64,000 nt of DNA from Bryum argenteum (lineage: Eukaryota; Streptophyta; Bryopsida; Bryales; Bryaceae): positions 2,919,001 through 2,983,000 of the forward strand of contig CM073321.1 in NCBI GenBank assembly GCA_037043015.1. The letters run 5' to 3'. Numbering within the stretch: the first letter of the stretch is position 1; every line of letters begins with the position of its first letter. The notes under the pieces were generated by a model. The model worked only from the letters and a program-made list of their open reading frames with translations, did no database searches and was not told where the DNA came from. The translations under genes were made by a program, and so were the position numbers. This document shows, one piece after another, positions 1-64,000 of the stretch.

Positions 1-560
1 CGACCGATCTGGGAAAAGGTTATTCAATGATCAACGACTACGCAAGTTTTGCTTTTACTGTTGATAAGTAGCAAGTTCTGGTCACAAAAACTAAAATCCC
101 TCCTAGTGTACAACCGGCGCCGCGGATATTTTGGAGAGATGGGCTTCGTTGTGTCCAGGTACGTGACTTTTGCGTAATTCTTCAACAAGAGGTCATCGCA
201 TTGGTTGGAAGCCATAACAACGTGAGGGGCAACATTGGACTCCTCAAACAAGAAGGAGCACAAGCCGCAAACAACTCTAGCATCCAGAGTACTCCATATA
301 TATATGTTACAAAATAAACTAAGTAACCGAGGGATGTAGAAGGGTTTTGTATCTAAGACAAATATATCTCAAATAAAATCCTAGTGGGGGATCTTTGATG
401 GAAGGTTTCATGCGTCTAACGTTTTAATGCAACTAATGTCATATGTTAATAAATAGTAATGTTGGGATCTTAAACTCAATCCAGGATACTCTAGATCACG
501 TTCTACAACCACTCAATATCTAAGTGAACCCATTGGTCAATTGGACACCATGCTATCGGG
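1..560. other. Unassigned left edge
   Basis: No gene is supported. A 79-codon open stretch on the minus strand (24-263) is rich in Arg, Tyr and Asp and could be a transposon fragment, but I do not recognise it. The rest is AT-rich and non-coding. Confidence 0.3.
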
Positions 561-2881
561 CTTTGGTTTGGTCAACTTGACAATGGTCACGGATGCATTT
601 AGTATCATTGGTGGTCAAATGGACAGAGGGTTATAGTCAAATTGATACCCTGCATTTAAAAGCTTTAAGTCCATTTAACTACCATCTTACTCTTCCAATT
701 CAATGAGTTTTAAGGTTAGAGGACTTATCAAGATCTGCTTTAGTCCTTCCCTATTTGTTCCTTCTTTAGTTTTCATTCCTCACCTTCCTCATGTCGTCGT
801 TCACCTGCATGACATTCTTATAACAACAATTCTTATTAGTTTAAGTTGAATAAATAATATTAGGATGATTAAGCCCAACAAAAATATACTCAAAGAATGA
901 ATGGTAACTCTCTTAAGAATATGCTTTATCCTATATATCTCACTCTTAACAAGGAGTTAGTTAGACTCCGTTTCTTCACCTCACTTGTTGATCAACCCTA
1001 TTTTCTCTTCACAATGCTCTCGGCATTTCCTCTTAACATTATTGATTTAAATAATCTTGCTCGTGACAAATTGACAGTGTGGGCTATCTCTAAACCCTTT
1101 CACCGAATTTGCACCTTATCTCCAAAGTGATTGACTCTTCTCAACTGAGGTGCATCCTTTCACCTCTAATTGGTCTCTCCAGTCCAATCGACTTTTATTC
1201 TCTTGCTAGCTTACCTTTCATTACTTTCTCTATTGTCTATTCATATCGACTTCAATTATACATGTCAAATAGATCTCAATTCATCATTAATTTCCTCATG
1301 CAATTAATGCAAGTCAATTAGACAATTTCCTATTTAATCATACATAAATTATTATGTATAATTGAGAATCTGTTTATAATACTTCTATTATGATTCACTT
1401 GACCATCAACTCCTATTTGATGTCAATTCGTCACGTTGAAGCTCCCGGGCTTCCTAGGTTGACTCTTCTTGTCAACTCCACACATTCGCTATCTTATTAC
1501 TCCCGGAGTAATAAGATTCACGCAAACAAATTTAATACAATGACAAATTTAATAGTTTTATAATAGAAGAATTTGTATTGCAATAATTTCACAATGGAAT
1601 ACACGAAGAGAGAGGTGTAGACAAGAATGTCTTGTCTTCCCACACCTTTTATCTCTCTGAAATCAAAAAGGTACATATGTAGATCTTTTGAAATCTACCT
1701 TTCTATTTCTAAAACCATTTTGTCCTATTATTTCCTATCTTGTCTATTTGTCTTATCTAATTATAAACCTTTTTACATTCTAAAGGACATTTGAGCCTAA
1801 TTAAAGCTCATTTTTCATCACATAGCCCCGTTCTTTAAAGGCTTGGCACCTGACAAGCCCTACTTGCCTCCCGGTACTTCTTGCACTCTTTATCTCGTAA
1901 GGAAGGCTTTTTGTCCGCTAAAATTGTCCTCGTACATCCGTATGTCATGCACTTGATTTTATAATTGATGTAACTAGTTGTCAGCTTTATTTTTGATTTC
2001 CACGTACACTTCTGTTTAATTTCTGGCTTCTTGATTCTTTTGGTTATAATCTTTTAAACGTCTTCCCAGATTCCCTTTTTGGATTCTGGATTCTTGATCG
2101 TTATGGTACCTTAAAATCTCCATGTCACGTCCAGGTATTGTCCTTGAAATTTCTGGTTCATTTCCTCTTAAAAGTTATTTTCGTCAACTTTACAACTTAT
2201 TAGACTCAATGTTTGTTAATCATCCCTCATCATTGATACTTATTATTTGAAACTTTCTTATCCACTTGACTTTTCTCTCAATGATGTTCTCTCAACAACT
2301 CATTATTCTCTCGGGAATTTTTTTATGATTCTGCTCACTTTACTCATAACTTTTCTTTCCTTTCTCTCATTATCATGTTTTGACCATATTCCTCACTTGA
2401 GACTCCTATTTATGATTTACTTTGCTCATTTTAAACTTTTCTATACTTATCCTCTTAAGACTCTCTCAACCCTCCAAGTCTCTCTTTTTTCCTTTCGGGT
2501 CTCTCATTTTCTCTCAAAGTGCTCTTTTTCTCTTAAAACGCGCATTTTCTCTCAAAACGTTCATTTTCTCTTGGAACGCGCATTTTCTCTTTTTGCCTTT
2601 TATTTTCACTCATGTTCTCACATTTCTACTCATTTTCTTTCAAAACTTATATGGCATATACTCATATTTTATATTGTGGGACAAGGGTGCTAATTGTTCT
2701 TCTCTCAAAACATTATTGTTGGCAAATTTCTACTCACTCCATTATCATGTTCTCTCTTATTTTTTTTCTCACAACATGCTAATAGTTTTGTTTATGAGAA
2801 TAAAACTTTGAATACTCAATGGATCTTTCTTCAATTTGTTTCATTCACTTGGCAATTTGCTCCTATCAACTTTGCATCTTG

Positions 2882-2935
<54 letters not shown>

Positions 2936-4340
2936 AACTTTAATTATGTCCAATTTATCATGTTTCTTTATGATTAATTTCATCTTACTTATCATGTTTT
3001 CCGTATTACCTTAGTGATGTTCTTTTATCATGTTTCTTACTTATCATGTTTTCTTTATCACTTTTTAATTTTTGATTGGACATAAGAAATGCTATCTCAA
3101 CTTAGGAATATTAAGAAAATCTATTAGAAGCAGCCTTAGATTTTCCCTCTTGCTTCAGAATTGGTTGAGTCTATCTGACTTTAAAATGTTGCGTTACTTT
3201 CTTATCAAGCCTTTGGTTAGTCTAATTGACCTATTAAAGCAAGTACTTTGATTAAAGTTTAATTGAATTTATTCTAAGTTTGTGTTCTTGGGAAGGATTC
3301 ACTTACTGAGTGGGGTTTTGACAATGGAAATTTTTATAGCTCAGAGTCTAATTGACTTTTTTGTATAATCTTTTCCCTTACGACTCTAGAACTGAGCAAT
3401 TTTCCATTATGTGTTCCTTCCAGTCAACTTGACTCAACTAGTTATACTCTCTCAGGCGATAGTCTACTTGACTCAGCTTGAGAATGCTATTGCTGAAAAA
3501 CTGGCTTTGTCTATTCGACTTAAAATTGATTCTGAACTAAGTCTAATTGACAACTCATGAATGGGTTATAGCTTACCGGAACTTCTGGTTTTCGGAGTCT
3601 ACTTGACTTATTTAAGGCTTTTGCATGTGCTTCTAAAGTTTCTCTTAACTCAAATGATTCTTTCAATAAGAGAGCATGATCAAAGATTTTAGACTCCTTA
3701 ACTTCTACTTGATAACTCCTGTCCACTTGACCGATTTCGATACAAACTTTATACCTCTTGTCTACTTGACATTGTGTGACACTCAAACTTCCTGTCTACT
3801 TGACCGACTAACACTGTCTATTTGATTTCTTCCTACTCACTTTTCCTGTCAACTTGACCTTGAACTTATTGGTTCATTTGTTCATTAGACAGACTGGTTT
3901 TTTAGATAAACTTTTTATGAACTTGTGTTTACTTAGTCTACTTGATACACACTCACACACAAAGGATTGTCTTAACATTCATTCAATCATTCAAACTCAA
4001 CATTCACTGAACATTCACGTGGGAGTTTAAGACTAAGAAGTTAAAACTTAGAAAAGATTCTTGATCAACTGATTTTGACATTTAGAAAATTGAAGGTTTG
4101 CACATGACTTACCCAAAATCTCTCAATGCATTGAAAAGGAAAAGTTGAATATTGCAAATGGGGTCGACTTGACACCACTCACTCACTGAAATGCATTGAA
4201 AAAGCAAAGTATACTTATACTTGATAAGGGAAGTTTGCGAAGCAAAGACAATGAAACAGAGGGAAAAGGTTCAAAGTTGTCTACTCGACCCCTGTCTATA
4301 TGCCTAATAGTGACTATATATAGCAGGACATTGAGTCTAC
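560..4340. repeat. T-rich tract with dispersed GTCNAYTYGAC palindromes
   Basis: This stretch has no convincing gene. It is T/C-rich, contains an almost pure T run near 2,885-2,931, and from about 3,200 on carries the 11-mer GTCNAYTYGAC (for example GTCTACTTGAC, GTCAACTTGAC, GTCTAATTGAC) every 30-120 bp. Examples lie near 3,221, 3,344, 3,422, 3,462, 3,542, 3,597, 3,719, 3,760, 3,794, 3,848, 4,163 and 4,334. The same motif continues into the adjoining minus-strand ORF, so both probably belong to one repetitive element. The left boundary is not defined. Confidence 0.6.
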
Positions 4341-4351
4341 TTGACTCAGTT

Positions 4352-7270
4352 TCACCATGCAAGCCAATTGCGATGGTTATCCTTCTGGATTAGTTGCTTA
4401 CGGTACTCTTCTGCCTCCAGCTTTTCCACCGCCTTACGCACCTTATCATCCAGCAACAACTTGGTATTATGCTTCCGTTGCGCTGTCAGGCATTTGTCAA
4501 CTGCAATCTTCTTCCTGTCGTTGAATTCGTTGATGAAGCAACCATGCACGCCGTGAAGAAAATGTGTGCTGGCCATCACCTCGATCATCCGGTTCCACCT
4601 CGTGCATCTGTATTGCAGCTTCAACGACAGCTGAAACTCCGGCTTCCACTCCTCAAATTTGTTGACGTTGATCTGCACACCATACTCTTTGCAAAGTATA
4701 CTTAGAAAGTTACAAAATACCGCGGCTCTAAAGCACACTGGGTCCATGTGTGTTCGATGCTGCTCAAAGAACCTCCGGTACGATTCTGCACAATCCTCTG
4801 GCTTATCAAATTGACCTGGGATTACCGGCCAATTGTACTCAATGGAGTCAATTGTGGCCTCCCTTGGCCATTTGTTACGCGTGGCATTCACCTCGCAGAA
4901 GTGCTCGTTAGTTGACACTGCCGGTGGTGGGCTTACTGTCCAATTGACCAAGGCTCCATATCGGTCCATCTTCTTGTAAATCAAGTCCCATGCACGCTTC
5001 TCCACTCTCGACAGTCCGTAATCTTCTAATAGCCACTCGATAGCTTTCCACGATGGCACTGGCTGTTCGCTGGGATGGTCAAATAGACTCTCGTAGTTTC
5101 CCAAGTACCTCCTCTTCAGCTCCGAGCCAGTTACCATGGTTCTCAAGCTCACCCAGTTAGGTGGTTTAAACTCTGCTGATGGTGATGTTAATTCGACTTG
5201 CCTTGGTAAAGGTGCAAGGTCTAGTCGACCCTCTCCAAGTGCCGTCAACGCAGCTTGGATCTGTTTATAGACAGTGGCCATGGAAAATACATATGTTCCT
5301 GCTCTGAACTCTCCTCGCAAGGCTACGGCTTCTCTTTCCAATGGCAAAGCAATTTTCTTCTGAATCTCCACCCTATCCTTCAATTGACCGCGCATCAAGT
5401 TGAGGGTGTTGCACCAACCCTCAAATTCTCCTATTCCATGTACTTCTGTCAATCTTTTGAGCTCCTCCGAACAATCTATAACTCGCACCAGCCTGACTTC
5501 CTCAGGTGCCTTGTCGACTCGACGCTTCACTTGTTGCTGCCCTTCCAATGTCAAATAGTACGCCAGCACCCTGGCTCCCAGATGTCCAATCGGCATTAAA
5601 AATAGTCTTGGATCGGTCAACACCAAGTCACGTCGTGCCACCATCTCACACAACAAATTTTGTTGGTTTGGATATTTGCTCGCAAGGTTCCAAATCCGGA
5701 AGAAGGCATCCCCGTCTAGTTGACTTCTAATCTGTAAATTGTACATAGTCAATAGAACAGAACGCTGGAGCTCATAAGCTCGGAACAAGGAAAAACTTGG
5801 TGGGGGTCTTACTTCTTGCTCCCACATGGCCTTGATGAACTGGTCAAATCGACCCAACAGGATAGACATCTCGTCATTCAAGTGGTTGATTTCTACTCTC
5901 ATCTGTCCGGCCTCTTCTCTTATCTTCTCCACTTCCCCATGAGCTTGTGTGGCTCCCTCGATTGTAGCTGGCAGACTAAGTGGTATGTTGGTCTGAGTAC
6001 CTTCAACCTTGGACTGCAGCACATAGTTGACTTGTTTCTTCAATTTTTCACACTCCTGCTTGAAAAAGGCCAATTCTTCGGCCATGATCACATTGTCTGC
6101 CTCCTTCGCCTTCAGCTCGGCTTGCAAAGTTTCTACGCTATGTCCACTTGACGGTCTTGCTAATACCGTTTCAGTTGACTCATGAACCTGCAGCCTGTCG
6201 ACTTGACTCCTATTTTCCGCCTCCTCTGTGGCTGCCTTGATGAACTGTTCATTCAAGGACGTCAACTCGACCTTCTCGACCAATGCCTCTTCCAATTCCG
6301 TCTCTCTTTTTGCTAGGGTCTGCTTCCACATCTCAATCTCACCTTCCAACTTCTTGATCTGCAACTTCATCTTCGTTTCTCTCGCCAGTGCTGTCTTGAA
6401 CTCGGCCATCAACTTGTTTTCTTTAAATCTTGACTCCTTCAGTTGGTCGCGAAGTTGTCCAGCTGTCAAGTTGTTGGGGATGGTAACTTCTACTGGGGCA
6501 GCTGCCAAGGTAAGTGCTAGTGCATTGGAATACCCCTTTAATTTTCTCTGCTCCTCTGTTGGCTCTTCCAGTGCAGGAGTTTGTGGTCCTTCTTCTTCTT
6601 CTAGTCCCTCTCGTACTCGCTTCCCTCGTCTAATTGACTCCGCCTGACTGCCCAATAATGTTGTTGTTGGTGAGTCGATTTGACTTCGTCTACTTGACCT
6701 GGCTGGAGTACTAGTTGTAAATGTGGTACTCACTGGCACCGTTGTTGCCGAGTCTACTCGACCGCTCCCACTTCCAGAGTCGATTTGTCTCACACTTGGG
6801 TTTGGAACTATGCTTAGTTGACAAATCCCGGAAATGTAGACTCCACCAAACAAGCTCAGGGGGTTTCTTGTCCGCTTCCTATTCAATTCGACCTTCGTCT
6901 GGTTCCAAATGATACGCCCCCAGTTCAGCTCCTTCACAAGGAGCTTATATCGTTCTTCCACGGAAGAATATAGTGCATTCTTCCGTGTGTTTCTAAGGGA
7001 ATTTTGGATCAAGGGGAAAGTTCTCCTCTCAAGGAGGAAAGTGAGACTCAAGGAAGAACTTAAAACTTTCTTCCTTGTAAACTTTACTTTTTCAAATCTT
7101 GGGCAATGAATGAAAAATTGTTTAATGGATGAATGAAAATATGATTTTGAATGAATGAAAAATTGTCTATTGGATGAATGAAAATATGATTTTGAATGAA
7201 TGAAAAATTGTCTATTGGATGAATGAAAACATGATTTTGGATGAATGATTAATGAATGATTAATATGCAT
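4352..7270 (-). CDS. Long coiled-coil ORF of a probable repetitive element
   Basis: A 972-codon open frame of unknown function. The first ~55 residues come from a 45-bp minisatellite and give a repeated HSKSYFHSSNRQFFI unit, so the true start is probably further in. A Ser/Thr-rich, low-complexity part follows, then a long Glu/Lys/Leu-rich coiled coil (about residues 260-480), then a globular C-terminal part rich in Trp, Arg and Asn with a basic tail ending in NHRNWLAW. The coding sequence itself holds many copies of the GTCNAYTYGAC motif seen in the flanking non-coding DNA, which is unusual for a host gene. I see no transposase, polymerase or nuclease signature. It most resembles accessory ORFs of plant transposons and may belong to the same family as the minus-strand ORF at 55.6-56.4 kb, which also adjoins a GTCNAYTYGAC cluster. 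Confidence 0.5.
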   Translation of the reverse strand: MHINHSLIIHPKSCFHSSNRQFFIHSKSYFHSSNRQFFIHSKSYFHSSIKQFFIHCPRFEKVKFTRKKVLSSSLSLTFLLERRTFPLIQNSLRNTRKNALYSSVEERYKLLVKELNWGRIIWNQTKVELNRKRTRNPLSLFGGVYISGICQLSIVPNPSVRQIDSGSGSGRVDSATTVPVSTTFTTSTPARSSRRSQIDSPTTTLLGSQAESIRRGKRVREGLEEEEGPQTPALEEPTEEQRKLKGYSNALALTLAAAPVEVTIPNNLTAGQLRDQLKESRFKENKLMAEFKTALARETKMKLQIKKLEGEIEMWKQTLAKRETELEEALVEKVELTSLNEQFIKAATEEAENRSQVDRLQVHESTETVLARPSSGHSVETLQAELKAKEADNVIMAEELAFFKQECEKLKKQVNYVLQSKVEGTQTNIPLSLPATIEGATQAHGEVEKIREEAGQMRVEINHLNDEMSILLGRFDQFIKAMWEQEVRPPPSFSLFRAYELQRSVLLTMYNLQIRSQLDGDAFFRIWNLASKYPNQQNLLCEMVARRDLVLTDPRLFLMPIGHLGARVLAYYLTLEGQQQVKRRVDKAPEEVRLVRVIDCSEELKRLTEVHGIGEFEGWCNTLNLMRGQLKDRVEIQKKIALPLEREAVALRGEFRAGTYVFSMATVYKQIQAALTALGEGRLDLAPLPRQVELTSPSAEFKPPNWVSLRTMVTGSELKRRYLGNYESLFDHPSEQPVPSWKAIEWLLEDYGLSRVEKRAWDLIYKKMDRYGALVNWTVSPPPAVSTNEHFCEVNATRNKWPREATIDSIEYNWPVIPGQFDKPEDCAESYRRFFEQHRTHMDPVCFRAAVFCNFLSILCKEYGVQINVNKFEEWKPEFQLSLKLQYRCTRWNRMIEVMASTHFLHGVHGCFINEFNDRKKIAVDKCLTAQRKHNTKLLLDDKVRKAVEKLEAEEYRKQLIQKDNHRNWLAW
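7105..7262. repeat. 45-bp minisatellite
   Basis: About 3.3 copies of a 45-bp unit starting AATGAATGAAAAATTG. Because 45 is divisible by 3 it stays open on the minus strand and forms the repeated N-terminus of the long ORF. Similar GGATGAATGA words continue to about 7,350. Confidence 0.85.
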
Positions 7271-7382
7271 TTGGATGGATGAAAAACTGCGTTCAGTGAA
7301 TGAAATTTTGATATGATGGATGAATGAGACTTATATTTAGGATGAATGAGAATTAATTTCAGAAGTTTTTATTTATTGAAAG

Positions 7383-7410
7383 TACAATATGTAGTAAACT
7401 ACATATTGTA
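7383..7410. other. Perfect 13-bp inverted repeat at the 3' end of the EMB1703-like gene
   Basis: Arms TACAATATGTAGT and ACTACATATTGTA are separated by AA. The hairpin lies just beyond the stop codon of the minus-strand gene, in its expected 3' UTR. It could shape RNA 3'-end formation or be a tiny foldback insertion; the sequence does not decide. Confidence 0.7.
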
Positions 7411-7438
7411 GAGAAAGTACACAAATTTGAGCCCTATT

Positions 7439-9901
7439 CTACGTAACCAGGGTGACAACCGTCTTGCTACCCGAGGCATTCCCATTCGATTGTAATCTCT
7501 CCTTCTTGGAGCTCGTCTCAGCAGTAGGTGGTGACGATGTTGATGCACTATCTTCTGGAGAAGGGTCCGCTGGCGTCGGCGTTGATATGCCCATTTGCTT
7601 CTCAAGAATTTGCCTCCGGTCCTCCTGAAATTTGGCGAATCTCTTTGCCTTTTCTGGATCATCTTGATCTTTCAATCTGGCCATGAAGGTCTTCGGAGGG
7701 TCATCGAGTCCGACACCACCTGCCCCATAATCTAGATTCTCGACACAAGCTTGAATCCAGTCCTTCACTGCTTCTCCTTCACGGTCAAACTTGCGTTCCA
7801 GCCCTCTGAAGAACTTCTGCTCCTCCTCTGAGTCCAGACCATCGAAACTCTCCCGACCAGCCTCCTCGTTGTCACGAACTTTGAGCACAATGTTTCGCAA
7901 TACTTCATCTCGCATCCACGCCTCCTCTTCCTCCTCCTCTTTGGCTCGCTTCGGATCTTTCGTCTTCTCCTGTGAAGGAGAGGACTTCGAATCTACTTTG
8001 TTGTCCTTCAAAGATTGAGTATCTGCCGCACCAACACTATCCTCATCTTTTTTCTTCGACTCGGTTTGACCTGATGATTCAGGCTCGTCGGAATCGCTTG
8101 CTACAGACTCCAGAGGTGGAAGGCTTACCCTGGATAACTTTGGTCTCGCAGGACTTGTTTTGGCAGAAGAACTTCCCTCCTTGGCTTTTCTAGCAGCAAG
8201 TCTGGCCCGAGCTTCTTCTACAGATGTAATGACGCGCATGGATTTGAAATTTTGCGCCTGAGGAACGACTGGGCGCACGGGTTTTGTTGCACCATTGGAA
8301 CTCGCAGCTGCATTGTCATTACTTGCTTTAGCCTTGCCCGAGGTCGATGGTGCTGGCTTTCCATTACTTAGCACCTTGGCCTCGCCCGAAGTCGGTGGTG
8401 CTGGCTTTCCGTTACTTGGCACCTTAACCTCACCCGAAGTCGGTGGTGCTGGCTTTCCATTACTTGGCACCTCAACCTCGCCGGAAGTCGATGGTGCTCG
8501 CTTTCCATTACTGGGCACCTTAACCTCCCCTGAAGTAGATGGTGCTGACTTTTCCTCTGTGAAGACCTTGGCAGATCCATTCAAAGACTTGGCAGCACCG
8601 TTCGAAGACGTTCCTGCATCGACTTTAGGTGGGAGCTCTGTTTTACTACTCCGAGCTGCAATGGAGTCGGCGGCATCAATTGCAGAGACCTGGCTTTCTA
8701 CAGCATCCACGTCCTTTGTCTGGTCCGCTTCAAGTGCGATGGCCGGTCTCAAGGGCTCCGCGGTCACAGAGGGTTCAGGGTCATTCGCCAGCTTGGCTTG
8801 CTCATTAGCTGCAACACCATTCTTTTGCTTCTCCGTTCTTGCGGGAACCTTGTTACCCGACCCATCCCGGGTTTTAACTGGCACCGACTTCCCCGGCCTC
8901 TTTGTCTTCAAAAGGACTTTCCTGGTGGGAGGGGCGGAAGACTGCTGCTTCTCCGACTATGGAGCTGCTGGGCCCTTCCCTGAGATGCTGACAAACCCGC
9001 TCTCGGATGGGGAAAGCACTACATTCTCAGAAGCACGAACTGCACGAGCCATATCCTGAATTGTACGCACCTTGTCTACAAACTCCTCATCACCGGCTGT
9101 GGGTACTTTTCGACCATTCACTTCAACTTGTGCGTACTGAGGGGAGTCCCTGACGCTAGGAGCTGATTCAGCCCCTTCTCTCAGCTTCTGAAGCCGAAGC
9201 TCCCGCCCGAACCGCTCTCTCTGCTCTTCAGCTTTCTTGTCGAAGAACATAATACGTGCAGCCCACACGACTGAGAAAGCGTAAAAGAAGAGAAACCCAA
9301 AGAAACTACGTCTCACCACAGGCTGTCTGGAGATAGCTACTACACTGCTGTACATGGATTCAGCAGTGCCCACCATCTTTGTCCTTATCTCCTTTCCTTT
9401 CTTCACCGCATACTGCGATAATGGTTCGTCTATGCCAAACCTTTGCGAGATCTCATCAACCTTCAGATTTGCATTTTCCATTGCTCGATGAGCCTGTGAA
9501 ACAGTCTCAAGTAAGTTCTCTCAAAATCCTCATACAGTGATTGTGATACAAGAATTTGAACAAGAGTGAATGTCTTGAAACAACTAAAATGGAGAAAAAA
9601 TTCATACCTTAGCCTTCACATCGTCAAAAACCTGATCGGCTTTCCTGCTAACAGCACGAGCTGCCTCGCCTGAGCTCCGACGTGCTTCATCTGCGAAGTC
9701 TTGCAAACCCTTACCCGAGGCATCGCACCTCATCGTTCGGCTCACTCTAAGCTGCTTTCTGGGGCGGTGAACTTTCCACAAATTACGAGAAAGATACGTC
9801 GACGTTGAACCACTCCCATCTACAGTTCCTCCCCATCCTGATTTCACCACCTCTCCAATCGCTACCGTGGTTTGCACCCCGGCTGTCATTGCTGTCGTCA
9901 T
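7439..9901 (-). pseudogene. EMB1703-like plastid protein, interrupted by an in-frame stop
   Basis: Two exons are visible. Exon 1 (9,608-9,901) encodes a Ser/Thr/Arg-rich N-terminus that looks like a transit peptide. Exon 2 starts at 9,493 after a good AG acceptor and joins in phase. It carries one hydrophobic segment (SFFGFLFFYAFSVVWAARIM), so a membrane anchor is likely. A TAG lies in frame at 8,957-8,959, yet the same frame stays open to 7,439. That part holds a Pro/Ser-rich repeat (KVPSNGKPAPPTSGE-type units, about 8,340-8,545) and a conserved block around WMRDEVLRNIVLKVRDNE and ENLDYGAGG. The block matches Arabidopsis EMB1703 as I remember it, and the conserved C-terminal region of that family is missing. 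Either the gene is recently broken or the product ends early. The stop is not removed by any intron of normal plant size that I can see. Confidence 0.6.
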
Positions 9902-10440
9902 GACCTAAACACAACGCAATTGCCAAATCTGCTACCGTTACTATCAATCTCGACCTTTTCGCCCACCTGAAACGCAACTTCCCCTCAAGCGTAATTACGC
10001 CCTCGATGTCAGAATGGCCTGTTGCTAAAATGGCGCCTTCAACTCAATTCGATAGGGAAAAAGAACAACTCCCTGACCAAGGTTGATACAATTTTCTGAA
10101 ACCTTTCATAAACCCTCGATGAACCCTAAATTTTCACATCGTGACCCATATCGATAGCACGGCGCGTGGGTACACCAAATACAAACTATTTTATACACTC
10201 AATCTTGGCCACTTCCTTTGAGACAGGTCCAATCCACATCAAACATTGGGTACAGTATTCTCTGCTATAGTACATACCTTCGAGCTCTCACAAGCCGAAG
10301 AACCGCTCTGGAAGTCAGACAGTCATCAACATTGTATGTTGCTGATCGAAAACCAATCCGAATTCCTTAAACCCTAAACCCTAATCCTGAATCATGCAAC
10401 AGCTGCTTTCTTCTTGAGAACATAGACCTCGTTCTCCGGC
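9902..10440. other. 5' flank of the EMB1703-like gene
   Basis: No coding signal. It includes the upstream region of the minus-strand gene and telomere-like words (AAACCCTAAACCCTAATCC near 10,370-10,392), which are common in plant promoters as telo-box elements. Confidence 0.35.
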
Positions 10441-10445
10441 CGGCA

Positions 10446-10970
10446 CTAATCAGGGTGCAATTCTTCACGAGGAACTTTGACAAAGGTAAAATACTCAGGA
10501 CACATCCTCCAAAATAGCTCATGGGCTTCCAGCTGCCGGATTTGGTATCCGAGGATGATGACAGTGTCCGGGCCCGCGAGCGCGCTCATGGTCTCCAGCA
10601 ACGGCTGCACGATGTTTTCCAAGTAAAACACATCGCCAGCAATAACGTAATCGAAAGGAGGTTTCAGCGCTTCAATTTGCTTCGAGTTTCCCCAGTACAA
10701 CTGCGCCACCTTCACTTTGCCAGCCTTCACGCCCGCCTTCCCGGCTGACCCGAGCGTAGTACTACCCACATTCTTCTTGAAATTGCGCTTCAGGGCGGGC
10801 ATGACGTGGCTGATATCCGTGAGCACGCAATTCAAGCCTAGCAGGGCTAACCCTAATCCGCACCAATCAACTTGTTGTTCCGCGCCTCTTCTGGTTTCTG
10901 GTTAACAAGTCCTCTAACGTGCGAGAATACACTTCTGGCATTAGCTGAAACCCACGGGACCAAATAGAAC
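10446..10970 (-). pseudogene. METTL21-type protein-lysine methyltransferase fragment
   Basis: The open part (10,446-10,835) reads NCVLTDISHVMPALKRNF, then FDYVIAGDVFY and a C-terminal half ending at HPD. This is the Rossmann-fold core of the seven-beta-strand METTL21/Methyltransf_16 family, which methylates lysines of chaperones and elongation factors. Upstream, the expected SAM-binding motif is recognisable (about 10,845-10,880: IGAG-like, then GLALLGLN), but its two halves are in different frames, so a small indel breaks the gene there. Preceding codons (10,880-10,965) may be the start of the domain. The N-terminus is absent. Codon choice and GC resemble the neighbouring EMB1703-like gene, suggesting a host gene that has decayed. 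Confidence 0.6.
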
Positions 10971-11890
10971 AAGGAGCTTTGCCATGATAGAAACGAACTA
11001 GATATCCCTTCCGCATCAATGAGATCTATCTCAGCACAACGATCTCAGAAATAGAGAGCTTCTGTATTGACTGGCACAGACACCGAGATCGGATGGCAAT
11101 GGGCAGTACCTGAAGCAGTTCAGTCCAAAGTGAAAGGTCTTCTTCAGGAACAGAGCGCCATTTTTCATCAATCTTGGGCCAAGCTGCTTTGAAGACGGTC
11201 TCGGTCTTCGAGCCATCACTCTAATGGAATGAGAACGGAAGGTGCGACCAAGTATCCTCTGCCATATGTGGCAAAACGGGCGCGATCCCACGCACCAAAC
11301 ATAGTAGGTGAGCTGCTAACACTGTCTGACAAGACCTTCTTGAGTAACTGTCTTTTCCTCTGCATATTAAAACGGAAAGCTTTAGAATTGCTTCAACTTA
11401 TCTATAATCGCCTCCAAAAAATCATCACAGCGGTTCCTATTTATCCTTTGCCACATGAAGGAACCTTGCCAAAAGCAGTTGATAGTTTCCAGAGTAAGGC
11501 ATACCAGTATAAATCCGGTCTTTTACGGTGTCAAAGTAGAAGTTGGATAGATCCACCACTATAAATCGTTGCATTAGCTGCTTGATAGACGAAAACAGAT
11601 TAGTAGGATGGAATAGAACTGTAGCCGAATTCAAAATATACGGTAATAGCAATAACCTGGAAAAACCGGTAAAACTTGTATTTGTTGTAACTATCTTCAA
11701 ATCCGTCCATAACCGAAGCAATCACTTGTGCTATCTCAAAATCGCACATTCAATCCAAGTGAGTTCACTAAAAGAAAGAATCACAATATACCTTCACTTG
11801 CAACCGCCAGCTTTGCTCCAGACAATAAACTTCGAATCAATCTCACAAGCTGGATCCATCACAACTCATGAGAATCAGATAGATACCTTT
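10971..11890. other. Unassigned stretch
   Basis: On the minus strand a readable segment at about 11,035-11,225 (KIDEKWRSVPEEDLSLWTEL and following) looks like an exon of a host gene, but I cannot name it. A second possible exon lies near 11,795-11,865. No complete gene is supported. Confidence 0.3.
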
Positions 11891-11893
11891 CGT

Positions 11894-12990
11894 TGAAAAG
11901 CAAGCGACAAACTGCTCGTGTCATGCTCAAGCCGGTGATGAACCAACCGCATTGGTACGATGGCATCGTCTAGGCAATTGTGAGGTTTGTCGTCCTCTCT
12001 GAATTTGTATTTCAATAAAGCCTGCGGCCAATAATCTGTTAGTTATTCAATCCGTTCCCGAACAGTAAAAACGAATCACAAATTTAATTTACATCAGAAT
12101 GGGTTGCTGGAAGCATTTTCCAACCTGACAAAGAGTAGAAAGGCTTGGAATGTACGACGGCGGCCAACTGGGGTCCCGAAACAAAAATGATGTATCGATC
12201 ACCCGCTTATGATCAATTTGCAAAGCTGCAATAAAAATGCGATATAAGTTCTAGAACCCACGTTTGTCACATTAGGCCGTTCCCAGTCAACAAGGACCTG
12301 ACTCTTGTAAATTAGTAATATCTGTCCTTAATCTCACACTCTGACATGCTTAGACCAGATACACCGAACTCAGTCAAGCCATTATCAGCAGAAAGAAGAT
12401 GTATTACCTCTCAAATCATGGCATAAACTGTGCCCAACAAGTATAGTGCCTGGGGTTAATAAATCGAGTACTAACTTCTGCAACACCGAACACATGAAGT
12501 TAATAAACATCAGAATTCTATCAAGCACTGAATATAACCTGCTTCTCCTATTGCAGATACTGAAATCTGCTTTACTGTATAAACTTCATGAGTATATATT
12601 GTTTACTACATTGTCTAAAAGGATATGAATGTGGATAAGGTCACACCTAGCACAAAGCAGCAATTTACAATTGAGACTCGAGGACTTTGACGAATCTGAG
12701 AGGAATGCAGAATAGTCTCTGCTCTGCAAATCAGAAAGTTGTGAAACAATTTCCCAAAATCCACTCTCTTCAACATGAATATTTGTTGCTTGGACGAAAT
12801 TTATAGGTTGCCATTGTAGAAAGGACGGTACCTGGGCATCAGCTTGTGAGAATGTAACACCTTAAAGATCCTTCTCATAAACTCCAGTAATACTTGTTAC
12901 ATAATCAATCACCTTTCCGTTGGGCATGACTAACTTGTCAACCAGTGGCTGCAGCAGCTCAAAACCACAATCTTCAGTCACAGTATTGGT
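11894..12990 (-). pseudogene. Small-RNA-degrading nuclease (SDN/REXO-type 3'-5' exonuclease), broken
   Basis: Four exon-like pieces on the minus strand reconstruct a DEDDh exonuclease of the SDN family, which trims microRNAs from the 3' end. Piece 1 (about 12,832-12,990) encodes PNGKVIDYVTSITGVYEKDL, followed by an in-frame TAA and GVTFSQADAQ. Piece 2 (12,408-12,477) encodes GTILVGHSLCHDLR, the GHSLxxDL motif with a catalytic Asp. Piece 3 (about 12,130-12,228) has HKRVIDTSFLF. Piece 4 (11,894-12,021) has DDKPHNCLDDAIVPMRL, the HNCLDDA motif with the last His and Asp. Splice junctions look canonical. The first motif (DCEM) was not found, and the stop in piece 1 makes this copy defective. It lies directly downstream of CTU2 exons on the same strand. 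Confidence 0.65.
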
Positions 12991-13109
12991 CTAATGTACA
13001 AGCTGCTATACAGTTACAATTTGTTTCATAATCTGGAACAGGAACTTCCAAACAATGCGTTTCAGTTGTAACCAAGGTAATGTGGAAGCGACAAGAGATC
13101 CTTAGAAAA

Positions 13110-14334
13110 CAAGCACTTCACCAGAATCATCAGAGACAAGAGGTACGAAATACATGAGGCATTCCTTCTGAGGTACGAAATACATGAGGCATCCCTCAAC
13201 TGAAAAAGTATACTCTCGGGAAAAGTTTTGCTCCTGAAAGGATCATCAATAGGTTAAGTGAAACTGAGTACTACTGAGACTATCCAGCGTTGTCGACAAT
13301 CAGATGCAGTAAACAGCAGGACGCGAAATTCACAAACAGTAAAATGAGAGGAATCGAAGTTTTTAGTGTACTGAGAAAGAACGTCACCTGTAGCAAGGAA
13401 ACGAATACTTCACACAATTCATTGATGCTCCTTAGTTTGTCAGTAGCAAATGATGTGCTCTTGATGGACACTGTTTTCAGACTGCAAAAATCAAGCTCAT
13501 AAAGTAAGTATCAAACAAGTTTGCAAAATTCCTCAAAGTAAAATCAATTACCGCATTTTCTATGCATTAGCTTTTCTGCATTTACTCTAAAGTTAACATG
13601 AAGTTGATCCGAATGTAAAGACATAACACCAAAGTGAAACTCGAGTTGATTAGAAGTTCATGAAAAAGTACTATAACCAAATTTGATTAAAAGGAACCTT
13701 CAAGTGAGGGTGATAGACGGGCAGACAACAAAGTCGTCAAATGAGTATTCTCATATTTCACATGTTTAGAAGACTAGGAACACGCTTCATCGAGTTCTGA
13801 TGAACACTTGATAACGACATAGATTGCCCACAGTACCAGAATGCAGTTGGACTTACTTGGCTAGCCGACAGTATACATCGAGCTCTCCAGCAAGACAATC
13901 ACGAAGCGGAAGGACCACTGTTACTGGCCATCTTGAGTCCACATACTGTATGTCAGCTGGAAAAGAGTATCCTTGTCCCTGAAATGATTCCAGTCAGAAC
14001 TGTTATCATTCTAACACAGGAACGGCATTCGTAAACATGATCCATAAGCTGAAATGCTCACCTTCGCAGTTGCAGCTATAGCACGAGCAGCAATACGTGA
14101 TGAACAGACACCTAGTCTAACAAGTTTGGTATAACCATGTTCTTTAGCCACCTGCACCCAAACATGTGCAAACGTTAAATATTACGCGAACCAGTTTATA
14201 TCAAACTTTGTGTTGATGATGAGATATAAGGCTCTATAAAACTTGCATTCGCAAATAAGAGACAAGATCCTCCTTCCCCGTTACGTCCTTCACGTTTCCA
14301 ATCAACTCCTGAAGCCTATCCTCCGAAGTTCTAG
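13110..14334 (-). pseudogene. CTU2: CTU2 (cytoplasmic tRNA 2-thiolation protein 2), middle exons only
   Basis: Four successive exons with good splice sites match CTU2/NCS2, the partner of CTU1 in thiolating the wobble uridine of cytosolic tRNAs. Exon 14,246-14,334 encodes QELIGNVKDVTGKEDLVSYL. Exon 14,062-14,151 encodes GYTKLVRLGVCSSRIAARAI. Exon 13,857-13,978 encodes GYSFPADIQYVDSRWPVTVV and LPLRDCLAGELDVYC. Exon 13,388-13,481 encodes LRSINELCEVFVSLLQ. A possible fifth exon (about 13,115-13,245) begins EQNFSREYTF, close to the family's NPSRE motif, but soon diverges and contains a ~30-bp duplication (13,143-13,200). The N-terminal exons with the first zinc-binding cysteines and the C-terminal zinc domain are absent here. 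An N-terminal CTU2 exon sits 36 kb away on the other strand (50,213). Confidence 0.75.
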
Positions 14335-14422
14335 TCCCTGTCATGCAGCATTACAAACCCACTTTACAAACAACACAAACAAATAATAAGATATATCATA
14401 ATAGCAAATGTACTTACAGTTT

Positions 14423-15202
14423 TCATCGCGTTAAGCCTATTTTTTCCCGCAGTCGCAGAGAAGGCCTCCTTTCTCTCGGCCGACAAGGAATTGGAGCTTC
14501 AGCCGTTGGTTCGATTGCGATTTCGGCTACGACTTCCTCGACCTCCACTGATGCCGCCACTATTTGGGGCACAACACTTTGTATTTTTTTGTATTTTTTA
14601 CTTCTCCTATATTTTTTTATCGTTGACAAATGCCTAACTATATCGCTAGTTTTCCATCTTAAACTCGTACCTTCTTCTGGAAACACTAACAAATCAATCA
14701 AATCGGAACCAGGACCCGATTTCCGTTTTCTATTCACGTATTCTATCAGTTTCTTTCTGTACGACACATCCCACCGTAATGAAGACGATGACAAGAATTC
14801 ATCTACGAATTCATTAGTACCTGGTGAGAACCACTCCCTCACAATTCTATAATTTTTTTTTAATTTTTTATGTTTTTTTTTATATATTCTATGAGATTTT
14901 AAAAAACTCTTGCCCCACGGAACATCTTTGTCGACACCTGGAGGTTTCGCTCCGTAAACTCTATCGTACAAAGTAATGTTTTTCTTACCTCTACACTCGG
15001 GTAGAGCCCACAATGCTGTGCCCCTATTTTCTTCTGCGACGTAGGCTCCTTCAGCCTCCTCAATCGTTTTGGTTTGTTGCATCGTTGCAACCACCTCTAG
15101 GTTTGTAATGGATCTTTTCGAACCGCAATTCCAGCAGAAGTTCGATGTCGGTTTCGGATATGAATCACCGCATTCATCACAAAACGCCGTTCCACTTGTC
15201 AT
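14423..15202 (-). CDS. Zinc-ribbon protein of unknown function
   Basis: A 259-codon frame from an ATG at 15,202. The N-terminus has a CxxC-N12-CxxC zinc ribbon (FCDECGDSY and NFCWNCGSK). The middle is mixed-charge with many Trp, Tyr and Lys (DRVYGAKPPGVDKDVPWGK; REWFSPGTNEFVDEFL). Basic patches (KKKHKKLKKNYR, KYRRSKKYKK) suggest nucleic-acid binding or nuclear import. It lies on the same strand upstream of the surviving CTU2 exons, where CTU2's 5' exons would be expected, so it looks like an insertion there. The frame is clean, which argues for recent function or recent insertion. I do not recognise the family; a small transposon-encoded DNA-binding protein is possible. Confidence 0.45.
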   Translation of the reverse strand: MTSGTAFCDECGDSYPKPTSNFCWNCGSKRSITNLEVVATMQQTKTIEEAEGAYVAEENRGTALWALPECRGKKNITLYDRVYGAKPPGVDKDVPWGKSFLKSHRIYKKKHKKLKKNYRIVREWFSPGTNEFVDEFLSSSSLRWDVSYRKKLIEYVNRKRKSGPGSDLIDLLVFPEEGTSLRWKTSDIVRHLSTIKKYRRSKKYKKIQSVVPQIVAASVEVEEVVAEIAIEPTAEAPIPCRPRERRPSLRLREKIGLTR

Positions 15203-15309
15203 GCTGCAAAACGCTCCTTTTAATTTTAGTACTTGAAAACTACAAAACATATGTAAAGAGTATGCTTCATGAGAACCCCGGTGACAACATGTCCACATAA
15301 TCACAATGA

Positions 15310-17030
15310 CAATGAGCTTCCACTATAAACCAACAGTTCAACAGTACACAAAAAGGAGATAGTGGACATACATACCTTCTGTACGTAGTGGTTGACGGTT
15401 GACCAGTAAATACCTCTTTCAAGCTTGAAATCATCTGCAATTTTCAAAAAGTACTGCTCTCAGTACCGGTACCAAAATTAAACGAAAATGAAGCAAGATA
15501 TGTGTAGAATGGTACCTTTCATGTGCCGAGGGGAAACACAACAGGTCGGCTCTGATCATTGAATTGATCCACTGTGCTGGATTGCATACCAAAAGAAAAA
15601 TCAGTAACTAATATCCACTCATGGTCGATTCAACTTGACATGTACTCATTGGCTTCTGTTCTCAGCTTGCCTTTCAAGATGATGAAGATTCTCATTCATA
15701 CTGGACAAGTTCCTGTTCTTTCAGAACAACGGCACGGAATTTCAGAGATTCAGCACCTCGTGGGGGAAGAGAAGAGCAATGTAAACTAGTAACAAGAACA
15801 CAACGCCATAGAAGATCCACAGGAATGGCAGCACTTTTCAACCTGTTTCATCGATACACAATCCATAGACGAAAACTCCAGGATTCCCGACCTAACATGC
15901 AACAGAAGCTACCCAAATTGCGAGCATCTTTCAGGGTTATGTGGGGATTGAGGGTTTTCGTAGTGAACGCGTGCATCTTCATAGCTGCGACTTTCAAGAG
16001 AATGAGCCATCTTCGACGAAGGAGGAGCTTTTCCAGCGAAATTCAATAATCTAAGCTACCAGCTGATTGATTCCAGATGCTCGTTTGTACAAAAAGCCAT
16101 TTGACTGACAGCTGACCGACTGACTTGCCGAAAGCAAGCGGTGCGAACACTGCTCTGCTCTGCACTGGGGTAAAAGAATGGAAAACAAGTGATCATTTTT
16201 GTCTGACAAGCTTACTTGCTTGCTTGTGAGTCGTACCAACGCCATTGTGGTCAAGTGAAGGGAGCGCGCGATGAAGTGCGGAAGTCTATAGTCTGCAACA
16301 CGGGGAACCTAGTCATCGATCTCGAAACAAAACACGAAAACAATTATTACTGAAGCCTCACTCCCCCAGCAACAATAACCCTCACACATTTCTTAGGTCG
16401 TCGTCACCACTATCGCCTCGCAAAACAATGGCGACCAAATCAACACTAACCACGACGCTCCTTATCCTCGAATTGGCGACAACACTCTAAATTGAGTATG
16501 AGATCTGAAATGAGAGTACCTGAAGAAGAGATTTCCCGGCGGACAGATCACCGCATCAAGACGGAGAGAATGACATAGCCACTGCGCTGAGTGACAAAAC
16601 AAGGAATTTGCGAAACAGTCACTTCGTAGTGAGGGGGTAGCAGTGCCTGACAGGCAGGGTTACAGAGCAAGCACTCGATAGACGGACAAAAGCAGGCAGC
16701 AGGAGAATGGGGTGGGGGTGGGGAATGGAGCCTGTGTTTTGTGCAAGCAAGGCGTAGTTTTGAAGTGTGGTGGCGGTAGTGATGAGGAGGGAGGGAGGGA
16801 GGGAGAAGAGAGATGATGATGATGACGCTGGTGTTGATGATGATGCTAGGTCTGTTAGGATTCGTCTGGTTTGGCTGCAGCGCCATTGGGCCTGCTGCTG
16901 CAAGGGAGTGGGTCTAGGGACCAGGGGGTCCGACCCCTCCTCCTCCCTCATTTTTGTGTTATTACTGCTGGGAGTAATTTTGAGTTACTGCTGGTCAGTT
17001 CCTTTACTTGCTTGGGGTAAAATGCACTAT
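15310..17030. other. Unassigned stretch with polypurine and GATGAT tracts
   Basis: Short open frames occur on both strands (for example 15,825-16,049 plus; 16,548-16,951 minus), but none has a recognisable domain. GGGAGGGAGGGAGGGAGAAG near 16,787-16,806 and GATGATGATGATGAC near 16,812 are simple repeats. It may contain the lost 5' part of CTU2 or promoter DNA. Confidence 0.3.
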
Positions 17031-17039
17031 TCATGATGC

Positions 17040-19130
17040 CCAAGTACTGAACATGGCATGATCCAATTTCAAGGAGAAGCCAGTCAAGAAGCGCATGGGC
17101 GTTTGATCCCTAAATGTCAAGGTGTTTTTGAACTTTGTAAACCCAACATTACGATTTTTGACCACCTTGTATTTGCTGATGTTCGTGAAGAGAAAAAAAT
17201 TGAACTTTTCAAGTACATTTGACCTTATGATATTCATATTAAGTACTTACACTAATCAATATGTTCCAAATTTTTTTTTTCCGATGGGCATTGGGTCATT
17301 GGCATTACGAACGGACACTTCATTGATGCCGGCCCCTCATAGGGATTGGAGTTTCTATCTATCTATCACTAATTAATGCCACAATTCAACCTTTGGATCT
17401 TTACCATATGTGAGTTAAAAACATTCAAAGTTGATTCGGAAGTTATTTTTGGCATAACCTAAAAGACATTGTCTAAATGGTGCAAAAGGGAACTTGCTAG
17501 TTGTTACCCGAAACATTATTTTAGAATTTTTTTTTTTTAGTTTTGATAACTAAGTTACAAACCTTCAAAAATTATTTTACGGACTAATTCGTATTTATGG
17601 CGTTCATGAAAATTTTAGAGACTCATTACTTATTTTTGTCATTCATTCTCTGTAGGTTTTAAGTTCTTTTAGTGCAGAAATTGTAACCCTAAAAATGAAG
17701 TTTTGATCGTTAAGAATTTTTGTTGAGATACCATAATAAACCCCTAAACGTCCCTAGTGTTTAAAAACGACATTTTGGATGAAGGCTAGAAACTTTGAAG
17801 AGCTATAACGTTTTCATCCGGACTTTGTTTTTGACGAAATCACTTGGGTTGGGTCAAAAACCAAGTCTAGTTTGTGTAGTAAAAATTGTAGATCCATACA
17901 ATAAAGTATAAATTAATGGCAAGCATTTTAGTGAAGGTAGCTTTTGTTTATGGGATTCCAAACATGAGGCATGTTTTACCATTGCAAGCTACTTAATTGA
18001 AATCAAAAGTAGGTTTCCATGAAATTTTTTTACATAAGTATGATCTTTAGATGCATCCTATTAACTTTCTATTTACAAGTTTTTTAATCCAAATAACTTT
18101 GGTATTGGATTTGCAATGATGTTTCTACAAATGAAAACAGTGAAAAAATGGATGATTTTTGAGGAGCTAGATCTCCTTCATCCAACGTTAGATTTTGACT
18201 TTATTTTTTGGGATGCATTCCAATAATAGTCTAGTTTTTGTGGTAGAATCGTTAATCTAATCGAAGATGTACTGAACATAGGGCATGAATTTAAGTGCAA
18301 AGGGTCTACTTTAAAATTTTTATCCTCTATAAATTTTGGGGCAGTATTCACCATTGGAAGGCTACTAGTTACTTGAGCGAATATTTTTTTTTGTTGAATT
18401 TTTTTGGTACAAAAGTGTTTTTGAGATGAAGATGAACAACTTTCTAGTTTGTGAATTTTTTATTGCAATTTTCATGTTGGTATTATTTTCACTTCAAAGT
18501 GAAAATGATGGATTTTTGTAGCATGTTTTGCGCACTAATACGTTATGATCTCGCAATCTATGAAGCCTCATGAGTCAAGTTCTGGTCCGTGTGACTTACA
18601 ACAAGTCTATTACAAGTTTGTACGGTTGAGATCTAAATTGTCTGCTTTCTTTTTCATCTATGACACTTTTTTTAAAAATTTGAATTTGTTAAAAATACCC
18701 CAGTGACGTTTAGGGGTTAAAAGAAAAAAATTGAGTGGAATAAGTTTTGTCTGCAAAAAATTCAAATAATAGTGCAAAGCGTGTACGAGCTTGGTACTAT
18801 TTAAATTATGTTGGATCAAGAACATAGTTGAACCGCAAAAACCACAATGTAACTCAAGTGATTTCATCGAAATTGAACTATGCATGAAGAAGTTATATCT
18901 CTTCCAAGTTTTATCTTCTCATTTATAATATTGTTTTTGGACATTTTGGATGTTTGAGGGCTAACAATATGATATAACATGCATCACAATTTATTATATC
19001 TGGTGTAGGATTACAAGTACCTTAATTGGTTCTTGGGTACCTTTATGAGTTTGTGAATTTTGGGCAATGTTTTTGTCTTAAACTCTCACATCTTAAAGTT
19101 AGACAAATTCTGAAAGTACAAAACTAGCAT
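17040..19130. repeat. Degenerate AT-rich repeat array, left side
   Basis: No gene. Similar words recur in tandem: GAGCTATAACGTTTTCATCC near 17,800 and GAGCTAGATCTCCTTCATCC near 18,165, each followed by a TTTTGAC word. The block 18,180-18,500 has a diverged inverted copy near 22,440-22,760, and 18,400-18,640 has a direct copy near 22,890-23,140. This looks like an old transposon family broken into pieces around the kinase-like gene. Confidence 0.55.
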
Positions 19131-19442
19131 GTGTGGTATTTGTAAAAAGTTCAACTTAGATCTATTAAAAATGAGGAACAAGGGATTTGGTTACAAGCAA
19201 AAAATTCAAAGTAAAATCCAAGGAGAAGTTGATAATAAAAAAAAGCATAAAAAAGTTGAATTTAAAATCAAGCATAAAAACAAACGGGCATATATAATAC
19301 AATTTTTTTACTTCTTGTATTAAAATAAAATATAGCGGAGTTTAAGTCTTTTACTTTTACTTATTAAATGTTTGTCCAACCACATATATATAGGCCCCTT
19401 GGCTAATACTTTTGCAATATACAATTTTTTTGGAATTTTAAA

Positions 19443-21102
19443 ATGGAAGGTGAAGGGAGCCAGGGGTCGCGGTTGCATCGTGAGTATGAAGACTTGGATA
19501 CTCCTCCAAAACAATTAGAGCAAATAGAGGAAACTTCGACCGAGTCTACAAACCCTTCATCATCGGGATCGAAGAAACGGAAGGGAAATAAGAAGAAGAG
19601 TAAAAGATCAAAAAAGAAGAATTCAAACAATCAAGTACTTGGGGAGCAAGAGACTCCACTTATGCCAACCGAAGAATATCTCGCATTCGCTCGGAGGGTT
19701 GGTATTCATTTCTATGTGGTACGAAGTCTTAACATGATGCATAGGATTTTTATCGGTCTGAATGAAGAAGGGTTCACCAATTTGCGCCAACAACTTCACG
19801 AATGTTTGGAGAAAGCTTTTGATAACAATGAGAAACTTTGTAATTGGACCGACTTCTATGTTCACGGCGCATGGTTGGATAGTAGGGTGGTAGAGTTGAC
19901 TACAAACGTCGTGGAAGCTTGGACTACTGTCTCGGGAAAAAAAATGACGGACAAGAGCAAGTGGACATTTGAAGACGAGGAACTAGTTGCGAAGCTAGAG
20001 ACGGTGAAAAGATTTTGTCAACTGTACTCGAAAGGTCGTGGGAAGAAACATCAACCATGGAAAGAAAAAGCTGAGGATTTGGTTATGGCTCACTGCAATA
20101 GCGGATCATTCAAGTGGCTAGAATCAACCGTTAGTGTGGTATCCATATCGGGGCAACGTATTCAGGGTGGATATGGGAAGGTGACCAAGGTGGTGCTTAC
20201 AAAACTACAACACATTCCTAGTTGGATTCCCTTCGCGCGCAAGCAATTGACAAATGTTGACAATGAAAGAGCGAAGCGCATGGCCATTGTAAATGAGGCG
20301 GGAGGTTGTCCAGTAAAGCATCCTGGAATCATCAGACTATCGTACTTGCATCCTAGAACGATGGACGGATTTTCGCTATGGTGGAATGGAGGTAGCTTCA
20401 AAGACTTCGATACCAATATCAATCAGAAAATTGATCCGCACTTGGAGTACGGTGATATTCCAAAAGTACTGAACTCAAGGTTATCCGACTTACAGCTGCA
20501 GTGGGTTGTTACATTTCGTAAGAAACGACTGGAGTTGGCATTGTCGTTGCTTGTCATTGTGGGGAAGTGCCATGATGCAAATTATCTACACAACGACATT
20601 ACGCCAAGCAATGTTCTACTCCACTTCGACGATTGGATACCAGAGACGGTATACATCGGGCTTTGCGATTGGGGAATTTCTAGTCGAGTAGTGGAGCAAG
20701 CTGCATCCAAGTATGGATTCAACGACCAGGAGAAGTTTGACGCAGAACGGAAGTTGCGGCATTGGGTAGCACCTGAACTGTGGTTTTTGTACGGTCCTCG
20801 CGATTCCGAGAATGCCCTGGATATTATGGAATCGAGGCACTTGTATTCAAGGCGTGCGAGATGCATTCTCCACCGGATGGTTAGCGGAGCGCATTTGGAA
20901 GGAAGAGTATGATAAAAGGTACTTTGTACCGCACCGCCCAGACCGCGCTCACAATCACGAGCATATCCTCTACAAATTGCAAGGACTCCAAGACTCAGAT
21001 GTTTCTAAAAGGTTAACGGTGTGCGATGCCATTGATGCCTTGGAGAAGCATCCATTTAGTTGGACCATGCCTATGTGTTGTTTCCGTAACACAGCTATAT
21101 AG
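19443..21102 (+). pseudogene. Kinase-like protein with atypical HND/DWG motifs, frameshifted
   Basis: An intronless frame (19,443-20,912) begins with a Ser/Lys-rich basic tail, KKRKGNKKKSKRSKKKN, that looks like a nuclear localisation signal. A helical region follows, then a protein-kinase fold: glycine loop GGYGKV (near residue 245), catalytic loop LHNDITPSNVLLHFD in place of HRDxKPxN, and CDWGIS in place of DFG. Catalytic Asp and Asn are kept, so activity was possible. The frame is lost near 20,850; the rest of the C-lobe (STGWLAERIWKEEYDKRYF) continues in another frame to 21,102. This is a host-type or transposon-carried kinase, now broken. A plant-type poly(A) context (AATAAAATGAATC) follows at about 21,330. 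The gene is far more GC-rich than the repeats around it, which suggests it was carried in or is the core of an element. Confidence 0.55.
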
Positions 21103-22190
21103 TTTACTGATCTACAGAGTTAGTGTATGACTAGCATATGTAGAAGGATTGCATGGAATTCCACACTTGATATATGTACTTTCAATTTTGTATTAGGGGG
21201 AGGGCAAATGAGTGTAACTAAGTTGATTTGTTTGATTCCCATCTAAGAAGATGGATGATGATCTCTAATCATATTTACTCTAATTTTGCTTAATCTCCCA
21301 AGAAGGACTTCGAGTGTAACTCAATTGTAATAAAATGAATCATTTTTACTTGATCAATTGTAATAAATGAATCACTTTGATTTGGCCACACAAACATGTA
21401 TTGTTGCATGATTTTGATGGCTAGCTCTTTTGAGCTTGTGTGATGAATTACCGCACAAGATTTTTAGTTAGCAGAACAGAAACATCACATGATTCTCCCT
21501 GTTGTCGTCAATTACACGAAGAGGCAACATTTCAAATCGATTCAGGCAGATTCAGATTGAATAATTTGAGTTTTATTTCAATTTGAAATTTCCGCTTATG
21601 ACCCAACAAAATTGAATGAGTGCAACTATCTCCACGAACTAAGAAAGTTTGATCTCTTTCCTTCATGTTTTTGGTCCCCTTTAGAGTGCCATTTTGGTCT
21701 TCTCATATTCCAATTGAATGGGAGACGAAAACTATGAATTATTATCTAGAATTTCATCCTTACATCTAAGAAAATTTCGTGATTGCAAATTTACTGAATT
21801 CCTGGTAAGTTATTAAACTTGGTACTACAAGCTTTATAAACAAGTTTTCTTTTGTGAATAGATTCTAGGATCTTAACATCAACTAAATCAAAAACCTACA
21901 TACGATGATTGAACCACCGATTATTTTCAATCACAAGATTATGAAATCCAAAGAAGATGAAATCTATTGTAGGTAGTGGAGTAGTTCCTTCTTCTATCCA
22001 ATATAAAGATCAAGAAATTTTTAAGGAGGTTCACACTATCACATATGTGAATTTAAATGCCTAACATGAATAATCCACATCAAGCACAATATTGATGTTA
22101 GAGGGTGCGATGTTATATTAAATCAGTTAGCGAATAAACATGTACATATTCAATTATCTCGTAGTCTTATCATTCTCAGGAAATGTCAAT
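21103..22190. other. Non-coding 3' flank of the kinase-like gene
   Basis: AT-rich with no supported gene; only scattered short open frames. Confidence 0.4.
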
Positions 22191-22199
22191 TTACAAAGT

Positions 22200-23450
22200 A
22201 GGTACACAATATTCAAAAATTTGCTAAAAATCAACCATTTTCTACTTGAGGCTTGATAAATTTCAGTCTAAGCTTGGTAAATGAGTCGCATTGTACTTTC
22301 TAAAAGTAGGCTTGATTTTCTACTTGGACACAAAAATGAAAGAGATGAGTCGTGTTCATCTTCAAACTTGACTCATTGGACCTTAAAGATCGCGAGATTG
22401 TATTATACTAGTGCGCAAAATAGGCTAGAAAAGTACTTTCATTTCCAATCTAAATTGAAAATACTACCAACATGAAAGTTGCAATAAGAAACCACTAACT
22501 AGAAAGTTACTCATCTTCATCTCAAAGACTCTATTGTACCAAAAATATTCATCACAAAAAAGAATCTTGGCTCAATTTGTAGCCTTGCAATGATGAAAAG
22601 TTTCAAACATTTTACAAAGAAAAATTAGTCCAAAATTAAACCCCTTGCACTCATATCCATGCCTTATCTTCATTTCATCTTTGATGAGGTCAAGGTTTGT
22701 ATCACTAAAGCGGGACTATAATTTGAATCCATCCCAAAAATAGTGTAAAATAGTGCGGAAGAGCTTTTGTGATGAAGTTGTACTGTTTTAATCAAATCAA
22801 TACACACCACTTCCGCCCCAATACAAGGTGTTTGCAGAGCTCAGTTTGTACAAAATTTGTATGAGAATCAAGTCATTTGAGAGCATTTTTTGGAATAAGA
22901 ATAATTTTTGAGATGAAGATCTACAATTTTGTAGTTGGTGAACATTTCATTGTATTAGCTTTACTGATAGAATTCCTTCAAATCGTGAAAAAGGTGAATT
23001 TTGTATCCTCTTTAACTTACTCATTCTTTATACTTTTGCATATTATGAGACCTCATAACTCAAATTTGGCTCCTCATGACCTACAAAAAGTATATTACGG
23101 TTTAAATATTATCTTCATTTATTATCTACGGAAGATTTTTGATGAACTGTGTTTTCTTGGCTAAATGTACCGGCGATAGTAGAGGAATTAAAAAATGCAG
23201 TAACCCCTGATGTCCGAAAGAGCCCAAAACGGGATGTTTGAAACCTGTTGCAGGTGGGAGGGTTTTCCTATACTTTTCCGAAAAGTCATCACATGATTCA
23301 AAATTCTTTATACTTTATGAGATATTGACTGTCAATGTTTAAAAACACTATATAAAATCTAGACATCTAGTATATGCTCATTTATTCTCAGAATCTGCCC
23401 AAAATCAATTATATCGCTCCAAGGTTCACCAAATTTTGAGATTTTACTTT
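22200..23450. repeat. Degenerate AT-rich repeat array, right side
   Basis: Holds an inverted copy (22,440-22,760) and a direct copy (22,890-23,140) of sequence from the left array. Anchors are GAGATGAAGATCTACAATTT at 22,910 and, at 18,434, the matching GAGATGAAGATGAACAACTT. Similarity is roughly 70 percent by eye. Confidence 0.55.
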
Positions 23451-25030
23451 TCATTTACATTTTGTTTATTTGTAGATGTAAGTAAGGTTTAAAGACATGA
23501 TCTCACCGTTCCGATCTTCAATCCAATTTGTTTTTACCTGCACTTTTTATCATTGAAGACCAACCTTTATATTTGAATTTCACCAAACCTCCATGTAAAA
23601 ACTCAACCATATCATTAGATCCTTTAGGTTGCATGAGGGTAAAAATTGCATAGACTTGTTCCTAAGTCAGTGAGGAACAATAAATTGAAGAGCCACAATT
23701 TTAAATGTTGCAACTTGTTTTTTTTGCCTCACAAATACCTTCAAACCCATTTCATAACAAGGGTGAAAAACTTCTTTTTCAACTTTGAATGTTACAATCT
23801 TTTCATTAGAAAGGAATTAGAAGCTAAGAGTTGCAGTACATTTACATAGACAAGTGAGAGACAAAATATGACAGCTACTCACTTGAAATTAGGACAATAA
23901 TTGAAAATTTTCATCTTGCTTATAAAAATAGTGGTTTTGAGGGGTTTAGGTTGTTATGAGGCCTTGGCACTTTACAGGTGAACATGAAGACTGCCCCGCC
24001 TGTAATATGCGTAAGGATTCCTTAACTGCTCATGCTACCCCATTCATCAAATTGCATTTAGAAAGTTTAACTGCAGTGAAATTTATTAACGTAAGAATGC
24101 CCTCATAGACTTCCATGCATCTTAATCCTTATAAATCTTTGATGCAAAATTGCCTAAATAATAATAATGACCTTTTTCTACTTCAATCCTAAGAGAAATC
24201 ATTCTTAAAATTGTATGAAATATATAGGACCTCATATTTAATTTGACTTTCAATGACATGCCAAATTTGAACCATTGATTCCTTTTCATTTGTGAGGTTA
24301 TAATAGCCAAAGTTGGTTGAATTTCAAGAGAAATTCTCCCATTCACAATTTCCAATTGGTAGTTAATATTTCGTTCACAGAAGGTATGGGGAGCCCACAA
24401 TGTGTTACCTTTATACTCTTTCTAGTCTCGAGAAAATGATGTAGCATCTATAAAAATCCAGGTAAGATACCCTAATTGTGTGTGCTTAATATTCTAGCCA
24501 CTACATTTTTTCATTTCATCATTTTCACAAAATTTCATTGCAACATGTTTCTTTTTGCATACTTTGGTATAAATTGAAAAGGTGACCATTTCGAATTTAC
24601 AAGGTCACATGTACGTAGATCATAGTTCTCTAACTGCAATTGTGGAATATTTAGGGCAGTCTATACACGTGTTTCTAGATCATAAAGACACGCAATGTCC
24701 TTCCTTCGTATATTGATCTTGACTTTGCAATGATCCTACTAACATTAAATAACCTTCCCATGGATACACTGTTATGAGGTATCTTGAATCTTTTACAGCT
24801 GGGGCAAACTTAAATGAAGGGAACTAATGAACTTCACGTTTTACAACTTCATTTGATAGGATGTCTTCTTTATTATATTCCGCAATTCAGAAATTCTTTG
24901 TTGATGATGGAATATCTGATAAGTCATTGTTATTCTTCCACACAACAAACAATGATTGGTTATGATAAGTCCAAATTAGAATGTTTCTTTGACAATCCAA
25001 ATCCATTGAAATTTGATTAAGTTGACCTAT
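23451..25030. other. AT-rich stretch without a supported gene
   Basis: A 92-codon minus frame at 24,122-24,400 could be a remnant of the F-box gene upstream of it on the same strand, but no motif supports this. Confidence 0.3.
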
Positions 25031-25033
25031 AAA

Positions 25034-25340
25034 TTATTCATATACTTTCCATCCTCTATCGAGATAAGTAATTTGAGGATTAAGATCGTAATTGTAAAGT
25101 TTATATGCACACCAATTGTTGTTTTTCACGTCCAATAATCTCAACCAAAGACCATTGTGTGCATCTCTTGTGAAGAAGTATAGATTTTTTGGATGAGCTT
25201 CATCACAAATTTGAAAACAAAATGAAGATTGCGTTGAAATAGCATGGTTCCACGTTTTATTCAAACAAAGCAATCGGAAAATCTTGATCATAGGAAGATG
25301 AGCAAAGACAAGGTCGCATAGCGCATGAGGGAGTTCCTTC
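25034..25340 (-). pseudogene. F-box protein fragment
   Basis: Reading from about 25,340 the frame gives ELPHALCDLVFAHLPMIKIF followed by RLLCLNKTWNHAI, a good plant F-box motif (the SKP1-binding helix bundle of SCF ubiquitin ligases). It continues as a beta-rich segment (NLYFFTRDAHNGLWLRLLDV) as in kelch or FBA-type C-terminal domains. The frame stops at 25,034, about 100 residues in, whereas intact proteins have 350-400, and no ATG precedes the F-box in this frame. It is therefore a remnant. Confidence 0.55.
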
Positions 25341-25464
25341 TAGATGTTAGAATGAAGAATGTTCTTGTCATATGAGCAAGTTACTTGTTTTGATTGCTTT
25401 CCTTCCATTGAGCTATTTGTTGCACCTCTATAATATACTGTTTTTCAATATCTCAAGAAAAAAG

Positions 25465-25498
<34 letters not shown>

Positions 25499-25936
25499 GT
25501 ATATGACATCGATAAGTCTTGTAAAGTTTTATCATTCTTGGATTATTTCAGTTTCTGTAAATTGTAATAAAAGCAAAAGCATACTTATTTATAGAATAAG
25601 TAAAATAGTACCGATAAAGTAAGACAAATATACACTGAGATTGATACACCATTTGAGATTTGAAAATAATTAGATTACATGTGCTTTATATATTGTCAAT
25701 ATCTAACCTTAGTATGTGCAAGTTTAGTATACCACCATGTGAAAATTTTAGCTTTTTACAGGATATAACACGTCATATGAGGGTAAGTATAGGTAAGCAA
25801 GTACCTCATCTACCTATCAATAAACTCTTGGAAAGCCAAATACCTTATAGATTGTTTGTTATTGGCAACTCTCGATTGCTTTTCTAAACTATTAAACATA
25901 GATAATTTCTTTTTTTCAACTTAAAATAATATAGTA

Positions 25937-26239
25937 CTACATAACGTGATGAGTTTCAATGTTAAGGTGAGTAGTCCCAAAATTTCCGAAACCTCCTAAA
26001 ATTGTTTCTGATAAATAAAAGTTTTCTGCAAGAAGTTTCATTGATGGTTTGTGTGTTGTGCCTCTAGCACCCATTGTGATGACTATGAGGGGATCTACCT
26101 TCCATCCTAGGTTATGGATGTTATCAAGAAGTGGTTGATATTTGTCAGTTTTGTTGTTAATTGTTTCTTGGGAGAATCTATCGTTACAATATGTGAATTC
26201 TATAAATGTCTGAAGGTCCACAGTAGGTAAGAAGGACAC
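25937..26239 (-). other. Unrecognised conserved-looking ORF fragment
   Basis: 100 codons. The segment YCNDRFSQETINNKTDKYQ, then GWKVDPLIVITMGARGTTH, has the character of a conserved globular domain. It feels like the tail of a transposon-encoded protein, but I cannot name it. It lacks neighbours in the same frame. Confidence 0.3.
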
Positions 26240-26319
26240 TAAATAAAATATGGGACCATAGAAATTAAAATGAAAAATTTAAATTGAAATTGGAGGTATT
26301 TTTCCCAATTAGTTTAGAT

Positions 26320-27870
26320 TTGGTGAAGTAGCCGGAGCTTTGAGTAATAGAGGAAAAGATGGGTGGAAAAATAATTTTAAATGTTGGATGGACCAATTAG
26401 TACCCTATAAAAATGATGAAAGGATAAAAACAATCTTGGAAGGATTACGTAAAAAGGACCCTACGATCTAATCATTTTAACACTCGGATTAGCTAAAAAG
26501 GACCCTATGAACATGATGGGATCATAAAAATTATCATAAGAGACAAAGGTCTCTATGTCATGATTTATGCCAAACCCCTAATATTTAAATAAGGGGGCGA
26601 ATGAGAACAATGATGGAGGGAAGGTGGTTTTAACATCTACTCTAGCTAATTAGGACCATATAAATGTGATGGTAGTGTTAAAGATACCGTACAACAAAGA
26701 GAAGTATATGCTTGATTATAATTGGGCATATTTAAATCCGGCAAGATGGGCTCCAATGGGGTGAGTGCAATTGTATAAGAGAAAAGGGGAGAGCAGGGGT
26801 GAATTGTTTTTTTCAGGTAATTCATGACATATAAAAATTATGGTGAAAATCTTAGGCCCATGCGAGGAAAATAAATATTTTTCCCTAGTTCTCTAAGATT
26901 AATTAAACTTGTCAAAAACAAGAAGTATGAGAAATAAAGTTTTTGGAGGGGGTTTTAAGGTCCATACTAGCTAATAAGGACCCAATAAAAATTATGGAAC
27001 CATAAAACAAATTCGAAAAAAATCGGGGCTATTTTTCCCGGATTAGTTTAGATTTGTTGAAGTGACCAGAGATTTGAAAAATAGAGGAAAAATAAAAACG
27101 AGGGGAGAAAAAATCATTTTAAATCATTAATTTACTAGTTTATACCCTAAGAACATGACAGACCATAAAACAAATGATAGGTGTGACGGACCTTTAGGCC
27201 AGATTTTAGTTGCACGTATTCAAAACCCCCTAAACTCTAAAAAGTAGGAAATAAGTAGGTAAAAGGGGGGATGGGATGATTTTAACACTTGGACTATCTA
27301 ATTATGACCTTCTGAAAATAATGGAATCATAAAATAATTCACAAGAGACACGAGCCTATATGTTATGATTTATGCCAACTTTAAATAAGGAGGCGAATGA
27401 GTGAAATGATGAGGGGAAGGTGGTTTTAACATTGAACTAGCTAATTAGAACCATATGAATTTGATGGAAGTGTTAAATATTCCATAAGACAAACAGAACT
27501 ATGTCCTTCCTTGGTCATGAAGCCACTAGAAGGAAATTTGTCGCTTTTCACTTACTATTATTGAAAAATGAATGAAATCGTGCCATGATGTGAGAGCTGG
27601 TGAGTGGTTTTGGTCAAAAGATGACAAAGTATTCAACTATATGTAGTTGTTGTTCACTATTCCGACTGAATATGAAATGAAAAACGACACATTTTCTCGT
27701 AGTGGAATAAGTACCCAAAAACATTGAAAAATATTGGGAAAATAAATACAAGGGTTTAAAAGATGATTTTGGTACACGGACTAGGTAATAAGTACCCTAT
27801 GAAAATGATGCAATGATTTAAAATAACACATGAATTAGTGAAGTACGCATCATGTCATAATTTATTTCAA
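26320..27870. repeat. Degenerate repeats with TAGCTAATTAGGACC words
   Basis: At least six diverged copies of a ~60-bp word lie at about 26,480, 26,630, 26,960, 27,285, 27,427 and 27,768. Each reads roughly TTTTAACA-N8-CTAGCTAATTAGGACC-N4-AAAATGATGGAA-CATAAA. Spacing alternates between about 140 and 330 bp, suggesting tandem duplication of a larger unit. There is no coding potential. Confidence 0.6.
27524..27704. mobile_element. Small non-autonomous CACTA-like element
   Basis: The left end reads CACTAGAAGGAAATTTGTCG and the right end reads, on the minus strand, CACTACGAGAAAATGTGTCG; the match extends through TTTTCA. These are typical CACTA-superfamily terminal inverted repeats on a 181-bp unit. 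A matching 3-bp target duplication is not evident (AGC versus GAA). It lies 0.3 kb from a tnp2-type transposase gene that could have moved it. Confidence 0.6.
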
Positions 27871-27991
27871 ACTCTAGGCAGAAATAATAAAAAATCAGGT
27901 TCGAATTTGAATCCGACGAATCAACAAAGAAAAACCGACGTTCATCAATTTTTTTCTGTCCAATCCTAAAACCCCTCCTACAAATTTTTCT

Positions 27992-30900
27992 CTAATATTG
28001 CAATATTCCTTGTTTATAAGAATCATGCAACACAATCCGTTCCCAACGAGTAGGCACTCCATGCACACGAATAGTCACAACTCCACTTTCAAGTACATGG
28101 CCAAGAAGAGACGTCCACGAACATTCGAAAGTGGTTGTAGGACTAGCTTTGTATTCACTTCTATTTCGGTTTGTAGTAGGTTTTGATTTGCTCATCACCA
28201 CCTTTCCGCAATAAGGATCGTCAGCATCAGAAGTTCCCGTCTCTTCATTTCCATCTTCTCGTAAGTGTTGTGGCAATATAACTTCTCTGACGATACAAAT
28301 TTGAACTGCATGTGGTGTTTCCAAGTCACGTCGACAATACATGATGTCGTTGATTTGAGGCCAGGGTGGGCGGTAGCCAATGGCTCCCAATTTAACCATG
28401 TGACTTCGAACCTTCAAATCCGCCATCTCTAATGCAACAACAGTATTTCTTGTCCCTGGAATGGGCTGCTCCATGAATCTGTGAAGAATCAAATGGATTG
28501 GTCTGCAATCATCGCCTGTATAGAACCTTGGCCGAGACTGGAGCAAACACATCGAAGAAAAATCTGAAAGTTGAACTTCTCCATCTTCATCAGGGTTTGG
28601 CATCTGGAATCACAATGAATAAAAACATCAAATTTGAACTCTTAATACAACTACACTGATTTACAATAATTATCTTTTTATACCTAATCTATTCTTATAT
28701 ATAAATTTACATGGAAGGAAAACAAAAACATGAAATTTCAAATGAATGAGTCAAATCCCAAATTACCAGTGAGTAGAATCTCCCATGACAAAATAGCCTA
28801 TGATGTCCCATAAATACATGAATAAAGAGAATCGTGATCTTCATTTTGTAAGTCCAGTGATTCAGCATGTCCAGGGAGTGCAATTCGATTCCATCTTTTC
28901 TCACCAGAACATGGTCTCCTACTTCGTAGCGATTGGATCGAAATATCACAGATGATACTTTTTCAATTTCACTTTCGTCAAAGTATCCCAATGTATTTCT
29001 ATTTAGTAGTCCCTCGTCCGTCCAATATTTGCGTAAATACAATTGGATACTCCTTGCCATTGGAATCATGTTACCTTGTCTCCACACCACAGATATTCCT
29101 TTGGATTGATAAACCTCCCTGCAATGACAAGGTGGTAGTACCTGCCCAAGCTTTTCCAACCTGATAGCCTCCGATTGTGATTTGGCTATAATGATTCCCA
29201 TTCTGTGGAATTCTTCACATTTGTGAACATCATTAGCTGCAAACATGGCCACATATAATCATTCGGTTTTTCACACAATTATTACAATTCCAACAACTAT
29301 GAAAGATTGTACGAATTTGTCAATGATGGAAAATTGGTAGTCTGTTACAAGTTCAAGTTCCAATCACTGCAATTTACTACGGTACCTATTCCAAGTCCAG
29401 GTCGAAAATTTGATGTCATAAGTTGTTCATGGATTGCCACCACAGCTCGTTGTGGTGGATAAAAGTTGTCATTATCTTCAAAGACACTTCCCCTTGCAGT
29501 GCGGTAGGCAAGACGCGCTTCGTATCTGCAATAAGTCACTTCACTTGACTTTTGATTGGTTTTTATACTCTTGTATGAGGATACGCTTCTTTCAAAACGA
29601 TAACACCAATACAAGTCATGGGGGCCATGTCTAACCACATCGTCCAACATTTCGCCATTGCCTGTGAAAAAAATGTGTAATAAATCAATTCTACAACGAC
29701 ATTCTAGCAATGTAATATCCCATTCTTTTGTAAAATAGTAACTACTATTATATGTATAATTTGACTACTAAGTTTTTTTCAAACAAGGTCTCTAAATAGG
29801 CTTTAACCAACAAACATCCACAATTTGGATGCGCGGATATTGAAGGGTTAAATAAGTCATGATTATTTATACTGAACTCATAGACAATTTAAAAAAGAAT
29901 TACATAGGAAATATATGAATATCAACTTCTTTTACTCATTGGTAAGAACATACCTGCAACATGGTGTAGAATAGACGCACTTGGGCCAGCATATTCCTCC
30001 CATTCAATGCGCCATGTTGATAGCAAATCACGGGCTGTCGTGATGGACTGCTCAGTCCATCCATAGGTTCGTGTATGTGAAAAATACAATCTGGCGATCT
30101 CAAAGAGAAGCCTTCCAATCTTATATAACCTGTCAGTTTTATGGACGCCCATTTCCTCGATGCAGTATGGAAGGCACCACAAAATGAATAATTGGAATTC
30201 CTCTGCTTTCCAGTATGAGAGCCTATTCACTATATTAGACGGCCATCTTGCTCCAAGACGTTTTGGCCTGTGCGCTATGATTTCCTTTAACCCATTTTCC
30301 AGCACCTCGGCTCCACCTTTTTGCACTAAGTGTTCCACAAAGACTTTGAATATGTTAAGTGGCAATATGTGCATTGCATCATAAACCAGATCACGGCCTA
30401 AATCAAAACCGTATACATAGTGAAGCCTCCATAGTTTTGAAAATGAGGTTACATTATTCTCACGTCTTGAGCGGATAGAAGAAGCTGATGTTGCAATATC
30501 TGCAGCCTCTAATCGAATCTCTTCAATTGTTCGGCGCTCATGAGGGAATTGAAGCTCACATCGATTGTCTGGGTACACAACGCCACGTGCTTGTACATAC
30601 TTGCCTTTCAAGTGACAACGGCGACATGCATGATAGCGAGATGATTTGAAACCTCCCACCTTGCACTGTGCTGGATGGTCCCCTGTCCAGTACAAGAGCA
30701 CAGCTCTAGGAGTCACACGCTCACGATCAATTGGATTTAACAAACTTTGATCAAATTTTTGAGGTGAATAATTGTAATTTACTTCAAACCCTTGAACAAA
30801 TGCTGATTCCAATTCTCTGTTAAGAGGTTCAAGAAACACAGTAAGAACGCCTTCTTCCAAGTCTTTCACAATTTCACTTGAGGATGCTGGAATAAATACT

Positions 30901-31086
30901 ACAGACATTGGGCGCTTGAGATTCTGCAGTCCCGCGTTTAATAACTCAATCTCCACGGCCCAAGAGTCTTTGTACTTTGTAGTTGCAGACAAAAATCCAT
31001 CCCAGTGGGCACCAATTGCAAAGTTTCTAGGATCCCCCTGAGACCAAATACAATGTGATTAAGGTTATGAGTAATATTTGAAAAAG

Positions 31087-31117
<31 letters not shown>

Positions 31118-33010
31118 CTTCAATTCAAGATGTGAATATCATATCAGATTTTAGTTTAGAAATATTAGTCAAAATTTGAGTTATCTAAGATATGACTTAT
31201 CAATAAAATATGCTGAATGTATTGGAAATAAAACTCAAGTTATCCCAATTATATGAAATATTTCTAGTATGTTGTTAGGATTCCATAACTTGGCAAATGA
31301 TTTCAAATATATTATAATAATATCATACTATTCTTTTTTGTTTTATCAAAATACAAACTATTAGATACAATCCCACGACTCGAACAAGTCAATGTTTATA
31401 AACTGAATTTTCTAACATTCTCCAAATCTTTGACAGTTAAAGATTTTTAAATATTCAAACATAAAATAAAGGGTTTTATTACGGTGTAAATTTTCATTCT
31501 CACCTGAATAAATGAAGGAGCAATTTCAGTGATGGTTCCGCATGAGCACTGAATTCGGTATTTTTGCAAATCATCGTCCCATCCTTCTAATTATTGGGTA
31601 CATTTGGTTGGAAATGCTCGAAATACTGAACGACAAGTAGGATTATTGCAATATAGTGGCGACTCCCAAAGGGCATTGGGATTCCAGAAATCTTGCAGAT
31701 CCCGCATTCTTTGTCCATGCCAGAATTGGGATATAACAGGTGGTTTGTAATCCACACCTCTATGGATCCATTCCTGACGTCTTCTCCAAACTTCAAGAAA
31801 CTCATGGCAAGACGTTCTGCTTTCACACATGTGCGCAATGCGAGGCCCAAAAGGCAAGTAGTCAAATGCCAAAGTAAGTTTGCGAACTTTTTGACACAAT
31901 CGACATTTCTCGCAACAACGAGGACAATCCCGTCGTAATCTCGGCCGGCCTGGTTCGTCACATGTACATTTTACAGCTCGTGGTCCCTCGTATATGTCTT
32001 CATCACTTGGTTCCATTAGGGTAGGTGCATGTGAGTTGCCTTCTTCACCAGTACACATCCTATACCGAACTGGGCTAAGCATGCCATTCAGTTTATAGAA
32101 TGCTTCTAATTCATTCCACGACGAAGGTGCAAAGTATTGCATTGACTCACATTCTGTGAACAAGTAGTCGTGAAATGTTAGTATCTTTAGTTCTAAATTA
32201 GTTTATATTTTTAATAATGTAACAAATATAATTGTATCTTCAATGACTGAATTTGTAATCAATTATTTTTGGAATTATGATGATTTAGAAAATTGATCTG
32301 TTAGGAGAAAAATTCTTAAAGTGTAGAAAATATATCATATATATTTTGAGTGTTCTAAATTTTAATTTACGTTTGATAAAAAGTGAATACATAACAAGTA
32401 TTAAAAAATCCAAGAGTTAGAATGTGAACTTCATTAGCATAAATATACATTATGTAACTATAATGAGAAACATACCTGCCAAAGTAAGGAGTTGAGCAAG
32501 ACCCATATCGTTGTAGTTATTAGGAGGTTCATGTGGATGTACTGGCTTCTTTTTGAAAATCCTCTCCAACATCTTGTCTTGGGCAGAAATAGGCACATTG
32601 GATGAGTCGAGATCTCCTTGAAGCTCAACAACCTCTTTTTCAATGGCTTGGGGTAAATCCATTCCTGTTGGACCATGACGTGGGATTATGCCATTCACAA
32701 ATCCCACGCCAGCCCAAATATCGACCTCATCCTCCGTAGGTTCAGCAATAGGTGATAGAGGTAAGGCAGGTGAATGGATATCCTCAGGATTGCTACGATC
32801 TACACTCTGAGGACTATCTTCTCCACCTAAAACTGGAAACGAGCTACCAGAAGGTGATGAAGGAGACGAAGACGACGAGATAGCTGTTAGACAATTGGAA
32901 GGCTCTCCTACATCTTCAGAAGGGGCATCATCCCTTGACTCAGCTAAGCGTCGATAATAGGTGCTTCTAGAGACTCTTTCTCCAAGAAAAGAATATTCTC
33001 TAGGACCCAT
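27992..33010 (-). CDS. tnp2/CACTA-type transposase gene (six exons)
   Basis: Six exons with canonical GT/AG ends and matching phases: 32,476-33,010; 31,504-32,153; 29,954-31,037; 29,386-29,661; 28,767-29,236; 27,992-28,603 (about 1,208 codons). Exon 1 encodes an acidic, Ser/Pro-rich N-terminus. Exon 2 has Cys-rich zinc-binding segments (CTCDEPG, DCPRCCEKCRLC). Exon 3 holds the core: LLYWTGDHPAQCKVGGFKSS with CRRCH, and LVYDAMHILPLNIFK. These match the Transposase_21/tnp2 family, which cuts and pastes CACTA elements. Exons 4-6 encode a C-terminal region with VGDHVLVRKDG, perhaps a chromatin-binding or BAH-like domain. One in-frame TAA is present near the end of exon 2 (31,591-31,593); otherwise the gene looks whole. 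Element ends were not located. Confidence 0.75.
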
Positions 33011-33360
33011 TACTTATCACTGTCAATAGCAAAAACGAATGTAAAGTGACAATCGCTAAGGTCCGTACATGCGGTGCTGTAGGGTTCGAAAACAAGCAAC
33101 GGGAGGCGGATACTGCAATGGATGAAGGAGGGAAAAAACATAAGAGATGAAGTCCACATCTGGAAGGGAGGGAGGGTGTCAGTTCTGTTCTCAGCCCTTT
33201 GTAGCCATTGAAAGTACCCTAGTGTCACGGTCGTCAAGAAAAACGACAAAAAAATCTCCTCCAGGTAAAAAGACGCCCCGCACCGCGCCCGGAATCCAGC
33301 TCTCAGAGAGAAGTGGTTCTTGGGAGCATGCAAGGCAAATGAAAATGGGAGGGCTCAGCC

Positions 33361-33370
33361 TTTATATAGG
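33361..33370 (-). promoter_or_regulatory. TATA box of the tnp2-type gene
   Basis: The minus strand reads CCTATATAAAGG about 350 bp upstream of the ATG at 33,010. The interval has a GC-rich leader, as expected for a plant core promoter. Confidence 0.5.
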
Positions 33371-33649
33371 GGCGCCCGTCTTTAGCAATACAGAAACTGA
33401 AGCTTTCTACAGTAAACCAACAGTAAGAATACCACTAAATCCTAAATGTATAATTAGAGTACTAGTGAATTTGGAGTTACGGTACCACAAAATCATGACT
33501 CTAATTGCTTTCCAATCCTTAGACTGTCACTGAATTTGTAGTTACACAGCCGCCAAACTCCTCTCAATGATCTTACTTTACAATCGAAAAGTCAGAAAAA
33601 GTGGCACTCTTAAAGGGAAAGCTTACTTTCCAAGGACAGTTGGCTGATG

Positions 33650-33790
33650 CTCACCCATAAATGAACGGTGACCTTGCGTCCCGACCGGTGGAAGTGGGAG
33701 TGCGCAATGTCTTCGCGGTGCCAGGCGACTTCAACCTCATCTTCCTCGACCACTTGCTCGGAGAGCCCGATCTCAACCTCGTAGGCTGCA
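33650..33790 (-). CDS. Isolated host-type exon
   Basis: Between an acceptor (CTCATTGCAG, about 33,788-33,797) and a donor (GTGAGC, about 33,645-33,650) the frame reads YEVEIGLSEQVVEEDEVEVA followed by WHREDIAHSHFHRSGRKVTV. I do not recognise it. It lies just outside the left end of the MULE, so it may be an exon of a gene whose other part was separated by the 16-kb insertion. Confidence 0.35.
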
Positions 33791-33848
33791 ATGAGAAAAT
33801 AGAACTTCCAAATTTTTGACATTCTTAAACATGAATAATTTTGTACAA

Positions 33849-33857
33849 ACCTGCTAT
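33849..33857. repeat. Left 9-bp target-site duplication of the MULE
   Basis: ACCTGCTAT, identical to 50,023-50,031. Nine base pairs is the classical Mutator duplication length. Confidence 0.85.
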
Positions 33858-34050
33858 GGGACGTTGCTACCGTGTGAGCGTTGAGCGGTGAGCGGTAAGA
33901 TTTAGAATTTTTAGGGCTGAGTTTGTATTTTTAGTAAAAATATTTCTTAAAATAGTTATTTTAAAAAAAAAGAGAATAATTTTTGAATATTCTTGAGAAT
34001 ATTCGAATATTCTAGACTTATCACCGTGGATTTGGTGACCCAAACCCGTG
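33858..34050 (+). repeat. Left terminal inverted repeat of the MULE
   Basis: Starts GGGACGTTGCTACC, then the GAGCGGT-rich block, then an AT-rich part ending near ACCGTGGA. The first ~45 bp match the right end well; the remainder is diverged and its limit is approximate. Confidence 0.7.
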
Positions 34051-34318
34051 CAAATAAAGCTTAAATTCCCTGAATTTTGCGAGACTTCCCCAACAAAACT
34101 CGACAGGAAATCACAAATTTTTAAATGTCAAGAGGTTTCTAAGGTAATTTTTCTAAGTGAATAGTACTCCGAGTTAGACAAATTGGCAAGGATTGCTGTA
34201 CATGTAGGTACTGGTATACTTATTTTTAATAAGTTGTGAAAAATAATCACATACAGTGTAGAGCACCCAATCATAAGACTAACACATAGCGTACGTAGAT
34301 GAGGAGATATAAGGCATT

Positions 34319-37300
34319 CTAATTTGTAGCATGGTCTAGGATTCCTCCCTCCAGAATCTTCTTCACCTCGTTAAAACTAAGAGTGGCCGCGTGGATGAAG
34401 AGGTCTGCATCTGGATCAAATTTGCAAACCAATACCGTGATGTAGTATAGGTGCTTGCAAGGTCGGTATGGATCTCTCCGTCCTAACGAAGAGATTGTTT
34501 TCTTGAACACTGGGCATGAGCAATCCGGGAATTTACTAATTGAAAGTCTATAAACTGCATCTGAATCCGACTCCAAGTCTACGATACATCCAAATCCAGG
34601 CTGGGGGATCATCGTCACCTTCAGAATTTTGGCCCGCATTGAGGTGGCCGACTCAATATTCTTCATGTGCTTCGAAGTCACAGCAGGAATGCGTTTCATA
34701 TTCTTCGATCTTCTTGACCTAGGGAACACGTCCGGCTTCTCCGGGACTGGAATATGGGACAAGTCTCTTGGTGGGGCAACATTATTGAAAGTGCGGTGCG
34801 TAGGAAGCTGTTCTTTTTGTGGTAGTCGAAAGCCCGCATTCTCTAACGCCTCCATTTCATCACGTGTGAGGTTTGTCCCTATCTTAACAGGCCATATTGA
34901 AGGAATAGGGGGTCTATCCTCGCTTTGAGAGAACGGTTCAATCCACTTGCGACGATGACCCTTCACACACCTATCAATATCATCCGCACAAAAAAAGAAC
35001 TGATCAATTATTCTTGGCCCCTCTTGAGGGCGTTGCCATACTCCGGTGTAAGTTGGAGCTGCGGTCGCCTTCCCCTTCTGAATAATTCGTGAGTCACATC
35101 TTTTTTTACTCTTTCGCATGATACCCCAACAAGCCTTGGCAGAATTCTCCCTCAAACGGGCAATGTGCCACAGCCTCTAGTCTACTTTAGTCTCTTGAAC
35201 AGCGGTCACACGTTCCATACTAGGTGCAGCAAAAGTGGATGGTATTGTCGATGGTTCCTCAACTTCATCCTCTTCATGGATAGTACTCAGATTTTCAGCA
35301 CAAGCTCGGGTAACCCTTCTCCCAATTCGAGGACGTGAGTAGCTCACGGTATCAGGTCTGTGTGTTTCATTATCGGCTCAATTGGAACATCACCCTACGT
35401 TTCTTGGAACCGAACACCTCAGCCCCCTCAAAGGTGGGCGTCTCGGTACAAATCTTTTCACTCTGGATAGTCGAAACGCCCCTTGTGAGGCTAGATGGAT
35501 CGCCGGTTCGTCGAGCTTTATGAGCAACACGAAGTAATAGTTCTTCGGATGTTGGTCCATTACCACCCTTGCCACCTCCGTTGAAGTCGTGGTAACCCAC
35601 CACTTGGAGGAAAGCACGAACATAATCATCAACAGCTGCAACGTACAAGTCCCCACCCTTGTTGCCGGACGCTTGCAACCATTTGTTATGGATAGATTCC
35701 GCAAGGTTACATGAAGGCATCTCCGCCAGCTCCTCTGCAGAATATTTATTTTCCTGCCAGTTGCAAAGACAGTTCACTTATTCACAAAATAAGTTCATCA
35801 CGTTATCAAGAGCGATTTAAACTTGCGGCGCCGCAAGTTTGAACTAAAAATAGATGTTTTTCTAATGAAAAATTTAGTAGTTGTTATAATAAAAGTTCAA
35901 AAAAGCAGAATATTCTCCAGTAAAAAAGTAAATATTTGTTATAGATTTACTGGACAGAAATGAACGTGTACATAATTACAACACGCGACTGTGGACTCAC
36001 CAATTCCATGAAGCCACCCCACTGCCTATATCGGAAGTGCCAGAATGCAAGCCAGTGTTCGAGGTGACCTAATCCAACTTCAGAGGTAGCCTGCGCCGAC
36101 GCCCACCACGCTCGGATCGCCCAGTATCTTGTCTCCGCCTCAGCCATGGTGCGTGCATCTTTGTATTGCTTACAAAGATGTCGATGTTGATCCTGCAGCT
36201 CGTGCACGATGTATTGTTTGGTGTGCTTCTCTAGGGATTGCGTCCAATGGAAGTAGCAAGTCCGCTCGCGACCTTCCATGGGCACTTTAGGGTCTCCGGA
36301 GCCATAAATGATGCGCACAACGTTCCGCTTGGCTTGCGACCGCCGGCCATGAATCCTTGAAGCTGCGGCACTTCGACTCGTTCACGCCCACGACGCGTGG
36401 TTAAGGTTCTTCCGAAGACGATTTGAGCATCTCCGTCTTGACCGGGAAATCACGACATGCAATAGTTAGAATGCGGCGATTTTAGAGTCATAAACGTGGC
36501 ACGCCATGGTGGTCGATTCGTGACACGCTTGACGTGGTCGAACATCATCCACGCGCGTGGGGCCAGTCGCCTCCGGGCGCATACGACGAACAAGGTCAAC
36601 ACCGCTTCGGGCCGACCTCGGACATCTTGAAAATGAACACTTTGTCACTTTCATCTCCTGGCCCGGGAACTGGTTACGTTGGATGTAAGCCCGATTCTTT
36701 GAGGCCTCGAAGCTTGGTGATCCCATCAAGAACACCGTATCTGCAAGTGCTTAAAAGTGGTAATACGATTCCCGACGCTCGGAGAGTTCAGCTCTTTACA
36801 CTGCTCAAATATAGGTTCTAGCTCTTGGAGGGTGAGCTTGGAGGTTACAGGGTCACCTTCTTTACGGAGAAGTAAGTTTCCGAGTAAGTCCTTGCTTGCC
36901 TCCATGACTATTTTGGACGTGGTAGCTTGTGGGTTACGTTCTACGTGTTCCTCTATCAACTCATCAATTATTTTACGTGCACATCTCGTAGTCTCCGACT
37001 TTGACAGATGCTCGTGGGTACCGATATGCACACACGCCCGCTCTTGACTCTCCTCTCCGAATACGTAAAATATTTTGGCGGGGCATAAAGCAACACAAAT
37101 GGGAGGTTCTTTGCGGATCTTACAGACCCGGTGAAGAAGAAGGAGGAGGCGTCGCCGACAGAGAAGGGTCCTTCGTAAAGCCCTCAAACTCCACCTCATT
37201 CACTTCTCGCTCTCTGGGTCGGTCGAAGCAAGAAGTCTGCGGTTTTATTGTGGCATTGAAGATGACCTACACATTAGAGTAGCGGAATGACAAACCGAGG

Positions 37301-38182
37301 TTATTCTTGATGTTAGTAGTCATTGTCCCGGTCCACACATGACCGTCGTATCTTTTGTCCATCCCCTCCATAGATTTGGCGACCTTAACAAAGAGGTAGT
37401 TGGAAGAACAGGAGGGAGAATGTAGAGGACATCACCATTGAAAGCGGGAGGCAGGAAAGAGACGTTGTGAGTACGAATGGAGTGGAAATCTATTTTTTTT
37501 AATATAGTTTTGTTGCGAGACATACTACCTAGTCTACGAAGGGAGGAAAGAATGTTTTTGGGTTGTACGACTTTCGACACGGAAAGAGAAGAGGGGGTGG
37601 TATTGAGACCGTGTTTAGAAGCGCATTTGAGAGGGGAGGCAGATTTGATGATAGTCGACGGGACTGAATGGACGATTTTCTTTCATCGTCGGATGAATCA
37701 GAAATATCAATTCGGACTTCGAGACCGGGTTCGACCTTGACACGAGGAAGAACCGGACGAACAGTGGAGATGGTAGAAGAACTACGAGGAGTGAGAAGGA
37801 CGGTGGAGGCGTTCATGACGGACTCCGTCAAGCCGAACAGTCGATACTGTCCGGGCTGTAGCTTATACATTCTACAATTACTCTCTAGGTCGACTGGTTC
37901 GACAAGGACAGAGTACTCGACTAGATTCATGTTTGGATCTAATACTTGGTTCTCTAACCAAAGAGAGGACTCATCAAACCCGAAACGAAGTGCTAGCCAA
38001 GACGGAGTAACTTCTGCCAATCCATTCACCCCCGGAGGAATGCAGATGGGAGGACTTAAGTCTTCAGACCTAATTGCGATGACGTTTGGAGCGGGAGTTA
38101 GTGAAGCGGAGGATGCCATGATAGATGCAGGAGAATAAGAGAGCATCAACAAGTGTGCGGAGAAAGTGAGTCTCGGATGCAT
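34319..38182 (-). pseudogene. Mutator-like transposase with SWIM zinc finger, decayed
   Basis: Pieces in order from the N-terminus: a Ser/Pro-rich region (37,529-38,182); a MULE N-terminal block, CPAKIFYVFGEESQERACVH then GTHEHLSKSE (36,726-37,199); the start of the DDE core, MACHVYDSK, with ILTIACRDF following in another frame (36,380-36,500); YGSGDPKVPMEGRERTCYFH (35,947-36,318); NLAESIHNKWLQASGNKGG (35,370-35,777); and a SWIM finger, CSCPVF with PCKHLYYI (34,319-35,155). Gene order and motifs identify a mudrA-type transposase. Several frameshifts and stops separate the pieces: around 36,320-36,470 the frame changes at least twice, and the second catalytic Asp (expected as GFMAD) reads GFMAGG. 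The protein is therefore dead here. Confidence 0.72.
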
Positions 38183-38531
38183 TTCGAATGTTCAAATAGG
38201 AAGAATTGGTGGAGGGTGGTTACATACGTATTGAATACTTATGAGGTGTACTTTCTTATATTAAAACGTATAGATACGCAATAAAGTTAAGCGTCATCAT
38301 GATGATCTGGACTGACAGTAGTTGATAAATAGTCACATATTAGAATAGTAGATCCTTCATTAAATTAAGTAGGAGTAGAAGGTAAAGTGACGGCGGCCGT
38401 CATTGTCAGAGATATAGGTGGATGATAGATGCGTTCAAACGTTCGCTTAGATTGGATTGTCGGACGGTCATACGCGAATGTTAGGGTATACGCGTTGGCT
38501 GATTAGGGTTTGTTAACCGCATGGGGGAACT

Positions 38532-38538
38532 TATATAT
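38532..38538 (+). promoter_or_regulatory. TATA-like box in the central divergent region
   Basis: TATATAT lies about 110 bp upstream of the short plus-strand ORF at 38,645. Confidence 0.35.
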
Positions 38539-38644
38539 TGGAGTTGAAAAACATAGTTCAGCCTCTTCATTTGCAGTGAGAACACTTGGACTCGTTTAGT
38601 GGATCTCGTTAGAAGTTATTTGTTCGCAAGCAGCATGGACGAAC

Positions 38645-38996
38645 ATGGCGGTAGCGATAGAGGAAAGGAGGGTAGGTCGAGAAAAGAAGAAGCGGAGGGG
38701 TGGAACGAAGTTTACTAATTCTAAAGCACAAAGGCGGAGTGCTTTGCGGAAGCGTGATGGGAGAAGCTCTAGCGGCGATGACCGGGAGCCAGACGGGTAC
38801 GATATCCTAATTGACGATGATGTGTTACCTCCATTCGGGAGGAATATCAAAATGCGATCTCTCGAACCTGGACGGTGTCCCTGAGAGTATCGGGGCCGAA
38901 GGCGACGAAGAAGAGAGGAAGGTAGCGAGGCGATTCAAGACGTCTAGCGAGAGTATATGCGCGGATGGCGATGACGACGGAGGTGTGGGACTCTAA
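38645..38996 (+). CDS. Small basic/acidic ORF in the MULE centre
   Basis: The frame from 38,645 to 38,884 encodes a basic N-terminus (RRVGREKKKRRGGTKF) and an acidic segment (DGYDILIDDDVLPPFG). From about 38,830 an overlapping frame continues to 38,996 with an Asp/Glu-rich tail (ESICADGDDDGGVGL), which may be the true continuation after a small indel. I do not recognise it. It could be an alternative first exon of the large plus-strand gene or a second accessory gene. A GT that could serve as donor follows at 39,004. Confidence 0.3.
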
Positions 38997-39003
38997 GTAT
39001 GAG

Positions 39004-39990
39004 GTAAGGTATAAGTGTTGGTTACGAGATATTTGTATATGTTGATAATATTTACGAATAAGTATATGAAGTAATGTTAGTTTTGCTTTGTGTTCGTGGT
39101 CGCACAGATTGGATGATGTAGTCGATCGACCATTAGATGGGGAGCAATATTTGAAGAGAAAAGAGTGTCGATATTGGCAAGAGAGCGAAGCCTCTTTTGA
39201 TCGGGGACACAAAATGATGGGGTGGATGGATTTGAGACGAGTGCGGAAGAATTAGAGGAAGTACTTGGGAAACCCTACTTCGTGGTTTACTGGGAGGACC
39301 TAGGGTTGGTTAAGTACACAATCAACGAGAATTCATTTTTCAATTTGACGTAGATCTGATATGTATGTATTAGAATTTATATCGTAGGGTTTCATGGTAC
39401 ATTTGTATGGTTGTTTCAGGAATATATTTTGTAGGTATTTTGTAGCGTAATTATTGTTATGACAATGATATAAATTATACGTAACACCCAAATACAAATT
39501 TGGGAGAGAATGCACTGAATGTCAGGGTTTCATGTTAAATTAAAATCGGATATTGCATAATCGCCATGTGAATGTTCAAAAGGAATTCCGTAATTGCATT
39601 GTTCGGAAGGTTCACCTAAGAGAACACCCTCATCTATGATGGAGAGGTAACAAACATTGAAAGTCGTAATTGTGGGGCGCGGTTTGCACAAAGTAGTTTG
39701 AATTTCGCATGTATGCATGTAATCTATAAGTAGTGAAGAATTCATTTGTTTTAATGTATTAATTATGAATAAGGGGAATTCTATGTACGAATTGATGCTC
39801 GCACGACGCATTCGCCATGATAGCGGCGACCTTGCCAGGCGATTCATCGACAATCGATAAGCGTTACGGAACTTGAAAGTCAATATCTTTTTCCTTTTGT
39901 CAAAGTCCGAGTTACAATATGTGAAATATGCTAAAACATATATGTGTCATTGAATAGTAAAGGGTTCCGTTAGCGTTGCTGTTGCATAAG
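39004..39990. other. Central spacer of the MULE
   Basis: AT-rich with short frames only; expected to hold the promoter of the ParB-methyltransferase-like gene. No clear TATA box was chosen. Confidence 0.35.
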
Positions 39991-40529
39991 ATGAGCCGGT
40001 TCCGGGCATTATCATTTGCCGGTCCCGGGCCTGCTTGGATGCCGTTTCCGGCCATCTCGGCCGGGATCGGGCCGTATCCCACCGCCGATCGTTCGGCCAG
40101 GCGGATTTGCAGTAGCCGCTCTGAGCGGAGACGCCGGCACCGCGCCGATGGGAGGATCAGAGAAACTCGTGACCTGCTTGACACAGTCGGAACCCTAATG
40201 AACATCCTTGTACACGGAGATGTGGATTCACAGGAGGATTTTCGAAACGGAGAGGATTTTGAAGTCGGAGAAGATTTTGCACTCGGAGAGCAGGAAGCGA
40301 TGGCAGAAGGAGTTGCGAGTGACATCACCATCCTTGAGCGAGGAACGCAGAGCATTGATGTTGCGCCGAAATCTGTAAGTAGAGGATTGTACATTCTAGT
40401 TTCTCATCGTTGACTCCAGACCTCACAAGTTTGCTCTCGGTGAATCGGAGAAGACACATGCGGGAACGATCTGTCTGGCGAGATTGCAGACCTCCTCCTT
40501 CGGCAAGAGAGGTTAGTTAACACCTACAC

Positions 40530-43500
40530 AGTTGGCGTCCAAAATGTTGTCCGGCTTAACCTCGTTGTTTCGTATTCTCCCTATTTGCGTAGTTTTTATG
40601 CATGAATGTGGGGGGAATCTGGGGTGGTAGTGTTCGTTTCTGGTGCGGGCTTTTCCTCTACCCGCGAAGTCATTGTCTTTGGTTGGGCAATCAACCTCGG
40701 TGATGGCCTCATGCGAGCCAAGGGATCCGGCTTTCATGGAGCCGGATCTCATGTGATCGAGTGCCACAATGGGAAATTCATTTCAAGCTCGTCGCGGTAG
40801 AAGTCACGCGGTGAAGGTTTGACCAGCCGAGGGATCCGGGTTTTGAGAGAGCGGGGGTCATGAATGTGTGCCGGAATTCATAGATTATGGAGATACTTGC
40901 TGCGTCGCAACTATAATTGTTCTTGTTGATGGCTGTAACCAGCCAAGGGATCCGGCTTGGTGAGAGCTGTTGTCATGAATTTGTGAGTGCCGGAGTGGCT
41001 AGCTCAGAGAAACTTGTTGCGTCGCAAGTGGAGTCGGGTTTTTGTCTGTTTCGGTTCTCTCTCTTCCACCTACACAGTTCGCGTCGAAAAAAGGGTCCGG
41101 CTTCTCTTGGTTCTTTCATATTCTCCCTGTTTGCGTAGTTTTCATGCATGCATGTGGGGGGTTATCTGTGGTGCTCGTGTTCATGGCCGGTGGGGGCTTT
41201 TCCTCTACCCGCGTTGCTGTTGTACTGGTTGGGCAATCAGCCTCAGTGATGGCTTGTACGAGCTAAGGGATCCGGGCTTTCATGGAGCTGAGATCGCATG
41301 AATGGGAGTGCCGCAAATGGCAACTTCATTTCAGGAGGGTTGCGGTAGAAGTAACGTGGTGAAGGTTTGACCAGCCAAGGGATTCGGGTTTTGAGAGAGC
41401 GGGGGTCATGAATGTGTGCCGGAATTCATAGATTGTGGAGATACTTGCTGCGTCGCAACTATAATCGTTCTCGTTGATGGCTTGAACCAGCCAAGGGATC
41501 CGGCTTGGTGAGAGCTGTTGTCATGAATTTGTGAGTGCCGGAGTGGCTAGCTCAGAGAAACTTGCTGCGTCGCAAGTGGAGTCGGGTTTTTGTTTCGGTT
41601 CTCTCTCTTCCACCTACACAGTTCGCGTCGAAAAAAGGGTCCGGCTTCTCTTGGTTCTTTCATATTCTCCCTGTTCGCGTAGTTTTCATGCATGCATGTG
41701 GGGGGTTATCTGTGGTGCTCGTGTTCATGGCCGGTGGGGGCTTTTCCTCTACCCGCGTTGCTGTTGTACTGGTTGGGCAATCAGCCTCAGTGATGGCTTG
41801 TACGAGCTAAGGGATCCGGGCTTTCATGGAGCTGAGATCGCATGAATGGGAGTGCCGCAAATGGCAACTTCATTTCAGGAGGGTTGCGGTAGAAGTCACG
41901 TGGTGAAGGTTTGACCAGCCAAGGGATTCGGGTTTTGAGAGAGCGGGGGTCATGAATGTGTGCCGGAATTCATAGATTGTGGAGATACTTGCTGCGTCGC
42001 AACTATAATCGTTCTCGTTGATGGCTTGAACCAGCCAAGGGATCCGGCTTGGTGAGAGCTGTTGTCATGAATTTGTGAGTGCCGGAGTGGCTAGCTCAGA
42101 GAAACTTGCTGCGTCGCAAGTGGAGTCGGGTTTTTGTTTCGGTTCTCTCTCTTCCACCTACACAGTTCGCGTCGAAAAAAGGGTCCGGCTTCTCTTGGTT
42201 CTTTCATATTCTCCCTGTTCGCGTAGTTTTCATGCATGCATGTGGGGGGTTAGCTGTGGTGCTCGTGTTCATGGCCGGTGGGGGCTTTTCCTCTACCCGC
42301 GTTGCTGTTGTGCTGGTTGGGCAATCAGCCTCGGTGATGGCTTGTACGAGCCAAGGGATCCGGGCTTTCATGGAGCTGGGATGTCATGTGATCGAGTGCC
42401 ACAAAGGCAACTTCATTTCAAGCTCGTTGCGGTAGAAGTCATGAGTGTGAGTGCCGGAATTGCTAGATTCAGGAGAAACTTGCTGCGTCGCAAGTATACT
42501 CCGCCTCGGTGATGGCTCGAACCAGTCAAGGGATCCGGGCTTGGTGAGAGCTTGGGTCATGAGTGTGAGTGCCGGATTGGCTAGATTCATGAACAACTTG
42601 CTGCGTCGCAAGTATATTCGGCCTTGGTGATGGCTTGAACCAGCCAAGGGATCCGGCTTGGTGAGAGCTGTTGTCATGAATGTGTGAGTGCCGGAATGGC
42701 TAGATTCAGAGAAACTTGCTGCGTCGCAAGTGGAAATGACCTTTTTGTGTCTGTCTCGGATCTCCCACCTCCACCTACACAGTCTGCGTCGAAAATGGGG
42801 TTCGGCTTCTACTGTATGTTATGTAATCGCCCTGTTTGCGTAGTTCTAATGGATGCATGTGGGGGGAATCTGGGGTGGTCATGTTCATGGCTGGTGTGGG
42901 CTTTTCCTCTTCCCGCGTTGCTTTAGTGATGGTTGGGTAATCAGCCTCGGTGATGGCTTGTACGAGCCAAGGATCCGGGCTTTCATGGAGCTGGGATCTC
43001 ATGAATGCGAGTGCCACAATGGCAACTTCATTTCAAGCTTTTGCGATAGAAGTCATGAGTGTGAGTGCCGGATTTGCTATATTCAGGAGAAACTTGCTGC
43101 GTCGCAAGTATACTCGGCCTCGGTGATGGCTCGAACCAGTCAAGGGATCCGGGCTTGGTGAGAGATGGGGTCATGAGTGTGAGTGCCAAAATTTCAGGAT
43201 GTAAGGGAAACTTGCTGCGTCGCAAGTATACTCGGCCTTGGTGATGGCTTGAACCAGCCAAGGGATCCGGCTTGGTGTCAGCTGTTGTCATGAATGTGTG
43301 AGTGCCGGAATGGCTAGATTCAGGGAAACTTGCTGCGTCGCAAGTGGAATTGACCTTTTTGTGTCTGTCTCGGTTCTCCCACTTCCACCTACACAGTCTG
43401 CGTCGAAAATGAGGTCCGGCTTCTCCTGTATGTTTCGTATTCGCCCTGTTTGCGTAGTTCTCATGGATGCGTGTGGGGGGAATCTGGGGTGGTCGTGTTC

Positions 43501-44400
43501 ATGGCTGGTGTGGGCTTTTCCTCTTCCCGCGTTGCTTTACTGCTGGTTGGGCAATCAGCCTCGGTGATGGCTTGTACGAGCCAAGGGATCTGGGCTTTCA
43601 TGTAGCTGGGATCTCATGAATGCGAGTGCCAAAATGGCAACTTCATTTAAAGCTGGTTGCGGTAGAAGTCATGAGTGTGAGTGCCGGATTTGCTATATTC
43701 AGGAGAAACTTGCTGCGTCGCAAGTATACTTGGCCTCGGTGATGGCTCGAACAAGTCAAGGGATCCGGACTTGGTGAGAGATGGGGTCATGAGTGTGAGT
43801 GCCAAAATTTCAGGATGTAAGGGAAACTTGCTGCGTCGCAAGTATACTCGGCCTTGGTGATGGCTTGAACCAGCCAAGGGATCCGGGCTTGGTGAGAGAT
43901 GGGGTCATGAGTGTGAGTGCCAAAATTCCAGGATGTAAGGGAAACTTGCTGTGTCGCAAGTTTACTCGGCCTCGGTGATGACTCGAACCACTCAAGGGAT
44001 CCGGGCTTGGTGAGAGCTCGGGTCATGCGTGTGAGTGCGGGAATTGATAGATGTAAGGGAAACTTGTCATACGAAATTATAATCGGCCTCGGTGATGGCT
44101 TGAACCACCAAGGGATCCGGGCTTGGTGAGAGATGGGGTCATGAGTGTGAGTGCCGGAATTGATTACTCTATGAGAAACTTGCGGCGTCGAAAGTGGCTT
44201 AGTGTTTGTCGTGGATGTTTCGTTTCTCTCTATTCTCGTCGATTTCAAGTTGGTTGTGGATTACGCCTCGGTGATGGCTCGAACCGACCAAGGGATCCGG
44301 ACTACGTGAGAGCCGGGTCTCATGAAAGTGAGTGCGGAATTGTGAGATTAAAGATAATTAATATGATAGGTCATCTTGCGGCGTCGAAAGATTACTATGC
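40530..44400 (+). repeat. Tandem array inside the first intron of the ParB-methyltransferase-like gene
   Basis: About 18 copies of a ~118-bp unit. Each contains CAAGGGATCCGGGCTTGGTG, then GTGAGTGCCGGAATTG, then ACTTGCTGCGTCGCAAGT. Two or more basic units plus a ~300-bp spacer form higher-order units of about 545 bp; copies starting near 40,801, 41,349 and 41,894 are almost identical. Toward the right the units shorten to the ~118-bp core and become more diverged (last near 44,375). The array stays open in several frames on both strands simply because it is GC-rich and repetitive. ACTTGC and GCAAGT form 6-bp inverted arms around TGCGTC in most units. Confidence 0.9.
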
Positions 44401-47400
44401 TTATCCTGGTTGATGCGGTTTTGTTCATTTGCCCGTCGTATTTGTGAAAGCGGCTATTCCATTGTGATTGCAAGTATTGGCCAAGGATCCCGAGTGCGTG
44501 ATTGGTTGTTTTTGTGGTTTCATGTTGTTTTGAGATAGTAACATTTTCATCTTCAAAGGCAAACTCGACTTTGGTATCATATTGACGCTCATCTACTAAA
44601 TTGTTTATACTGACTTGCTCTTAGCTTGTGCAGATTGTCGAAATGGAGCACAAGATAAACGTGGAGGAGGATTCGGATAATGAGAGTGTAATCTTAGCTT
44701 TGTGCGCTCGTTTACATAATGCAGGAGAGAGTGGGCGCATTGTATTAGAACGTCACATTGTACACTTTGAGAATTTGTTCATGTTTTTCTGTTATATTCA
44801 CTTTCAATCTAGATTTTCTGTCTCATTTTGCTTTTTGACATTAGCAGATGCGAGATCTCGACAATTCTCAATTCAAAGAAGATGCCGCTAGTGATGCTCC
44901 ATCGCCGAGTGCACTTATTCTCCTCTCCCCGAGAATGAGACTCCGGATGCACTTCAAGTGATGGGACTCAAGAAATCGCCATCGGTGACATTGTCCCCGG
45001 GGAACTCGTGCCATCATCACACTGGGCCTCTTTTCGTCCATGACCTTACCTCACCAGCTCGGGGGAAAACGAAGATACGATTGCTGAAGGTGCCGATGGG
45101 GCTCCTCGCCCAATTCGAGAAGACGTTGAGGTCTTCAAAATTCGGATCATCTCAAGGACAAGGACGCTGGATGGATTGGAGAGGAGATGAGACAATTGCA
45201 CAAAGGCGAGCACATTCATGTCATCAACCGCTTCAAAACAAACCGGTAAACAAATCGCGCTTCAACATTCCTTTGTGTCGATTAAAAACTCATCCGAAGG
45301 TCCGCCCGATCATTGACCTTGATGTCGATAAACTCATGAAGGAGTTTAACATGGGTTACCGGGAAGGTGATCGTGTGCTCTATGTTTCCCTCTACTCTAC
45401 GAAGGCGGAGATGTGTCCTGTAAAATCCACTGATGATTTTCTGCAAAATCCTCATTGGAAAGCGGTTAATGACGAATTTGAGGAGATCTTGATGGCTGAT
45501 CCGGACCTACACCAGTTCAGCGACAAGTACTTCTACGTTTATGAAGGAAATCATCGAGTGACGGCATGGAGGAGGCACATTGAGCGGTACCATGCTGATG
45601 AAAGGCCATGGTACATTTCCGTGGATTGCATCGTTCTTGACGGTCGACAAGAAAGAAATGTTCTGCTCAATGCAATGGCCGATATTAATTGGTGAGCGTC
45701 TCAAAGTTTATTGTTTTCTATTTCTTCACTTGCACTACATTCAATCTTTCTCTCACTCAATGGTTTCTACAGGTCTACCGAGAATGCCCATGTCGAAGAT
45801 AACTTCTGCTCCCAACTCCAACGCATGCGGAAATTTGGGAAACTGAAGCTCACGGACTTCAAAGATCTTATCAGCAAAGAGGATTATAAGACTTCCGAAA
45901 GAGTGCAGGAGAAGAAGAAGGAGAAATGGTACCCTCTTGCCATAGACGTGTTCGTGAAGTTCCTATACTCGGTATGATATTTTGAATCTTCCATATCTTT
46001 TTCGAATCGTTATTCAATCGGTTAATATTCTTGCCTACGTTTCTTACATAGATTTCTTGTAGAGGAAAATTGCTAAGGCATCAGACGAGGCAGAAGCAGA
46101 ATACTATGCCGAGACTCCCATTGACAAACGCACTGCATCGAGAGTCTGGACGGCTATTGACACTGCCCGAAAATTGGAAATTAGGAAAATCCGCTCGAAA
46201 GAATTCGACAAGATGTTGGGCGTTGCAAACAAAGAGCTTGGGGGCAAATGGGCCAAAGAGGTATGCTTTTGAAGTTCATTTGAAATGGAAAAGTGTAATC
46301 ACATCTATTCATTCTGACAATTTTTGCGCTCCATCACATTTGCAGATATACTCCCACTACAGCAAAAACTTGATCCCGGAGTTCACTTTGGACCGCTTGT
46401 ACTTGATTGCAACGACGAATTGCCACAAGGATTTTAAGACACAATGGCTTCGCTGGTGGAATTCTTCGTTTGAAGTTCGCGAGGCCAACCATTTCCCTGT
46501 GCCTGTCCAGAATAAACCTCGAGTGTCTCGGCTAAACCGCCTCTCTATGGGCACGGTAATCACGTCATCGTCCTTCGCTTATTGAATCCACCATTGTATT
46601 TCTAAGTTCGATCTAACATTTCTTATCTCATTGCAGCTGGCCAAATACTTGGAAGAAAAGATTGCAGAATTGCAATCAAATTTCGTCATTACTTGGAATG
46701 ACAGCATTCTGAAGCCTCTTGACTACGTCGAGAAATGGAGGCTTATTCTCTGGGATAAAGCCTTCGAAAACTACCTTGGACCCAATGCGAGCCCCAAGTT
46801 CCTTAAAGGCTCCAAATTGGAGAAAATTACGGGTGGCGAAGAGACCGGAAAACGATTGGTCTTCAGGTGTGTTTCAATTTCAATTTCAAGTCCTACTTCT
46901 CATGTATTTTTCCTTTTCATTTGGTTACAAGTGTTCAAGATTTTACTTCTACGTGTAGGTACATCAAGCATGAGCTTGTGTTCAAGGGAGGCCTCGCCGC
47001 CGCTCGCATTCCGGAAGACTTTCAAGACGTTGTAGTCGAGGAAGATCCAGACAAACTCTTTTCTGCTCACCAGCAGAACCGTTGCTCACTTGATGACAGG
47101 AGGTTGGTTTCTGGAATGTCACGACAACTTTGTCCATCGCGACGAGAAGCATCTCGTTCAATACCCTTCCACGGCCGTTGGTACCGAAGCAATGATCGAG
47201 GACGACGACAACGACTTCTCGATCTTGCCTGGTGCGCCTACCCCTCCGCCCGTATCTGCATTTCCATCAGTTGAAGCCCCTGCACAACCTTTGGCGAAGG
47301 GAAAGAAACGCAAGAATGCTCCTGCCAATGTCCCTGATGTACCTGTTGGTGAGCCAATTTTGACTCAACATTCTCATGGAGCTGTTGGAAATCGTCGCAG

Positions 47401-48530
47401 CCTTGCTGCAAATTCGACTCAAATCTCGACAGGTGGTGTTACAAATATTTCATCACCACCGCCTTCCAGCTCTTTTGACCTCAACTCCGGAAAGAAGTTC
47501 GCTTCCCTCCCTTTTCTTGAAGCCAAACATGTTGGAGATTGCTTGTCTTCTGAGATTAGTATTCATCTCCCAATGTACTTGGAAAAAGGGGATATAGGAG
47601 CCTCTGTGCAGAAGGCAGCTCATGATACTAAAGAGTGGGACACGCAAGTCCTGGACATCATCAACCACATCAGAAAGGTAATTCTTATTATTTTTTTTCT
47701 GTACATTACTTTCTTTCTGAAATTTTGAATGAAACACTTTGCTTTTAACATGTCTAACATTCTGTGGTTTTTTCAGATTGGTAAGGACAGGAAGTACCCA
47801 TATAAGGAGATGGGCACGAAACACCCGCATCCCGGCATTGATCTCATCTACGCAGACGTTCCCGAGAACTTACCCGTGCCTGACGTGTCGCCCGTCGAGA
47901 TCCCTTCATGGAACAAGCGAGAGAAGAGCTACTTTGAGAGTGTGTTCTTCTTTGGTTTCTACAACTTGACGGACGAGGGTGCGATACTTGTAATGCACCC
48001 CAAGGACCGTCGGGTCGAGAAAGCTCTGGATACGGAATCAAAGGCGTTTGATTTCCGAATGGTTCGAGATTGGTGGGGATGTAACCCCATGCCAATGGCC
48101 TCAACAAACCCTCACGTGAAAACGGTATGGCCTTCATTCTACATTTAAATCAGTATTATTTCACTTATTTATAATTTTTTTAAAATGGTTCTAATGGATT
48201 GACTTTTGCAGACTCACAACTTTCACATCAAGGTCTTCGTTCGGAAGTCTTTCGCCACCAGATTCACCATCAAGCAGGTTGCGAAAGAATATGCAGGTGT
48301 GCCGATTCTTCCCGACGAGGAGGACCATGTTTTCAACTTCGCGAGCAAAGACTCTATTTGAAAGAAGGAAGACGGTACCCCGTGGCGTGGCTCGCGTGAG
48401 AAGGATCCATCTTTCATCCAATGTTTTGTTGATTCTCTCACTGACGAGCGTGGAATCGTCTTTGACTGGAGCCCTAGTACAGGTTTGTTCTTGCTACTAC
48501 CAACTCTCATTCATATTATTTAATATTGTA

Positions 48531-48600
48531 GTTCTAATGTTCGTTGCTTGTATGTAGGTGCTTCCGTTCTAATGTTCGTTGCTTGTATGTAGGTGCTTCC
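48531..48600 (+). repeat. Perfect 35-bp tandem duplication of a splice acceptor
   Basis: Positions 48,531-48,565 are repeated exactly at 48,566-48,600. Each copy ends in TATGTAGGTGCTTCC and so contains an intron 3' end. Only the second acceptor (exon from 48,593) keeps the reading frame; the first leads to a stop after 11 codons. Confidence 0.9.
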
Positions 48601-49116
48601 GTAATTGCGTGCGCGCGATCAAACCGTCATCTAATTGCAGTTGAAGCTGACGAAGAGATATTTGACGGTCTTTTATCGGCATACGTGGATGGTACCGCTT
48701 TTGAGGAAGAAAGCGGCGATTCAATTCCGGATTATGACTACGACAGTGATAGTTCTGAACCGCTTCCGAAGAAGCAACGCCCAACATTCTGTACGTAATA
48801 ATCTTACTTTCTTTCCTTCTATTGTTAGTTTCAGTTGCTAATTATTTATTGGTACTGACTTTTTTTGTACTTTAGAATCGCAGGTTCAAATCGACGCTTG
48901 ATTAGCGACGGAAGTCTCTACAGCAGTCCTCCGCAAAGTTTCACTCTACCATCTTATGCGGAGATGATAGCTCAGGATTTCGTCGCTGCCCCTTCTCCCG
49001 TGATATCGGACAGTAGTAGACGTCGACGCTTTAGCTCGAGAGTGCTAGCGTTTATAGACGATGAGGCTGATCAGTGTGACCAACACTTTAATGGTCGTTC
49101 ACCATCAGCTTCCTAG

Positions 49117-49900
49117 GTGATTTTATTTTCCTAGTTTTGGTTTGGACCATGTAGGGTCATATATCTATAGTTGGCCTACGGCATTGGTCATACGTGTGGT
49201 TTTGCTTTACTATTTTATATATATATGACGTTTACCTATTACTTATCAACGTTTTACAATTTCTTAATTCATGTAAATGTTACACTTTTAAACTCAATGC
49301 GAACTAAAAGTTTCTAAACGTTTTTTATTTCCATTTGGATTTTATGAATCTTGCCAATGATGGTAGGGGTTCTAATCCAGTATTTGTATAGCTCGGGATA
49401 GTCGCTTTAGAATGCGGTGCAATGCTTCTAACGAGGCCGAGGAGAATCGAACTCGGGACACTACAATGCCACGTGAAATCATGAATGTCTTTCTGCTCAC
49501 CTTTCGAGGAGAGACACGGGAAGACGACCTGTAGTTATAAATTTCTGATTATATAAACTGAAGCATTTACATATAATTCTAACATGTGTAATAGGAAAAT
49601 GATGACGTCAGCCCTAATTAGTTTCTAAACCTTAAAATCAATAAATTAAACTTATTGATTACCGAAAGGGCCATCCTAACTTTTGGTTTATATTTTGTAT
49701 TTGATTTGAATTGAATTGGTTACACATGATGATGCGAGCCCATAATATAAATATATAATTGACTTTTATTTAAATTTGCAAATGTGGTTTAATTATGTTA
49801 TATTGTAGGACCCCATTACATTTTATATCGAAATGGATAGAGGACCCTATGTCCACGGTTTTGGGTACTTTTATGCCTAAAAATAACCATTTCCAAATTT
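49117..49900. other. 3' flank of the cargo gene
   Basis: AT-rich, no gene seen. It leads into the right terminal repeat. Confidence 0.4.
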
Positions 49901-50022
49901 TAAAACCACCCATTCCATGGTAATAGGGCCATTAACTTTTAAAATTTTTATTTCTTACCGCTCCAACTTTACAGCTCACCGCTCACCGCTCACCGCTCAA
50001 CGCTCACACCGGTGGTTTCCCC
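49850..50022 (-). repeat. Right terminal inverted repeat of the MULE
   Basis: Minus strand reads GGGGAAACCACCGG and then the block shared with the left end. It carries extra tandem copies of GAGCGGT compared with the left, and an ACCGTGGA word at its inner end. Confidence 0.7.
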
Positions 50023-50031
50023 ACCTGCTAT
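50023..50031. repeat. Right 9-bp target-site duplication of the MULE
   Basis: ACCTGCTAT, identical to 33,849-33,857. Confidence 0.85.
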
Positions 50032-50212
50032 GCATCCACGGTAAGCTAAAAATGGATGAGTGTGGCAAGGCCACGGATGACTCTCTCTTTTTTATTCATA
50101 CAAAACCCTAATTCACCCTCGCCATGCCCTTGTCATTCCGCAATTCCGCAAGCTCACTGAATTCCTCGCACGATTAATTGGAGAGTGCCGTGATGTATTA
50201 GGCTTCGTCGTT

Positions 50213-50507
50213 ATGTCGTCGTGCGGGTCAGGGCAAGGCTGTGGCTCAGGGGAAGGATGTGGAACAGAGAATACGTGCAGCTCACTAAATTTCTGCAGCA
50301 ATGGAGAGAATTCGCCCATCACAAATGCGACCCCCGGACTGTGCTCGAAATGCAAGGAGGAGCCGACGACTTCTGACTTCGAGCTCTGTTGCAGCTGCTT
50401 GCACACTAATCTCGTGTCCAAGTTTAAGACCGCCGTGAACAAGAATTCGCTCGTCACTCCCCTTGATCGCGTCCTTGTTGCTCTCTCTGGTGGACCAGCT
50501 TCTAGGT
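50213..50507 (+). pseudogene. CTU2: CTU2 exon 1 (N-terminal fragment)
   Basis: From the ATG at 50,213 the frame encodes MSSCGSGQGCGSGEGCGTEN, then CSKCKEEPTTSDFELCCSC (zinc-binding cysteines), FKTAVNKNSLVTPLDRVLVA and LSGGPASR. This is the start of CTU2, including its degenerate SGG(P/x)SS PP-loop. A donor-like AGGTTCG ends it. No other CTU2 exon follows on this strand; instead the exon end is tandemly repeated and a GRV2-like fragment comes next. The middle CTU2 exons are at 13.4-14.3 kb on the minus strand. The MULE lies 180 bp upstream, within the presumed promoter. Confidence 0.7.
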
Positions 50508-51085
50508 TCGATTCCACCTGAATCGAATATCTCCTGATTGTTGACGAGTTGATGCTTTTGTGTTTCAATGTTTAGTTCAGTAATGATTTGACCGCCTTTT
50601 AGCGTTTTCCAAACTGGAAACAGAGAGAACATATTTGTATTAGAGAAATCGCAAAAGTGAAGCTCAATCAGGAGTTAGGCTTGTCACTCAGTTGATTGCA
50701 TCCTTGTTGCTCTCTTGGTGGACCAGCTTCTAGGTTCAAATTCGCCTTGATCGGATTGATGCTCCCTTGTGCAAATTCGTATCACCTTCGTGTTGCAATT
50801 TTGAGTTACGAAAGATTTGACCGCTTTTTAGCGTTTTCGGAGTGAGAACAGAGAGAATATGTATAGTAAAGTAGAGCTTAATTAGGGTCATTTCAGTTGA
50901 TCGCGGCCTTGTTGCCTTCTCTAGTGGATCAGCTTCAAGGTTCGAATTCACCTTAATCCGAATTGTCCTGATCGATGCTCCCTTGTCAATATTCGGCTTC
51001 CTTCCGTGTTTCGATTCTTTAGTTCAGGAATGATTTTGACCGCCTTTTAGCGTTTTCGGAGTGGATAATTATTGAACGAGACGCA
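50455..51085 (+). repeat. Three tandem copies of the CTU2 exon 1/intron 1 junction
   Basis: Units of about 180-235 bp start near 50,458, 50,690 and 50,897. Each begins with TTGAT(C/T)GCNNCCTTGTTGC, runs through GGTGGACCAGCTTCTAGGTT and ends with CCGCCTTTTAGCGTTTTC-like sequence. They therefore triplicate the exon end, its donor and part of the intron. Divergence is roughly 15-20 percent. Confidence 0.75.
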
Positions 51086-51375
51086 TCCATTTGCACCGAA
51101 ACAGGTATTAGTCGAGAGGTTCAGCTATCACAGCGATATTTTCTTCTTCATTGCTCAGCTAGTAGTGGTTTTCCGATCGGCTTCCTTTTCGATCCAGCTC
51201 TAAGAACACGAAGTACTCTTACAACGACTGTAAAAGTTGTTGCGTGATTTAGTCCTCCAGAGTGTGAAGCTCTCTGTCTATGCTTGCGTGAAAGATTCAT
51301 AGTTCATCGAACATAGGTTTTAAAGAACTTTTGCCTATGCTGTTTGTTCCTAACCGCATTGATTGCTTGTGATAT

Positions 51376-53454
51376 TTGAGGCTTTCTACTGATATTTCAT
51401 TTCATTCGTGGGGCAGCGATGACGAAATTCCGCAAGTTTCTATCAACTTTGCGTTGAGCGTTCTGTCATTTGGAACAAGGCTGAATGCAGATGGTACCTT
51501 CCCGGAAGCAAGCAGTAATGCAAGTCTAGAATCAACTGTCACCGGATCTCTCTTTATTCTGGAGATTGCTTCTTCTTCAAGGTTAGAACGCTTTTCTAAG
51601 ATTGTTCTTGAGCTTGATAATTTTCTACTAATGAATATTAAGAGTTGATCTTCACTGGACACGTTTTAGTGATTCCAATGAGTCCTTTTTTCCTACTACC
51701 ATAAGTTGTTGGATATTCAGATTTGAGCTATGAAAAGGAATATGTTTTTGTGCTGGGTCTTTAAAATCTGTGAAGCCTTCTAATATTAGAATTGATCATT
51801 GTGGCCGCTTTGATCTGTATATCTGGCTCACTGTCGCCATATCTAGATACACTGGGTTTTTCAACTGAAACTGTATTTTTCAGGGTTGGAAGGCTCTGTC
51901 TTTGTGATGATAATAAATGGCAAGATGGATTCTTCTGGGCTCTTTGCGTAGCAGCAGGAGATGCCTTGCCCAGTCCGCCTCGAGGTCCGGCACCGGCAGC
52001 TTTTTCAGCCTTGAGCTGTTTGAAGCACTTTGCCGGTGATACGGACCTGTACGAACGTGTTATCAAACAGGTTATTTTTTACTGAACTTTGAACTAACTT
52101 TTATCTAGCAAAGAAGAGGATGATTACATTGACCTTCACTGCTCAGAAGTTGATCTGCTACCCAGTGTTCGGACCCCATTCTATCGTTCAGTACTATCTT
52201 CAAACCTGACTCCTTGCTTGATCACTTTTGCAGGCTCTCTATCTACCTCTGTTATTGTTAGCTATTCCACCTGCTGATACTGCTCTTAAAGCTCAAGATA
52301 CAAAGTCTGCCCTCCCTTACTCAGCTGCCGATGTCCTCGGAACTTTGGTTCGCATGCTCGAGCAGACCGGAGGTTCTAACCCAAGTCCCATTCAGCAGCG
52401 TGAGCGGACAATGTTGACCCATATCATTCCAAGTCCGCTGCTTGCGTGTCTGGAGCACACCGAGGGACCCGACAAGTTCATGACAATGGCTGGGTCTGAT
52501 CTGGAGCAACCAATGATTATCTGGACACCAAAAGTGAGGGCAGAGCTGTATGACCGTGTTATGGATCGTCTGCAGCAGCACCACATAGTACTGGGAACAG
52601 GAAACGGTGACATCGGCGATGAATCAGAATGGATACAATCGTTTCAATATGAGTGTCTCAAGGATGAGATAAGCGTCGGCGGAGTTTTCGTAAAAGGTCT
52701 TGCATCTGGTCAGTGGGAAACCTTTGGTCTAGCAGCAGGCCATGACTTCCTTGATGCTGTGCTGGACTACCTAGAAACGAAACTGCATGTTCTCGATGGG
52801 GAGTCAGATTTGAACACCAGCATCGAAGAAGATGAAGACGAGTATTTTAGGTTTGACAAATACCTGACAGTGCTAGCTTCATTGAAGGAGACTCTGAAGT
52901 ACGCTGTAAAAGTGGGTCGGCCAGAACTTATCGCACGATGTCGCCCATCCTTGCTCTCAATGATTGCAGCACGAGGACATAGCCTGGCGCGTATCCAAGT
53001 TGAAATTGCTAGTATTGTGAAAGTTCTGGTTGCGGACGTATCCGGGAGGGCAGCTGTTCTGCAATCGAACTTGATGAGCACACTTGCAGTTAAGCTATGG
53101 GACTCTGCAGCTAGTCCTCATGATGGTGGAATGGAAGAGCTCCTTTTGGTCATCCTCCATGCCCTTGCTTCCCTCAGTGAAAGCATTCCGGCAACGGTGT
53201 TTGCTACTAATCAGTTTTCAGCTTCCGGAGTTCTTCTACCACTCCTTGCAATATTATGTGGCGTCAGACTCCCAAGTCTTGTAGCTGGGGCTTTCGACGA
53301 TGCGCATGACTTCGATTCAATGTTCGTCCCTCAGGCAGGACGCATATTAGCCGCGCAAACACTTGGACAGCTCCTTCTAGCTGGCAGCGGTGTGAGATTT
53401 ATGACCAATCTACCATGCGGTATTGAAGACTGCACATCATGAACATCAAGCTGG
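51376..53454 (+). pseudogene. GRV2/RME-8-like (DNAJC13 family) gene fragment
   Basis: Three exons with good splice sites: ~51,400-51,581; 51,884-52,070; 52,234-~53,454. The long third exon encodes QPMIIWTPKVRAELYDRVMD and FQYECLKDEISVGGVFVKG, which resemble the repeated (P)xxIWxxxMRxxL ... VGxxYVR segments of GRV2, the plant RME-8 homologue that works in endosomal and vacuolar sorting. Helical armadillo-like sequence follows (LLLVILHALASLSESIPATV). The J domain and most of the ~2,500-residue protein are absent. A stop ends the frame at 53,442. Introns are kept, so this arose at DNA level. It may be a captured or duplicated fragment. Confidence 0.5.
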
Positions 53455-53558
53455 TAAGAAAGGAATTTCACTTAAACAATGATTCGCATGATGCATGTTC
53501 GCTGTAATGTCTGAATTGGTCGCTTTCCTTTGCTGCAGCAACTGATATCTCATTACCA

Positions 53559-53885
53559 GTGGAAGACGGTGCTGGTGAATTAGGGGAGGCTCAATCTGCA
53601 CAAGTCGACCCTACTGCGGATTTGCCGAAGGAGTCGGACATGGACATAGATGGTAAAGTGAAGACTGTTGATCTGTCGAAGGAGTCAGACATGGACATAG
53701 ATGGTACCGTGAAGACTGTTGATCTGTCGAGGGAGTCGGACAAGGAGCAACCATCTCGAGGTTACGCCACTCCCCCTCAGGTTAGGTTCACGAGAGAAAA
53801 ATACGAGGGGGTCAAGCTCGAGACAGCGGCCGAGCTTTTGAACAATAGTGTGAAGCCCGTCCTCATTGCTGGCCCCAAGCTTTGA
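53559..53885 (+). pseudogene. Chimeric exon: repetitive linker joined to the start of a PDC fragment
   Basis: The frame holds a 51-bp tandem repeat (53,619-53,741, 2.4 copies) giving DLSKESDMDIDGTVKTV units, then PQVRFTREKYEGVKLETAAE and LLNNSVKPVLIAGPKL. The latter is the central-domain start of pyruvate decarboxylase. The linker is not PDC sequence. It could be an exon from the preceding gene, an old fusion point, or read-through of an intron. Confidence 0.5.
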
Positions 53886-55167
53886 TTCTCCCAGGCAAAC
53901 GAAGCATTTGAGGCGTTGGCGATAGCATGATACGCAACGGCGATCATGCCGTCTGCTAAGGGGCAGTTTCCAGAAAATCACCCCAATTTCATAAGCACTT
54001 ATTGGGGCTCTGTAAGCTCGGCGTACACAGCCGAGATTGTTGAATCTTCAGACAAGTATCTGTTCGCAGGGCCAGTCTTCAACGACTACAGGTCAGTGGT
54101 CACAGCCCCTGCGCATTGCAAATCCAGGTAGTGGTCATACTAAATCATAGGAATGTCTGCAGCTCGGTAGGGTACTCGCTGCTGATTAAGAAGGACAACC
54201 TAATTAGCTTGGAGCCTGATCGAGTGAAGATTAGGAACGGGTCGTCGTTCGGGTGTGTGCTGATGAAGGACTTTCTCGAAGCGCTTGGGAAGTAGATAAA
54301 GAAAAACACCACGTCGTTCGATAACTTCTCGCGCATGTACGTACCACAAAGCGTTCCATTGAAGCAGAAGCAGAACGAGCCGCTCAAAAATGTCAACCTC
54401 TTCAAGCACATTCAGGTGAGAATCTAGGGACTTGTTATCTCGTTCTTCTCTGAAGAGCTGCTCTCTGAAGCTATCGAGCCGCTGGTGTAGGGAATGTTGA
54501 CAAAGGACTAGGCTGTGATCGCCGAGACGGGCGACTCCTGGTTCAATTGCCAGAAGCTTAAGCTGCCTGAGGGCTGCACTTACGAATTCCAGATGCAATA
54601 TGGCTCCATTGGCTGGGGTGTGGGCGCCACTCTAGGCTACGCGCAGGGCAACAAGGCGAAGCGAAGGTTCGCATGCATCGGTGACGGAAGCTTCCAAGTA
54701 CGAAACCTCTCTCTAGTAATGTGAATGTTTGATATGAGCATCCCTAAACGATAGAAGCAGAGTTTTTAATATGAGTACCTCACTACAACGTGTGGAGCGA
54801 TTTGGTGCAGGTGACAGCACAAGATGTGTCGACCATGATCCGCTACGGCCAGAAGAGTATCATCTTCTTGCTCAACAATGGCGGCTACACCATCCAAGTC
54901 GAGATCCACGACGATCCTTACAACATCGTTAAGAACTGGAACTACACTGCACTAGTGGAGGCTTTCGCCAACGGTGAAAGCAACGTTTGGACATGCAAGG
55001 TGAGAACGGAGGAGGAGCTCGAGGAAGCCATTGCTGCAACACACACCAAGGCTGACAGCCTCTGTTTCATCGAAGTTTCACTTCACAAGGATGACACTAG
55101 CAAGGAGCTACTTGAGTGGGGATCTCGTGTGGCGACTGCCAACAGTCGACCACCGAATCCTCAGTAG
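53810..55167 (+). pseudogene. PDC: Pyruvate decarboxylase, C-terminal two-thirds, broken
   Basis: PDC converts pyruvate to acetaldehyde in the cytosol during fermentation. The segment covers the central domain and the thiamine-diphosphate domain. Landmarks are [69 protein letters not shown] and NNGGYT (the GDG...NN cofactor motif), ending with [19 protein letters not shown] at 55,167. The substrate-binding N-terminal domain is missing. Stops interrupt at about 53,883, 53,928, 54,293, 54,488 and 54,510. Intron positions are partly retained (for example between GDGSFQ near 54,697 and TAQDVS near 54,813), so it is a duplicated genomic fragment, not a retrocopy. Confidence 0.85.
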
Positions 55168-55630
55168 ACGTCACTGCTACAGAGAGTACCATTTTCGTGT
55201 ATATATGTCACATTTAGGAATGAGTATCATGTATTATCCAACTCGATATTCGTACAATTCTGTTCATTACATATGATCCCGCCATATTTGCTTGTCGCGA
55301 TGGCCTGCAATCCCTCATTAATTTCATGAGTAGTGCCATTTGCGTCCTCAGCTACAACGACCTTCCTCCACTCTCATCTTTTTTTTGTGAAGTTCATTCG
55401 TATGATTCAGTCTGCGTTTCGTTCAATGGATACCATGATGAACTCATTCATAGCAAATATACTAGCAGGGCTAGAAGATATACCATTGTGGCACCTGCCA
55501 CGGTAGCCAGAGAATTGCTGAACACATAGCCAGAACATTTCCCGCGTGGACTTGGATGCCCATCGACAAATTCAGCTTGTGTGTTTTGCTTCGGAATATT
55601 TCATTCGTTGCGATCACTGCCACTTGGGGC
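55168..55630. other. Spacer
   Basis: Likely 3' flank of the PDC fragment; nothing further seen. Confidence 0.4.
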
Positions 55631-55633
55631 CAA

Positions 55634-56377
55634 TCATCGTCTAGCTAGTCTTGAGTAGGTAGCAGGAGACTCCGGCGTATCGGAGCTGCCCGTACGAAGC
55701 TGCCCGGCCCGGGCAAAAAAAAGGTTAAGGGCCGCAGCGGAACACAGCAGAATCTCGTGTAATCCCCCGTGAGCATCACGGGGGATTGATATACGCTTCG
55801 TGTGCTTGCCTTCCGACACCATTATGGCTGCTGACAGACCCTGCTCTTTGATGACATCTACTCCACTCAACGCCATTAGAATCCTCTGATTCATGTAGGA
55901 GAGCCACTCTTTCCAAAAACAATATGCCTTCGCGATGCAGTAAGTTGGGCCTCCCTTCATGTTCCTCCCAAACACCTCAGCTACCTTCTTGTTGAGTAAT
56001 TTGTTCGCCCCGCTCAATGTGAGTGCCATACTGGTCCCTTGCAGCCCGAGCTTCTCAGTCACCATCTCTTGCGTGAACTGGACGTTTCTTCCGCGCACCA
56101 TGACTTCTTCTGAAGCTCCGTAGTATGAATTTTTGATATACTCGCTCACCAGCTGCGGGTCCATCTCGGGGAGTGTCTCGTGAAGGAAGTTCCACAACCC
56201 TGTATTGATCAGGTTCTCCTTGTTCGACTCAACGAACGCCCAGCCTTCTGGTGAAAACGAGAAAGCCTGTACCTTCTCAATCCTCAACATCGGAGCCATG
56301 TTGCCCTGTCCTGCAGCTACTCTTGTTTGTAATCCATTAGACACGATGCCAAACACCTTATTAGGCCGTTTTTCCAT
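55634..56377 (-). CDS. Putative plant transposon protein ORF
   Basis: 247 codons from an ATG at 56,377. The N-terminal half has LVSEYIKNSYYGASEEVMVR followed by GRNVQFTQEMVTEKLGLQ. This resembles the (V)xxFYxN...VxVRGxxVxFSxxxIxxxLGL pattern of the family annotated as putative plant transposon protein. A helical C-terminal part (CIAKAYCFWKEWLSYMNQRI) follows. No catalytic motif is visible. The DNA directly upstream (56,400-57,700) is full of GTCNAYTYGAC motifs, as for the long ORF at 4.3-7.3 kb, so the two probably belong to one element family, each representing a different part of it. Confidence 0.5.
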   Translation of the reverse strand: MEKRPNKVFGIVSNGLQTRVAAGQGNMAPMLRIEKVQAFSFSPEGWAFVESNKENLINTGLWNFLHETLPEMDPQLVSEYIKNSYYGASEEVMVRGRNVQFTQEMVTEKLGLQGTSMALTLSGANKLLNKKVAEVFGRNMKGGPTYCIAKAYCFWKEWLSYMNQRILMALSGVDVIKEQGLSAAIMVSEGKHTKRISIPRDAHGGLHEILLCSAAALNLFFARAGQLRTGSSDTPESPATYSRLARR

Positions 56378-56399
56378 TTGACAAATTATCTCTCCTTTG

Positions 56400-57700
56400 T
56401 CCGTGTCAATTCGACCCTTTTTTCAACATTCGGTTCATTTTAGAACTTTAGTCAATTTGACTCATCTTTCTATCTTTCTTGATTTCGATTGTCCATTAGA
56501 TTCATTCTCATACATTCAGCATTCTACACTACGTCAATTGGACTCATACAATGACTCCAATTGTTCAACTTTTGTCTACTGGACTTTAGCCTAATTGGGT
56601 CATTTTATTCTTTCTTTCACTTACCACTAGCATAGATCTCTTGTTTAACTGCTACACTTGACATTGTAAAATTCAGAATTTTCTTGATTCAAGTTTTATC
56701 GACGAAAAGAAAAACGACTGCCGGCCAATTGCACGAAGGTTAGTCGAATACACAAGCACTCATATTCCCCATCAGCACCGTTCTCGACAAATGGACTCAT
56801 CTTTGTCATTTTCACATACATGCCTTCTATTTGTCAATTTGACACTCATCAGCATACATTCACTCACGACTAATCTTGATGTTTGTTACACAACCTTGGT
56901 TCTTTGATTTCTTTTGTCCATTTGACCTCTTATTTTACAACAATGAACACAGTATGTAGACCTTTTTAGTCCATTTGATACTAATTTGTGATCTCACATG
57001 CATTATCCTCTAATTGGTCCATTTGACAGTTTCTTCTTACTTGCACCTTTGACCTTCCTATTACAGTACAGTCCATTTGACGTTCACACTTAACACAGAT
57101 TTCTACACCGTATGACTCACTGTTTATTTGACCTAATTACTTCGCTCTTCGTTCCTTACAGTTTCATACACAGTCTACTCGACTTCTAAAAATTTGCTTC
57201 CCGCATCAAGACATCAGTTTTCTTTCAGGAAAACTTACCTTCTACGTCACCCCTCCTTTGCTACTCAAATGCAGCGAGCCAACCTTGTTCTCCTTGCCCT
57301 GGTCGACTTGACTCCCTACTTCAATCGACTCGACCTCCTGTTCGTTTTACGAGTACTCTCGCTCAGCCGCAACGCGTGTCTACTTGACACTTAGCAGGTG
57401 GCGCGTGTCAACACAACCAAAAACACGAAACACACGAAAGAGCAAAAAATACAAAGAAGCGGAAGACTCGAACTGAATGTGCATTGAGGGCGGGAGACTC
57501 AAGAGGGAGGTGGTTTTAACAGGGTCATGAAATCATGATCGTTTGGTAGCGGCGCATGACGCCGTAACCGCCAGTCTATTCGACCCCACTAACCCCAGTT
57601 AGTCATTTTTGACCGGCCACCAGGGTATACTTATCATGATTACTTTGTCGAATTGACCATTTGTATTGTTATTACTTTAATCATTTGTGTTAAGTCTATT
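56400..57700. repeat. Second GTCNAYTYGAC cluster
   Basis: About 18 copies or near-copies in 1.3 kb, for example near 56,404, 56,451, 56,534, 56,837, 56,911, 57,016, 57,072, 57,172, 57,301, 57,378, 57,576, 57,648 and 57,694. Variants are GTCCATTTGAC, GTCAATTTGAC, GTCTACTTGAC and GTCGACTTGAC. Otherwise there is no gene. Confidence 0.7.
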
Positions 57701-58647
57701 TGACAATATCCTTATGTTTAATGATTAAGTCTTTGTAGACAAAATTTAGAATTTTTATTTTTATTTTTTAACTTACTTTTTTAGCCGAAGATTAGTATTC
57801 TAATATTTTAGAATGTTTGAAATATTCACAGAATTTAGATAATTAAGACTTAAAAGTAGTGGGTACACAAAAGATGTTTCTTGTTTTTAGGTTTTCTTGG
57901 TTTGTTACCTATTTACAGCCCACTCTCTTTATAATTTTAAATTCTAATATTTGTCCTTATAAGGGATTATGCTACTTCCTCTAGTTAATGCCATGACTAC
58001 ATCTATTTTCCTTGGGGTTAAAACTTTCTTTGCACTATAATGTTCATCATGACTTGGCTTCTATTACTTCAAATCGCTTCTGGAAACACTTATAATTACT
58101 TTTTGTAAAAAGGGTTCTAACATAATGATTCCACTTGCTCTCCCATTGACTTTGCTATAATTATTGCATCATTGCTTACTTTACTTATACGTCTATTTGA
58201 CTAAAATTTAAAGAGTTTAATTTGAGATATTTGAATGTTTGGGGTTAAGTAACTTAGATTTTTCATAATTTTAAATTTTTTATTTATTAGCCCCCCTCTT
58301 TAATATATAACTTGTCCTTAAAGTTATGTATAGTTTTAGACGATGACCATTATAACGCGTTTGATGAACGTTTCCCGCAAAGTCCTAAATTTCAACTGAA
58401 CCATTTGGATAGCTTTTTAAGACTCTTATGGGCTAAACCATCTCATTTTGAATTTTCTCGGAAATTTTTGGAATCTACTATCATAGAGTAAAACCAAATC
58501 ATTTTCTTTTAATTCCTCTATCCCAAGTTTACTATCATAGTACGATTTTCTATGTTTTTGTATGGCTAGCATATTTAAATATGCTTGAGCCCTTCATTCA
58601 TCCAATTTTTCTAACATTATATATCTTTGCTTTAAAGAATCTTGGTC

Positions 58648-61420
58648 TCACAGTCTTTCTTCTATGGCAATTCTTAAGGACGGCAATTCTAATTCAATAG
58701 GGAGTATGGCTTCTTGACCATAAACCAAATTGAACGGTGTGTCCTTAAGAGTAACTTTATAGGCAGTCCTATAAGCCCAAAGTGCGTCTAATACACGACT
58801 ATCCCAGTCCGTAGTTGACCCTTGTACAGTTTTCTGTGATAATCTTACACAAAATGCCATTAGTTTTCTCGGTTTGTCCATTAGTCTAGGGGTGATAAGG
58901 TGTAGATGGTCTATGTTTTATAAGATATTTTGTAGTCAATTCTTCTATAGTTTTATTCATAAAATGTGTTCCTCTATCACTCACCAATTCCTTTGGACAA
59001 CCAAAGCGAGTTGTTATATTTTCATACAAGAATTTGGCTACAGTTTCAGCATCATCCTTTTTAGTGGGGATGGCCTCTGCTCATTTTGTGACATATTTCG
59101 TAGCTACAAGAATATATCTTTTTTGGCCGTAACGGCTAGGGGGTTTAATTGGGCCTACAAAGTCTATACCCCACTTTTCAAAAGGTACTTGGGCTAGAAT
59201 TGGGTTTAAGGGCATGGCTTTGGTTGGTGTTGGTTTGCCTACTCTCTGACACGCATCACATTTTCGAGCATGAATTGTGGCATCTGAGAACAGGGTGGGC
59301 CACCAATACCCGACCCTTAAGACTTTTTGTGCAGTTACCATTCCTGCGAAATGGCCCCTACAAGCCTCATCATGACACGCTTTTAAGACTAATGGTACCT
59401 CACTAGGATTCACACATCTCCTTAAGATTCCGTCTTTGCCTTGCTTATAAAGAACCTTAGCGATTATTGTATAAGGTTGAGCTTTATAAGCTAAGTTTTG
59501 CTTTTGCTTTTCGTTATCATCTGAATGAAAAGTGTTAGTGGTTAAATAATGAATAACATCGACATATTCTAATGGAATAATGTCGATGTTAAAAATATGC
59601 ACATCGGGAAAGCTATCATCTATAGGCTCGGGATTTACTTCTTTACTTATTCTAGACAAAAAATCTGCATTACCATGTTGTCTTCCCGGTCTAACATTAA
59701 TTGTAAAATCAAATTCTTGTAATAGCAATACCCTATGTGCTATTCTCCCACTAAGTTGAGGTTTATTAATCATATACTTAAGAGCATCATGATCAACATA
59801 AAAATTAAATTTATATCCCAATAAATAATGTCTATACTTTTGAACCGAGTAAACCATCCCTAAGCCCTCTCGTTCAGTTACAGAATAATTCCTTTCAGCC
59901 GCACTCAATTGCCTGCTAGCAAAATAAATTGGTCTATCACGACCCTTATCATCTTTTTGACTTAGCACACTACCAATGGCTACATTTGAGGCATCCACAT
60001 AGACTTCAAATATTTTATTCCAATCAGGGGGAATGAGTACAGGAGCTGTAGTAAGCCTTTTCTTAAGTTTATTAAAGGCCTTAGTGCACTCCTTCGTCCA
60101 GACTCCCGGCATTTCTGTTTGCTTGGTTGAATGAGTCAACGGGTGTGCTATTTGAGCAAAGAAATAAATATGGCGGCGGTAGTAGCCCGTGCCTCCCAAA
60201 AATGACTTAACATCGGTAATATTTTTTGGAATTTCAATTGCTAATATTGCCTTAACCTTATCTGGGTCTACAGCAATACCGTCTTTAGACACTATATGTC
60301 CTACAAGACGCCCATAAGGTACTATAAATTCGGATTTAGCCGCGTTTATAGAAATGCCATATTCTTGGCATTGCTCAAAACAGTTTCTTAAACACTCCCC
60401 ATGTTCTTCCTTTGTGCTAAAAACACAAAAATCATCTAGAAATATTTCAATAAATTTTCGCATATACTTTTGAAATGCTATAGTTATAACCCGTTGGAAT
60501 GTAGCAGGGGCATTGCACAAACCAAATGACATGACGTTATAGGCAAATGTGCCCCAATCAGTTGTAAAAGTTGTTAAAGGTCTATCTTTCGGGGCAATTT
60601 CAACCTGATTATACCCAGAAAATCCACCTAAAAAAGAGTAACATACATGCCCAGCTACTGCATCTAATATTGCTTCTGTAAAAGGTAAGGGGAAATAATC
60701 TTTCCGAGTTTCACTGTTTAATTTAGTAAAATCTTGACATATCCTTAATTTCCCATTCTTTTTTGGTACAACAACGATGGGAGAAACCCATTCGCTATAT
60801 GGTACAGAGTGAATAAACCCACATTCTAATAATTTGTCAATTTCTTCCTTGACTAGTAATGAATATTTGGGGTTCATCCTGTATTGTCTCTGACGTACAG
60901 GTTTTGTGTCAGGTTCTAAGATTATACGATGTTGACAAACATGTGCAGGAATCCCTTTCAAATCCTTATATGTCCATGCAAATGTAGTTTGGTATTTTTT
61001 GAAAAAGTTAAACCATTGATCCTTTTCTTCTGGGTTTAAGTTTTCATATACTCTTATGGTTTTTGAATTTTCAGGTGTTCCAAGTTCCATGTCAATGCAA
61101 ATGCTTTTAGGTGATTTTAGATTTTTTAACACACTATGAGACATATTGTCTAATAATTCCTCCAAATCGGTTGGATAAGGGGGTTCTTCCTCAGATTCCT
61201 CTTCAACCTTAACCGTATAGACCGGAGAATTCTGCCATGCTAATATAGCGGCATCCAAATCCTCCCCATTTAAAGGGTTGTAATACTCTCCCGGTTTTAA
61301 GGTTTTTACTATGGTTTCCTCTTTACCCACTTGATTTGTGGTTTCATTTTCTTCTATGCTACCCGTAGTGTACTCAAAGCTTTCATCTTGAGTCTCCCCG
61401 TGGTATTTGGTCGGGTACAT
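58648..61420 (-). CDS. pol: Ty3/gypsy pol: reverse transcriptase, RNase H, integrase
   Basis: Reverse transcriptase motifs include [29 protein letters not shown] and the active-site FLDDFCVFS. RNase H follows as [18 protein letters not shown] with the usual YNxxxREGL motif. The integrase zinc domain ([11 protein letters not shown] and CDACQR) and the start of the catalytic core (WGIDFVGP) come next; more of the core and the C-terminal part are recognisable down to 58,648 ([19 protein letters not shown]). It is a fossil or near-fossil copy, broken a small number of times. Confidence 0.88.
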
Positions 61421-61455
61421 AGGTATTATAATTTTGTCTTTTCCCTTGCCTAAGG

Positions 61456-63810
61456 TTATTGTGCCTTTACCCCAATCATCCCTTGCTTTCGCTTAATACA
61501 ACCATGGTCACCTAAAAGTACCGGATAGGCAGCAATAGGTTCACTAATTTTAAAAACTATATAGTCAATTCTATAGTTTAACCCTCCTATCATTGTGAGA
61601 ATTTGTTTAAGCACTCCCAAGGGTTTAACCCTTCGTTGGTCAACCATTCTTAAAATTATAGAAGTGGTAGTCATGGTTTGTAAGCCTAACTCCTCCATAG
61701 TATCTAGATTCATTAAATTTACACTAGACCCACCGTCAATTTGAGCATTTTCAATCAAAGTCCCATCTATAAAAATGTCTATGGTTGGTGCATCAAGATC
61801 TATAGAAATATCATGTACCTCGACTATTTTTGGACGTTTCTTAACCAACGAGGAGCTAAGTTCGCTCCTACATTGGGGGGAAACAGCTAATAATTGCCTT
61901 AAGGATATCTGAGGTTGAATACTATCCATATTTGTGAGTATGTTATAAGGGTTCATTCCTACCATAACATTCATGATTCTATTATGTTTTCTCTTTTTTG
62001 TAGTAGGGAGAATTTCTCTCATATTTTTCTTAATTATTTTCCTAGGTAGTTTGTAGAATGATGGTTGTGTTAAGGGAGTCATTTGCTCTTGATTTAGCAC
62101 TTTCAATGGATCTTCCTTAGGCAAATTTTTATTTATATTAGACTTGTCTAAATTGACATCTCGAGGTGTTTTTATAATAGGTGGTACATGGGTATTGTTA
62201 AATTCTTCTACGGTTTTGGGTGTAGTGTTTAGTACCAAGGATTCATTAATGATTTGATTGTCTTTCAATTCCGTCCATTCTTTAGAGATAGATGATTGTC
62301 CCTTAACCGGTTTTCTATAATCGGTATCTGAGCTACTTTCTTGATTGGGTTCAAGATTAATTCCTCTCTCCCGGGCTTTGGACCTAGTGACTACTTGACA
62401 ATCCTTATCATCAAAAAAATTGGTTGTTCTTAAAACATAGTTGACCTCTTGAATTTTTTCAGTGTTTCGGAATTGCACTTGTTTAACCGGTTCCGGTGCT
62501 CGACAATCCTCAGCCAAATGGCCAGGTTTTTTACATCGTCTACAAAACAAGTCGTATCTCGTTTCTTTCTTAGGTTCACGACAATCTCTTGCAAAATGTC
62601 CTAGTTGCTCGCAATTATAGCACTCCAAAGTTCTACCTCTATTATTCATCCATGGCTTCCGAGGGTTACTGTTGAATGATGGTCCATTCCAACTAGTAGA
62701 GGCGTTATTCCACCTTGTCCCACCGTCTTCCGGTTTATAAGGAAGTCCGTTGTTAGGACGAGTGAACGGACGTTTTGAGGTAATATTGTAAGGAGGTTTG
62801 ATATTATTAATTTGAGGATTTCTATTGTTAATATTTTGCATTTCACTTATTGCGGCTACAACCTTTCCCAAATTCCAACACCTCTCAGTTGGATGATTAC
62901 CATCACATAACTGACATTTAATGTCAAAACTAATGTTTCCTACGGTAGGTGATGGACATTCATGGGCTAAATGCCCATGTCCTTTACAGTTAGTACACCA
63001 CATATTAGTCCTTTGATTTGAAGACTTTGGACGTTTTTCTCTAGCTTGGGTGAACCTAATTGTAAAATCATTTAATTTCTTTTCTAATTTTGACATAGGA
63101 TCCGTTACCGGATCCATTGTTGGAGGTTTTATCGCCAAGGGTTTAGGATTATATATTGGAGGTGGAGCCTCTAATCTTAAGAGTTCCTCAACCCTCCTAG
63201 GATATATATCCCTTCCTTGTGGATCAACTCCATATAAATGACTTGGGTGATGCCTAGTTGGTGGGTACAAGGATGGGTCTTCAATTTGGACATAATCATG
63301 ATTGACCCTAGCTTCTTCCCAAGTTTTAGCTAATGTATAAGCAGTTGCAACATCCCCAGGGTTTTGCTCCCTTAAATAAATTCTTAATGTTTCTGGATAT
63401 ACACCTCCAATGAAGGTGCTTACCAAGAAATCATCTGGCATATGATGTCCTTGCCATCTTCTTAAGAGTGTGTTCATACATGTATAGTAAGAGTCTATTC
63501 CCTCATTCATTCTCATTTTAATGTTTCTTATTCTATCAATTAGACCAGGTACAAACGAGCGAGGTCTAAATCTTCTTAGAAAATTATCTCGTAATTCGTC
63601 CCATGTGGCTGGAGCATCAGGTAATTGGGAGTACCAATCACCGGCTATGTCAATTAGAGTACTTGGGAATGTAGTTAAATATAGGGGTTCTGGTAGTTGA
63701 TTTGCCCTTGCTACTATTAAAAATCTATCAACATGTCTATATGGATCTGTCCCAATTATTCCATGAAACAATGGATATGGAGCCACATTTAAGACTCTTT
63801 GTTGAGCCAT
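61456..63810 (-). CDS. gag: Ty3/gypsy gag with four zinc knuckles and protease-like domain
   Basis: 784 codons. The N-terminal part has the retrotransposon gag fold ([27 protein letters not shown]). Four CCHC-type knuckles follow: [50 protein letters not shown] and [17 protein letters not shown]. The C-terminal part has an aspartic-protease-like motif ([10 protein letters not shown]). The frame looks whole. Confidence 0.88.
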
Positions 63811-64000
63811 TGTTACTTGGCCTAGAAATGTGTTTGTAAATAATGGGAGTGGATTATCTAAGCTACTTCCAAGACTTGAACTTGAAGATGACGTTCTTAA
63901 AGTATTGTTTCCACTCCTTAAAGGGGAATTAGTACTTAAAGTAGGAGAATGTCCTTCTTGTTTGATTCCTCCAAAGCTATCTAAAACCGATTGAATAGTT

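Follow-up and report, generated by a model that had tools for sequence, protein, structure and literature searches.

The evidence in the 64-kb window (the whole stretch of DNA analysed) supports a single DNA-transposon insertion of 16.2 kb, with a target-site duplication of MULE size and two divergent, broken genes inside. One gene is transposase-like. The other would encode a ParB-methylase-like protein, and its proposed first intron contains an array of near-palindromic sites. We suggest that the insertion is a decayed, once larger-acting and probably MULE-type transposon, in which the ParB-methylase-like protein may have been a self-recognition factor with a docking array of its own. Judged from sequence, this reading falls just short of an even chance in our estimation.

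The boundaries of the insertion are given by the 9-bp direct repeat ACCTGCTAT, whose left copy lies at 33849-33857 and right copy at 50023-50031 (no strand assigned). It occurs twice on the + strand of the 64-kb window and nowhere on the - strand. With the next G counted, as read off the sequence, it is 10 bp long (ACCTGCTATG; 33849-33858 and 50023-50032). Pairs of 30/32-bp stretches were drawn at random from the window; of 19,880 such pairs, 0.25% had in common a repeat of at least 9 bp and 0.075% one of at least 10 bp. Inward of the duplication are the left (33858-33909, +) and right (49965-50022, -) terminal inverted repeat regions, the right one with about five GGTGAGC-type heptamers (GCTCACC). 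The block GTGTGAGCGTTGAGCGGTGAGCGGTAAG at 33872-33899 and its counterpart at 49982-50009 are identical at 27 of 28 bp. Exact copies of TGTGAGCGTTGAGCGGTGAG were found in the window solely at the two element ends, and a search allowing up to 3 mismatches gave 4 matches, all at the ends, with 0.01 expected. Because of this rarity and the random-pair repeat frequencies, we reject a chance match of the ends. The direct repeats and inverted terminal blocks reported in the preliminary description are both real. We likewise reject, at the one locus examined, that the gene is a stable host gene and the repeats are accidental, since repeats, ends and two-gene layout coincide there. No further copy of the element was found elsewhere in the 64-kb window (blastn, E 1e-3), the terminal repeat pattern had no match in prokaryote genome contigs, and scanning the window for Rfam families and tRNAs gave nothing.

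The transposase-like gene is on the minus strand. Its 3' part is an ORF at 34319-35176, followed upstream by coding pieces at about 35370-35753 and 36001-36381 and by a broken 5' part at 36231-38191, in which a putative catalytic region is legible only across three frames. An intron at 35754-36000 is proposed from splice signals only (minus-strand donor GTGAGT, acceptor GGCAG). The ORF at 34319-35176 contains CPDCSCPVF..CKHLYYI, where a SWIM-like CxC..CxH finger is seen by eye; Pfam gives SWIM there E-values of 0.89 and 0.34, both below the curated cut-off. The stretch GSGDPKVPMEGRERTCYFHWTQSLEKHTKQ is one that we take to look like plant MULE transposases. We attribute several marginal Pfam matches to chance: on a transposase piece, Furin-like_2 (E=0.01) and CEP76_N (E=0.087); also Putative_PNPOx_2 (E=0.26) and pre-PUA_NIP7 (E=0.24). 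One pattern match, with no confirmed relative, came from viral contigs searched with a transposase piece. Since no Pfam MULE model matched any searched piece of the broken gene, the Mutator label leans mainly on the 9-bp duplication and the SWIM-type finger. What had been described as a SWIM-type MULE transposase remnant is a broken transposase-like gene with a SWIM-like pattern, but one without a Pfam MULE match.

Terminal inverted repeats are missing from some MULE families. Here they are present, though short (28 bp) and beginning 13-14 bp inward of the duplication. Such ends, together with the lack of Pfam MULE matches, would suit a transposase from a different superfamily, one that makes 9-10 bp duplications, in which the SWIM-like finger is coincidental. 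We consider this very unlikely, because a duplication of 9 bp together with a SWIM-like finger agrees with the MULE features given in the relevant part of PMC6446971, namely target-site duplications of 8-11 bp, a range into which the 9-10 bp of ACCTGCTAT(G) fits, and SWIM in many MULE groups. The element is probably of MULE type.

Between the two genes lie small broken ORFs (38600-39353, +); a piece of them, 39070-39255, had no Pfam match. The ParB-methylase-like gene then follows on the plus strand. Its proposed exon 1 (39991-40374, donor GTAAGT, phase 0) is separated by a proposed first intron of 4,259 bp (40375-44633, GTAAGT...GTGCAG) from exons 2 and 3 (44634-44759 and 44848-45691), in which the ParB/Srx-like motif EGNHRVTAW is found. 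Exons 4-8 are at 45773-45971, 46063-46260, 46346-46555, 46637-46866 and 46959-47677. The methylase-like domain is in exons 9-11 (47777-48124, 48212-48482 and 48593-48790), and exon 12 with the stop is at 48884-49116. In the model as drawn, 10 of the 11 introns begin with GT and end with AG; the GT of intron 2 is one base earlier than drawn. The divergent gene of 12 exons proposed earlier was reproduced in exon number by our own exon model, but the gene is broken, with an in-frame TGA at 48359-48361 and frame changes within 44848-45273 and near 47078-47100.

The C-terminal part of the predicted product is clearly related to N6/N4 DNA methylases, as judged from profile and alignment comparisons. 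Homology to methylases of the PF01555 type spans motif IV to motif I (PHROG at about 1e-3, profile and alignment). The individual PHROG matches are phrog_18293 (E=0.00099), phrog_3008 (E=0.0015) and phrog_8769 (E=0.022); Pfam PF01555 itself matches with E=0.026, below its cut-off. A tblastn search with the domain, run at E up to 1, gives hits in 25 phage records, each below 60% identity; among the 10 matches listed, the best E is 0.003. A profile of four phage sequences gives it 29.5 bits, against 7.8 or less for 999 shuffles, a score whose independence is overstated because the four sequences were chosen as tblastn matches. A search of viral contigs with a methylase exon gave 4 pattern matches and no confirmed relative.

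In canonical methylases, motif IV is (D/N/S)PP(Y/F/W) and motif I has conserved glycines. This copy has neither motif in its canonical form. Motif IV reads DVPE (in ADVPEN), where the four phage relatives have DPPY or DLPY, and the motif I-like stretch, DWSPSTGASVIAC, has PSTG in place of their MGSG. Since both motifs are non-canonical, binding without methylation is conceivable, and for the lineage of this copy we regard a binding-only role and a catalytic role as about equally likely on these motifs.

The ParB/Srx-like domain ahead of the methylase-like part is a possible to probable assignment. It is suggested by the motif EGNHRVTAW and by the PHROG profile phrog_1033, 'ParB-like partition protein', with E=0.0019. 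The best Pfam match of this half is PF07067 (DUF1340; E=0.0058, below cut-off, over the region of exons 4-6), and no ParB model in Pfam matched it. Small profiles made from two and from three ParB proteins of one phage scored the ParB-like part no better than shuffles: among itself and 999 shuffles, it came 51st with the first profile and 23rd with the second. No phage match to the ParB part was obtained by tblastn at E up to 1. Pattern searches with the ParB exon gave 4 matches in viral contigs and 56 in prokaryote genome contigs, none of them confirmed. For both halves of the gene, NCBIfam had no match; with parts of both, one search of solved structures returned none and another 3 at E 0.74 or worse. 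An AlphaFold prediction of the single ParB exon, made with no alignment, was uninformative (mean pLDDT 36.1). The ParB/Srx motif and methyltransferase-like C-terminus of the preliminary description are both there, but the evidence for ParB falls far behind that for a methylase. Its broader proposal, a MULE lineage with a ParB-methyltransferase as second gene, is supported as regards the one 16.2-kb insertion, the MULE-sized duplication and the divergent arrangement of both gene types; a lineage, seen here in a single copy, a MULE assignment by profile, a true ParB identity and a catalytic methylase stay at the level of proposals.

The array inside the proposed first intron (40895-44195, +) comprises 16 near-palindromic sites with the consensus ACTTGCTGCGTCGCAAGT, neighbours within groups being 117-118 bp apart, and an extra degenerate site is found at 44374. 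The preliminary description does not mention the array. With up to 2 mismatches, the core occurs at 17 places in the window, all 17 inside the element, and in none of 100 shuffles; a looser pattern allowing up to 3 mismatches has no match outside the element in the 64-kb window. Of all perfect palindromes in the window, the longest is AAACTTGCGGCGCCGCAAGTTT (22 bp, 35819-35840, no strand). It lies in the proposed transposase intron, 5 kb from the array, and matches the array core at 16 of 18 bases. Known parS sequences presumably differ from these palindromes. We reject the name parS for them; they are candidate sites, defined from sequence only.

Could the array be an ordinary intronic tandem repeat unrelated to the protein, so that the accessory gene alone is meaningful? 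Its units do appear to have arisen by duplication: TRF gives a period of 118 bp, and at self-offsets of 544 and 614 bp the array is 100% and 95% identical, respectively, over 300 bp at best. The 16 copies therefore do not represent 16 events. By eye, at least six related units have no core, with AACTTCATTT at 41322, 41866, 42409, 43024 and 43639 and one more at about 44061. Against this, units with differing flanks keep the same core. In the alignment of the units, no other stretch of 18 columns is as well conserved as the core (0.976 vs 0.769 for the other columns), the units having been selected for the alignment by likeness to the core. The perfect relative well outside the array also argues against an ordinary repeat, with the proviso that a perfect palindrome of at least 22 bp was present in 5 of 100 shuffles. 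We find the ordinary-repeat explanation doubtful, while giving it real weight.

It may also be that the ParB-methylase-like gene came from the host or a virus, was picked up a single time by a MULE in Pack-MULE style and is a mere passenger, with no role in the element. Capture of this kind is described for plants in parts of PMC6446971 and PMC12477816, and one copy of the gene is known at the present locus. This seems quite unlikely to us, given that the gene layout is complete, with 12 exons and GT-AG introns, that the gene is divergent to the transposase, like that of Ectocarpus Sola1, and that it has a palindrome type in common with the transposase intron.

If the gene served the element as a self-recognition factor, the following can be imagined. 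The ParB-methylase-like protein would have bound the palindromes in its own element. Once bound, it may have marked or shielded the element, by methylation or by hindrance of host silencing, and an element so marked or shielded could have remained expressed and mobile. A more specific version can be formulated, in which a MULE of plants took up a ParB-methylase of prokaryotic type along with a centromere-like (parS-like) palindrome array in the first intron of the gene, which would load the protein on the element to evade or rewrite silencing; the methylase half would perhaps be a non-catalytic binding module. We think that version unlikely.

The second gene of maize MuDR is mudrB; the one here is ParB-methylase-like and is set against MuDR by description. 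The element is like MuDR in having a transposase gene and a second gene, and probably in being of MULE type (PMC6446971, in part). That algal transposons can carry ParB-methyltransferase genes has been reported before, for Ectocarpus Sola1 (PMC12477816), the only paper on such genes in eukaryotic transposons recognised among the matches listed. In its relevant part, Sola1-1_Ec32 is a giant DNA transposon of 21.5 kb with a 1104-aa protein that has ParB-like and N4C/N6A methyltransferase domains, and the authors suggest that the ParB-methylase genes of algal transposons bind and mark their own element, with no target named in that part. By description, our element is similar, a giant DNA transposon with a ParB-methyltransferase-type gene on the strand opposite to the transposase. 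Unlike Sola1, which has a Sola1 transposase and resides in a brown alga, it has a SWIM-like finger and a 9-bp duplication in a plant-like genome. Its genes are broken and its methylase motifs non-canonical, and it contains a palindrome array, a feature of which the part of the Sola1 paper drawn on here makes no mention. Bacterial Bce_0392, too, has a ParB domain fused to an adenine methylase, with nicking activity reported (PMC5512222, in part), whereas the gene here is eukaryotic, multi-exon and longer, with weak similarity.

A different parallel is VANC, an anti-silencing accessory protein of the VANDAL MULEs of Arabidopsis. VANDAL21 elements have, in introns and elsewhere in their noncoding DNA, tandem repeats of a short motif to which their own protein VANC21 binds (PMC5735166), and the palindromes here would be the corresponding candidate targets. 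The part of that paper drawn on here describes VANC with no mention of ParB or methylase, so that by description ours is a different type of protein, and the VANC motif has 9 bases in one orientation, whereas the site here is a near-palindrome of 18-22 bp.

A palindrome array within the gene's own element would supply a concrete target sequence for ParB-methylase proteins of transposons. If our reading is correct, a protein of prokaryotic type would join the practice of plant MULEs of using anti-silencing factors that read tandem motifs borne by the element, and the same strategy would have arisen from an unrelated protein.

The 9-bp direct repeats of the preliminary description, at 33849 and 50023, are present at both ends of the element, and each extends to 10 bp. 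Both ends carry a common 28-bp block in inverted orientation, differing at a single position; it starts 14 and 13 bp inside the repeats. At least 10 bp were shared by chance in 0.075% of 19,880 draws of random 30/32-bp stretches from the same window. No exact copy of the 20-bp core of this block occurs elsewhere in the window, and blastn found no second copy of the element in the rest of it. The right end is built of GGTGAGC-type heptamers, and the left end, judged by reading, is similar. The simplest account is that the 16.2-kb stretch between the repeats is one insertion.

The surroundings contain pieces resembling one pyruvate decarboxylase gene (33661-33816, 53508-53885 and 54775-55164). 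The N-terminal one, immediately to the left of the element, has indolepyruvate decarboxylase as its best PDB match (E=2.8e-07; pyruvate decarboxylase, 8.9e-06). The C-terminal piece, far to the right, matches pyruvate decarboxylase at E=6.3e-31, while the middle one was recognised by eye only and has no Pfam match. Since not only the element but also a gene that we take to be CTU2 from its looks (no Pfam match) sits between the pieces, the host decarboxylase-like gene may have been split by more than the insertion. To the eye the nearby genes suggest a plant-like genome; the confirmed pyruvate decarboxylase relatives are not specific to plants. Long imperfect inverted repeats (18385-18581 and 22365-22561, 73-85% complementary) enclose an ORF at 19407-20912 that resembles protein kinases (Pfam Pkinase E=1.6e-06, narrowly below the cut-off); together they are possibly a second element with a kinase gene. 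On the minus strand, an 803-aa open frame at 59081-61492, presumably Ty3-type, has reverse transcriptase, RNase H and integrase zinc-binding domains. A remnant of a tnp2-like (CACTA-type) transposase lies at 29922-31058 (-) (PF02992 E=3.7e-05, under the cut-off), and the adjoining ORF 31591-32202 (-) has no match. The product of a 992-aa open frame at 4352-7330 (-), whose sole Pfam match is TMF_TATA_bd (E=0.0017, under the cut-off), is perhaps a retrotransposon gag-like protein.

The minus-strand gene of the element had been described as a SWIM-type MULE transposase remnant. It is transposase-like and broken, with ORFs from 38191 down to 34319, and its likely catalytic stretch is spread across three frames. 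A SWIM-like finger does stand near the gene end, but Pfam SWIM stays under the cut-off on the pieces (E 0.89 and 0.34) and no Pfam MULE model matches them. A proposed intron at 35754-36000 (-) has the donor GTGAGT and the acceptor GGCAG. With moderate confidence we call the element MULE-type, because of its duplication length and the finger, for which the ranges come from the excerpted text of PMC6446971.

For the divergent plus-strand gene our own exon model, derived from reading frames and splice signals, likewise gives the 12 exons claimed earlier (39991-49116). All 11 predicted introns are GT...AG when intron 2 is taken to start at 44760, where a GT is present; intron 1 is 4,259 bp long and introns 2-11 are 81-110 bp. 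The gene is interrupted by a TGA at 48359-48361 and changes frame within 44848-45273 and near 47078-47100. A perfect 35-bp tandem duplication (48531-48602) runs from the 3' end of intron 10 into the start of exon 11, so that the splice acceptor of intron 10 is present twice.

By sequence homology the C-terminal part of this gene belongs to the N6/N4 methylase group, which bears out the methyltransferase-like C-terminus proposed before. PHROG methyltransferases match it at E about 1e-3, PF01555 at E 0.026 (below the cut-off), and tblastn gave matches in 25 phage records. A profile of four phage proteins, picked because they were already tblastn hits of this domain, scores it at 29.5 bits versus at most 7.8 for 999 shuffles. 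In the alignment with these proteins the order of motif IV then I is preserved, and A, C, N, R, I and E residues downstream of motif I are invariant. The motifs themselves are non-canonical: motif IV is DVPE in the element copy versus DPPY or DLPY in the phage proteins, and motif I ends in PSTG versus MGSG.

The ParB/Srx motif noted before is present in the N-terminal part, but the ParB assignment is much weaker than the methylase one. This part carries EGNHRVTAW and matches phrog_1033 (E=0.0019), but it has no match to any Pfam ParB model or, by tblastn, in phages, and profiles built from two and from three ParB proteins, all of one phage, score it no better than shuffles. Its top Pfam match is DUF1340 (E=0.0058, under the cut-off), and its predicted fold is uninformative. 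We still lean towards a ParB identity, mainly because the excerpted text of PMC12477816 describes a transposon that encodes, on the other strand from its transposase, a protein with ParB and methylase parts. That Ectocarpus protein has 1,104 aa, whereas the predicted gene of our element has about 1,320 exon codons. A ParB-methylase gene in a transposon is known; none of the literature matches listed links one to a MULE or to an array of palindromes.

Such an array of near-palindromic sites lies in proposed intron 1 (40375-44633). Its 18-base core, ACTTGCTGCGTCGCAAGT, is found with at most 2 mismatches at 17 places in the window, all inside the element and none outside it, whereas not one match turned up in 100 shuffles. 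Sixteen sites are in intron 1 (40895-44195); the other, at 35821 in the proposed transposase intron, is included in a perfect 22-bp palindrome (35819-35840), the longest in the window. Because 5 of 100 shuffles also contain a perfect palindrome of at least 22 bp, being palindromic counts for little by itself; the resemblance to the array core weighs more. Among the 16 aligned units, 14 of them distinct, no window of 18 columns is better conserved than the core (0.976 versus 0.769 for other columns). This contrast is overstated, since the units were picked for looking like the core and at least six related ones, found by reading, are without it. The core is near-constant while the flanks split into different types.

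ParB proteins bind parS sites, which are palindromic. By analogy with VANC21, the ParB-methylase-like protein might attach to the palindromes that its own element carries. According to the excerpted text of PMC5735166, VANDAL21 elements contain, in introns and noncoding stretches, tandemly repeated motifs to which their own VANC21 binds, and VANC21 is linked to a loss of DNA methylation at these places. Once docked, the ParB-methylase-like protein could bring about methylation and so mark the element. Alternatively, mere occupation might hinder silencing, an option we raise because the methylase motifs are non-canonical. The best explanation overall, to which we give a shade less than even chances, slightly lowered because the three-sequence ParB profile failed too, is that a ParB-methylase-like protein encoded by the element bound the palindromes there and marked or shielded the element.
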